DNA of 64,000 nucleotides from Mucor racemosus (Eukaryota; Mucoromycota; Mucoromycetes; Mucorales; Mucoraceae): the NCBI GenBank assembly GCA_027405735.1, contig JAPEHQ010000008.1, forward strand, positions 1,488,001-1,552,000. Reading direction: 5' to 3'. The notes under the pieces were generated by a model that was not told the DNA's origin, did no database searches, and worked only from the letters and a program-made list of their open reading frames with translations. A program made the position numbers and the translations under genes. The first letter of the stretch is position 1; each line of letters opens with the position of its first letter. Below, piece by piece: positions 1 through 64,000 of the stretch.

Positions 1-109
1 TATAATTGGAGACTAATTGAATCAATATTCACAAGGATGGGGGGGGGTTTGTTTTCTGCAGTTGTAAATATTAGTTTATTATTTTGTAAAACTTAAAACT
101 CATTATCCA

Positions 110-1255
110 GGGCTTAATTTCTGTATTCATAAGATAGATCTTATTCGTTGCTACTCTGCATTTATTGTTTCAGCCAAAAATATTGATTTTTCATCGAGAT
201 AACGAAAATAATAGTTCTTATCACAGCTTAAAACCTATCATCACGGGGTTCCAAAATTTATTTGTTGAAACGAATGAAAAATGATTCAAAAAACAAAATC
301 GTTTAATGGATCATGAGCTGCAAAGTAAGTCAACCTAGCGTATTAAATAACATTTGTACAGTTTTCAATTCTGCATCCATCTAAATAAATTCACACAAAT
401 ATTGCACATTAAATTTTGCGTAAAATGCAAATAAAATTTTGAAGGTTTTTTGAAGATATAAATTAATTTCAATAAACATATTTAACATATAAGTAATTGA
501 AATAATGCACAAAAAAATTATCTATCGATTGAGCTATTGCGGAATCCTCTAGCTGCATTTTCTGTAGAGAAAACCAGCTTTTTGTCCAAAAATTTTAAGA
601 TTCAGAATTTGGGACGAGGGTATACAAGGGAAAAATGGAAGCTAGAAATGGAGGTATATTTTTGTACATATTTTTGAGGATATCTTCGAGAAAAATCAAT
701 ATTTTGAAAAAAACTAAACTGGGTCTAAGAGAGCTCAACGAGCTTGATGACATGAGTAAAAAAAAAACTGCTACTCAATTTAACAAATATTTTGAAATCT
801 ACTACAGAAATGCCAAAAAAAAAATGAAAAAAAATAAAAGTGCTCAGAATTTTTTTATACTTAAATATGTGATAACGCACATCAAAACAAGTAAGTTTTA
901 TTATTAAAAAGTGTTAGTATAGCTTAATTATTTCTAGAGATATGAAACTTCAAAGTTTTCAATCCTTTAGCAGTGAAATACGCGTAAAAAATCTAAAATA
1001 TTAGCACTGAAAAGTTAATACCAACTGCAAAAAATAGGATATTTCCGGACACTTATTTTTGGATTAAAGGTGAACATCCCAGGTACATTGTCATATAATT
1101 TTATCTTGGTGTTATTTAGTGAAAAAAAGTTAAACAGGAATCATAAGTTGGACCCAGTTTTTATGCGAAAAGCAGCAAATTTTACCAGTTTTAGAATCTT
1201 TCGTATGGTATAAGATAAATTCAGGAACAGGTAACAACATTATTTCATCTAAAAT
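110..1255 (+). repeat. Dispersed repeat R1, copy A
   Basis: This is one of four related segments in the window; the others are at 32390-33870, 56780-58250 and 63865-64000, all in the opposite orientation. They share long diverged stretches, such as the segment around 120-220, which matches the reverse complement of about 57890-57980. Each full copy keeps a short reading frame around the words VYKGK..EAR and INILKK; here it is at 635-907. The outer boundaries are approximate, and this copy may be shortened at its left end. No terminal inverted repeat or clear LTR ends were found, so the class of element is unknown. Confidence 0.7.
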
Positions 1256-1395
1256 TATGGAATAGAGCTATTTATTGTCATTCTTTCATAACTATATTTT
1301 CGGTAATGAATATATAAAAATTTTAAGAGCTATAAAGCATGATAATGATTGAAATTTATTTATAATAGATGAAGTTTTGCAAATGATGTAAATGA

Positions 1396-4300
1396 TTAAA
1401 ATAGAGCGAGAATATGGCTTAAGAATCCTGAGCTGGATTCGTTTGTTGTATCTTCATGTGAGCTTACGGATGCACTATTGATTGTAGATGAATGATCTTC
1501 ACTAGCAGAAGGGACAGCCCTTCTAGAAAAACCAGAAAATGAGAAACCCGGTAATACAAAGCCTTGACTTGTGGTAGAATCTGATTCAGAAGCTGATACA
1601 TCACGACTAGGCAAAGCAGCTCTAACAAGTTTGGTAGCAGATTTTGTAATTACTGGTGCGGAACCTGAGATGAATCGATAAGAACCATCCGCATTCACTT
1701 GAAGGACATTACCAATAGAAAGAATATATATACCGGGCCCATAGAATCCTGGGATATTGAAAGGGAAGCTATAAGTTACAGACCCAATGGTGGTAGTTAA
1801 ACCTGAACTAGCAGCAGCTGTTGTTGTAGCGGTAGCACCTCCTCCAAATAAGTTGGGAAAGCTAAATGCAGGGAATGTAATTGTTGGCAATACGATCTTT
1901 GGGAATGAAAATGTTGGGAAAACAAATCCAGCACCATTGAGATTTTCTGTAGCAGTTCCAGTTGGAGCTCCAGCAAGGAAGGATACAGAACCGCCGAGGC
2001 CGACCTCAATAACAGTACCAGGAGCAATACTGTAATCACCAGCACCTGTATAGTCTTTAATAACATATCCACCGGGTAATGTAATTGTTGGAAAAGAAAC
2101 AGTAGACAAAGTAATACCAGGAATACTAACAACATCACCAGCATTTGCACCAGCAATAAGACCCCCACCAGAAACAATAGATACAACACCATTAGCACCA
2201 ACGGAAATGAGGTTACCAGATTTAGGGGAATAGAAACCTGGGCCAGTATAAGATGGCAGAGCAATGCTACCGAAAGTTACTGTAGGCAAAGAAATGCTTG
2301 GTAATGTCAAACTAGGGAAAATGAATCCAGCTTGATTGGTAGTTGTAGTAGTTACAGGTCCACCTTGAATCCATTGCAAAATACCTATTGAATCAATATA
2401 AATTATGTTTCCAGGACTGACACTATACGTTCCCGGACCCGTAAAAGCACCAACATTAAAGTTACCGGGAAGACTAATGGGAGGGAAGGTAATGGTGGGA
2501 AGCCTAAGAGACCCTGTCTTGAGTCCAAAATACCCGTTACCAAGAGTGTAAGAATAAGAACCACTACTACCCATGGATACAACAGTGTTAGCATTTAATG
2601 TATAGATACCCGGACCAGTATAGGTAGCAATTCTTCCACCTGTAGGGAGATCAAGTGCAGGGAACGTTATGGTTGGCAAAGAAATTTGAGTAGGATATGT
2701 CACAGCAGGTGCTGTAGTCGGCTGAGGAACTATAGATTGAGGCCCACCTAAAACCCATCGAACACCACCATTGGCATCAATTGAGACTTGATTACCAGGA
2801 GTAATTGTATATATACCAGGGCCAGTGAATTGAGGAACTTGAATACCACCATCAAGCGTCAATGTTGGAAAGGAAAATTGTGGAAGATAGAGATTACCAT
2901 TATTAATGTTGAAAAATCCATTACCAGTAATATATGTGTAAGATCCTTGAGAATTAACAGACACAACAGACGATGAACCAACGGTATAAATACCGGCACC
3001 TGTAAATCCAGAAATTGATACAGCACCTGGAAGGTTAACGTTGGGGAAGGTTACTGTAGGCAAAGTGATTGATGGAAATGTAATAGGATATACAACATGT
3101 TGAGTAGGGTTTATAGTAACAGATGTAGAAGTTACAGGGGGCCCACCAGAGATGAATTTGTAAGTGCCATCATGATTTACTTGAACAACATTTCCAGGAC
3201 TCAAAATGTAGATACCGGGCCCAAAGAACCCAGGAATATTAAATGGGAAACTGAATGTGACACCACCAATAACAGTAGAACCTGGAGACCTTGTTTGGGC
3301 TGGAGTTGTTACAGTAGGAATAGTGAATCCAGGTATAGTAAAACCACCCCCAATGACAGATCGTGGGCCACCCTGAATCCAAGTAACTCCACCAGAAACA
3401 CCAATCGATACAACATTACCAGGATATATAGTATATATACCAGGACCACTAAAATTAGGAACGGGAAAACCACCAGCAAGAGTAATAGTAGGTAATACCA
3501 AAGCAGGAACTGTGAGGCTACCACTAATGCTTCCATTAGGGCCACTGTTACCAAGGTAAGTGTAAACTCCATTAGCTCCTACTGAGAGGGAAACACCAGA
3601 TCCAATTGTATAGGTACCTGCGCCTGTGTATGCTCCAATTGATAGACCGTTACCTAGATTGATTGTAGGTAAATTCAACATCGGTAATGTTATGCTAGGA
3701 AAAGTAATTCCTGCCGGAGCAGATGTACTAGTTGAACTTGGCCAACCAAAGTTAGGGAATGTAAATCCACCACCGGCAGCAGTTGATGGGCCACCTTGAA
3801 TCCATTTGACATCCCCAAAGAAGCCAATAGAAACAACATTACCAGGAGAATATGTATAGATACCAGGACCACTATAATTTGGTAATGTAATACCGCCTGC
3901 AAGGGTCAGTGTAGGTAGAGAAACTTCAGGTAGAGAAACAGAACCAGCCATGTTACCAAAACCACCACTTAGGAAAGAGAACGCGCCATTAGCATCAACA
4001 GATACTACATTTCCAGGACTGATAGTATATGTTCCAGGACCACTAAAACCAACAATATTATATCCACCAATATTAAATCCACCTCCAAGATGAAGAGTAG
4101 GGAGATTCAAGGTAGGTAAAGTGATACCAGGCCATGCAAATGTTGGTAGTGAAATAGTTGGGAAAGTAAATCCACCTCCAGATGCTGACTGAGGACCACC
4201 TTGAAGCCATGTAATACCTCCATTGGATCCAATAGAAAGCACATTACCAGGAGAAAATGTGTAAATACCAGTTCCACTATAACTAGGTACTTCAAATCCT

Positions 4301-7300
4301 CCCGAAAGAGTAACTGTAGGCAAATTCAATTTAGGCAACGAAACTGATCCAACTTTGTTTCCATTACCACCAAAGAGAAAGGAGAACGCACCATTAGCAT
4401 CAACTGATACTACATTTCCAGGACTAACAGTATATGTTCCAGGACCACTAAAACTACCAATATTAAATCCACCTCCAAGATTGAGAGTAGGAAGATTCAA
4501 GGTAGGAAGAGTGATACTAGGCCATGTAAATGTTGGTAACGAAATAGTTGGGAAAGTAAATCCACCTCCAGATGCTGACTGAGGACCACCTTGAAGCCAT
4601 GTAATACTTCCATTGGGTCCAATAGAAAACACATTACCAGGAGAAAATGTATAAATACCAGTTCCACTATAACTAGGTACTTCAAATCCTCCCGAAAGAG
4701 TAACTGTAGGCAAATTCAATTTAGGCAAAGAAACTGACCCAACTTTGTTTCCATTACCACCAAAGAGAAAGGAGAACGCACCATTAGCATCAACTGATAC
4801 TACATTTCCAGGACTAACAGTATATGTTCCAGGACCACTAAAACTACCAATATTAAATCCACCTCCAAGATTGAGAGTAGGAAGATTCAAGGTAGGAAGA
4901 GTGATACTAGGCCATGTAAATGTTGGTAACGAAATAGTTGGGAAAGTAAATCCACCTCCAGATGCTGACTGAGGACCACCTTGAAGCCATGTAATACTTC
5001 CATTGGGTCCAATAGAAAACACATTACCAGGAGAAAATGTGTAAATACCAATTCCACTATAACTAGGTACTTCAAATCCTCCCGAAAGAGTAACTGTAGG
5101 CAAATTCAATTTAGGCAAAGAAACTGATCCAACTTTGTTTCCATTACCACCAAAGAGGAAAGAGAATGCACCATTAGCATCAACCGATACTACATTTCCA
5201 GGACTAACAGTATATGTTCCAGGACCACTAAAACTACCAATATTAAATCCACCTCCAAGATTGAGAGTAGGAAGATTCAAGGTAGGAAGAGTGATACTAG
5301 GCCATGTAAATGTTGGTAGTGAAATAGTTGGGAAAGTAAATCCACCTCCAGATGCTGACTGAGGACCACCTTGAAGCCATGTAATACCTCCATTGGATCC
5401 AATAGAAAATACATTACCAGGAGAAAATGTATAAATACCAGTTCCACTATAACTAGGTACTTCAAATCCTCCCGAAAGAGTAACTGTAGGCAAATTCAAT
5501 TTAGGCAAAGAAACTGACCCAACTTTGTTTCCATTACCACCAAAGAGAAAGGAGAACGCACCATTAGCATCAACTGATACTACATTTCCAGGACTAACAG
5601 TATATGTTCCAGGACCACTAAAACTACCAATATTAAATCCACCTCCAAGATTGAGAGTAGGAAGATTCAAGGTAGGAAGAGTGATACTAGGCCATGTAAA
5701 TGTTGGTAGTGAAATGCTAGGTGACATAGTTCCATCACTGTGTTCATTAGTACTGGCTTGAGGACCCCCTTCAACCCAAAAGATACTTCCATTTGCGCCA
5801 ATTGATATGATATTTCCAGGACTGATGGTATATGTTCCAGGACCGGTGAATCCAGGGATATTGAATGGAAGAGAGGATAAGTTACCAGTAGTAGCGGCAT
5901 TACCAGTGTTGATAGCTCCACCATCATTGGTATTAGATGGAGGTCCACCTGTCAAGAAGCTATATGATCCATCAGGACTAACAGATACGACATTTCCAGG
6001 ACTCAATGTATATGTTCCAGGACCAGTGAACCCAGGAATATTGAATGGAAGAGAGACTGAGCTACCAGTAGTAGCGGCATCACCAGTCTTAACTGCTCCA
6101 CCATCATTAATATTAGAAGGAGGTCCACCTGTCAAGAAGCTATATGATCCATCAGGACTAACCGATACGACATTTCCAGGACTCAATGTATATGTTCCTG
6201 GACCAGCGAATCCAGGAATATTGAATGGAAGAGAGAATGAAGTACCAGTAGTAGCTGCATCACCAGTCTTAACTGCTCCACCATCATTGATATTAGAAGG
6301 AGGTCCACCTGTCAAGAAGCTATATGATCCATCAGGGCTAACAGATACGACATTTCCAGGGCTCAATGTATATGTTCCTGGACCAGTGAATCCAGGAATA
6401 ATGAATGGAAGAGAGGATAAGCTACCAGTAGTAGCTGCATCACCAGTCTTAACTGCTCCACCATCATTGATATTAGATGGAGGTCCACCTGTCAAGAAGC
6501 TGTATGATCCATCAGGACTAACAGATACGACATTTCCAGGACTCAATGTATATGTTCCTGGACCAGTGAATCCAGGAATATTGAATGGAAGAGAGTCTGA
6601 GCTACCAGTAGTAGCAGCATTACCGGTGTTGATAGCTCCACCATTATTGATATTAGATGGAGGTCCACCTGTCAAGAAGCTATATGATCCATCAGGGCTA
6701 ACAGATACGACATTTCCAGGACTCAATGTATATGTTCCTGGACCAGTGAACCCAGGAATATTGAATGGAAGAGAGACTGAGCTACCAGTAGTAGCAGCAT
6801 TACCGGTGTTGATGGCTCCACCATTATTGATATTAGAAGGAGGTCCACCTGTCAAGAAGCTATATGATCCATCAGGACTAACAGATACGACATTTCCAGG
6901 ACTGATGGTATATGTTCCTGAACCAGTGAATCCAGGAATAATGAATGGAAGAGAGGATAAGCTACCAGTAGTAGCTGCATCACCAGTCTTAACTGCTCCA
7001 CCATCATTGATATTAGATGGAGGTCCACCTGTCAAGAAGCTGTATGATCCATCAGGACTAACAGATACGACATTTCCAGGACTCAATGTATATGTTCCTG
7101 GACCAGTGAATCCAGGAATATTGAATGGAAGAGAGTCTGAGCTACCAGTAGTAGCAGCATTACCGGTGTTGATAGCTCCACCATTATTGATATTAGATGG
7201 AGGTCCACCTGTCAAGAAGCTATATGATCCATCAGGGCTAACAGATACGACATTTCCAGGACTCAATGTATATGTTCCTGGACCAGTGAACCCAGGAATA

Positions 7301-10300
7301 TTGAATGGAAGAGAGACTGAGCTACCAGTAGTAGCAGCATTACCGGTGTTGATGGCTCCACCATTATTGATATTAGAAGGAGGTCCACCTGTCAAGAAGC
7401 TATATGATCCATCAGGACTAACAGATACGACATTTCCAGGACTGATGGTATATGTTCCTGAACCAGTGAATCCAGGAATAATGAATGGAAGAGAGGATAA
7501 GCTACCAGTAGTAGCTGCATCACCAGTCTTAACTGCTCCACCATCATTGATATTAGATGGAGGTCCACCTGTCAAGAAGCTGTATGATCCATCAGGACTA
7601 ACAGATACAACATTTCCAGGACTCAATGTATATGTTCCAGGACCAGTGAACCCAGGAATATTGAATGGAAGAGAGACTGAGGTACCAGTAGTAGCGGTAT
7701 TACCGGTGTTGATGGCTCCACCATTATTGATATTAGATGGAGGTCCACCTGCCAAGAAGCTATATGATCCATCAGGGCTAACAGATACAACATTTCCAGG
7801 ACTCAATGTATATGTTCCAGGACCAGTGAACCCAGGAATATTGAATGGAAGAGTGAATGAAGTACCAGTAGTAGCAGCATTACCGGTGTTGATGGCTCCA
7901 CCATTATTGATATTAGATGGAGGTCCACCTGTCAAGAAGCTGTATGATCCGTCAGGGCTAACAGATACGACATTTCCAGGACTCAATGTATATGTTCCTG
8001 GACCAGTGAACCCAGGAATATTGAATGGAAGAGAGACTGAGCTACCAGTAGTAGCAGCATTACCGGTGTTGATGGCTCCACCATTATTGGTATTAGATGG
8101 AGGTCCACCTGTCAAGAAGCTATATGATCCATCAGGGCTAACAGATACGACATTTCCAGGACTCAATGTATATGTTCCTGGACCAGTAAATCCAGGAATA
8201 TTGAATGGAAGAGAGAATGAAGTACCAGTAGTAGCTGCATCACCAGTCTTAACTGCTCCACCATCATTGATATTAGAAGGAGGTCCACCTGTCAAGAAGC
8301 TATATGATCCATCAGGACTAACAGATACAACATTTCCAGGACTGATGGTATATGTTCCTGGACCGGTGAATCCAGGGATATTGAATGGAAGAGAAGATAA
8401 GCTACCAGTAGTAGCGGCATCACCAGTCTTAACTGCTCCACCATCATTAATATTAGAAGGAGGTCCACCTGTCAAGAAGCTATATGATCCATCAGGACTA
8501 ACAGATACGACATTTCCAGGGCTCAATGTATATGTTCCTGGACCAGTGAATCCAGGAATATTGAATGGAAGAGAGAATGAAGTACCAGTAGTAGCTGCAT
8601 CACCAGTCTTGATAGCTCCACCATCATTAATATTAGAAGGAGGCCCACCTGTCAAGAAGCTATATGATCCATCAGGACTAACCGATACGATATTTCCAGG
8701 AGTCAATGTATATGTTCCAGGACCAGTGAATCCAGGAATATTGAATGGAAGAGAGACTGAGCTACCAGTAGTAGCGGCATTACCAGTGTTGATAGCTCCA
8801 CCATTATTGATATTAGATGGAGGTCCACCTGTCAAGAAGCTGTATGATCCGTCAGGACTAACAGATACAACATTTCCAGGACTGATGGTATATGTTCCTG
8901 AACCAGTGAATCCAGGAATAATGAATGGAAGAGAGGATAAGCTACCAGTAGTAGCTGCATCACCAGTCTTAACTGCTCCACCATCATTGATATTAGATGG
9001 AGGTCCACCTGTCAAGAAGCTGTATGATCCATCAGGACTAACAGATACAACATTTCCAGGACTCAATGTATATGTTCCAGGACCAGTGAACCCAGGAATA
9101 TTGAATGGAAGAGTGAATGAAGTACCAGTAGTAGCAGCATTACCGGTGTTGATGGCTCCACCATTATTGATATTAGATGGAGGTCCACCTGCCAAGAAGC
9201 TATATGATCCATCAGGGCTAACAGATACAACATTTCCAGGACTCAATGTATATGTTCCAGGACCAGTGAACCCAGGAATATTGAATGGAAGAGTGAATGA
9301 AGTACCAGTAGTAGCAGCATTACCGGTGTTGATGGCTCCACCATTATTGATATTAGATGGAGGTCCACCTGTCAAGAAGCTGTATGATCCGTCAGGGCTA
9401 ACAGATACGACATTTCCAGGACTCAATGTATATGTTCCAGGACCAGTGAATCCAGGAATATTGAATGGAAGAGAGAATGAAGTACCAGTAGTAGCTGTAT
9501 CACCAGTGTTGATAGCTCCACCGTCATTAATATTAGAAGGAGGGCCACCTGTCAAGAAGCTATATGATCCATCAGGATTAACAGATACGACATTTCCAGG
9601 ACTCAATGTATATGTTCCAGGACCAGCGAATCCAGGAATATTGAATGGAAGAGAGACTGAGCTACCAGTAGTAGCTGCAGCACCAGTCTTAACTGCTCCA
9701 CCGTCATTGATATTAGAAGGAGGTCCACCTGTCAAGAAGCTATATGATCCATCAGGACTAACAGATACAACATTTCCAGGGCTCAATGTATATGTTCCAG
9801 GACCAGTGAATCCAAGAATATTGAATGGAAGAGAGTCTGAGCTACCAGTAGTAGCTGTATCACCAGTGTTGATAGCTCCACCGTCATTAATATTAGAAGG
9901 AGGGCCACCTGTCAAGAAGCTATATGATCCATCAGGACTAACAGATACAACATTTCCAGGACTGATGGTATATGTTCCTGGACCAGTGAATCCAGGGATA
10001 TTGAATGGAAGAGAGGATAAGCTACCAGTAGTAGCGGCATTACCAGTGTTGATAGCTCCACCATCATTGGTATTAGATGGAGGTCCACCTGTCAAGAAGC
10101 TATATGACCCGTCAGGACTAACCGATACGACATTTCCAGGGCTCAATGTATATGTTCCAGGACCAGTGAATCCAGGGATATTGAATGGAAGAGTGGGTAA
10201 GCTACCAGTAGTAGCTGCATCGCCAGTCTTAACTGCTCCACCATCATTAATATTAGAAGGAGGTCCACCTGTCAAGAAGCTATATGATCCATCAGGACTA

Positions 10301-13300
10301 ACCGATACGACATTTCCAGGACTCAATGTATATGTTCCAGGACCAGCGAATCCAGGAATATTGAATGGAAGAGAGACTGAGCTACCAGTAGTAGCGGCAT
10401 TACCGGTGTTGATAGCTCCACCATTATTGATATTAGATGGAGGTCCACCTGTCAAGAAGCTATATGATCCATCAGGGCTAACAGATACGACATTTCCAGG
10501 ACTGATGGTATATGTTCCTGAACCAGTGAATCCAGGAATAATGAATGGAAGAGAGGATAAGCTACCAGTAGTAGCTGCATCACCAGTCTTAACTGCTCCA
10601 CCATCATTGATATTAGATGGAGGTCCACCTGTCAAGAAGCTGTATGATCCATCAGGACTAACAGATACAACATTTCCAGGACTCAATGTATATGTTCCAG
10701 GACCAGTGAACCCAGGAATATTGAATGGAAGAGAGACTGAGGTACCAGTAGTAGCGGTATTACCGGTGTTGATGGCTCCACCATTATTGATATTAGATGG
10801 AGGTCCACCTGCCAAGAAGCTATATGATCCATCAGGGCTAACAGATACAACATTTCCAGGACTCAATGTATATGTTCCAGGACCAGTGAACCCAGGAATA
10901 TTGAATGGAAGAGTGAATGAAGTACCAGTAGTAGCAGCATTACCGGTGTTGATGGCTCCACCATTATTGATATTAGATGGAGGTCCACCTGTCAAGAAGC
11001 TATATGATCCATCAGGGCTAACAGATACAACATTTCCAGGACTCAATGTATATGTTCCAGGACCAGTGAACCCAGGAATATTGAATGGAAGAGAGACTGA
11101 GCTACCAGTAGTAGCAGCATCACCAGTCTTGATAGCTCCACCATCATTAATATTAGAAGGAGGCCCACCTGTCAAGAAGCTATATGATCCATCAGGACTA
11201 ACCGATACGATATTTCCAGGAGTCAATGTATATGTTCCAGGACCAGTGAATCCAGGAATATTGAATGGAAGAGAGACTGAGCTACCAGTAGTAGCGGCAT
11301 TACCAGTGTTGATAGCTCCACCATTATTGATATTAGATGGAGGTCCACCTGTCAAGAAGCTGTATGATCCGTCAGGACTAACAGATACAACATTTCCAGG
11401 ACTCAATGTATATGTTCCAGGACCAGTGAACCCAGGAATATTGAATGGAAGAGTGAATGAAGTACCAGTAGTAGCAGCATTACCGGTGTTGATGGCTCCA
11501 CCATTATTGATATTAGATGGAGGTCCACCTGTCAAGAAGCTATATGATCCATCAGGACTAACAGATACGACATTTCCAGGACTGATGGTATATGTTCCTG
11601 AACCAGTGAATCCAGGAATAATGAATGGAAGAGAGGATAAGCTACCAGTAGTAGCTGCATCACCAGTCTTAACTGCTCCACCATCATTGATATTAGATGG
11701 AGGTCCACCTGTCAAGAAGCTGTATGATCCATCAGGACTAACAGATACAACATTTCCAGGACTCAATGTATATGTTCCAGGACCAGTGAACCCAGGAATA
11801 TTGAATGGAAGAGTGAATGAAGTACCAGTAGTAGCAGCATTACCGGTGTTGATGGCTCCACCATTATTGATATTAGATGGAGGTCCACCTGCCAAGAAGC
11901 TATATGATCCATCAGGGCTAACAGATACAACATTTCCAGGACTCAATGTATATGTTCCAGGACCAGTGAACCCAGGAATATTGAATGGAAGAGTGAATGA
12001 AGTACCAGTAGTAGCAGCATTACCGGTGTTGATGGCTCCACCATTATTGATATTAGATGGAGGTCCACCTGTCAAGAAGCTGTATGATCCGTCAGGGCTA
12101 ACAGATACGACATTTCCAGGACTCAATGTATATGTTCCAGGACCAGTGAATCCAGGAATATTGAATGGAAGAGAGAATGAAGTACCAGTAGTAGCTGTAT
12201 CACCAGTGTTGATAGCTCCACCGTCATTAATATTAGAAGGAGGGCCACCTGTCAAGAAGCTATATGATCCATCAGGATTAACAGATACGACATTTCCAGG
12301 ACTCAATGTATATGTTCCAGGACCAGCGAATCCAGGAATATTGAATGGAAGAGAGACTGAGCTACCAGTAGTAGCTGCAGCACCAGTCTTAACTGCTCCA
12401 CCGTCATTGATATTAGAAGGAGGTCCACCTGTCAAGAAGCTATATGATCCATCAGGACTAACAGATACAACATTTCCAGGGCTCAATGTATATGTTCCAG
12501 GACCAGTGAATCCAAGAATATTGAATGGAAGAGAGTCTGAGCTACCAGTAGTAGCTGTATCACCAGTGTTGATAGCTCCACCGTCATTAATATTAGAAGG
12601 AGGGCCACCTGTCAAGAAGCTATATGATCCATCAGGACTAACGGATACAACATTTCCAGGACTGATGGTATATGTTCCTGGACCAGTGAATCCAGGGATA
12701 TTGAATGGAAGAGAGGATAAGCTACCAGTAGTAGCGGCATTACCAGTGTTGATAGCTCCACCATCATTGGTATTAGATGGAGGTCCACCTGTCAAGAAGC
12801 TATATGACCCGTCAGGACTAACCGATACGACATTTCCAGGGCTCAATGTATATGTTCCAGGACCAGTGAATCCAGGGATATTGAATGGAAGAGTGGGTAA
12901 GCTACCAGTAGTAGCTGCATCGCCAGTCTTAACTGCTCCACCATCATTAATATTAGAAGGAGGTCCACCTGTCAAGAAGCTATATGATCCATCAGGACTA
13001 ACCGATACGACATTTCCAGGACTCAATGTATATGTTCCAGGACCAGCGAATCCAGGAATATTGAATGGAAGAGAGACTGAGCTACCAGTAGTAGCGGCAT
13101 TACCGGTGTTGATAGCTCCACCATTATTGATATTAGATGGAGGTCCACCTGTCAAGAAGCTATATGATCCATCAGGGCTAACAGATACGACATTTCCAGG
13201 ACTCAATGTATATGTTCCTGGACCAGTGAATCCAGGAATATTGAATGGAAGAGAGAATGAAGTACCAGTAGTAGCTGCATCACCAGTCTTAACTGCTCCA

Positions 13301-16300
13301 CCATCATTAATATTAGAAGGAGGTCCACCTGTCAAGAAGCTATATGATCCATCAGGACTAACAGATACAACATTTCCAGGGCTCAATGTATATGTTCCAG
13401 GACCAGTGAACCCAGGGATATTGAATGGAAGAGAGGATAAGCTACCAGTAGTAGCTGCATCACCAGTCTTAACTGCTCCACCATCATTAATATTAGAAGG
13501 AGGTCCACCTGTCAAGAAGCTGTATGATCCATCAGGACTAACAGATACGACATTTCCAGGGCTCAATGTATATGTTCCTGGACCAGTGAATCCAGGAATA
13601 TTGAATGGAAGAGAGACTGAGCTACCAGTAGTAGCTGCGTCACCAGTCTTAACTGCTCCATCATCATTGATATTAGAAGGAGGTCCACCTGTCAAGAAGC
13701 TATATGATCCATCAGGGCTAACAGATACAACATTTCCAGGACTCAATGTATATGTTCCAGGACCAGTGAATCCAGGAATATTGAATGGAAGAGAGAATGA
13801 AGTACCAGTAGTAGCTGTATCACCAGTGTTGATAGCTCCACCGTCATTAATATTAGAAGGAGGGCCACCTGTCAAGAAGCTATATGATCCATCAGGATTA
13901 ACAGATACGACATTTCCAAGACTCAATGTATATGTTCCAGGACCAGCGAATCCAGGAATATTGAATGGAAGAGAGACTGAGCTACCAGTAGTAGCTGCAT
14001 CACCAGTCTTAACTGCTCCACCGTCATTGATATTAGAAGGAGGTCCACCTGTCAAGAAGCTATATGATCCATCAGGGCTAACAGATACAACATTTCCAGG
14101 ACTCAATGTATATGTTCCAGGACCAGTGAACCCAGGAATATTGAATGGAAGAGTGAATGAAGTACCAGTAGTAGCGGCATCACCAGTCTTAACTGCTCCA
14201 CCATCATTAATATTAGAAGGAGGTCCACCTGTCAAGAAGCTATATGATCCATCAGGACTAACCGATACGACATTTCCAGGACTCAATGTATATGTTCCAG
14301 GACCAGCGAATCCAGGAATATTGAATGGAAGAGAGAATGAAGTACCAGTAGTAGCTGTATCACCAGTGTTGATAGCTCCACCGTCATTAATATTAGAAGG
14401 AGGGCCACCTGTCAAGAAGCTATATGATCCATCAGGATTAACAGATACGACATTTCCAGGACTCAATGTATATGTTCCTGGACCAGCGAATCCAGGAATA
14501 TTGAATGGAAGAGAGACTGAGCTACCAGTAGTAGCTGCAGCACCAGTCTTAACTGCTCCACCGTCATTGATATTAGAAGGAGGTCCACCTGTCAAGAAGC
14601 TATATGATCCATCAGGGCTAACAGATACAACATTTCCAGGACTCAATGTATATGTTCCAGGACCAGTGAATCCAGGAATATTGAATGGAAGAGAGAATGA
14701 AGTACCAGTAGTAGCTGTATCACCAGTGTTGATAGCTCCACCGTCATTAATATTAGAAGGAGGGCCACCTGTCAAGAAGCTATATGATCCATCAGGACTA
14801 ACAGATACAATATTTCCAGGACTGATGGTATATGTTCCTGGACCGGTGAATCCAGGGATATTGAATGGAAGAGAGACTGAGCTACCAGTAGTAGCTGCGT
14901 CACCAGTCTTAACTGCTCCATCATCATTGATATTAGAAGGAGGTCCACCTGTCAAGAAGCTATATGATCCATCAGGACTAACAGATACAACATTTCCAGG
15001 ACTGATGGTATATGTTCCAGGACCAGTGAACCCAGGAATATTGAATGGAAGAGAGAATGAAGTACCAGTAGTAGCTGTATCACCAGTGTTGATAGCTCCA
15101 CCGTCATTAATATTAGAAGGAGGGCCACCTGTCAAGAAGCTGTATGATCCATCAGGGCTAACAGATACAACATTTCCAGGACTCAATGTATATGTTCCAG
15201 GACCAGCGAATCCAGGAATATTGAATGGAAGAGAGACTGAGCTACCAGTAGTAGCGGCATTACCAGTGTTGATAGCTCCACCATCATTGGTATTAGATGG
15301 AGGTCCACCTGTCAAGAAGCTATATGACCCGTCAGGACTAACCGATACGATATTTCCAGGGCTCAATGTATATGTTCCAGGACCAGTGAATCCAGGAATA
15401 TTGAATGGAAGAGAGACTGAGCTACCAGTAGTAGCGGCATTACCGGTGTTGATGGCTCCACCATTATTGGTATTAGATGGAGGTCCACCTGTCAAGAAGC
15501 TATATGATCCATCAGGACTAACAGATACGACATTTCCAGGACTCAATGTATATGTTCCTGGACCAGTGAACCCAGGAATATTGAATGGAAGAGAGACTGA
15601 GCTACCAGTAGTAGCGGCATTACCAGTGTTGATAGCTCCACCATTATTGATATTAGATGGAGGTCCACCTGTCAAGAAGCTGTATGATCCGTCAGGACTA
15701 ACAGATACGACATTTCCAGGACTCAATGTATATGTTCCAGGACCAGTGAACCCAGGAATATTGAATGGAAGAGAGACTGAGCTACCAGTAGTAACTGCAT
15801 CACCAGTCTTAACTGCTCCACCATCATTGATATTAGATGGAGGTCCACCTGTCAAGAAGCTGTATGATCCATCAGGACTAACAGATACAACATTTCCAGG
15901 ACTCAATGTATATGTTCCAGGACCAGTGAACCCAGGAATATTGAATGGAAGAGAGACTGAGCTACCAGTAGTAGCGGTATTACCGGTGTTGATGGCTCCA
16001 CCATCATTAATATTAGAAGGAGGTCCACCTGTCAAGAAGCTATATGATCCATCAGGACTAACAGATACGACATTTCCAGGACTCAATGTATATGTTCCTG
16101 GACCAGTGAATCCAGGAATATTGAATGGAAGAGAGAATGAACTACCAGTAGTAGCTGCATCACCAGTGTTGATAGCTCCACCGCCATTAATATTAGAAGG
16201 AGGGCCACCTGTCAAGAAGCTATATGATCCATCAGGATTAACAGATACGACATTTCCAGGACTCAATGTATATGTTCCTGGACCAGCGAATCCAGGAATA

Positions 16301-19300
16301 TTGAATGGAAGAGAGAATGAAGTACCAGTAGTAGCTGTATCACCAGTGTTGATAGCTCCACCATTATTGATATTAGATGGAGGTCCACCTGTCAAGAAGC
16401 TATATGATCCATCAGGATTAACAGATACGACATTTCCAGGAGTCAATGTATATGTTCCAGGACCAGTGAATCCAGGAATATTGAATGGAAGAGAGACTGA
16501 GCTACCAGTAGTAGCAGCATTACCGGTGTTGATAGCTCCACCATTATTGATATTAGATGGAGGTCCACCTGTCAAGAAGCTATATGATCCATCAGGACTA
16601 ACCGATACGACATTTCCAGGGCTCAATGTATATGTTCCAGGACCAGTGAATCCAGGAATATTGAATGGAAGAGAGACTGAGCTACCAGTAGTAGCAGCAT
16701 TACCGGTGTTGATGGCTCCACCATTATTGATATTAGATGGAGGTCCACCTGTCAAGAAGCTGTATGATCCATCAGGACTAACAGATACGACATTTCCAGG
16801 ACTCAATGTATATGTTCCAGGACCAGTGAACCCAGGAATATTGAATGGAAGAGAGACTGAGCTACCAGTAGTAGCGGCATTACCGGTGTTGATAGCTCCA
16901 CCATTATTGATATTAGAAGGAGGTCCACCTGTCAAGAAGCTATATGATCCATCAGGGCTAACAGATACGACATTTCCAGGACTCAATGTATATGTTCCTG
17001 GACCAGTGAATCCAGGAATATTGAATGGAAGAGAGAATGAAGTACCAGTAGTAGCTGTATCACCAGTGTTGATAGCTCCACCGTCATTAATATTAGAAGG
17101 AGGGCCACCTGTCAAGAAGCTGTATGATCCATCAGGACTAACAGATACGACATTTCCAGGACTCAATGTATATGTTCCAGGACCAGTGAACCCAGGAATA
17201 TTGAATGGAAGAGAGACTGAGCTACCAGTAGTAGCGGCATTACCAGTGTTGATAGCTCCACCATCATTGGTATTAGATGGAGGTCCACCTGTCAAGAAGC
17301 TATATGATCCATCAGGATTAACCGATACGACATTTCCAGGGCTCAATGTATATGTTCCAGGACCAGTGAATCCAGGGATATTGAATGGAAGAGAGGATAA
17401 GCTACCAGTAGTAGCTGCATCGCCAGTCTTAACTGCTCCACCATTATTGATATTAGATGGAGGTCCACCTGTCAAGAAGCTGTATGATCCATCAGGACTA
17501 ACAGATACAACATTTCCAGGACTCAATGTATATGTTCCAGGACCAGTGAACCCAGGAATATTGAATGGAAGAGAGACTGAGCTACCAGTAGTAGCGGCAT
17601 TACCAGTGTTGATAGCTCCACCATTATTGATATTAGAAGGAGGTCCACCTGTCAAGAAGCTGTATGATCCATCAGGGCTAACAGATACGACATTTCCAGG
17701 ACTCAATGTATATGTTCCAGGACCAGTGAATCCAGGAATATTGAATGGAAGAGAGACTGAGCTACCAGTAGTAGCTGCTTCACCAGTCTTAACTGCTCCA
17801 TCATCATTGATATTAGAAGGAGGTCCACCTGTCAAGAAGCTATATGATCCATCAGGACTAACAGATACAACATTTCCAGGGCTCAATGTATATGTTCCAG
17901 GACCAGTGAACCCAGGAATATTGAATGGAAGAGAGACTGAGCTACCAGTAGTAGCAGCATCACCAGTCTTAACTGCTCCACCATTATTGATATTAGATGG
18001 AGGTCCACTTGTCAAGAAGCTATATGATCCATCAGGACTAACAGATACAACATTTCCAGGACTCAATGTATATGTTCCAGGACCAGTGAATCCAGGAATA
18101 TTGAATGGAAGAGAGACTGAGCTACCAGTAGTAGCAGCATTACCGGTGTTGATAGCTCCACCATCATTGGTATTAGAAGGAGGTCCACCTGTCAAGAAGC
18201 TATATGATCCATCAGGATTAACAGATACGACATTTCCAGGACTCAATGTATATGTTCCAGGACCAGTGAACCCAGGAATATTGAATGGAAGAGAGACTGA
18301 GCTGCCAGTAGTAGCTGCATCACCAGTCTTGATAGCTCCACCATCATTAATATTAGAAGGAGGCCCACCTGTCAAGAAGCTATATGATCCATCAGGACTA
18401 ACCGATACGATATTTCCAGGAGTCAATGTATATGTTCCAGGACCAGTGAATCCAGGAATATTGAATGGAAGAGAGGATAAGCTACCAGTAGTAGCTGCAT
18501 CACCAGTCTTAACTGCTCCACCATCATTGATATTAGAAGGAGGTCCACCTGTCAAGAAGCTATATGACCCATCAGGACTAACCGATACCACATTTCCAGG
18601 ACTCAATGTATATGTTCCAGGACCAGTGAATCCAGGAATATTGAATGGAAGAGAGACTGAGCTACCAGTAGTAGCAGCATTACCGGTGTTGATAGCTCCA
18701 CCATTATTGATATTAGATGGAGGTCCACCTGTCAAGAAGCTATATGATCCATCAGGACTAACAGATACAACATTTCCAGGGCTCAATGTATATGTTCCAG
18801 GACCAGTGAATCCAGGGATATTGAATGGAAGAGAGGATAAGCTACCAGTAGTAGCTGCATTACCGGTGTTGATGGCTCCACCATTATTGATATTAGAAGG
18901 AGGTCCACCTGCGATGAAGCTGTATGATCCATCAGGACTAACAGATACTACATTTCCAGGACTAATTATATAAGATCCAGGGCCTGCAAAGTTAGGGATA
19001 GTAAATGGAAAGGAAAACGTAGTAATTCTACCATCACTTGTAGTGGGAGGACCACCGAATGTAAATCCATAAGAACCATCAACATTTACAGTGATTACTG
19101 AGCCAATACCAAGAGTATAAGTTCCAGCACCATCGAAACCAGGAATAGAGAAGGGGAATTTGAAGTCTCCACTATAAGTAACTATAGGCTTGGCATTTGT
19201 TAATGGATCAACAATTTGATAGATAATTGTTGGTTGTGTAATCGTAACAAAATTTGTTTGCGTTGCGGTTTGTGTTGTAGTAAACAGCTCAACATCTGTA

Positions 19301-20526
19301 ATCGTATCAGTAACAGTAGCAGTAGTTAATTGTGTATCTGTAATAAGTCGAACATCGATATATGTACTTGTTGCAGTAACAAATTCCGTAGCTGTGAGTA
19401 ATTCTACATCAGTTTCGGTGATTGTTACTTCCAAATCAGTTATTGTACTGGTACCAGCCATAGTTACAGTTGAAGTAGAAGGAATGCCATCTACAGTAAC
19501 CGTTACAGGAATGCCATCAATCAATTCAGTAATAGTTGAAGGTACGCCTTCTAAAACAATAGTAGACACAATAGCATCTAATGTTATAATTGAGGCAGCA
19601 TTTGCTACAGTAATTGTTGTTTCGATTCCAGAAAAAGTTAATGTTGTAACAAGACCATTGACAGTCTTTGTGGTCAATACTGTAACCGTTTTATCGCCAT
19701 TACTATTGCCCTTATGGCCTTTTTTACCTCCATATGGATAACCATTATTGGGATAACCATATTGATAACCACCATTGCCATAGCCAGGGCCACCAGGATA
19801 ACCACCCTGATTTCCTTGTTTATGATGATTTACAGCAGGAGGATACACAGGTTGGTTGCCAGGATATGGAACATTATTGCCACGAGGACGCGCATCATGA
19901 ACAGGAGCTTTAGATACTACAGCAGTTGGATAATTGTATTCTGGAAATGATTGAGAATGTAATAAAATATGAGATACAGTTGATTGATGAAGTTGACATA
20001 AAACTGGTCTGTCACCAGGACATATATTCTCAACGCCACCGCCAGGGCCAATACTGCCTACAAAAACGGATAAACAATCTTGGTTATTCTTTACAGGATT
20101 TTCATTCTCACTATAATCCCAAGATCTACATTATCGATTGATAGAAACGTTAGACAATCTAATTTTGTTATTAATGAATAAATGCAATAAATACCCAATC
20201 CAAGCTCTTTGATTAGGGCCAGCACATGTTAAAACAAGGTCAGAAGCGAGTAGAAAGTTCTGATTATTTAGATCAGCCAGAAACCCGCCCAAAGCAATGC
20301 ATGCTGTAGCAGCACCAGTATAAGAATATTTGTCTTTTGAAATGAAATAGCCGCCAGTGCCTGGAGCATTACATTTAGTAATTAAACCACTTCCTCTATG
20401 AGATCCACCACTATATGATTTATGTCCATAATTTTCTTCATATTTCTGAGAGGCAACAGCATTCCTAGATAATGCTAGAATAAAAGCAATCCCTAGGATT
20501 TTATTACGACGCTTTGATATCGCCAT
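1396..20526 (-). CDS. Giant secreted C-type-lectin-like tandem-repeat surface protein (about 6,353 aa)
   Basis: Two exons: 20526-20195 and 20125-1396. The 69-nt intron has GT/AG ends and a CTAAC branch-like site. Splicing is supported because it restores a lectin-like core (WIG|SWDYSENE...NNQDC...VLCQL); unspliced, exon 1 runs into a stop. Order by residue: signal peptide (1 to about 26), C-type-lectin-like domain with paired Cys (about 50-175), Gly/Asn/Tyr linker (about 200-255), Thr-rich stalk (256-403), two diverged repeats, about 73 repeats of 60 aa (about 495-4885), four 130-aa repeats (about 4920-5440), and more divergent units to the C-terminus. Each repeat centres on GPGTYT, PGNVVSV, DGSYSF and GGPP. 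The C-terminus is Ser-rich with a short hydrophobic end; a GPI signal is possible but weak. Inferred role: extracellular or wall adhesin-like protein. The ligand is unknown, and no named family was recognised for the repeat. Confidence 0.88.
4130..5710 (-). repeat. Four tandem 390-bp (130-aa) coding repeats
   Basis: These lie inside the giant gene. The period is exactly 390 bp: the same block recurs at 4107, 4497, 4887 and 5277. Each unit combines two half-repeats. One carries SFSGPGTYTVSPGNVVSV and the other YSGTGIYTFSPGNV, so this looks like a dimer of the 60-aa motif with LPTLNLPTLN-type linkers. Neighbouring units differ at only a few bases, which suggests recent duplication or gene conversion. 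Confidence 0.9.
5830..18990 (-). repeat. About 73 tandem 180-bp (60-aa) coding repeats
   Basis: The block beginning GGTCCACCTGTCAAGAAGC returns every 180 bp from 5941 to 18901 with no indel, giving 73 units in one frame. Variation is concentrated in the linker, as NDGGAVKTGDA versus NNGGAINTGNA and TGSSVS, TGTSFS, TGSLSS or TGSLPT. Larger blocks are copied too: about 6560-7020 is repeated at +540 bp, about 8870-10500 at +2,700 bp, and about 7440-7940 at +3,060 bp. All shifts are whole numbers of units, as expected from unequal exchange or conversion under selection for frame. Confidence 0.95.
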
Positions 20527-21277
20527 AATTCAAATTTTCTAGATATGTAGATAAAATTTAGGAAGAAAGATCAAGAAGAAAACTAGTATGTAACTCTAAA
20601 AAAGAGTTGAAGGAATAATATTCATGTATTCACATAAACGAAAAAAAGTTAAATTAAAATTATGCTATCGTTTGCTAGCGATAGAGTAAACAAATCTAAT
20701 TCTCTATTTTATCGTTTGATATGATTTGACAGCTGTAGTAATTAATTTAACTTTTTTTTGAAATCGTACATTTGAATGATTTCTAAATATAGAAATCTTT
20801 ATTTTTAAGCTTAAAACTAAGAGTTTTTTATACATAATATCTCTTGAATAATTTATTCGACTTATATTCTTAAATAAAAAGTATGAAAAATGTTCATCAT
20901 CAAAAAAAAGAAGGAAGATACGTATGTATGTATTTTTTTATGCACTTTAATGCATATATTTTGTTTGTTGTAAATGCATAAAGTTCTTGATATGGTTAAA
21001 ATAAAAAAAAAAAAAAAAGGGTTTTGTACAGTTGCGATTCGAATACCTTAAACCTAAATAACGCGTAAAATCATAATTTTACATACGGTAATTTAATAAA
21101 CAAGCAAAAAAGCTACATTTTAATATAAAGTTTTTATTACGATAAGCCTAATTTCCCTTGGTTTTTTTTTTTTTTTTTTTTTTTTTACATCTTTTCCTCA
21201 TTTCTGACTAATTAGTTAATTAATCAATGGATTGGAAAGTATTAGGCATGTCCATTTAAGGTTATTTCCGCTTGATA
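20527..21277. other. Upstream region of the giant gene
   Basis: AT-rich DNA with a run of about 16 A near 21003 and of about 27 T near 21160. It should hold the promoter of the giant gene, which reads leftwards from 20526. No clear TATA box or other gene was seen. Confidence 0.5.
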
Positions 21278-21739
21278 CAGTGTCTTCAATGCCAATTGAC
21301 GCTTTTTAAAATTAACGCACATTTTTTGTACATCCCAATTGATGCTTTTTATAGGTATTTTTTTCAATTGCAATAATACCGGACATAACCTGAAAAGTCG
21401 GATTGCTTCCGGAGGGTTACATAATAAGTATGGTACTTTTTTATAATTTATGGTATTCTTCATATTAAGTATATTATCACTAACCGTTTGATTTCGCTAC
21501 GCTCAATTACGGCGTCACTTCTTGGCCTCGCTTTTGCAGTTTTTTTAATGAATGTATCATGACTAACAGCTCTATCTAGTTACTCTCGATTACAATCTCT
21601 AGTCGAAAAATGAGCGTTTTTATAACAAATATGAATGAGGTTTATAAATATCTGATCTTTGATTGGCCTGCCCCCCTTCTTTTTTATAAAAAAAAAAAAC
21701 TTATCTTTTGTAGCATATTATTAGAAAGCGCCCGCTGTC

Positions 21740-21859
21740 CCTTCTCTTTATTCATTTGAACACGCAGACGATTATGTGTATGATGTAAAATGGTCTCCTA
21801 CACATCCCGCCTTGTTTGGTACTTTAGATGGAACCGTCCAATTTAATTTATGGAATTTT
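21740..21859 (+). pseudogene. Dynein intermediate chain fragment 1 (WD40 region)
   Basis: A 120-bp open stretch reads [16 protein letters not shown] followed by [14 protein letters not shown] and LWNF. This matches the conserved WD40 part of cytoplasmic dynein intermediate chains, which read LYSFE..ADYVYDV.WSP.HPALF...DG...LWN. The frame runs directly into repeat R2 and stops soon after, so only a fragment of the gene remains. It is followed in gene order by the piece at 37590-37751. The family match is from memory of the motif; the match is strong but no search was run. Confidence 0.8.
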
Positions 21860-22500
21860 ATAATAATAAACTTAAATCAAGTGGGTACAGCATCATAGAT
21901 TCTTGAAAAATGTTTTCAAATATCGTGAAAAGTCTTATTTTTAAGACTTACAAGGCTTATAAGCGGAATATTAATTTAGAAAATTATTTTTGTCCAGATC
22001 GTCAATTTTGACGTTTTTTATTTTTTTTTTTCTGATTTTGCAAATCTAGAGGTAATTATACTACCAATTATAGAAATAAAAATATACACATATACAACAT
22101 TTAGCGCTCTATTTGTTCAATAAAAAATAAAAAACATTTTTATTGCAAAATATTATATGAAAATCCTTTAACCAAAAAACTGTTTTTGGGACAAAAGTAC
22201 AACATTTTCTTACATACCTTTTAATATTAAGCCCTTATAGTATGCGTATTAGTAATAGCTACAATTTGTTCTAACAATGTAGTATGTTTGAATGTTTATT
22301 TTGGTATAAAAACTTGATTTTTCTGTTTTTTATCAAAATCATGAGTGTTGGTAAGGATAAAATGAGTCACCAAAAATGTTCGCTACAAAGTCTTAATTTT
22401 CAGACCATATATGATTAAATTTAAGAAAAAGTTGGAAGAAAATACTTTTTCATTTAAAGCTTAGATATATCATAGTAGAAGAGAGTTAGCAATTCAATCT
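21860..22500 (+). repeat. Dispersed repeat R2, copy 1
   Basis: Collinear with 37826-38460. The best conserved block is around 21940-22010 (ACTTACAAGGCTTATAAGCG, then GTCCAGATC.TCAATTTTGAC). It lies inside the 1.66-kb insertion in the left TIR arm, directly after a dynein gene fragment. No coding frame was seen. Confidence 0.85.
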
Positions 22501-23110
22501 CGCTACACTCAATTACAGAGTCGTACTACAAGCTTTTTTGATGTTGCAGTTTGTTGTATATAATAGCTTTTTAATCTCGCTACGCTTGTTTTTGCTATCC
22601 TGTTGCATTTTATCTGTAATTAATGTGTTTCATACAGTGTATATTTGTCTCGCTATGCTCGTTTCTGTAATTTATTTTACGATAAATTCTCTATATTAAT
22701 TGTCTTTTGATCATGCTGCGCTCGTTTTTGCAATTTATACTATGATTAAGTATTACAAATATCCGTTTAATTTCACTATACTCAATTACGACAAAGACAT
22801 CGTCCTGTGAGCTCTTTTTGGTGAGCTTTTTCTTGAATAATTAACGTATTATATATGAAAGACGTATAATCTCGCTACACTCAATGATGGCGTCGCCCTG
22901 AGTACTCACTTTTGCAATTTTTTAATGAATGTATTATATGACTGACAGCTCTATTCGGTTACCCTCGATTGCTGTCTCTCTAGTCAAAAATGTATGCTTT
23001 TATGGTATTTATTTAATATAATAGATACCATATTTATGAGGTTTATAAGTATTCTTTTTTCAATGAAAATTCTGACCATTTTGATTGACCTGTCCCCTCT
23101 TTTAAAAAGT
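22488..23110 (+). repeat. Degenerate array of TCTCGCTACGCTC motif
   Basis: At least six diverged units begin with variants of AATCTCGCTACRCTC, near 22497, 22574, 22650, 22712, 22770 and 22870, spaced about 60-100 bp apart. A longer direct repeat links 21485-21690 with 22868-23105. It shares the core, then TTTTTTAATGAATGTAT, ACAGCTCTAT and GATTG.CCTG. The same motif follows R2 copy 2 at about 38465. Confidence 0.7.
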
Positions 23111-23138
23111 ACAATTTGTGGCATATATAAAGGATTAT

Positions 23139-23305
23139 TAAGATAATAATATGAAATTTAAGGTAAAAACACTTTTATAAACTAGTTATTATATATATGA
23201 ACACATAATGAATAGTTTTTGCTATTTATATTTAATACCAATAGCATGAAAATCCTTTAAAAAAAAGTAATATGATTTTGAGCGTCAGAAAATATTCAGG
23301 TATCT
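23139..23305 (+). repeat. Inner left inverted-repeat arm
   Basis: About 165 bp, near-identical to the reverse complement of 24078-24245. It includes the shared words TTTTGAGCGTCAGAAAATAT and AATACCAATAGCATGAAAAT. It is the inner part of the long TIR of the nested element. Confidence 0.85.
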
Positions 23306-24077
23306 AAAAAAAATATGGTATTCTGTATCACTATTATATGCCTGTTAAAACCCATTGTATATGCGACAAAGCTACGTGAAAAGTGAGAAAAAATAAATGC
23401 ACTTATTGGGGCAACTTTATTGATAAGTGAGAAAAAAAGAAAGAAAACGTATAGAAAAATATGAACTACTTGAAATTACTATATAATTATTGTTCCAGGA
23501 ATTTATTTGAAATTTTATATTTTCAATTATGATGATGGTTAATGTTATCTCTCCAGGAAGAAGTACCAATGTGGATCAAATTTAGATCAATGGATTCATC
23601 TGCGATTATCATCTGTAGGCAATCACTATGGTGATCAAGGGTTTGTTGCATATATGACATATTTGACCTTTGATTAATTTTTCAGTTGACTTTGGTTTAA
23701 CATCAATGCCAAATGCCGTATATTGTTTGCTGTTACCCAAAATGTTTTTGCGCATAACCGAACCAATGCATCGCTTGTATACAGTTTAATAGCAATCCTT
23801 TATTTCTTGATCTTAAGTGCCTCTAATTGCCAACCAACATTCAAATCGAAACGAGAATGTTCGCGCAATGAAGGATCAAAATATACGTTGGATAGTTCTA
23901 TAACAAATCTGTCGAGAAACTGGTTTTGAATCAAAAAATTGTAGCTTCCGTTTCATTGGGGTTATAACCACTGTCCTCTTTATGAGAGCTTATGTATATT
24001 GGTGTCATAATCAAGATGAATAAAGCGGTTTATAGCATTTGTTGGTAGCCACCTATTTGAGTATTATATTTTTTAGG

Positions 24078-24245
24078 TACCTGAATATTTTCTGACGCTC
24101 AAAATCATGGTACTTTTTTTTAAAGGATTTTCATGCTATTGGTATTAAATATAAATAGCAAAAACTATTTATTATGTGTTTATATATATAATAATTAGTT
24201 TATAAAAGTATTTTTATCTTAAATTTCATATGATTATGACAATAT
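24078..24245 (-). repeat. Inner right inverted-repeat arm
   Basis: Pairs with 23139-23305. To its right the sequence runs on without a break into 24246-24355, which pairs with 21345-21475. That shows the left arm was once continuous and was later split. Confidence 0.85.
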
Positions 24246-24355
24246 ACTTAATTTGAATACCATAAATTATAAAAAAGCACTATATTTATTATGTAATCTC
24301 CCGGAAATTGTCCGGCGTTTCAGGCTATGTCCGGTACTATTGCAATTGAAAAAAA

Positions 24356-25085
24356 TATCATAAAAAATTACCAATTCGCGCATTTGACTGGGCCAATTTG
24401 CGCATTTGAACTAAATCAAATCACGCTTTTGGCAATCTCGATTTTATTGATTAGTGTCTACTAGAGTAGAGGATCTTGTCTTGTTAGAGAAGTACCAGTA
24501 GTAAAGGCAGGTATGGATAAAAAGAAGCAAATAAATACATTTTGAGGTGTAATGATGAGATTCCTAGTCCTGTAACATGGGTGATATACCGGTATATCTA
24601 TAATGCACATTACATCTTTTAGATATACACCAAGAATTCTCCTTTTTTAAATTAAGCATCATTGATTTATCAATATATATAAATGTAAAATAAAACTAGA
24701 AGCTAAATCAAGAAAAGAGATATCGTTTATTAAGAGGAAATAAAGAGGTGATAAGGATTGTAGATGTTATCTATTAAGCAAATGATTTGAAGCGTAGAAT
24801 CAGAGTAAGGTTAACCAGCTTCCTTTTACTAATTGTTACGAACACCCTATTACTTAAGCCATGCTTTCGTGCACTTTTCAAGTCTTTAGCAACCTCAAAA
24901 GCCTCTGCAACTTCCACAGCAGCAACCACAACTATAAACTCAGTAAAAATCTCAACAACAACAACAACTTAATGCCTTTATATGAATGATCAAGAGAAAC
25001 GTTGACGAAATTGATGGCATGATTGATGCTTATCAAAAGGAGATTGAAGTGCAATTTGACCTACCTGAAAGGGTGATTTGGTTTA
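24356..25085. other. Insertion in the right TIR arm, unclassified
   Basis: This segment is absent from the matching left arm. It has two copies of a GCGCATTTGA-type word near 24377 and 24403 and a CACGCTTTTGGCAATCTC stretch resembling the solo transposon end at 49325-49386. A 43-codon frame at 24986-25117 crosses into the TIR. No recognised gene. Confidence 0.4.
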
Positions 25086-25589
25086 ATCAATTGGGATGTA
25101 CAAAAAGAGTGAGTTAATTTTAAAAAGCGCCGATAATTGGCCCAGGAGGCACTGTAATGTATGTTTTATTTTGATAGATATCGATGGTCCTTGGCATCTG
25201 ATTTAAGCTTACTATAAAAACGAATTTACACATCGAATGTTTTAATAAATCTGCCTCATTTTCAACATTATTTATGTATGTGCAAGTGTATCATGTTATT
25301 GAGAATACTACAGAAAGAAGTAAATGTATTACACTGGTGCAACCGTAATAAAATTTGAGATTGCGAGTGGGCCAGTTGTTTTGTTTCGTAGTTCCCTAGC
25401 AAAAGATAACATGCTATACCAGCAAGTAATTTTATCATGGTCGGCCATGAGTCTATATTATAATAATATAAAGCATCGAAATAAGAACAGGAGCAAATAG
25501 GCTATATTCTAACTTTTTTTATAATTCTCACATTGTACAAAACAAACCCTAGGTGTAGATTATTGTGCTACGTGATATATGAAATTCAT

Positions 25590-25800
25590 TCCCTTTCTCT
25601 TCTTCTAGCCTCTAGTTTTCTCTCTCTTTTTTTTTTTTTTTTCTTTTGTTCTTTTAATACTTTGTTTTATCGAGTAACAACTCTATGTCAACCTTATAAC
25701 CTGATAGTTTCTTCTTATCTACACATTCCTTCATCACACATTTATACTATCCTTTACAGTTTTTTAATTTTATATCCTATCGTTCATTCCTTATTAAATA
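25590..25800 (+). promoter_or_regulatory. C/T-rich leader of the RhoGEF gene
   Basis: A long pyrimidine-rich stretch (around 25590-25660) precedes the ATG at 25801. Similar C/T-rich tracts precede the starts at 52326 and 54877, so this looks like the local style of core promoter or 5' UTR. Confidence 0.45.
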
Positions 25801-28800
25801 ATGTTGTCTGCGTCTACATTTTCTTCTTCTACTGCTTCTTCTTCAAGCGCTTTTTCTGCAAGCCCTGGGTTATCAACACCATCTTCCCAATATTCAACTG
25901 ATTCTGGTAGAAAAGGAAGCGGAAATCCGCTTACCGAGTTGATTGAAACAGAGCAGGCATATATGGAAACTTTGAAAATGATTGACTCTGTAAGTAGTTA
26001 TTCTGTAAATTATAAATAGACAGCAATTAATATTTGCAATACATGTAGCAAATTGCACCTATTTGGATGAAACAAATGACATCTGCTGCTCCAGATTTCT
26101 CTGAACTTTTGAAATATATTCATGATATTTTAAAAGTAAACAAGAGATTTTGTATGAAATTAACAAGAATTGCAGCAAACCCTCAGACTATCAGCGAACT
26201 TGGAGATGCTTTAATGCAATGGGTAAATGATTTGGAGGTCCCTTATGCTAACTATTCTCGAAGTTTTATACCGAATTTGAATCAACGATATGATATTCTT
26301 CAAAATCCATCAATCCAAAATGTATTACAAACTTTATCAGCCAATGTATCTTATGAAATCAACCTTGAATCATTGTTCAATGCGCCAGTTCAACAATTAA
26401 AATATTACAAGGGACTTTATAGTAGATTATTGGAAGGAACTGACTCTGGAAGAGCAGATCACAAGCTGTTGACAAGTGCAAATAAGAGGATTGATATGAT
26501 TATGATTATGTCAAAAGGCAGTAATAATGTCAATGTAAATTACAAGGATTCCAATTTACCATTCATTCAGACAAATTTCACTCTAAATTCTGATTTGACA
26601 ACATTTGAACGCCAGGTTGATTGCTCCAGAACTGCCGATCTTTACAGTGGTACACAAATTGTATGAATAGAATCAACTATTAATAGATACACGTGATGTA
26701 TTAATATATTATCTTTTGTTGTTGTAGCAATACCAATTGCGTATATCAAATTCAGATACTCAACTTGTAATGAGGGATAGTTTTGTTATGTTACCTAATG
26801 AAAATGGACCCTCCATTCGAGTTTGCTTGGTTTTGACTACTGAAGTTTTGGTAATTGCCCGAGAATTATCTCCAAATCAGTTTTTATTGATGTATCCTGC
26901 TATTCCAATTGGCGATATTACAGTAAAAGCAGATTCTTTGGATAGAGAAATTGTGGGCGAATATATTATTCAATTTTCTGTATTGGGCAAAAAACACTTA
27001 GTTATGCGTGCAGATTCGAAAGAAATCAGAAACACGTGGATTGGTGTTGAACCTAATGCACCCAATTCCTTAATTTTTACCCCTAGAACTCTTAGTGTAG
27101 CTGCTCAAAAGAAAATGTTATCTTCTACATCATCCTCAACAATGAAAAACTATGGAATTCAACTACCTCCTATGCCTGATAATAGTAGTAAATCCACGAA
27201 TTCTAATAACAACAAAGGTGCAAATATTCGCAATACAGACATATTCACGTATTATTCAGAAAATGGTGGTGTATCACCATTGGAAAGCTCCGATGAAGAA
27301 GAAGAACAAGAAGAAAAAGAACATGGTCAACGTTTTCCTGGCAATAAAAATCAAGGTAAATCGAGGGATACTATCATGGATATCTATGACAATCATATTT
27401 TTGATTATGAAGATGATAATGATGATGCTTCCAAGTTTCCTACGCCTCCATTACCTACTGTGAGTAAAGGATCAACTGAGCTAATGCCACAATCTGTCAA
27501 GATACTTCCTCATATTCCTAATGTTTCACAGGTGCAAATGCACAATGTGCCTACAAATAAACCTACGCCACCAAATAAAGATAGGTCAAACGTGAAAGAT
27601 ATGCTTCCTCCTGTCCCTCCTAATAAACAGCAACCTGCTAATGGACTAGTTAAAGACTCTTCCCATGTTCAAATGACATACATTCAACCGCCTACCGCTC
27701 AAATGTCAACCATGTCAATATCACCTCCTATTCCGCAACCAAATCAATTAAATAGCTCGACTCCATCCCCTGTTGCTCTTGCTTCTTCCTCTTCTTCTTT
27801 TTCTTCAATTCCTACCTCAAACATGAATCATAGTAATAAGATTAATCCTTTGCCATCTTCTCCTGGTGGTGGAATGAAAAATAATATGGATGGTGGTAAG
27901 CCTTCCTCCCCTAGAGCTGTTGAAGTTCAAAGAGTTGTTTTGCCTGAAATGATGCAAGCAGTTACTCAAAAAACAGATGATTATCTTTCATCTTCCAACA
28001 AACCACAACAAAATGATAATAATCGATTTCAACCTGCGGCTAATAATGGTATGACTCATCCTGCAATGCAACCAAGAAGTGATTCTGCTCCTTCTCAACA
28101 ACAACAGCAAAATTTACCTAGATCATCTTCCATTAGAGGCCAAGGACAAGGACAAGGACAAGGACAAGGACAGCAACACCAATATCCTCAACAACAACAA
28201 AGACCTCAAATGATGCAAAATAATAGCTATTCTAATCCAAATTATTCTCAATCTCCAATGCAAAATCAACAACAAATGAAGCCACTTCCTGGTCAATCTG
28301 GTCAACATCATCCTCAAATGATGATGAATGGAGGGCAACAACAACAACAACAACAGCAGCAGCAGCAAAGACCACCTCAAAACCAATACGGTTATAATGC
28401 TAGACCCATGAATTCACCACCCCCACAACATCAACAATATAGACAAATGAATGGCGGCGGAGCCCCATCTCCCGTATTATCAAATTCTTCTACTAATAGA
28501 AGACCACCAGGAGCACAGCCTTTATCTCCTAGATTACAACAATCCCCTGGAAGTTACAATTCCCCATCACCTTCATTAAATCAACGTCAAATGTCAATGG
28601 AAGATTTAGGATCCCCTCCTCATAGTCCCAATTTGTATAATCCTGAAAATGATGTTCGTCAAATTCTTTACAGTAGTAGTCAATGTGATGTATTTCATTG
28701 GAAAGATCAATCATGGTATGCAGCAGAAGGGCAATGTCTTTTGCAAGTGAGATTGACACACAGTAATCGCACATGTGTTGCTGTTCAATTACAAAACACG

Positions 28801-29409
28801 GGTCAACTTTATTTAAATGCTTGGATTCTACCAAATACTGTTATCAGACAACCATCGCCAACTGATGTTAATATTTCTTTATACATGGGCCTCAAAAAAG
28901 AGAATTATTTGATCCATTTTGCACATCCTCAAGATGCAACTGTATTTGCAAACATTTTACATACAGCACATCAAGAATCCAGTAACGTCAATATACAGCA
29001 ACAAGTGCTGCAACAACAATTGCAAGAACCTTTGATTGACGAACCTGAAGTTGTAGATAATATCAATGTGCCTCAAACATTAAAACCCGTAATGCAATGC
29101 AAAGCCAAATTGTTCATCAAAAATGAAACATCCAACTGGAGTACATTTGGTAGTGTTACAATGCGAATTTCACAACAATCGCCAAGCATGAGAATGATGA
29201 TTGAAATTGAAAATGACAAAAGTAAATTAGTTAGTGCAATTGTTAAAAGTGGAAATGTAGAAAAAATTAGTTCAAAGAGAATCAGTTTTCTTTTAACTGA
29301 TGAAGTGGCAAAAACAAGTATTGTTTATATGATTCATTTAAGAGAGGATCAAACCGGAAACAAGATTATTGAATATCTTCGAACTAAAAACGCTGAAAAT
29401 GGATGGTAG
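25801..29409 (+). CDS. Rho guanine-nucleotide exchange factor (DH-PH) with Gln-rich middle and C-terminal PH-like domains
   Basis: Three exons: 25801-25989, 26049-26660 and 26728-29409, giving about 1,160 aa; the introns are 59 and 67 nt. The DH domain (about residues 48-235) starts at TELIETEQAYMETL, the usual CR1 of Dbl-family exchange factors, and a PH domain follows (about 268-376). The middle is disordered: an acidic stretch (SSDEEEEQEEKEHG), Pro-rich segments, QGQGQG repeats and poly-Gln. Two C-terminal modules (about 911-1015 and 1057-1160) look like PH-fold or RanBP1/EVH1-like domains, inferred from pattern (DVFHWKDQSWYAAEGQC; KLFIKNETSNWSTFGSV). Expected role: activating a Rho or Cdc42-type GTPase at growth sites. 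The GTPase partner is unknown, and the C-terminal domains are the least certain part. Confidence 0.85.
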
Positions 29410-29438
29410 TTTATTATTATTATTATTATTATTATTAG
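29410..29438 (+). repeat. TTA microsatellite in 3' UTR
   Basis: About nine TTA/ATT units begin within two bases of the RhoGEF stop codon. Confidence 0.9.
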
Positions 29439-29914
29439 TTTTGTATTATCATATTTCCCCTTTATACATATTATATTATAACACATTTAGACATTTGATT
29501 AAAGAAATTGAACAATAATTGCTTTTTTTTCCCTTTATAATTTTAAAGCCTTGATGTATTTTTAGTAATAACTCAAAATAATTGATTACAATGGATAAAA
29601 ACAGGGGAATTTTATATATATATATTCAGGAACCATCAGAAAGGGATTGCTCAGGAACGATAGAAAATGTTTACATTTATGATATATATTCATGTATATT
29701 CAGTCTTGTGCTTGTTCAAGAAATAATCAGTTTGAATTGTTTATTCGAAGATAACAATTGCCAACTTGTTTTTTTTTTTTACATTTTTATATTGTTTTCC
29801 ATTGTTTCTCTATTGCCATTGTTTTATATACATTATAAAAAAAAAAGAAATAAAAAGGAAGCATAAAAGATTAAATTATTTTGCATTTCTAAAGAAAAAA
29901 AAAATCATACTAGA
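29439..29914. other. Intergenic, nothing recognised
   Basis: Contains the 3' end of the RhoGEF gene and the leader of the zinc-finger gene. The frame at 29582-29866 is low complexity and rich in Phe/Leu/Ile/Tyr, and was not taken as a gene. Confidence 0.6.
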
Positions 29915-30388
29915 ATGTTAACCTTACAAAGACAAGAAATGTCTAAAGAAATGAGTTATTTGCAATGTAAAATCTGTCAAAAAGAATTCCCTAAATATGA
30001 TCAAAGAGGATTTCGAAATGCTGGATTTACTGCTCATCAAAATCGTTGCATTGAACGAGAATATGTGTCCAATAATCCTAATGCAGAACAGCAACAACCC
30101 GCAATCAACAGACAGAGAATATTATTACCTGCCCCATCTCCACCCAGAAATAATATTTCGTCTTTTACAGCTAGCAACAGCACCACTACTACCACTAGTA
30201 CTTTATATGCGCCAATGCCGACTACGGAGGAACTGTTGGATACTGCAAATGTACCATTGGATAATTCAGTCATCGTACCAGCAGGCGGATTATTCCCAAT
30301 CACTCATTGCGATTATTGTATCCCTGAATTTGGGTTGCATCAAGTGTCATGTCTTGTAATTGCAGAAATTGTTAATCAGAGTATTTAG
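29915..30388 (+). CDS. Small C2HC-type zinc-finger protein
   Basis: A single exon of 157 aa. The N-terminal third holds one zinc-binding pattern, CKICQKEF...FTAHQNRC (C-x2-C-x19-H-x4-C, residues about 18-45). The middle is Gln/Asn/Thr/Ser-rich and looks unstructured. A second Cys/His cluster near the end (THCDYCIPEFGLHQVSC) could bind another metal. There is an in-frame ATG eight codons downstream, so the true start could be 29939. The gene converges with the Sec2-type gene, with only about 145 bp between stop codons. The function is unknown; a nucleic-acid or protein-binding role is possible. Confidence 0.65.
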   Translation: MLTLQRQEMSKEMSYLQCKICQKEFPKYDQRGFRNAGFTAHQNRCIEREYVSNNPNAEQQQPAINRQRILLPAPSPPRNNISSFTASNSTTTTTSTLYAPMPTTEELLDTANVPLDNSVIVPAGGLFPITHCDYCIPEFGLHQVSCLVIAEIVNQSI

Positions 30389-30533
30389 CTTCATGTTTCA
30401 GCTTTTAATTTATTTATATTATGCATATGTACAAACAGAAGAAGAAGAAAAAACAAACAAAAAATGCCCTATGTAAATTAATCAGCCCCTTTTATTATTT
30501 TATGTTTTTATATGTTAACATTTGTATGTAATT

Positions 30534-32093
30534 TTATATGACTCCCATGCTAAAAAAAAAAATTAATTTCTTTTATATGCAATATGCCCTTTATAAAACT
30601 TACCGTGAATAAAACATTTTCAACCTTAACTGTACATTTTCATGGTATAGATCATCAAATGATCGATTCTGATAGAGTCCTAATTGAACGTTCCTCACAA
30701 AACTGTAGAAATTACAAACTGCAACAAGTCTATTACGGCAACTATGATCAATGAGCAACCAATCATCTTCTTCAACAAGACGAAATCGATAGAATTTATG
30801 ATGCATTTGCTGTTTAATGTTTGATTTTCTTCCACAGGAAGCACACTCGAGATAACTCTCTTTATTTTGATGTAGTGATGGTGGTGTATAATATGAATTT
30901 ACAGACCACCTTTCCCATAACGGACGATAATATGCCGATGAAATTGAGTTCATGGGTGATGGTATACTTTTAGCAACATCCATAGTCATATATTCAATAA
31001 AACAAGGCTTATGAAGCATATGTTCCATCATCACTTTAACGCACATGCGAGACTCTGAGTTGCCAAAACTGAGACATGGTTCTATATCTTCTTTTTCGCA
31101 TTGCATGATATATTCGCTTTGTTGGGCTGGCGGTAAAACGATTTGTGGATGTGTATAATAGAAAAATGAGCCATGATTGCTGTTTTCAGTGGATAAAACT
31201 TCTCGCACTTTATTTATTTCATCTTCTTCACTTTCGCTTTCACTATCAAAATAAGAAGATGATCGATAATTGTTACGCTTGCTGCTATTGCTGCTATTGC
31301 TATATTGCTCAAGATATGATTGAAACAGTTTTACTTGCGATACCTCGAAATCAAATGTCCATGTCAATTGGCTGTTGGCATGAAAATTAGATGCAATAGG
31401 TGTTGAAATAGCCAAGATAGTACTGGCAACTGTATTTCGTCGTTTACTGGTTGTTATTGTATTGTCGTTGCTGCTACTACTGATTGTTGTGCTCATTCTG
31501 CGGCTTCGGCACATTAATAATTTTGAGTTGCTACTTGCGTTGCTATGATTTGCAATATATTCAACGCTAAACGGTGCGCTTTTACTGCTAGTGATACTAA
31601 TTGCTGATGGTAAAAGGCTTTCCATTCGAGATTTGAGTTCTCGCAACTGATTTCGTTCATTGACTAGTTGATCCTCTGTCATTTCAAGCTTGGTTTGAAG
31701 CTGCATTCTCATTTTCTTTTCGTTAGCTACCATTTTATTAGCTTCTTCGAACAAGCGAGCACTTAGATCCTCCAGTTCTCGATCTGCCTGCTCTTTTTGG
31801 TACTGTATCTCGGCCATTGTATCGATACCCGCCATGTATTTAATATTGAGTGTTTGAAAGTCCAAGCTTTGGTTTCTAATTTGCAATTCACAGGCACGTA
31901 ATTCTTTTTTCAATTGATTTATTTCATAAGCCTGCAATGTAATTTTGTGTTGGAGTTCATTTGTATATAGACATGCACTTATTTTTCTGTTACATAATTG
32001 ACATTGATGAGGATGTTGTGGTTGAATCACTTTATAACATTCGCAATCTTTTTCATTGCTGCCGACCACTACAATTGCTGTTGCTGCTAGCAT
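30534..32093 (-). CDS. Sec2/Rabin-type Rab guanine-nucleotide exchange factor
   Basis: The coiled coil contains ELEDLSARLFEEANKMV, the signature of Sec2p and Rabin GEFs, which activate Rab8/Sec4-type GTPases on secretory vesicles. A Cys cluster (CQLCNRKISAC) precedes the coiled coil, and the rest is Ser-rich plus a conserved-looking C-terminal module. The start at 32093 is preferred; an upstream in-frame ATG (32213) would add an unlikely hydrophobic leader. The unspliced frame ends at 30600. However, a perfect donor (GGTAAGT, intron 30603-30550, 54 nt, T-tract then AG) lies at that end, and splicing replaces the last residue with RMGVI before a stop at 30534. The spliced form (about 501 aa) is favoured. 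The polarity theme matches the neighbouring RhoGEF. Confidence 0.83.
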
Positions 32094-32389
32094 AATATAT
32101 AAATAAATAAAAAACCAAATAAAAAGCAAGGAATGAGCATGTATGCTTGATAGAAACCTGCCTTTAACATATAAATAATATAATACGGGGGTAAAATATT
32201 CAAAAATAACCAAATGATCTCCTCCTGGACCTCCCCCTGAAAAATTAATAAAGGAATTCGCAGTTAAAAGATGAAATGCACAAGTTCAAAATATGTTGTA
32301 TTAATATAGCTAAAAAAGGAGGGCATGCGATTTCATTTACATTACTTTTGGCTTAGGAATGGCATGGTCACTCACTTTCTAATTTACAA
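32094..32389. other. Upstream region of the Sec2-type gene
   Basis: It should contain the promoter of the gene reading left from 32093. No clear motif was identified. Confidence 0.4.
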
Positions 32390-33870
32390 ATCGTATGAAG
32401 CAGTCAATCCATATTAACCAACTTTTTGAAAGTATCTTAAACAATGCTAAATGGATATAAATTGGTCGCATTATGCTACCTGTCCCTAAGTTCGTTTTAT
32501 ATCTCACAAGCGACTCAAAAACACGTAAAATTTACTTACATATATACCGTACTTTTTTCTTGAAAACTGGGTTTCACTTTTCATCTCTGCTTAACTTTTT
32601 TTTTCACTAAACAATGCCAAAAAAACATTACATCTTAATGTACCTGAGATGTTCAACTTTAACTCAAAAATGAGTATCTGGAAATATCCTATTTTTCACA
32701 GTTAATATAACTTTTTTGTGCTAATGTTTCAGATTTTTACAGGTATTTCACTGCTAAACATTAGAAACTTTGAGGCCTCATATCTCTGCAAAAAATTAAG
32801 CTATACTAACACTTTTAAATAATAAAACTTACTTGTTTCAAAGTATTCTATAACATATTGAAGTATAAAAAAATTCTGAGTACTTCTGTTTCTTTTCATT
32901 TTTTAACACTTTTGTAGTAGATTTCAAAACATTCGTTAAATCGAGCATTATTTTTTTTTACATTCATACCATCAACCTCGCTGAGCTCTCCCGGGCTCAA
33001 TTTAATTTTTTTCAAAATATTAGTTTTTCGTGGAGATATCCTCAAAAATGTCAAAAAAGTGATACCTTTGATTCTAGCTTCAATTTTTCCCTTGTATACC
33101 CTCATCCCAAATTCTGAATTTTAAAAAAAAATTGACAAAAATCTTGTTTTCTCTAAGGAAAATGTAGCTAGAGGGTTTAGTAATAGCTCGATCGATAGGT
33201 AATTTCTTTATGCATCATTTTCATTACTTATATTTGAAACACGTTTATAAAAAGTGATGTGTATATTTAAAAAACCTCTATAATTTTAATTGCATATTAT
33301 GCACAATCTAATGTGAGACATTTTTTTCAATTTTATTTAATTAAATGCAGAATTCAAAACTGTACAAAAGCCATTTAATACGCTAGCTCAACTTACTTTA
33401 CAGTTGATGAGCTATTACACGGTTCTGTTTTTTGGAGTCATTTCTCGATGGATTTTACCAATCGGTTTTGGAACTCAGTTACAATAGGCTTTAAGCTGTT
33501 ATATGAACTATCATTTTGATTATCTCAACGAAAAATTAATATTTTTCATTGAAATAAACGATGCGGAGTAGCTTTGAGTTGGATCTATCTTGTGAATACA
33601 AAAATTGTGGCCTTAATTTAAATGTTTAATTTCTTACAATGGATTTTAGATTAATTTTGGTCAATGTTGTTAGGCCAGTGCACTTATATTCTGGTATTAG
33701 TACTTCTTCTATTTTTGGAGAGATATCAATGACTTATAGAAGGAAGGTGCATTCTCTTTGAAGGTTTTACTTTATTCAACTCAAAATTGAATATGGAGCG
33801 AAAACAATCTGAAACCGTTTGAAACCATCCCGAACCTACTTGACAGCAAAAACCCTGTGGAGTATGTACA
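32390..33870 (-). repeat. Dispersed repeat R1, copy B
   Basis: A near full-length copy of about 1.47 kb, collinear with 56780-58250 and inverted relative to copy A. The short frame is at 33105-32896. The outer segments also match: GACAGCAAAAAC occurs near 33842 and near 58228. Confidence 0.75.
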
Positions 33871-34210
33871 TATTTATCCACTATATTAATCTCCATTTCA
33901 TCTGATTCTCAACTAAAGTACATCTGGCATGAATAGACAACATTATACTACGAAATGATATATGCTGATTTATACTAATATAAACTTTCTACCAAGCTTC
34001 AACCCTAGCAGCTTATAGTTAAATGCCAATCAACATAATGTGGATCTAATCACACCATTATGATCAAGGACCTATGAACTCTATGAATACACCGAATAGT
34101 AGTTATTATCAAGACTTATATCTGACAAAGGGTATTATTGACTATGTATAGACCTAGGAATGTTTACCTGATTTTTCTGATGAAAACTATATAAAGAGGA
34201 TGTTCATTTA

Positions 34211-34421
34211 CAGTGAGTTCCAAAACCCTTTCAATGTTTTGAAATTTTGAATGAAACTAGCCATATCTTTCGCAATTTCAATCGGAGATACTTTAAATTT
34301 CTATTATAAGTAATTTAAAATATTTCTAATAATTCTCAAAAAGTCCGACCTAATTATTTAAAATTCCGCAAAAAATATGTCAATTCAAAAACGGGTACAT
34401 CATTGAAAGGGTTTTGGAAGC
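34211..34421 (+). repeat. Left TIR of the Tc1/mariner element
   Basis: Pairs with 35638-35848. Its outer word TCCAAAACCCTTTCAATG reappears as its reverse complement at the inner end (34401-34418). Confidence 0.92.
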
Positions 34422-34457
34422 ATTACCAAAAAAAAATTGAAGTTTATTTAAACGCAG

Positions 34458-35489
34458 TTAATAATCAATGCTGTAACCCTTTGCTTTAATGCAAGCTTTC
34501 AAACGATCAGGCATACTCGAAATAACCCTTTGGCATTCCTCAACTGTTATTTTTTCTTACCAAATCTCTTGTGTTCTCTTCCAAATGTCATTCATGCCTT
34601 CTGGAGGTGTATCATATTCATTTAAACGGATTTTCAATAACCTACACATATTTTCAATGGAATTGAGGTCTCTGGATTGTGCTGGCCATGACATTACTCT
34701 ATATTCTTTTGTTTCGAAGTGTTTTTTCATTAACTTCGAGGTATGTTTGGAATCATTGTCTTGCTGAAGAATGACTTGATTACGACGTAGCTTCAATTTT
34801 TGGCACATATCGTCAATGGATTTCTCCAAATCGTCATCAACAATAGTTTTGTATAGTTCAGAGTTCATATTACCTTCGATCTTGCACAACCAGCCAACAC
34901 CAGACCAAGAAATAGTGCTCCAAATCATGATGCGATCATCTCCATGCTTTCTTGTTTTTTTGATATGCCTACGTTTTATCTCCTCGTTGTCTTTTTTCCA
35001 GCACCAAATAAAACCATCAGAGTTAAAACGGTTAATTCCAGCCCCATCGGTAAATATAACACGTTTCCAGTCCTCCAAAGTCCAATCAATTTTGTTTTTG
35101 CACCAGCGGAGGCGATCCTTCGCATTTTCATCACTAATTTCTGGCTATTTTATCTTAGGTAATGCGCCTAAACCATTATCCGGAAGAGTCCTACGTACAG
35201 TATTCGCACTGACATTAACGTGTAAATTACGACAAAACTCTTTTTTGGCTTGTACCGCATTATCCAAGCCACCTTTGGTGATTTCATGGACATAATATCT
35301 CTTATCCACAGTAGTCAGCTTAGATGATTGGCCTCCTTTAAGTTTTTCTCGGTCAGGACAGGCCTTTTTTCCAATACGACGTACTGTGGCTTGACTAACA
35401 TCTACACGACGAGCAATTTTCGAAACGGTATGGCCTGAATTTAACAGAGAGATAACATCATTACGTTTGGCATCTGATACAGTTTTCAT
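34458..35489 (-). pseudogene. Tc1/mariner transposase, broken by two stops
   Basis: A single frame of 344 codons from ATG 35489 to TAA 34458, the normal length for Tc1-like enzymes. The N-terminal half has the helix-turn-helix DNA-binding region (SDAKRNDVISLLNSGHTVSK ... ATVRRI). The catalytic half shows the three acidic sites in context: VIFTDGAG, LQQDNDSKHTS and WPAQSRDLNSIEN. It is interrupted by TAG at 35147-35145, just before the catalytic half, and by TAA at 34559-34557, about 33 codons before the natural end. The frame is otherwise intact, so inactivation looks recent. Confidence 0.93.
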
Positions 35490-35637
35490 CTTGATGATTT
35501 TGCTTGAAACTACTAGTAAAAAAGGTAAGGTAAAAGTTGAAAAACATCTCATATATTTTCCGCATATTTCTCTGTTTTATAAGATATCCAGCGTTAATGT
35601 ACAAGCTGTGGGCTACTAAATTGTAATTTTTATCCTA

Positions 35638-35848
35638 TGCTTCCAAAACCCTTTCAATGATGTACCCGTTTTTGAATTGACATATTTTTTGCGGAACTTT
35701 AAATAATTAGGTCGGACTTTTTGCAAATTATTGGAAATATTTCAAATTACTTATAATAGAAGTTTAAAGTATCTCCGATTGAAATTGCGAAAGATATGGC
35801 TAGTCTCATTCAAAATTCAAAACATTGAAAGGGTTTTGGAACTCACTG
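35638..35848 (-). repeat. Right TIR of the Tc1/mariner element
   Basis: Pairs with 34211-34421 with few mismatches. It carries the same outer and inner inverted 18-bp words. Confidence 0.92.
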
Positions 35849-35850
35849 TA

Positions 35851-37589
35851 TTACAAAAGTCCTCAAGTAAAATTTAACTTGATAATAAAACTCTAATTTT
35901 ATCTTTTAGTCGAATTCCTATTGTTTTTTTTTATACTTTTTTTCTGTGAATATCTTCATATAATATTCCACAAAAAAACCCATTGTTGCATTCACCGGTT
36001 GATTGTAAGATAATGAACCTTTTGGTTTGTAATCCTTATTGATAAGAAGTCAACTAACTGGCATGTGGTAATATTCTTAATTGTTATTATTCTAAAATAA
36101 GGTCCAGAAAACGGGATATGTGAGACATATCCACTTGCTGGACTTAACTGTATGAAATAAGCTCAACTTAAATGTGCTGTATTTGCAGTAAATGACGATG
36201 TTATTTACTAAAATAAAAAAAATATAAAAATAAAAGCAGTAGAAATACAATTATAATCAGCTAAAGTTTTTATTACAAAAGATTTCTGAAGAGTTAAAAT
36301 AACTGAAAAGTATGAGGGTATTTATAGTGATTTGGAGAACTTGGATACCATCAGACTTGAATGGATGTAATTAGTAATCTTCCAGTTTTGAATACATTGT
36401 TATTGATTTGATATTTTAAGGGGTAAATTGTGTAGAGCATTGACCATAAGGGATTGTATGTCAAGTGTGACAATATCGACCTTTTGGGAAATGGTTGTTT
36501 TGTTTATTTCTGTTATATCTATTTTATGTAGCCTTGATTTTTAAGGGGTAGTTTTTATATGCTTGAATCTTATTTATTGATAGTGCAACTTCGATATAGA
36601 TGAGTAGTTGACTAAATTAATATCTTTGTTTATTATCATTATTGATTTGGGTAGAATCCTGCTTTGATATATATGTCATTTGTGTAATTAATTACGCCGT
36701 GGTGATCAAGGGTGCTATCATCTACACGACATGTATGGTTCAAAAAGGGTATTTCATATTTTTAGTATGCGTTTGTTATTGTGTTCAATTGAAGTGTTTG
36801 TTTATTATCGTTGTTCACATTTCAAGCGGCATCATATTTTATGAGCGACACTGGGAATTTAGGTTGTTTTATTTTTATCAAGCGTTTTTAGTATGTAATT
36901 CCACTGCAGTATTGCTAACGTAAATAGATTGATCTGACATGGAATGTCAAAAAGGTATAATTGATCCAAAGTTGATCTAACGGATAAATGTAATATAGAA
37001 TTTGTATATAAATAGCAAAATAGGACAAATTATTGGTATCAAATAACGATAATTGTCGTATATTTTCAGGATTGATAAATAGTACTTAAAAAAGAATACA
37101 ATTATGAAAGAATGAGTAATGAATCAGTTCTTCAACTGTGTAATAAAAACAAGATATTGTTTATTTAGAAGATGTAAAAGTATGGCCTTTTATATTGATT
37201 TGACATTGAGATCCTGAGATGTAATTTAAGGCACTATTGAACCATTGAATCTGTTTGATAGTAATCTATTATGGATTGAAATGGATCAATCATAATTTAA
37301 CCGTTCTTGCAGAGCTTGTGAGTTGTCTTGTTTCAATGCTGCGCTAAATGTGCTTGGATGTTGATTTGATAACTACTTGATTGGTTAACTGCTGGGATAA
37401 AATAATGTGGTGTCATAATTGAGGTCAGAGCGTTCTTGGTAATTACTGGATTAAACTTGATACGCTAGGAGTTTCTTATATCCGATATCAAGACTTGCAC
37501 TTCAATACATGTCGTAGTCAATAGATTGTAAGATGTATTGATACTGTAGAACGTGATAACGTATATCACTAGGTGGAATACAACAGGAA
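35851..37589. other. Intergenic, nothing recognised
   Basis: AT-rich DNA without a supported gene. The frame at 36642-36923 is hydrophobic, low complexity and unrecognised. Confidence 0.55.
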
Positions 37590-37751
37590 CAATTTGTAAG
37601 TGCTTACGTTGGTTCTGGTAAAGCATTGAATAATGAATTGGTGGCTTGGGACACAGAGGGCAAAAAGGTGGCAATAGGTTCCAGTGATGGCCATGTTTAT
37701 GTTTATAATATTGGAGAGATAAGGCTAAAACTTAATGTAAATTACCTCTAG
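37590..37751 (+). pseudogene. Dynein intermediate chain fragment 2 (C-terminal WD40)
   Basis: Reads GSGKALNNELVAWDTEGK then KVAIGSSDGHVYVYNIGE. This corresponds to the last WD40 blade of dynein intermediate chains, where the family reads ALN...W...G..IAVG.S.G...IYDVGE. The frame is closed upstream by stops and ends at TAG 37751. In the intact gene this piece would follow the fragment at 21740-21859 after a short gap. R2 copy 2 begins about 75 bp downstream. Confidence 0.78.
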
Positions 37752-37825
37752 CGCAATGATTATAAAGTAAGACTATATTATCATTAAATAAACTACCACA
37801 CAATATTAGCATGTATAAAGATTTA

Positions 37826-38540
37826 CAATAATAAGCTTGAATCAAGTGGGTATAACATCCTAAATTCTTGAAAAAGTTCTCAAGTATTATAAAATCTCTT
37901 ATTTTTAAGACTTACAAGGCTTATAAGCGGAATATTAATTTAGAAAATTATTTTTGTCCAGATCATCAATTTTGACATTTTTTAAATTTTTTTTTCTGGT
38001 TATGCGAATTTAGAGTTAATTATACTACCAATTATAAAAACAAAAAATATACACATATACAGAATTTAGCGCTCTATTTGTTTAATAAAAAATAATAAAC
38101 ATTCTTATTGCAAAATATTACATGAAAATTCTTTAATCAAAAAACCGTTTTTGGGCCAAAAATGCCAAGTTTCATTACTTAACATTTAATATTAAGCTTT
38201 TATAAAATATGTATTAGTCATGGCTACAATTTTCTCTCACAATGTAGTATATTTAAACGTTGATTTTGGTATCAAAACTTGATTTTTCTGTTTTTTGATC
38301 AAAATCATGAGTGTTGGTAAGGGTAAAATGAGTCACTAAAAATGTCCGCTACAAAGTCTGAATTTTCAGATTGTACGTGGTTAAATATAAGAAAAGTTTA
38401 AAAAAAAGAAACACTTTTTTATTTAAAACGTAGATATACCATAATATAAGAGACTTGGCCATTTAATCTTGCTATGTTCCATTACGGCGGCATTCTTCGG
38501 GCTCGCTTTTGCAATTTTTTAATAGATGTATGATATGAGA
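37826..38540 (+). repeat. Dispersed repeat R2, copy 2
   Basis: Same orientation and order as 21860-22500, with long identical runs (for example ACTTACAAGGCTTATAAGCG near 37909). Its right end continues into a TCTTGCTATGTTCCATTACG unit related to the array at 22488-23110. Confidence 0.85.
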
Positions 38541-39509
38541 GCCGGTTTTTCTGGAAGGAAATGCATATTTCTATGATAACAGATATTGCGTATTTTGTTT
38601 AGTTTATGGGTTGATGCACTGTAATGTTGTTGCTTTTACATTGGTTGAAATGTGCAATTTAGCAGGGTTTTAATTGCACTCACGAATGTAAAGCCTTGAA
38701 AATCCTTTTCTACGTGTGTTGTTTCTCTCGTTTTGTTTTCATATTCCAAGAGTTATATTTACCATTTGATAAGGCATATCAGACTATTATCAAGCTGGTA
38801 TTCTTTTCTTTTATTTAAATACGTATGCTAACATAAGGGACTAATGTTCTTAATATAGTAGGTAGCAGTCGTTATATTAGAGACTGATATTTTCATTTAA
38901 CTGCATTCTAAGGTCAAATAGCATTATTTATTACTGTATTGTTGGACGTATTTCTTGACTACCAGATTAAATCGAAGGCATTGATATTTATATCTACTCA
39001 ATCAAAAGTTAGAGCTGGCTACAAACCCACGAAATGTTCCAGAAAAATGATAAAATTTCAAACGATATAAAAACACAAAAGAAGGATAATCTAATGTCTT
39101 GCCTAATAATCATAGCCGTGATCGTAGCTATGCTTAAAAACAAATCTTTTTACAGCCGACAACCGTAAACTAAAATAGTAAGTTTAAACAAGGTTAATTT
39201 GTTTAAATTTTATGCGTGATAAAGTAACATCTATGATCTTAGATTTGGCTTGCATATAAATTTAAGCAGTAAGTGCTATTTAAGTTTATGCTCGAGCAAA
39301 AACCAGTGTTACTGTAAACATTATAGCTATAAACATATACACAAATGATGATAATCGTAAATATATTGACTCTTGCATGTATTGCTCTACATCAACAACA
39401 TATTCAATTGTGTTATTGTCTATATAATCTATATTCTATATTAATAAAAGCAAATGTAATTTAAAAACCTATTCCAGTAAAAACTGCAATGGCATTTTAA
39501 GAACGGCAC
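38541..39509. other. Intergenic, nothing recognised
   Basis: No supported gene, RNA or clear repeat was seen. Confidence 0.5.
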
Positions 39510-39835
39510 GATGCTCATGTACAAACCAATTTGTGCCCATACAATCAACTCATTATGCTCATGGTCAGATTTTATTATTATGCACAAATAGGCATAATGA
39601 TATACTTATGGGCAATTCTATTATTATGCACATATGGGATTAATGTCATGCACATTGACAGAATCTATAATTTTGCACATACAGGCTTAGCGTTGTGCTC
39701 GTGCGCAGTTTCTTTTGTTGTGCCCATGTGCATCTTGTTATCTTTTTAGTCATATTTAGTGGGCACAGCAGCTCAAGCTATAGTGTGCAACACACCTGGG
39801 CACAACGAAATCATCTTGCGCAGTACAGGTCGGCC
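39510..39835 (+). repeat. Degenerate cluster of TTATGCACA / GTGCCCAT words
   Basis: Words such as TTATTATGCACA, TGGGCA and CACATA recur about every 35-50 bp from about 39530 to 39810. They give a 72-codon frame of no recognisable family. It looks like an old, eroded tandem repeat. Confidence 0.45.
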
Positions 39836-40334
39836 GTAGTGCGGGACTTTATATGATTAAAATCAACGTAAAACGTACACTTATTAAGATGCATTGAATG
39901 CGGATTTATATAGCTTTTGGATTTATATGATAAGATCTAATGGGTCTCTATCCATTAAATATGTTGAAAAGTGTTGTGCTTTAATATTAAACTGCAGGAA
40001 AGCGTTACGATCTAATAAAAAATCTGTAACCGTGTCATTAATGTTTTTAAGAAAAGAAAGTAGAACTGTGATTACAACACCACTTTGTATATAATGAAAT
40101 ACATTATTCAGTTAACGTTATTTGAGCATCATTCTCTTTTCAAGGAGCGAAAAATAAACGAAGCTTTATTTTAGTAAAAATGGATTGATGATATAATACA
40201 TATATGAATTATGAGAAGGAGTGTAATAAAAGTGCTTGTGTTGGAAACTATTTGATTCAAGTGCCTAGGAAATGCACAAACATATATTAGTAATATACCA
40301 CATTAAAATATATTCATTTAAACTTACTGAAAGG
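39836..40334. other. Intergenic, nothing recognised
   Basis: Downstream region of the Kre9-like gene; no motif identified. Confidence 0.5.
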
Positions 40335-40899
40335 CTAAACAATTATGATAGAGGTTTCAGAAGCAGCAGGAGCAGCCGGATTAGCAGCGGCAACAGCAGA
40401 TGAAGCATCTGCAGGGGCAACATAAGCAAGGAAACTCACAAAAATGGAGGTGTTGGTACGGCTAACAGCGTTTTCGAAAATGCATTCATAGTTACCAGCA
40501 GGGTAAGCTGTAGGGATAGCATAGTTGATAGAGTGTTGATAATAGATGATGTTGTCAACCATAACAGGAGTATGGTAAGTGGGATTATTAGTGGTATCCG
40601 CATTCAAAACAATAGCAGTTTCGTTGAAGTTGGCACCAGCACCCTTGAGGTAGATGTTGAGAACAACGTCTAAAAAAAGTATTCACTATCGATTCTTTTT
40701 GATATACATAAACACACAATATAAATTACTTACTAGTGTTAAGGGGTGTATAACTCAAAGGAAGTGTTTGACCAGCAGCATAAACACCATTAAGCAAAGG
40801 AGAAGTAATGTTAAGTTGCTTATCAGCAGTTTGGTAGTTTTGTACAGCGGAAGCACTTGCAATAAGAGAGCCGAGGAGAGCAATAGCGGAGAGCTTCAT
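40335..40899 (-). CDS. Small secreted Kre9/KNH1-like protein
   Basis: Two exons, 40899-40734 and 40669-40335, with a 64-nt intron, giving 166 aa. The signal peptide is MKLSAIALLGSLIASASA. The mature part follows the Kre9/KNH1 N-terminal pattern: ITSPLLNGVYAAGQTLPLSY, then VVLNIYLKGAG, then a closing strand YPAGNYECIFEN. Members of this family are secreted or wall-associated and are linked in yeasts to beta-1,6-glucan assembly; their activity is not enzymatic. The C-terminus is Ala/Pro-rich and ends in a short hydrophobic stretch (SIIIV), weakly compatible with a GPI signal. A TATA box lies about 70 bp upstream. Confidence 0.82.
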
Positions 40900-40965
40900 T
40901 TTTTAATAGTACTTGCAACGTTGATCAAGTAGATTTAAATAGAAAATTTCTTCGATTAGCTTTTG

Positions 40966-40973
40966 TATTTATA
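40966..40973 (-). promoter_or_regulatory. TATA box of the Kre9-like gene
   Basis: TATAAATA on the minus strand, about 67-74 bp upstream of the ATG at 40899. Confidence 0.65.
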
Positions 40974-43735
40974 CCTTTTTCTTTCTAGCAATACAATCGA
41001 TCTTTTTTCCGCCTTTCTCATCTTTTGTTGGTTTCGACAGAAATAACATTTTGGTTTGAAACCTAGGAATTAAATGAACGCAATTCTCATTGCTTATGAA
41101 TATACCTAAGTCCATTCCATTACACTAAAACCCAAGTTTGACAAACGTGTGCATGTTGGAGAAACCCCTTAATTCATAAAAAGTTATTTTCGATCCTTAA
41201 CCCATGAATAACTCGTGTTTATTATGGCTTATGAACATGAATTTTGAATCTGTCAAATGTTGGGATGCGGAGATATATCATTATAATAGTATCACAACAT
41301 AAGTTTTGATTGAGATACAAACCCCAAACTTTTCCTTCATGGCTTTTCGATATTATATTATTTCCTTCCATATTTTATGAGATTTATACATAATGAAAAC
41401 CGCAGTTTGTTACTAATAGACAATAAAAATCCAATAGAAACACAAATGATATAGGAATACAATTTATATTATATAATATATGCCATGATCGAACTTTCAA
41501 AGTATATAAAGCAGACATGGTCTGTGTGTCAAATCAAAATTTCTAAAATGGAAACAAGATCCAAGCGCTAGACAACAACCAACAAAACTCATGTTTTACA
41601 TGTAGATCATTCATCAAGACCCTTGACACTTGGTCCATTAAAGGTACACAAACATGTTGCCATCACAAGGTTTCATATAGTTCATATATACACATATATC
41701 TGATAATAAATGTATAAAGCATGAAGGCCTTTTGTACTGTATATGGTATTGAGAACTAATGGTGATTTTCAGCAGGCAACGTCCTTGAGGTTCATGATAT
41801 TCTTTAATCAGCCAGGGCATCATTTATTGACTTGTAATCTACCAAATTTATCTTGCAAGGCATAGAGAAAGGCTATAAAAGCACTTTTTGTTTGTTTTTG
41901 GGAGGGGATGGGGTAACATTCAAAATAAAATGACTATTATTACAAACATAAATAAATTAGTGTTATGATCTCGATTTTTCTGGGGGCGGGGGGGGGGAGA
42001 AGGAACAGTTATTTATATAATCAATATTGTTGAATTCCCATGGATACAATTCAACGAAATGATCTTTTAACACAAAAATTGTCAAACTGCTTTAATCATG
42101 CAATCAAAAAAAAAAAAATATAAAGAAACGGAAAATAGATCTAAAAACAATACTGTCAATAAATCTTCTCTTGAATGAAATCAATACACTAACCTTTGTA
42201 ATTAGTGTTATTACCTATACAATATTTGCCGCCAAATCTGGCACAGATAAAGTAAAAATCTTTAAAATATGAGAAGCGATTCGGGTATTTTACAATCATG
42301 TCTCTCATCTCTGCAATAATAGTATTGATGACAGGGACATGTTGGTTGTGTGTATTTAAATGCGAGGTTAAGGGTTTGAGGGCAGCGGTAATAAAAGGAT
42401 TGTGGGACCATTGCCTTTATAAAGGGTATAGGGAGATGATGAATGAAAAGGGTATGAATGCTTGGATCAATGAAACCCGGGGAATAATGGAGATCATTGT
42501 CTTTGTTAAATATGTACAAGGAGGAGAAAAATATATACATATTAAAGTTAAACGCAAATCCTCCAATTTACCAGACAGTAAATTTGGAATTGATTTGTGA
42601 ATAACATTACCTATTATACCTGCAAATGAATGGAAGCTACTATGGTTATGAAAGGTGCAAAAGTTTGATGGGAGGGATTAATATTATTTACAAAGAGTGG
42701 AATGGTAGGAGACACATTACCAAGGGTAGTAAATGGCAAGCAGATCGCCTAAAGTATTTACAGATTTTTTGTTATTATACATTACCATTGCCAAGTTTAG
42801 TTCATATACATACAGGGAGATGTCATAGTTTAAAAAAAATGATGCTATTCATTGTAAACAAAGCATTAGTATATTAAAGCCATATTAACTTGAATATGTG
42901 TATATATAATTGCCTTTAAACGCCCTGATTCGTTCTTGTTTCAAATGATACAAGCTTCCATTTACTTCTTATTCCTCATTGGGACAGTTTTCAAAAACCA
43001 GGGTAGATCACAAAGAAATGAGTACAGACGAAGTTTGAACTAAAAAACAATATCATATCCATGGATCATTTTGACCATCTTGAAATTATTTTCTCTTGCT
43101 GCTTTCAGAAAAAAGATTTTGCGGAAATATGTCAAATAGAATTTAAGCCCATAAGCCCATTCTTTGGTTATCCAGTCGGAAGTTTTGTGATGGGATATGA
43201 TAGAGCAAGTTTTTCTAATCAGAAAACATCAGTATAGTTCTTAATGAAAAGCTCCAATTTTACCAAAAAATGTTCTATAATATGCTCCTTGATCCTACGA
43301 GTTGTTTTGGTATAGTTTGAAGCTCAATAAAATCAAAATCAAGTAAAAAAATTAGGATCTAATGCTGCTGTCAAAGAGCAAAACGGGGCATGTGAAGGAT
43401 TTTTACTCGGCGGATACCATACATAATGTAATCAAAGTAATTGCAATCCATTTTCCTGCTTCTTGGCTACTCTGCCATATTTTTTCCTTAATAAAAATAC
43501 CAAATTTTAACCACTAACTCCATTGATTAAAATCATCTAAAATTTAAAATCAAACAGAACCGAATTACAATTTCTGATCTAAACGTGCCCTCAATTTGGG
43601 ATCTCATCATAACTACATTTACGCATAAACGCCCATATACTAGCATTATAAAAAACAAACAGAAAAAGTCTTTTTCTTTTTCTAATCTACAATAGTTCAT
43701 TCATATTTATTTCATGTTTTTGTTCGAGCAGGTTG
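40974..43735. other. Long intergenic stretch, no supported gene
   Basis: About 2.8 kb. It has a G-rich run near 41980 (GGGGGCGGGGGGGGG). Frames at 42298-42600 and 42626-42877 are open but unrecognised and lack splice or family support. Confidence 0.5.
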
Positions 43736-43797
43736 ATTTTTGTGTGTATTGTAATAAATGTTGTTTGTGTGTTTGTGTGTGCGTGCGTGTGTGTGTA
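43736..43797 (+). repeat. GT-rich microsatellite
   Basis: Imperfect TGTGTG / GCGTGCGTG run just beyond the eIF3k stop codon, in its 3' UTR or flank. Confidence 0.85.
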
Positions 43798-43808
43798 TCG
43801 TATTTGTT

Positions 43809-44569
43809 TTACATTTCGTTGGAATAACCAATAACCTTTGTCAATTGTTCAAACTTGATGTTTTCTCTAATGACAACAGCCTTAGCTTCATTACCCTTAT
43901 TGATAGGAATTTGAACTAAATCACCAGACTTTTGCCATTGTTGACCTTCACAAAACTTATCAAACGCGTCACCAGTTAAACCAAGGTTAGCTGCCAATGA
44001 AGCAGCAGTGATGGTTTGATAGGACATGGCCATAACACGAGCAATTACAAGACGAATCTCTGATTCAAAGTTAGGGACAACAGCTGTCCATGGCTTGAGA
44101 TCGGATTGCCAAAACTTGGCATAACGAGCTTGTTCCAAGAGTTGTTGTAATTCAGTCAACTTTTCAATAGACTCGAGTTGCTATAATGTATAAATGTGTC
44201 AGTAAAGAGAGAAAAGAAAAGAGATATGAAAACTTACAGAGTGTTCAGCCAAGAGATAAAGACAGAGATTGAAATCGGGAGCAGGGATGGCAGCCAAAGC
44301 CTTGACAAGGATCTTTACAATAACAGGTTCCTTTGCTAAAGCAGGGTTGAATTGATAACTAATATAGGAAAAATGTCAATATCAAATTATTCGTAAATTT
44401 TTTGCTTCACTTACAGCTTGAGGATGGCTAAGTTGGCCTCCAAATCATATTCACCAGACTCACATTGCTTTGACAAGTATTCTTCAAGAACATTGACATT
44501 CTCGGGGTTGTAACGTTCAACACCATTGATCATGGTGGCAATATTATCGGGACGTTGAACAGGAGCCAT
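43809..44569 (-). CDS. Translation initiation factor eIF3 subunit K
   Basis: Three exons: 44569-44415, 44358-44238 and 44180-43809, giving 215 aa, close to the family's usual size. The N-terminus (MAPVQRPDNIATMINGVERY, then NVNVLEEYL) and the central HEAT-like helices are typical of eIF3k. The C-terminal winged-helix/PCI part includes FESEIRLVIARVM and SYQTITAASLAANLG. It is an accessory subunit of the cytoplasmic eIF3 complex in translation initiation. Introns of 56 and 57 nt have consensus GTAAGT donors and TAG acceptors, and their phases keep the frame exactly. Nothing is odd about it; it is a useful single-copy marker for placing the organism. Confidence 0.95.
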
Positions 44570-45590
44570 CTTGATGATTTTATTGATTTTGTAATAACAA
44601 AAAAAAAAAGAAACTGTTTAGGGTGTTTAATCAAACATGTTGACAAAAAAGATTTTCATGGTGACTGTCGGCTTAAACGCCTGTGTTTCAATGTGTTGAT
44701 ATCGTATAGAAGAGAAGAGAAGGAAAACCGACGATATAGCCAAGGAAAGGCAACATCATGTATGAAAATATACTCTTATATTCAATGATCTAGTATTTTT
44801 AAATTTTTGATTTTGAGTTGCCATGGTAACAGTTTTTTTCTGTTAAAAATCTGCCTAGTTACGGGATCTGTTCGACAAATGTTGCGGTTTGATTTGGTTT
44901 ACATTCAGGGCAATGCTAAATCTCGGTATTATTTGATATACAAATATCAAAAATACTATGTTTAGCTCTAGGAACATATTAATTTTTGTTTAACAAACGA
45001 GAATTACTCACAGAATCTGATATTATAAACGCACTATAAATTCTCGTGCCGATTTTTTATATTTACACGTTATCTCCCGCAATACATGTATATTTAATTG
45101 TGCTTTAAAAATAATGAGAAGGTTATATAATCAAATAGTTAATACAACGTGTTCAATACAACATGTACGAATACTACAAAATAATTGCGTTTTTCTTTAT
45201 TTATTATAGAGAAAATACAGTATACATGCAAGTTTTAACTTTTGAAAAACATTCAAAGAGACTTTTATATGTCGAAAGCGTTTGAATTAGCATAATTGGG
45301 ATGATAGCTGCTCCAAAGATAAGACGTCCGATTCGACTGTACCTGTGGTAAAAAAAATTGACTAGCAATGAGAAGCATCACCTTTAAACTCAACGATGAA
45401 TTTGTATCAACATGTGCTCTAGGAGCCGAACAGCTTTGAGTTGGCATGTTTAATTAAGATAGTTTCGATTATTCATGAGCAATTAGTAAAAGTATCTGTG
45501 TTTATTTACAGCAATCGATTTATGTGGATTATTGGGGGGTATATGGATTAAACTAAATGATTAGCATGGCACAAGAGACAGAATTATCGA
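44570..45590. other. Intergenic with a possible lost 3' exon
   Basis: A minus-strand frame at 45447-45265 contains a possible GT-AG intron (about 45394-45343) and could be the tail of the decayed gene to its right. Otherwise nothing is recognised. Confidence 0.35.
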
Positions 45591-48126
45591 TTATTGATTT
45601 CCTTTGATTTTTTTGTTTTTGCTTGGTGATAAATACATATTAATTGGCTCACCTGCAGGCTCTCTTCCGGGGCTGAGGCAAACGAGGGTAAATGGATGAT
45701 TGATATCAATGGTTTCATATTTGCGCTTCTCTTTAAAGACATCCAATGCTAGCTTTCGACAATGATACAATACATGCTGGCGCCATTGGTATAAGTACTT
45801 GATTGTGCGGCAGAAATCTTCAAGTCCAACGACACTGATAGGCAAATGCATAGGACTAATTTGATCAACAAGGTACACATCCTCAAAGCGCTTCCCAAAA
45901 CTCCATGTATATCAAGTAAATGTCATCAGCATTAGTTTTGGCCCTTAAGTCATTTAGAATGGCACCATTGATACGGATGGATTTAGATTGTTGGTGTGTT
46001 AAAAGTCCTGTTGTGGCATCTTATCTTTTAAATTCAATGCAGCAATATTCATTGCGGATACCATAGCACGAATCATGAATAAGGGTGTCGATTTTGCGGC
46101 CGAAATCAGAGGTAGAACGATCATTAGCAGCAGCAGCGCGCGAAGTAGCTTCTGAGATAGTTTCACCAGATTCAACGGATATATTGTAACCTTAGAAGAG
46201 AGTAGAGAGCAATAATTCAAAACTGGATGAGAACATGGCTTCTGTTGGGTTAAGGGTTCTCAATCTTTCAAAGTTCATAATGCTAAAGAGCAGCATACTG
46301 TTACGATTGTAATTTTATTTTGTGATGCTGAATCATAATGTCGGTATTTGAATTATAAGCCAATGAAAAGCCAAAAAATCGGTACCTGAACTGAGGTTGA
46401 ATTGGAATGTCTATCATTGCATTTATATAACAATTACATTATCTAAATCATTAATGTCCTTCGGGGCTGCACCATGTGTGTTTTAGCGCATGGTGTCGTA
46501 TAAGATCAGGCTGTAAATTAGAATCATGACGCTGCTCCTAGCTGTTCGGGGCTTTTTACCAACAATCGTATTAGGTTTCCCTGAACTTGTTGCTTATTGG
46601 TCACTCTTACCCTATCTAGACTTAATAATCATCTCATGTTCACGAAACAAGCACGGCAGAGTATCAATACATGGTTATTTACTATCGGCATGTGGCACAT
46701 ATATCAAAAAATATTTTCTTGCGTTATCCAGATAAGCTTCAAGAGCTTGTAGTGTTCAGATTGTTTGTCTTTCTCTTTATACTTCTCACCATCAAGGAAA
46801 TCGATAATGCCATCAGCGTTAGGGCTAAATGAACATATAAAATTGTTATTAAGATGCAGGCTTATTTACTTCCGATTATCACTTACTCCAATTGATAATA
46901 TAAAAGAGAGTCAAACAATGAATCAATTAAATCAGATGCGATGCTAGTGATTTCAAATGCTGTCTTTTGATCAAGCATGTGCTCCTTCATTACGTTCAGT
47001 TGTTGATTAGTATAAAGTGTAGAGAGTCTAGTCTCTAAAATAAGATTTATTAAATTAATGGAAGAGGATACAGCCAATTTCCAGAACTCTAGGTCAGCAC
47101 CACTGATTCCATTTGCTCTACTAATATTCGATGCCTTTTGCAATAGTAATTGAGAAAGATTACGTTTGTTTTGGGTGATGCAAGTGATAGATTTGTGGGG
47201 GTTTCCATTCAATTTATCTGTCAGAGATTCCATTAGTAGCCCACGAGTATCTATAAGAAAACGTTGAGTGGTAAATATCTTTCAGTTTATAGTTTTACTA
47301 CCTTCTTCGTCCTCTTTGTCTTCATCTTCATCTTGTTCTTCATCTTGTTCTTCATCTTCATCTTGTTCTTCATCTTCATCTTGTTCTTCATCTTCATCTT
47401 GTTCTTCATCTTCATCTTGTTCGTCGTCATCTTCTTGCTCGTCTTCATGATCATGTCTTACTGCATTTTTGGTATTTGTTAAATCACACAAGGCTTTGTT
47501 GGTCTTGAGCGCATATGCAGTGGAGGTCTTGTAAGAATCAGCTTCAATAGTTTGGTCAGCAAGTTCTTTTATGTAGTTTGTAATGTTAATCCTTGGATAG
47601 GTAATTTTTTTTAAACCACTACTCTAGCACATGAAATTTGGTATATTCCCTTGAACGCAATTGAGGTTCTTTGGAGCCTACAAATTAGAAGAAAGATGAG
47701 CAAAATGTGTTTTACGTTATGTGCTAACTACGCACTTCGTTTGTAAACGAGCGCTTGGACGATTCTTTCTCACAGTCTTGTTATATTTGTTGATCCATAA
47801 ATTCATAAGTTTAGACGTGTTGGTACATTTACTTGAAGCCGATAAGTTGACAATTTTAGTCTTATGTTTTCCCACAAAATCATTAAAGTTAGGTAATTTG
47901 GTATTTTCCAAATATTCATAGATAATGGCTTCCATCTTGGCTTGTTCTTGATAAATATGGTCTTGTTCTTGTTGATGTCTTTGATAGAAGGGAATATGAT
48001 AGTCACGTTCTTGTTCTTGTTCTTAGAAGTTCTTGTTCTTAATAGAAAAGAAGATGACGACCTTTGTTCTTGTTCTTGATACAAAGGAAGGTGAAAGTGT
48101 TTGTGAATGGTCAGCGTGGCTTGCAA
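45591..48126 (-). pseudogene. Decayed multi-exon gene of an uncharacterised, probably lineage-expanded family
   Basis: Coding-quality segments follow each other on the minus strand: 48126-47717 (Gln/Glu-rich N-terminus, then a helical part ending ARLQTK), 47491-47282 (acidic repeat), 47233-46883, 46830-46700, then 46260-45591. Clean splice signals remain, for example GTAAGTG at about 46889 and ATTTAG near 46829. The frame is broken by stops (about 46198 and 46021) and by shifts (about 46760 and 45885). The last part (DFGRKIDTLI...IDINHPFTLVCLSP) resembles, from memory, a hypothetical family expanded in Mucorales; this link is tentative and no function is known. The intact exon-intron skeleton suggests a fairly recent loss. 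Confidence 0.65.
47306..47432 (-). repeat. 18-bp acidic coding minisatellite
   Basis: Repeats of TCTTCATCTTGTTCTTCA on the plus strand, encoding EEQDED on the minus strand; about five full units plus variants. It lies inside the decayed gene. Confidence 0.9.
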
Positions 48127-48933
48127 TTAGTTAACACACCTTGGCACCTTGCCTTTGGAACTTGAACTTCTTTTTGCAAAAGTTTTTTCACATTCAAGGA
48201 AGTGCCATATTAAAGGTGTAGGGATTTTATGACTTACCTTAGGTCGTTGTAAGAGCTGTTAAAGGTCGTATCTTCTCTGAAGGTGTAGCGCGCATGTGTG
48301 TTTCATGGCATTCTTTTTTAGCATTCCTTAGTGAAAGCATAGTGGTGCAAGCTGTGTTTGTTTGGCCTATATAGCTGTGCTAGTAGCGTAGATACTACAG
48401 CAAGACCAGGTTAACTGCCCTCTTGATGTTTATGGTCACAAATGTTATTTCATTCCAAGAAACTCTTATTAATGGTGAACTACAATGCAACTTAGACATT
48501 TTGATACGATTTCTCTTTTGTTTTGATAATTGTCAATGACAAATAAATGTATTAGAAAGACCACATTTCATGCATTTCATGCATTTGAAGCCTTTATTAT
48601 CATTAAAAAAAAGTATGCTAAACGATAATCACTGCACTAAATTCCTATTTGTGATGGGTTACATACTGCATATAGATACATCTGATACAATGTATGGACG
48701 TATACTAATTTGTGAGTTGTGAATGTAATGTATGGTCAATACAGACTCATGCTCCACAGATGATACAAACCATGGTCATAATATGTGGACTTAAACTATT
48801 CACTCAAATACAATACCCTTGTCTGAAGATAAAGAGGAAACATGAATTATCTTGAAATGATCACATAGTTTTTTCATGTTTTTATAAACCAAGCACATTG
48901 TGCATATCCTTGATCACAGCCCGTTTGGGATAC
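48127..48933. other. Intergenic, nothing recognised
   Basis: No supported gene or RNA. Confidence 0.5.
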
Positions 48934-49146
48934 CATGTTGGTTAATGCAATTTGTAGTATGCGCCTAGAAGAATCTGGATCAGCTTACAAATATATTCAA
49001 ACCGTGAGATCGGCTGTTACAGGTGCCCTGTCTGGCTTAGAGTAGATGGCAATCAACATTGGCATGCAGGAGATATTTCCTGAGCCCTTCACTCAATAGT
49101 TGGCTCAAATATCGACTGGCGTGCACGCCATTGCTCCAGCGAAGTA
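48934..49146 (+). pseudogene. Relic exon of an unknown gene
   Basis: A single frame with normal protein composition (MLVNAICSMRLEESGSAYKY, then VRSAVTGALSGLE) is interrupted by two TAG codons and ends at a consensus donor (AAGTAAGT near 49145). It looks like one decayed exon. The family was not recognised. Confidence 0.45.
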
Positions 49147-49324
49147 AGTGTTTCTGTTCTGTATAAATTGCCATCTTCTTCATCCCAATTCATGGCTTCG
49201 TTGCCATATTCATTGTAGATGCCGCCAAGTCCATCTTCTGTGAAAAATCTAAGACTCATTACTTCTGGGTATGTGATAAAATAAAAGAAAATAGACTTAG
49301 TTTGGTTTTTGTTTGTTTGTTGTT

Positions 49325-49386
49325 AACGCAAATTGAGGCTGCCAAAAGCGCAATTTGGCACTGGAGGCACTGTATAAGATTAACCT
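49325..49386 (-). repeat. Solo transposon end with CAGTGCCTCC terminus
   Basis: Read on the minus strand it begins TA|CAGTGCCTCCAGTGCCAA and continues to GGCAGCCTC and CGCAAATTGAGG-like words. It resembles the right end of the nested element at 25154 (CAGTGCCTCCTGGGCCAA). No second end or transposase is nearby. Confidence 0.5.
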
Positions 49387-49876
49387 TATTATTTTAAACA
49401 AACAAAAAAAAATAGAAAATAGCTCTTGATATGTCAAGGAACATGTTGAAGGGTTTAGAGTACTTTTGGAAAGTTTTTGTAATTATGGAGAATCCTTTGA
49501 ATTTCCATTAAGGCAGTTTTTAAATTCTCTGATTCACCATTATAAAAGATGCCAAAATTTGAATTGCAATGAAAAAAAATCTTGATTGTGAGATTTATTT
49601 AATTAATTTGTAAAAGCTATAAGCATAGTAAATGTGCAAGTGCACGATTTTCCTAATATTTGTTATTGATGATCGCAAGCATTTTGAAATGAAGCACACT
49701 AAGGACATGAATTTCGGAGTAAATGTACAGGAAATCATCCAATTGACGGTGGAATTACAGTAAGGGATACATAAAAAGTATGTGATGTCGTGATGATGAA
49801 TTTTCGTCTGTACGACCGGCTTTGTTTTATTTCAGCCTGTTTTCTTTTTCTAATTCTTTGTTCAATCAAACCAACC

Positions 49877-52113
49877 ATGCATAGATTACCTTTACAAAAG
49901 TCTTGTTTACCAAAAAGATTCTTTCCGGTAAAATCTTCTTCTTTTCTCATCGGAAGAGGTGTTAAACATACTTTACGACCTGCAATTATCTTATCAACTA
50001 CTACTACTACAACTAGCCGCACAAATGCCACTTTATTACTTGCCAGTGCCCCTTTTCATCTTCATTCAATAGATAAAAAAGCCGTGCGTCTTGGTAGCAT
50101 TCATTCTCCAGCAACACCAGCAGAAATAGAGCATGCTGAACTTACTCATGAGTCAAGATTTATGCTAATTCGTATATGCAAACGTATAATACAATTCCTC
50201 GACGCATATATCCTCGAACCTATATTGACTCTTAGACGGTTAACACATATTTTAATATTATTTTTACCGGTGGCTATTACTGTGCCTATCGTATTTTTCG
50301 GACAAAAAGCAAATGAAGATGAAAAGGCAGGTACCTTGTGGTGGTATGATTTTCTTGCGACACAAATGGAAAGAGCTGGGCCAACATTTATCAAGGTAAT
50401 AGACAATCAATGCACCTTTAAATACATATTAACATGATAATGTATTAAGCTTGCTCAATGGATAGCATCTCGCACTGATCTTTTTCCATTAGCTTTGTGT
50501 GCTAGATTATCTAAATTACATTCACATGTGGATCCACATCCATTTAGTTATACCCAAAAAGTGATAGAAGAAGCATTTGGTAGACCTTTAGATCAAGTTT
50601 TCACTGAATTAAATCCAGAGCCTTTAGGTGTAGGAGCTATTGCTCAAGTATACAAAGCTCGCATTCGACCCGAGATTTTATTGGGACATGCAGCCGAACA
50701 ATTTTCATTGCAGGACAATACAATTACAACAGATTCCGTACAAACATTGGATAGTGATGGAAAACCAATTGTATTACATACAGCTGTTGCTATTAAAGTG
50801 CTACATCCCAAGGCACGTCAAATTGTACAACGAGACTTGATTATTATGGGATGTGTGGCTAAATTTCTTACATTGATTCCTACTATTCATTGGCTGTCTT
50901 TACCAGATGAAGTTCGAGTATTTGGTGAAATGATGAAGGAACAGCTTGATTTACGAGGCGAAGGAAATAATCTAAAAAGATTCAACGATTATTTCAACGG
51001 TGCTACAGATGTTAAAATCCCAAAATCATTAGCAGCATTTACAACAAAAGACATGTTGTTGGAAGAATATGTAAAAGGCATCCCACTTGATTTGTTTTTA
51101 AATCAAGCTTCTTTTGCCAGAAAATATGAATTGGAACCTATCTTTGATCATAAAATAGCAGATATTGGATTAAATGCATTTTTGGTAATTTTTGGAATTA
51201 TTGTTTTTGAAATTTTGCATATACTAATTACTTGAGAAAACAGCACATGTTGATTTTTTATAATTTTGTTCACGCAGATTTACATCCAGGAAATATCATG
51301 GTGGAATTTTATAAGCCTTCCGCACATCATCCATTGAGATTAGCTTGGTCTAAATTATTAGGAAGAGAACTAAAAGACGATGGAGAGTCTGCGGTCAATA
51401 GAGTATTGGCAGTAAAGCATGATCCTGAAGCTTTACAAAAGGAATTAGAAGTATTGCAGCAAGAAGGATATTCACCACGACTTGTATTTATCGATACTGG
51501 ATTAGTCAACGAATTGAATGATGTAAATAGAAGAAATTTCTTGGATTTGTTTCATGCTGTAGCACAATTCGATGGATATAGAGTAGGCGAGTTAATGGTA
51601 GAAAGATGTAGATCACCTGAAGCGGTAATTCAGCCAGATGTATTTGCCCTGAGGATGCAAAATTTGATTCTTGGATTAAAGCAGAATACATTTCATTTGG
51701 GAGCAGTTAAAATTGGAAATTTGTTACACGAAACAATGAATATGGTGCGATCCCATCATGTTAAAATGGAGGGAGATTTCATTAATGTGGTTGTCAGTAT
51801 CATGTTATTAGAGGGTATTGGTAGACAACTAAATCCTGATCTTGATTTGTTTAAAAACGCTTTACCTGTGCTAAGAGATTACAGTATCAAAGAAGGTGGT
51901 AAAGCAGCATTAGAAGAAATGAAGGATCCTCAATTAAGAGGAGGGCATTGGATTAAGGTGTGGATATTCTTGGAACTCCGAAATTATCTCGGACGAAATA
52001 CCCGTGATGAAGAGTGGTTACAACTATGGTAACATTTAATTTACGTTTGATATTCTCGAATATATTACTAAGTTTATTTTTATAGCGACATTTTATGTCC
52101 AAATACCATTTAG
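49877..52113 (+). CDS. Mitochondrial UbiB/ABC1-type atypical kinase, ADCK2-like
   Basis: Four exons: 49877-50395, 50450-51184, 51244-52028 and 52086-52113, giving about 688 aa. Starting at MHRLPLQKS gives a basic mitochondrial presequence; an upstream ATG (49793) would add a hydrophobic leader. A membrane segment follows near residue 150. UbiB landmarks: FIKLAQWIASRTDLFP (KxGQ-type motif with Ala for Gly), PLGVGAIAQVYKA nucleotide loop, VAIKVLHP lysine, EEYVKGIPL, HADLHPGN, and FIDTGLV in place of DFG. The tail (ELMVERCRSPEAV, LLEGIGRQLNPDLD) favours the ADCK2 branch, linked to coenzyme Q handling in mitochondria. The last intron (52029-52085) has a weaker donor but a TACTAAG branch site; without it the protein ends at 52032. 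Confidence 0.92.
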
Positions 52114-52325
52114 AAGAAACGTTACGAAAGGAGTATCAATAATCATATTGTGTAATAAACTGAAATTTACTTGTCAAATCTTTAGAGATTTGTAACAGGT
52201 TTATAAGTTACATGAGAAATAGAGTTTTTTTTTTTTTTTTTTATATCTTTTTCCTTTCCTCTCTCCTTCACTTTCTTTTTCTTTCCTTTCTCTTTTTTAC
52301 CTTTAACAAATATACCAAAATTTCA

Positions 52326-54740
52326 ATGATAATACCCTCTGCTCCTTCCGATACGGCAGCATCATCTTCATCATGCTCATTTTCATCTCATTCAACAATA
52401 GATACAACAACAAAAGATACCCAAAAATCAACAACATCTAAATCTAAACAGGAATTATGGCATATAATTGAAAGACAACGTGTTATTATACAAGAATTGC
52501 AAAAAGCCCTGATAGATGTATCAAATGACAGAGATGCTTTGTTGCTAAAAAATAAATCTATACCAACTCCTCCACCAAGATCGCCCTATAGGTCTAGCAA
52601 TCATGGTGGAGCTCCCGAAGATTATACCCCAAAACTTAAATTGATACCGCCTATTATACAAAACAACAACAACAACAGGGTCAAAATCAAGATTAAATCA
52701 ATTCATTCAAATACATTTAATATTGCTATAATTGATCATTCAGGGAAAGAATCGTGGAATATCGAGAAAACATATACGGATTTAATACATTTGAACCATA
52801 CCGTAAAGTATAATCTCTTGCCTATAATGAATTCTGTACAACTAACATGCAAAACAAAACAAAAGTTACATAAAAAACTACAATTTTTATTTAATTTATC
52901 CATAGATTTAGTTGACAAAAAACAGCGTAAAAACATGATTGAAGAATTCTTTAAAAATGCGCTTAAATACCGAGGTGATCTTTCCAATGTTTATTCGTTT
53001 ATCTTGACGGGAACATCCAAAAACCAACAAGGTTATTTGTCTAAAAGAGGGAAGCATGTAGTCGGTGGTTGGAAATCATATTACTTTATTCTGTGCGAAT
53101 CCGAGTTGAGATATTTTGATGTAAAGTATATATATATATAAAAAAAAAGACATTCTGTATAATGCCGTATTAACTTTACTTGCTAGACACATCAAGGATA
53201 TCTTTATGTTTATAATATAAAACTAACTCATGATATGCAAATTGGAAAACAAGTAAATGATAACATGGAAACATTTGAGCATGCTTTTATTATATTACAT
53301 GATTCATCAATCATCCTGAGCGCTGATTCGGATGCTGAACGAGATAAATGGGTACAAGCTCTATTATTAATCACAAAAAAACGACGCACGACACAACCTG
53401 TTATACGATATAATTCAAAATCTGAAGCGTTGCCTGTAAGGAGCAGTAGCTATGCCAATAATTATAAAAGCATGTGCATTGAGCACCATCAACAATATTC
53501 GCAATTAAAAACTGACAATCGCTCTAGCATGGATGATCAAGCTATTTTAAATTATTACGAATCGGTTCATCAACCTAGCCAACAACCTCAGCGTACTGTG
53601 GTATCTAAACCAAGCGCGGATTCTTTACCTTTGGATTTACATGACGATGACAAGAGAAAAAAGCATCGAAAATCATTTTGGCCTCGACGTAAATTCTTAA
53701 ATAACAGTAATATACCATCTACTACTACTGCTACTGTAACTACACCAAACTTGGATACAAATATTAGACATACGTTATCCTTTCCATTTATAAATAATAT
53801 AGAGGAAAGCTCCAGTAGTGGTAGTAGCGCATGTTCTACGCCCATGTTTCAAGTATTTGGTGTTCCCCTCGAGGCAGCTATCCGAATTTCCCGAGTTTCT
53901 GATAAATATGAACTACCTGCAATTGTTTATAGATGTATTGAATATCTTGAAGAGAAAAATGCAGCATATGAAGAAGGTATCTATCGTCTTAGTGGAAGTT
54001 CTGTTCAGATAGGTCATCTTCGACAGCAATTTTGTGAAAATGGTGATGTTGATCTGTTGGATGATAAATACGTTGATTTTGATGTACACGTGGTAGCTGG
54101 TTTACTCAAAGCTTGGTTGAGAGAACTTCCTATTAATGTATTAACAAATGAGCTATTAAATGATTTCCTGCTGATAAGTGGTAATATTTCTTGTGATTTT
54201 CAATGTAAAGAAAAAAAAACGTGGAATAACTCATATCCTATTTAGAAATCAAAGATAAGCAAAGCAGAATTCAAGAATTAGGCTTACTGGTATCTATTTT
54301 ACCATTTGCAAATTATACACTTTTGCGCACACTCATTGCTCATTTGATTCACATTGTACGCAATGCTGAATTCAATAAAATGACATTGAGAAATGTAGGA
54401 ATTGTATTTGCCCCTACGTTATCAATTCCGTCTGATATTTTTGCATTGTTGATGAGTGAATTTGGATACGTTTTTTGGACAAACGAACAAGAACAAATTG
54501 TGCCTGAATCATCTACATCTGCAGATAGAATCAAGAATAACTACCTAAAAGCAGAAAAGAGATCAGATCGCAACAGCCGAGATTATAAAAACCAAGTGCC
54601 CACAAATATCATCGGCCTTGAAGATGGTATGTTTTATTTCTTTAACAATTTTTTATTTTTTTGGTAAAAACTAAGTTTTCTTGGTAGATTTTAGACATGA
54701 ATCATTAGCAATTGAACAAGATGAAATCGATAGGGCTTAA
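52326..54740 (+). CDS. PX-PH-RhoGAP protein (Bem3-like Cdc42/Rho GTPase-activating protein)
   Basis: Four exons: 52326-53120, 53187-54180, 54246-54626 and 54688-54740, giving 740 aa; the introns are 61-66 nt and phases agree. ATG 52326 follows a C/T-rich leader. A coiled-coil segment (about 40-65) precedes a PX-like region (about 115-235). A PH domain (about 250-345) is split by the first intron: QGYLSKRGKHVVGGWKSYYF, then SDAERDKWVQALLL. A basic Ser-rich linker follows, then RhoGAP (about 450-690). The RhoGAP carries EGIYRLSGS with the arginine finger, LLKAWLRELP and NKMTLRNVGIVFAPTL. This order matches yeast Bem3, which switches off Cdc42 at growth sites. The partner GTPase here is inferred. 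Confidence 0.92.
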
Positions 54741-54876
54741 ATAAAAAATGCTAAAGTATTACATGACGTAAATTGAGCGATAAATAAGAGCTTATTTATG
54801 ATTTTTAATTAAATAAGCAAAAAATTTAATTGATTTATTTTAATTTCCTCTTCCTCTTTCTTTTCTCTTTGAAACC

Positions 54877-55678
54877 ATGGGTTACCATCAAAAAGCAGCT
54901 TCTTGCTCTGCAATTCCGTCATTCAATTCATTTACATCAATATCAACAGCTACAACTACAACCCCTCCAAATAGTATAAAGCATAAGTCAGCGAGACCCT
55001 CTTCTTCTTTTTCTTCGTCATCGGCTGCAAGTAAACAAACAGTTACAGACCAGCTGTCTTTATTATTTCCACTACCTTCGTTTTGTCTATATTCAAAAAA
55101 GGCACTTGTCAATGAATATGCTCCAGAATCAGAAATAGTTCAATTCTTAGCTCCATCATCCGTCGTATTAGAAGAAAGATTACCAATGTTTGTTGGTGTA
55201 CTACAATCATTATTTACAGTGGTAAACGATATGCCATTTGTTGATAGAGAAGAAGAAATAGGGGAGGAAGAAGAGGTAGAAGAAGAAGAGGATGAATATA
55301 CAGATATGGAAGAAGAAGACCAGAATGAATTAGATTTATCATCACCATTTACCATCATCGGATTAAACAGCATGAAATTAGTGATATGGAATAATATGTA
55401 TGATCATGTTACAGACTCATCTGTATTCGAAAAAGACCTGTGCTTGGTCATATTTATATCTGCTCATTTAACAGATACGATTATTCTAAAAAATATGAAT
55501 TCATTGAAAGAATCTATATTAAATGAGAACACTTGTTCTTCTTTCAATGTAAGTTACTCCCTTATTGGACCTCTCCCTAAAACATGAAAACTAATAATAG
55601 TCCTAATAGGTAACTGCAAATCAACTTGGAGATCAATTGATACCATTAGTCAAGTATTGGTTTGAAGAAGGGCATTAG
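54877..55678 (+). CDS. Unrecognised spliced gene with acidic insert (246 aa)
   Basis: Exons 54877-55548 and 55610-55678 with a 61-nt intron (GTAAGT ... AATAG), which avoids an early stop and adds GDQLIPLVKYWFEEGH. The N-terminus is Ser/Thr-rich and disordered. The core begins at LSLLFPLPSFCLYSKKAL and is cut by a very acidic Glu/Asp insert (about residues 128-152), after which strand-helix segments resume (FTIIGLNSMKLVIWNNM). No signal peptide or membrane segment is seen. It starts only about 135 bp after the RhoGAP stop, on the same strand. The function is unknown. Confidence 0.75.
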
Positions 55679-55874
55679 AATTCACGAGAAAGCCGGAGAA
55701 CTAATTACCACAGAAAAATATATAAATCGCCCAGCAATTTCATCGATATTTTCTTTTCTTTTTATTTTTCCAAACATTATTGTACATAATAAATACATAA
55801 GCATCATTATTTAACTATAATTATACCCTTTAAACATACATTCTTTCTGCTCTTTTGATTTTTTGAAATATACA

Positions 55875-56305
55875 ATGACTGCATATCAAATACCAACGGA
55901 AAATGAACAATTAACACAATGGAGCAGCATTGCATCAACAACAGTTGATTTACAACAACAACTACAAGATTATTCAAGAAAAAGAATTAGAACGTTAGAT
56001 CTAGACGGAAGCGATGATTCATTAAAACCGCCTGAAAAGTCAATTCGATTACACGAATCAATATCTAATGGTAAGTGATAAACTTCAATCTAATTTTATG
56101 CAACATACTAACGTTTTTTAAAGGATCGGTGAAACATGATGAACAAAACAACGGAAAATTCATTGATATATCAAAACTATCAACAAGAGAGATATTGTCA
56201 GCCTATAAAAGAATTTGGGATAATTTGGATTTAAGTAAACCTACAGATGCGAAATTGGAGCCGTTTGTATGGCATAAAATCAGACAGTACCAGCAAAGAT
56301 TATAA
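55875..56305 (+). CDS. Unrecognised small spliced gene (125 aa)
   Basis: Exons 55875-56070 and 56124-56305. The 53-nt intron has a GTAAGT donor, a TACTAAC branch site and an AAG acceptor, which is strong evidence of a real gene. The N-terminal half is polar with a Gln-rich helix and a basic RKRIRTLDLDG stretch. The C-terminal half is a compact helical region (KLSTREILSAYKRIWDNLDL, then FVWHKIRQYQQRL). A nuclear or adaptor protein is possible; no family was recognised. Confidence 0.75.
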
Positions 56306-56779
56306 TTAATTAACAATTACATATTTATTTAATAAAAGATTTTTTATATTCTGAATGCAAGATATGCACAGTTCTTTGTTGTTTGATAGTATGTATTTTG
56401 ACTCTGTATATGTATATATATTTGCTCTCATAATAGTTTCAATATCCTTTTTTAATGGTGTTTCTTCAATGCAACATAGTTACCACTGACGAATGTATAC
56501 TATAGTATCTATCATTAATGAGATGGCAATTTATTCTTTTGGGATGAATACTTTTACAAACGTTCTAAGGACGGATCTTGTCTACATGAAATTCAGCTTC
56601 ATCTATAAATATGCATAAACTGTATGTAAGTTGTTGTCAGCAACCTTTAGTGCATGTTTAATAATGAAGCTTTTGAAATAATAGGCATGACATTTAAAGA
56701 TGATCCTTGAATTCCGTCTATAAAATTTAAAGTAATGAAGTGAATGCATTTGCTTTTCAATCATTGAGAGCGTGGCATT
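56306..56779. other. Intergenic, nothing recognised
   Basis: 3' flank of the small gene; no supported feature. Confidence 0.5.
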
Positions 56780-58250
56780 TTCTGTAAGTAATCTCATACT
56801 GAACGACTTCTGGAATAAACCTTGAACACTGTAAAATATATATGAATTGATCACATTATGCTATATATATTTCATAGTTTATTTTATATACCACGAAAGA
56901 CTCACAAATAAAATTTACTGCTTTTTTCTTGAAAACTTGGTTCAATTTTTCATTCCTGCTCTACCTTCTTTTTTCACTAAATAACACCAAGAAAAAATTA
57001 TATGCCAATGTACCTGAGATGTTCAACTTTAATTCAAAAATGAGTATCCGGAAATATCCTATTTTTTGCAGTTGGTATTAATTTTTCAGTGCTAAGGTTT
57101 CAGATTTTTTACGCGTATTTCACTGCTAAAGGATTGAAAACTTTGAGACTTCATATCTCCAGGAAAAATTAAGCTATACTAACTTTTTTTAATAATAAAA
57201 CTTACTTGTTTTAAAGCGCTCTATAACATATTTTAATATAAAAAAAATCTGAGCACTTTTATTTTTTTTCATTTTTTTTGTCATTTCTATAGTAGGTTTC
57301 AAAATATTGGTTAAATTAAGCAACATTTTTTTTGCCTCCATGTCATTGACCTCTTTGATCTCTCTCTGACCCAATTTAGAGTTTTTCAAAATATTGATTT
57401 TTCGTGGAGATATTCTCAAAATTGTGTACAGAAAGGTATCTCCATTTCTAGCTTCCATTTTCCCCTTGTATACCCTCATCCAAAATTCTGAATTTGAAAA
57501 AAAAATGATAAAAATCTTGTTTTCTCTACGAAAAATACAGCTAAAATGTTCAACAATAGCTCAATCGATAGATAATGTTGTGGCACATTATTACCATTAA
57601 CTATTTTAAAAACGTGTTTATAAAAAGTGATGCGTATCTTCAAAAAACGCCCAAATTTTCAATGGTATTTTGTGCAAAATTTAATGTGAAGCATTTGTCT
57701 AAATTTTGTTTAGATGGATGCAGAATTTAAAACTGTACCAAAACCATTTAATAAGCTATGTCAACTTACTTTGCAGTTCAGGAGCCATTAAACAATTTTG
57801 TTTTTTTCATCATTTTCTGGTCGATTTGTCAGATCGATTTTGAAGCCCAGTTACCATAGGGTTAAGCTGTAATGTAAACTATTATTTTGATTATCTCGAC
57901 GAAAAATCAAAATTTTTCGCTGAAACAAAAAATGCAAAGTAGCTTAGAGCTGGATCTATCTTGTGAATATAAAAAATTAAAGTATTAATTTAGGTGCTCA
58001 TTTTTTTATAATCAATTTTAGGTAAACCTTGGTCAATTTTAGCAAATATTTGGCCAGTGCATTAATATTCTAGAATTAATATTTCTATTTTACAAGAGAT
58101 ATTAATGGCCTATAAAGTGAGGGCACATTTTCTTTGAAGATTTTACGTAATTTGACTAAATATTAAGCGAAAACATTTGAAAACTATTTAAGCCTCATCT
58201 GAAACATACTTTCCTACAGCCATGAAAACAGACAGCAAAAACTTTATCTC
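56780..58250 (-). repeat. Dispersed repeat R1, copy C
   Basis: Collinear with copy B over about 1.47 kb and inverted relative to copy A. The short frame (57479-57189) shares MRVYKGKMEARNG and KKMKKNKSAQ..FILKYVI with copy A, with a local frame change in the middle. Confidence 0.75.
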
Positions 58251-58599
58251 GATGAATTTCAACCCTATCAACTTCCAACTTTACATCATGAGGGTAGATA
58301 CACACCTTGGACGCGATGATCGCAAATAGCAACGTCGTCTACAACCTACTGCGTCTCGAGAAAATTAATGGCAAAATGCACCTATACTTTACTGCGCCAT
58401 TTTAATAAAAACGATTAAAAATGCAATCTTTATAAATAATGATCCAAGTAAGTTTCCACTCTACATGAGTCTAGGTTAGGTATGGGTGGATAATCCAAGT
58501 GTATCCAGTATCAGCTTACATGGATCATTATACATTCGGTAAATTTGAACAAAAAGTTGATTGCCTGCTGTTCTTCACATCCACTAAAAGTCAGTAAGC

Positions 58600-58880
58600 T
58601 TACCAGTTCTCGCCAAATATAGATCTAAATAAGCTCTCGTTGCAATGGTAAGTACTTCTAATGCTAATCCACAGAACTGTAAAAGGTTCAACCTCCCCGA
58701 GTTGCTGTGGAAATGGAGAAATCAAAACTCGTACTTGCTTATTAAACTTTATTGTATGGGCTGTTTCCCCTGTTTCAGATATCCTGAGCATTTTTATAAA
58801 ATCAAATAATGGTTCGAATTTGAATTTTGAAGTGGTATTTAATACGTACAGTAGTGGATATACGAATAGAATATCTTGAT
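58600..58880 (-). pseudogene. Possible decayed downstream part of the retrotransposon (protease region)
   Basis: Just past the gag stop, in another frame, an open stretch of about 90 codons ends at 58600 (FKFEPLFDFIKMLRISETGE, then VRVLISPFPQQLG). Position and style suit the start of a pol or aspartic-protease region, but the catalytic D-T/S-G was not seen. No reverse transcriptase follows. Confidence 0.35.
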
Positions 58881-58888
58881 TTCATTAG

Positions 58889-60097
58889 CTAACAGCTGTT
58901 TTTGAAGAAGTGTATCGCCATTTTCGACGAGAAACCTGTCTTTCTCTGCTTAAAAAAATTGAAGCAACTTGAAAAATGCGTATAATTGTTCGCACCATTA
59001 CCAGAAGATGCTAACCCAGAAGATGCTCCAGGAGAAGTAGTTGCGGCTGTAGCTCTATAGGGCCTATTCTCATTGCGAAATTTTCTTAACTTGGACCGGC
59101 ATTCACTGGTGTAATGGTTCGCATTAGAACCACCCCCATGTCTGGCACAATAAAACCCGGAAGCAGTTCTTCTAATATCATCTTTATCAATAGACTTTCT
59201 CTTACCACGATGTCTATATCCACCAGCTTGATAAGTTAAGTTATCACCAGCCTGCTTATCAACCAAAAACAAAGGCAAAACGCATTCATAGATCCTATTA
59301 ACTGTCCAGGGGTAGTCACCTTCACGATGTATCACCTTCATTTGGTTCATCATAATTTGCTGGTTTCTTCGAAGCAATGTAAATCTGTAGAACTTGGCCA
59401 ACAGAGTGCTCTTCAATGAACATCCAGCATTTTGTAAGTTCGTGATAAATTGGTTGGTGTAATCTTGTAGTGTGTCATTATTCTTCATTTTCATTTTGAA
59501 TAACTTGCCTAGTGATTCCTCAGTATTTACTGGCGTGCCATAATGCTTTCGGAACAAATCTTTGGCCTGATCCCAGCTTTGACATCTGATTAAATCATTT
59601 CTTACCCATGATTCATATTCAAAAGGTACGGAAATTGGTATGTACTGGCTCCGTACATCTTCAATCAGATTTCCGGATGCATGAACTACATTTTCAAATG
59701 CACTAAAGTAATGCTCAACTGTGGAATATCTTATGTTCTCTGGAAAATGTATGGATTGACCTTTCAACTGAAACTTTGGTATTTCATTTATATTTATTGT
59801 GCGCAATTTAGTTGATTCCACTTTCTTCATCATTGAGCTGATTTGCGACGTGAACCAATTTACCATTTCTTGTGCCTCATCAGCCGCCTTCATTTCTTCT
59901 GACCTGTAAGTGTCACCAGCTTTCAAATGTATTTTGCTGAGAGTGTCCTTAGCATTATTTCTCAATCTTGTCTTCATCAATTTGAGAGCTTCATCGGCAT
60001 CATTATCATTAACACCATGATTGCTTGATAATTGGCTCATGGATCTCTCCATGATGGGATCCAACATTGATTGATCTTGTTCGTTGGTTGATGACAT
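58889..60097 (-). CDS. Retrotransposon gag polyprotein (Ty3/gypsy-like), isolated
   Basis: 402 aa in one exon. The middle fits the retrotransposon gag core: YSTVEHYFSAFENVVHASGN, then WDQAKDLFRKHYGTP, then KLFKMKMKNNDTLQDYTNQF. Near the C-terminus is a variant zinc knuckle, CARHGGGSNANHYTSEC (C-x2-H-x7-H-x4-C), as in many fungal gypsy elements. An acidic, Met/Ser-rich N-terminus precedes it. The frame is intact, but no protease, reverse transcriptase or integrase follows within the window, so this is a truncated element or a retained gag. A TATA box about 170 bp upstream may belong to its LTR or leader. Confidence 0.82.
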   Translation of the reverse strand: MSSTNEQDQSMLDPIMERSMSQLSSNHGVNDNDADEALKLMKTRLRNNAKDTLSKIHLKAGDTYRSEEMKAADEAQEMVNWFTSQISSMMKKVESTKLRTININEIPKFQLKGQSIHFPENIRYSTVEHYFSAFENVVHASGNLIEDVRSQYIPISVPFEYESWVRNDLIRCQSWDQAKDLFRKHYGTPVNTEESLGKLFKMKMKNNDTLQDYTNQFITNLQNAGCSLKSTLLAKFYRFTLLRRNQQIMMNQMKVIHREGDYPWTVNRIYECVLPLFLVDKQAGDNLTYQAGGYRHRGKRKSIDKDDIRRTASGFYCARHGGGSNANHYTSECRSKLRKFRNENRPYRATAATTSPGASSGLASSGNGANNYTHFSSCFNFFKQRKTGFSSKMAIHFFKNSC

Positions 60098-60109
60098 AGA
60101 TAATAAGAT

Positions 60110-60460
60110 AAAAGAAAACTTTTTATAGTTGAAAAAAATGTGAATTGGCTGATATAATAACTAATAAAAAAATATAAAAAAACGGTAGTAAGTCAACTAG
60201 AATATAGTAATCTTTATTGACTTTAAGAATAAACTGAAGATTTCTATTATTTTGTCCTGAGCTCCTCTTTATATATACATTTCAAATCTATTTTAATTTC
60301 GGTATTCATTCCTATTACAAGTGCTGTTATTTTCTATTATCTAAACTGTTAATGATGGTTCCATATCTCATACGGAATGCTGTTCCAATTTCCATATATC
60401 TTCCAGGAATGCTATCTTCTTGTCATGAATGATAGGAGTTGTCAAATCCAAATTAAGTAA
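60110..60460 (-). other. Possible LTR or leader region of the gag element
   Basis: Directly upstream of gag on the minus strand. It holds a TATA box (60277-60266) followed by a leader, as in a 5' LTR. No matching 3' LTR or tRNA primer site was confirmed. Confidence 0.35.
60266..60277 (-). promoter_or_regulatory. TATA box upstream of gag
   Basis: TATATATAAAGA on the minus strand, about 170 bp before the gag ATG. Confidence 0.5.
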
Positions 60461-61429
60461 TTTATTTCAATTCAATACCAGATGGAATGGAGATCATAGC
60501 GTACCTTAACCACAATAATCATCAATAAATACTAATCCAAATGGGGGGCTGCAAGCTCCAAAATATACCACAGCTATAACATTATCCAGCGCTAAGTAAT
60601 AACTTTAAATTAGTATCCCATGGATTTGATAAAGACATAGTACGAACCAAGAGCACCCATTTCCTAGATGGGGTTTTTTGCTAAATAGAAGATTACAAGT
60701 TAATTAGAGATGGTAGCGCCCTAAATCAGTGAAAATCAGCAAATACGGAAATGAGGACACCGAAATTAATAATTAAGCGTCGTGCTCATACATGACCAAT
60801 GCTGTCGTGTATAGTGCAATGCGTTTTACATTTATTTTTCAAAAAGTTTAGGTTTCAAATATTGATTTAAGTAAATGTAAGCAAAAAATAAATATTAGAA
60901 AATGGAAAATCTTTGTTTCTTGAATGAAATAATCTACTAATAACCCGTAGTAAATAGTTGAACACATTTTATGCAACATTATCTACTAGATGATTTTTAA
61001 ATCTTCAAAAAATATTAATTTTTCATGGGGTTATAGATAAATTAAGATTTGATGAAAGATAATTGACTTAAATGTAAAGCCGTGGTGCACGGAGAATCTG
61101 TATTTATGAAGCAATTTGAGCGCAAAGTGTTTTATTTTAGGCCGTGAATTGATTTAGAATTGGATGAGCTACAAAAAACATTTAGTGGTCAGGTGACGGT
61201 AACTATACAGTTTCTTGCCAAATATTGGAAACATTTCCTAATTTCCAGTATTTTGCATGTTTATAGCTTAAGAATAGACTACAGCTTAAAGCGCGCGATT
61301 TCATTGAAAGTCCGAGAGGATCAATTATGAAACAAGGCATTAAATTTTTTTTTCGAGATTTTGATAGAACGATATAATTGGGCAATTTATAGCCCAGAAA
61401 AATTGACGTTCTTTCAAATTTCAAGCAAT
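60461..61429. other. Intergenic, nothing recognised
   Basis: No supported gene or repeat. Confidence 0.5.
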
Positions 61430-61960
61430 ATTAGTGGCTCCCGTCATTTGGACCATTTTTTGAAGATGCTTTTGATGGTATATCTGTCATTACTCCATGA
61501 AAAATGCAGTTACAATTAAGAAAAAAAATGGAAATGAAAGCGGCACATTTGGCGTACATTGTAATACCAAAAAAACAGAAATGCAAATGCTTTAATGTTT
61601 CGTTTTGGATGGGTTAAAATCATTAGTCATTTAGTCAATTTTTATGTGTTTGGAGTTAATGCATCATTATTCGACCAAAATTGTAGCTAGAATCCAGTAA
61701 AATAATACAAATGGACAAAAACAATGCTGCACATTCTATATTTTTAAAAATGAAGACCTATAAGAGTCTTCGTATCTCGATTTTTAATTAATAAAAATGA
61801 TCAGTCATCTAGCTAATTTTTAAAGATTTGGGTATAATGTATTGTTACTCCATCAAAAATACGCTTACAATCAAGAAAAATAGCACAAATAAAACTGTAA
61901 ATTTGAATAAAGTAGAGGCAGTACGAAATACAGTTTGAAAAAGACAGAATACTGTTTACT
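61430..61960 (+). repeat. Three degenerate tandem units of about 180 bp
   Basis: The word GTCATTT/GTCATCT, followed by a T-rich stretch and then CATTACTCCATGAAAAAT / CATTATTCGACCAAAATT / GTTACTCCATCAAAAATA, recurs at about 61443, 61626 and 61804. The spacing is 183 and 178 bp. No coding frame. Confidence 0.55.
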
Positions 61961-63864
61961 TGAGCTTTGAGAATGACCAATTACAGTTAAGAAATCCCTA
62001 ATTTTGTTGAGAACAAGCATATTAAAATTACCATTTCATAATTTAGCCGTGTATAACTTTTATTGATGATGATTTGCTTCATACGAGATGCCAGTAGTGT
62101 ACAATGAGATACCATATACTTTGTAATTTAAATTTAGCTACAGATATGAAAATGGAATTTCAAAATTAATGGCATAAATGTATTCTGTGAAATACAAAGC
62201 AGTTTGTTTTTTATGAGATCTCAACAAATGAAAAATGGAGGAGGTATATTCCAGAAAGCTGCCACTTATTAAGGATATACATATGAGAACGAAATTTGTT
62301 CATGATTGAAATGAAAGGAGATTAATTTACAATTATATAATATAATAATGGGGTTGATTTGTATGAAATAAGGATTATTTTCTTTTTTTTATTTATAATT
62401 TCAAAGCTGAAATTACCACTGTGTACCTGATATGATGCACAACTCGGATTCTGTTGTAGGCATCTTTAAATTTTGCACTCACCATGATGTATAAAAGTTA
62501 TTTGAAGATTTGATTTTGTCTTTTAAGTGCTTGAAACCGAATCTTCTCAGCAGTATATCTCAGCAAAAACTCAAGGCATGATGCTGATTTTCAACTGACA
62601 TCCGCTTGTTTAACGTGCTCTTTAATATATCTGAGTAGTATGATGATAGCTATGATTTTTTTCTTGCTTTCAACTTTCAACATCCTTACATATAAAAGGG
62701 GTCAAGAAGCCACCGCTGAATGTACAGTATATACTAGCAAAAGTAATGCATTAGAAACAAAAGAGGGGATAATATTTCATTATTAACTTGTATAAAAATG
62801 AGGCAAGGATATTTGATATACAATTATATTAATAATTTGTAATCAAAATTATTTAAATAGCATGCATCTGGTTCTCTTTATAACGCTGTGGCAATACTCA
62901 AACAATTTTAGACAGATCAACAACTTAAAATTTAGTAATTGGCAAAAGGAAAGGGCTGTTTATTTAAGCAATAAGAGAATAAGAGATTTATTTTATTTTC
63001 ATTAAAAAAACCACTCATTATAAAGACCATCATAGTATTGCAAGTTGCTTGTGCCGTATTTAATTTAAACGTGATCTAATCTAATGCTATATATACTTGC
63101 ACCAAGTGATAGTAGTTTTACTTTGATTTGAAGAGCCAGCCGCCAAACAGTGTTTCTGCAGCAGAAAACCTTTATTTGCGTGAGCTATGCTTGGTGCTGG
63201 AAATGCTGCTAAGTCTACTTGCTACTAATATATCAAAATGATGATAAAGTGCGTACGACAAAAAAAACATGAAATGGACAGGATATCGCAAATACTAGAG
63301 AAGCCTATATCGTTGATTAAGAACATCTAGTAATAATAAAGACAGTTTTTATTTTTATTTTTTGTAAAAGCAAAAACAGTTACGTTCCATTGACCTTTAA
63401 ATGCATTTCTAATCATTTAATACAAAGAATATATTCACTGTATAGAATAACCTCATATTTCGTTTCATTGGCTATACACTATGATCGACGAGCTTTATTA
63501 ACTTGCTCTGAAAAACTCGGAAAGAATTGCACTGCACAAATTAAAATGGGGTTTCTCTTTTATTTGTTATGTCAATACTCACCCTATGTCTCACATCCAA
63601 GGTCACAGTCTATAATTAGTGTTACAGTAAATCAATGTGGATCATTGACTTACATCATATTCTTAGATAGTAAAACCCTAGTAATAGTTATAATTAATGT
63701 ATATAAATACATCCAAAGGATGTATTGTTAATAAAAGGGTAATATTCTGGCAAGATTATTTATATAGACTCTTTTGACATTTCATTATTTTATTTTTTTG
63801 TAGGCATCTGGTTGAAGAATATTTGAAACTTCAAAAGGTTAGAGCGCGCCCTCTTTTCTATAAC
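61961..63864. other. Intergenic, nothing recognised
   Basis: About 1.9 kb of AT-rich DNA. The frame at 63390-63731 is unrecognised and was not accepted. Confidence 0.5.
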
Positions 63865-64000
63865 TAGCCTCATACTAAACACTTTTTAACATATACCTTA
63901 GACACTCCTAAAAAGACATGAATTGTTCTCATTATAATACCTGTTCCTAAATTTATTTTATATCTTACGAAAAACTCAAAAGCAGGTAAAATTCACTGCT
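63865..64000 (-). repeat. Dispersed repeat R1, copy D (cut by window edge)
   Basis: Matches the start of copies B and C (for example CTGTTCCTAAATTTATTTTATATC near 63945 versus 32490) and the reverse complement of copy A near 1180-1250. It continues past the window. Confidence 0.7.

Follow-up and report, generated by a model that had tools for sequence, protein, structure and literature searches.

A giant spliced repeat gene of Mucor racemosus encodes a beaded protein with a C-type-lectin-like head

In the analyzed 64,000-nucleotide stretch of the Mucor racemosus genome (hereafter, the window), the minus strand between positions 20526 and 1396 carries a single giant spliced repeat gene, an observation that is confirmed here. 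Joining exon 1 (20195..20526; residues 1-111, including the start codon, the signal-type N-terminus and the first half of the head) to exon 2 (1396..20125; residues 111-6353, up to the stop codon) yields a protein of 6353 residues with one terminal stop and, when unprocessed, a computed mass of 624 kDa and pI of 4.05. The two exons are separated by a 69-bp GT...AG intron (20126..20194); reading through it leads to an in-frame TAA, and moving both of its ends by one base in either direction leaves the protein unchanged. In alignments, the splice junction is spanned without a gap by the ortholog P0012 of Mucor circinelloides, which was annotated from another genome, and is equally uninterrupted in P0008 of Mucor saturninus, so that the single spliced gene proposed in the initial annotation holds up. 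Elsewhere, the window contains a piece of a Sec2p/Rabin8-like exchange factor gene (30600-32213, minus strand; Pfam Sec2p and RAB3A-like_C), two frames matching the ABC1 atypical kinase that are probably exons of one gene (50495-52032, plus strand), two adjoining frames, probably one gene as well, with a RhoGAP match in one and weak PH matches in both (52212-54245, plus strand), and a frame matching Retrotrans_gag at 26 bits, a mobile-element trace (58889-60097, minus strand).

The protein begins with a likely signal peptide (20449..20526, minus strand; residues 1-26) which, as read from the sequence, combines KRR, a hydrophobic core and AVA before the cut, in support of the signal-type N-terminus noted initially. 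The head runs from residue 52 in exon 1 (20195..20373) to residue 155 in exon 2 (19993..20125) and contains all six cysteines of the protein. A structure model of the head has a C-type-lectin-like fold, as originally suggested, and the cysteines and a WIG motif are likewise shared with the C-type-lectin-like superfamily; the head differs from the Pfam family Lectin_C in the short loop from WIG to the next cysteine and in the motifs discussed below. The Lectin_C profile (cut-off, 22.6 bits) scores 27.1 bits for the genome frame read through the intron and 13.7 bits for the spliced 539-residue piece, and has no match in P0012, P0011, P0016 or P0010. Compared with P0012, the head is 76% identical in P0008 and 44% identical in P0011.

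Calcium-dependent, sugar-binding C-type lectins usually contain EPN or QPD together with WND. These motifs are absent from the head rows of the alignment of the window protein, P0012, P0008 and P0011, which rules against assigning the head to this class of lectins. Given that the head lacks the usual calcium and sugar motifs, the earlier description of a binding head stands as far as the lectin-like fold is concerned, whereas binding as such is what we infer. Other secreted-looking proteins also seem to have the lectin-like fold; one of them, P0016 (784 aa; ENA), includes three stretches aligned with the head and Thr-rich ends and has no beads. Two weakly matching C-type-lectin-like stretches are found elsewhere in the same M. 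racemosus genome, L035 (G000 C5:1636489-1636719) and L033 (G000 C5:2324293-2324451), the latter with a WEAND stretch before a cysteine.

The head is followed by a linker rich in Gly, Pro, Tyr and Asn (19687..19992; residues 156-257) and by a stalk (19168..19686; residues 258-430) that is 28% Thr, bearing out the Thr-rich stalk of the initial annotation, and is likely to be O-glycosylated. The array comprises a first, diverged bead (18985..19131; residues 443-491), 73 units that repeat in a strict 60-residue register (5845..18984; residues 492-4871) and 21 further beads joined by PT.LP-rich linkers (1654..5844; residues 4872 to about 6268), with a spacing that alternates between 57-59 and 65-82 residues, plus one of 102; all these features are on the minus strand. 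The pattern G[PATIS]GxY occurs at 96 places in the protein, one of these in the head (residue 56), leaving 95 beads (1, 73 and 21 in the three sections), so that the long array reported initially is supported, with more units than the about 80 repeats estimated then. Concordantly, TRF detects a 180-bp unit in 73.2 copies with 91% matches (5804-18971) and, inside the C-terminal array, a 390-bp unit in 4.2 copies (4066-5715). An antisense open frame of 4388 aa (5807-18973, plus strand) overlaps the repeat array and has no Pfam match at E up to 0.01; we take it to be a by-product of the regular repeat unit. By a rough count that allots about 20 linker residues plus a single small bead to each unit, the fully stretched array would measure several hundred nanometres, and much less if coiled.

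The bead consensus, gf.ip.f.GPG.YT.SPGNVvSv..dGsy.fl.Ggp, was derived from 188 distinct 40-residue pieces drawn from 381 pattern places in 15 proteins, at least two of these places being false (one in the head of P0008 and one in P0012). A structure model of five beads has three strands per unit, at 15-20, 23-27 and 33-37, repeated at +60 and +120 residues, and additional short strands near the linkers in the two beads of the C-terminal type. Averaged over 10-residue blocks, pLDDT ranges from 53 to 87 within the beads and from 28 to 37 within the 60-aa linkers; the model as a whole is weak (mean pLDDT 58.1, pTM 0.24), and some rows of its alignment are stretched by the repeats. The repeat is thus predicted to form separate three-stranded beads joined by low-confidence linkers, so that of the two architectures initially considered, a beta-solenoid and a bead-like stalk, the model supports the second and not the solenoid. 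The model gives no prediction of how the beads are arranged in space, which fits a flexible string, although a weak model or a partly stretched alignment would look alike.

Scans of array pieces matched no convincing Pfam family, in agreement with the initial annotation, which did not recognize the repeat as a named family. Four array pieces scored 25.0, 17.2 and 11.7 bits and no match, respectively, against Fimbrial_PilY2 (cut-off, 25 bits), with no single stretch passing; the piece reaching the cut-off is 15580-16500 on the minus strand, other bead pieces weakly match the same part of the profile, and P0011 scores 15.6 bits. This match is probably a chance resemblance of a small beta repeat. 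The NCBIfam family TIGR03769 (P_ac_wall_RPT) was rejected, its score for one array piece being 28.3 bits, below the 30.9 cut-off, with a best stretch of 10 residues.

Near the C-terminus, a conserved motif (1519..1563, minus strand; residues 6299-6313) ends in the sole KR/RR site after the head; a single KK, at 245, falls outside the KR/RR pattern. The motif F..F[SAT]RR, with one or two residues between the phenylalanines, is present in 10 of the 17 proteins compared, namely, the window protein and 9 of its 16 relatives (P0002, P0004, P0005, P0007, P0009, P0010, P0011, P0012 and P0013), whereas shuffling of the last 120 residues of the ten carriers produced it in 6 of 20000 stretches. In our judgement, none of the seven proteins without the motif has a true C-terminus of this family: P0001, P0006, P0008 and P0014 are named partial, P0003 stops within a bead on a 3.8-kb contig, P0015 is a fragment, and P0016 is the protein without beads. 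In nine of the ten carriers, this site is the only KR/RR after residue 40, and P0009 has one more. A Kex2-type cut at RR would be the natural guess. The window protein ends in ILALF, its C-terminal end having no more than about nine residues of moderate hydrophobicity, and in P0010 and P0011, the RR is followed by 8 and 6 residues, respectively, which include no extended hydrophobic segment. Inspection of the sequence revealed neither a clear GPI signal nor a membrane anchor, and the initial proposal of a head kept away from the wall is accordingly no more than a possibility.

Protein searches, restricted by length range and to candidates sharing most words, identified at least 16 different relatives, 14 of which carry the bead pattern (P0015 and P0016 do not). 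Twelve have named organisms: Mucor lusitanicus (two), M. ambiguus, M. velutinosus, M. circinelloides, M. saturninus, M. flavus, Parasitella parasitica, Pilobolus umbonatus, Helicostylum pulchrum, Backusella circina and one labelled Rhizopus arrhizus. Mucor and Rhizopus belong to Mucorales, as do, by their taxonomy, Helicostylum, Pilobolus, Backusella and Parasitella. The protein labelled Rhizopus arrhizus, P0003, looks similar to the Mucor circinelloides protein, and its species label may be wrong. Searching with one bead pattern, we confirmed 0 of 17 matches in prokaryote contigs and no match in viral contigs. In the M. racemosus genome itself, this locus is the sole match to the head and the bead at E up to 0.01, and also the sole match to the tail and to a pair of C-terminal beads at E up to 10, these counts being lower bounds as the searches take one exon at a time.

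The protein is therefore not unique, with 14 of 16 database relatives bearing beads and one full ortholog, P0012. The initial annotation called it apparently undescribed, which remains apt in that the relatives bear only hypothetical or uncharacterized as names, or have none, and does not extend to uniqueness of the gene. In the largely open-access literature covered, titles and abstract openings included no description of this protein family, and no papers were found under six locus names of relatives; in the main text of PMC4747415, the words 'lectin' and 'repeat' are both absent.

The best relative, P0012 (PS15p_207574), shares with the window protein the signal-type N-terminus, head, splice point, Thr stalk, bead core and the tail ending in ILALF, but is 3555 residues long, with 46 pattern places, one of them false, and its long array consists of a 130-residue two-bead unit rather than the 60-residue one. 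For periods of 40-329, the longest stretch at least 80% identical to itself spans 4409 aa in the window protein (period 60), compared with 1876 aa in P0012 (period 130), 1855 aa in P0013 (103), 906 aa in P0014 (98), 949 aa in P0001 (265) and 595 aa in P0008 (222). Related species share units of 130 or 265 residues (the M. circinelloides group) or 98-103 (P0013 and P0014). The C-terminal 1483 residues of the window protein are 75% identical to P0012 over 84% of that stretch. The combination of different units with matching ends suggests separate array expansions between orthologous ends. At the other extreme, P0011, with 857 aa, consists of head, stalk and tail with three pattern beads, or about five by eye.

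Among the 73 units, the mean DNA identity is 0.919, and 60 are distinct at the DNA level and 42 at the protein level. Variability at codon positions 1, 2 and 3 is 0.043, 0.022 and 0.107, that is, mostly at the third position, and with pS of 0.174 and pN of 0.049, pN/pS is 0.28. These values are evidence for selection on the array protein, softened by duplication and conversion, which likewise keep units alike. Blocks larger than one unit have also been duplicated: 8 of 58 unit pairs 15 apart are more than 99.4% identical, and exact repeats reach 1073 bp, the longest having copies 2700 bp apart. Short reads would struggle with such exact repeats, and the copy number of the array could be off. 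Nevertheless, we consider it highly improbable that the gene exists with an incorrect length or junction through a wrong model or misassembly, given that the reading frame is unbroken over 18.7 kb, most units are distinct in DNA, the genome was assembled in 54 contigs, and the ortholog supports the junction. The long array might also be a by-product of repeat instability, with the ends doing the work and extra units tolerated. The number of pattern beads, from 3 in relatives to 95 in the window, the head, stalk and tail retained in the short P0011, and near-identical array blocks, including the exact repeat above, that reflect recent duplication, are all compatible with this explanation. We nonetheless find it improbable in view of the low pN/pS and the 73 units free of stops and frameshifts, both less than decisive given gene conversion and duplication, and because several relatives also have long arrays, built from different units.

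We lean towards a very long secreted protein that serves a Mucor-like fungus as a tether or surface fibre. The lectin-like fold would be positioned at the free end, where the head could contact a sugar or protein ligand or some other component of the wall; the bead string would be a flexible spacer, with tandem duplication determining its length; and the tail, possibly after cleavage by a Kex2-like protease, would sort the protein or fix it to the wall or the extracellular matrix. Such a protein would act like an adhesin without belonging to a known adhesin family. Counting against the tether are the head devoid of EPN/QPD and WND, the C-terminus without a clear GPI signal or membrane anchor, the few beads of P0011, which imply that not all relatives require great length, and the weak bead model. 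The next best reading, a real if minor possibility, is that the protein is structural and belongs to a coat or matrix: its beads would associate side by side to build up a layer or slime of the spore, sporangium or hypha, with the head as no more than an anchor or nucleator. The hundreds of short beta strands predicted by extrapolation from the five-bead model, the low net charge per 100 residues (-3.0 in the 60-aa array and -0.4 in the C-terminal array), the hydrophobic PT.LP linkers of the latter, the same lack of a clear GPI signal and the expansion of different units by different lineages, expected if bulk matters rather than exact sequence, all fit a coat. Conservation of the head, at the end opposite the tail, speaks against it, and the linkers of the 60-aa array, predicted to be floppy, suit a tether as well as a matrix.

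Two groups of adhesins invite comparison with the putative tether. Yeast flocculins (Flo) combine an N-terminal domain with Ser/Thr-rich repeats that vary in number between strains (PMC8617999). Flocculins are GPI-linked wall proteins, whereas the window protein consists mostly of Gly/Pro beads and has no clear GPI signal, and its head models as another fold, which probably sets it apart from the flocculin N-terminal domain. Bacterial RTX adhesins are very long beta-repeat chains that hold ligand-binding domains away from the cell (PMC7493085 and PMC12077191). Their repeats are calcium-linked beta-sandwiches, in contrast to the predicted three-stranded bead, which, together with the spliced eukaryotic gene and the 17 prokaryote matches to the one bead pattern, none of which was confirmed, rules against membership in this group.

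A bolder and less likely reading is a family of giant extracellular tethers in Mucorales in which the unit is interchangeable while length is selected, lineages having re-expanded different bead units between orthologous ends, and in which F..F[SAT]RR near the C-terminus is a new, non-GPI sorting or attachment signal. The C-type-lectin-like fold has been studied mostly in animals; if the tether reading is true, this would be a very large secreted fungal protein with that fold at the tip of a fibre. A family without a convincing Pfam entry is now defined by the bead consensus and the F..F[SAT]RR tail. Since adhesion molecules are sparsely described in six fungal phyla, all but the one to which the model yeasts belong (PMC6023273), a single-copy gene amenable to deletion and testing in a laboratory strain of Mucor would open a poorly studied area.
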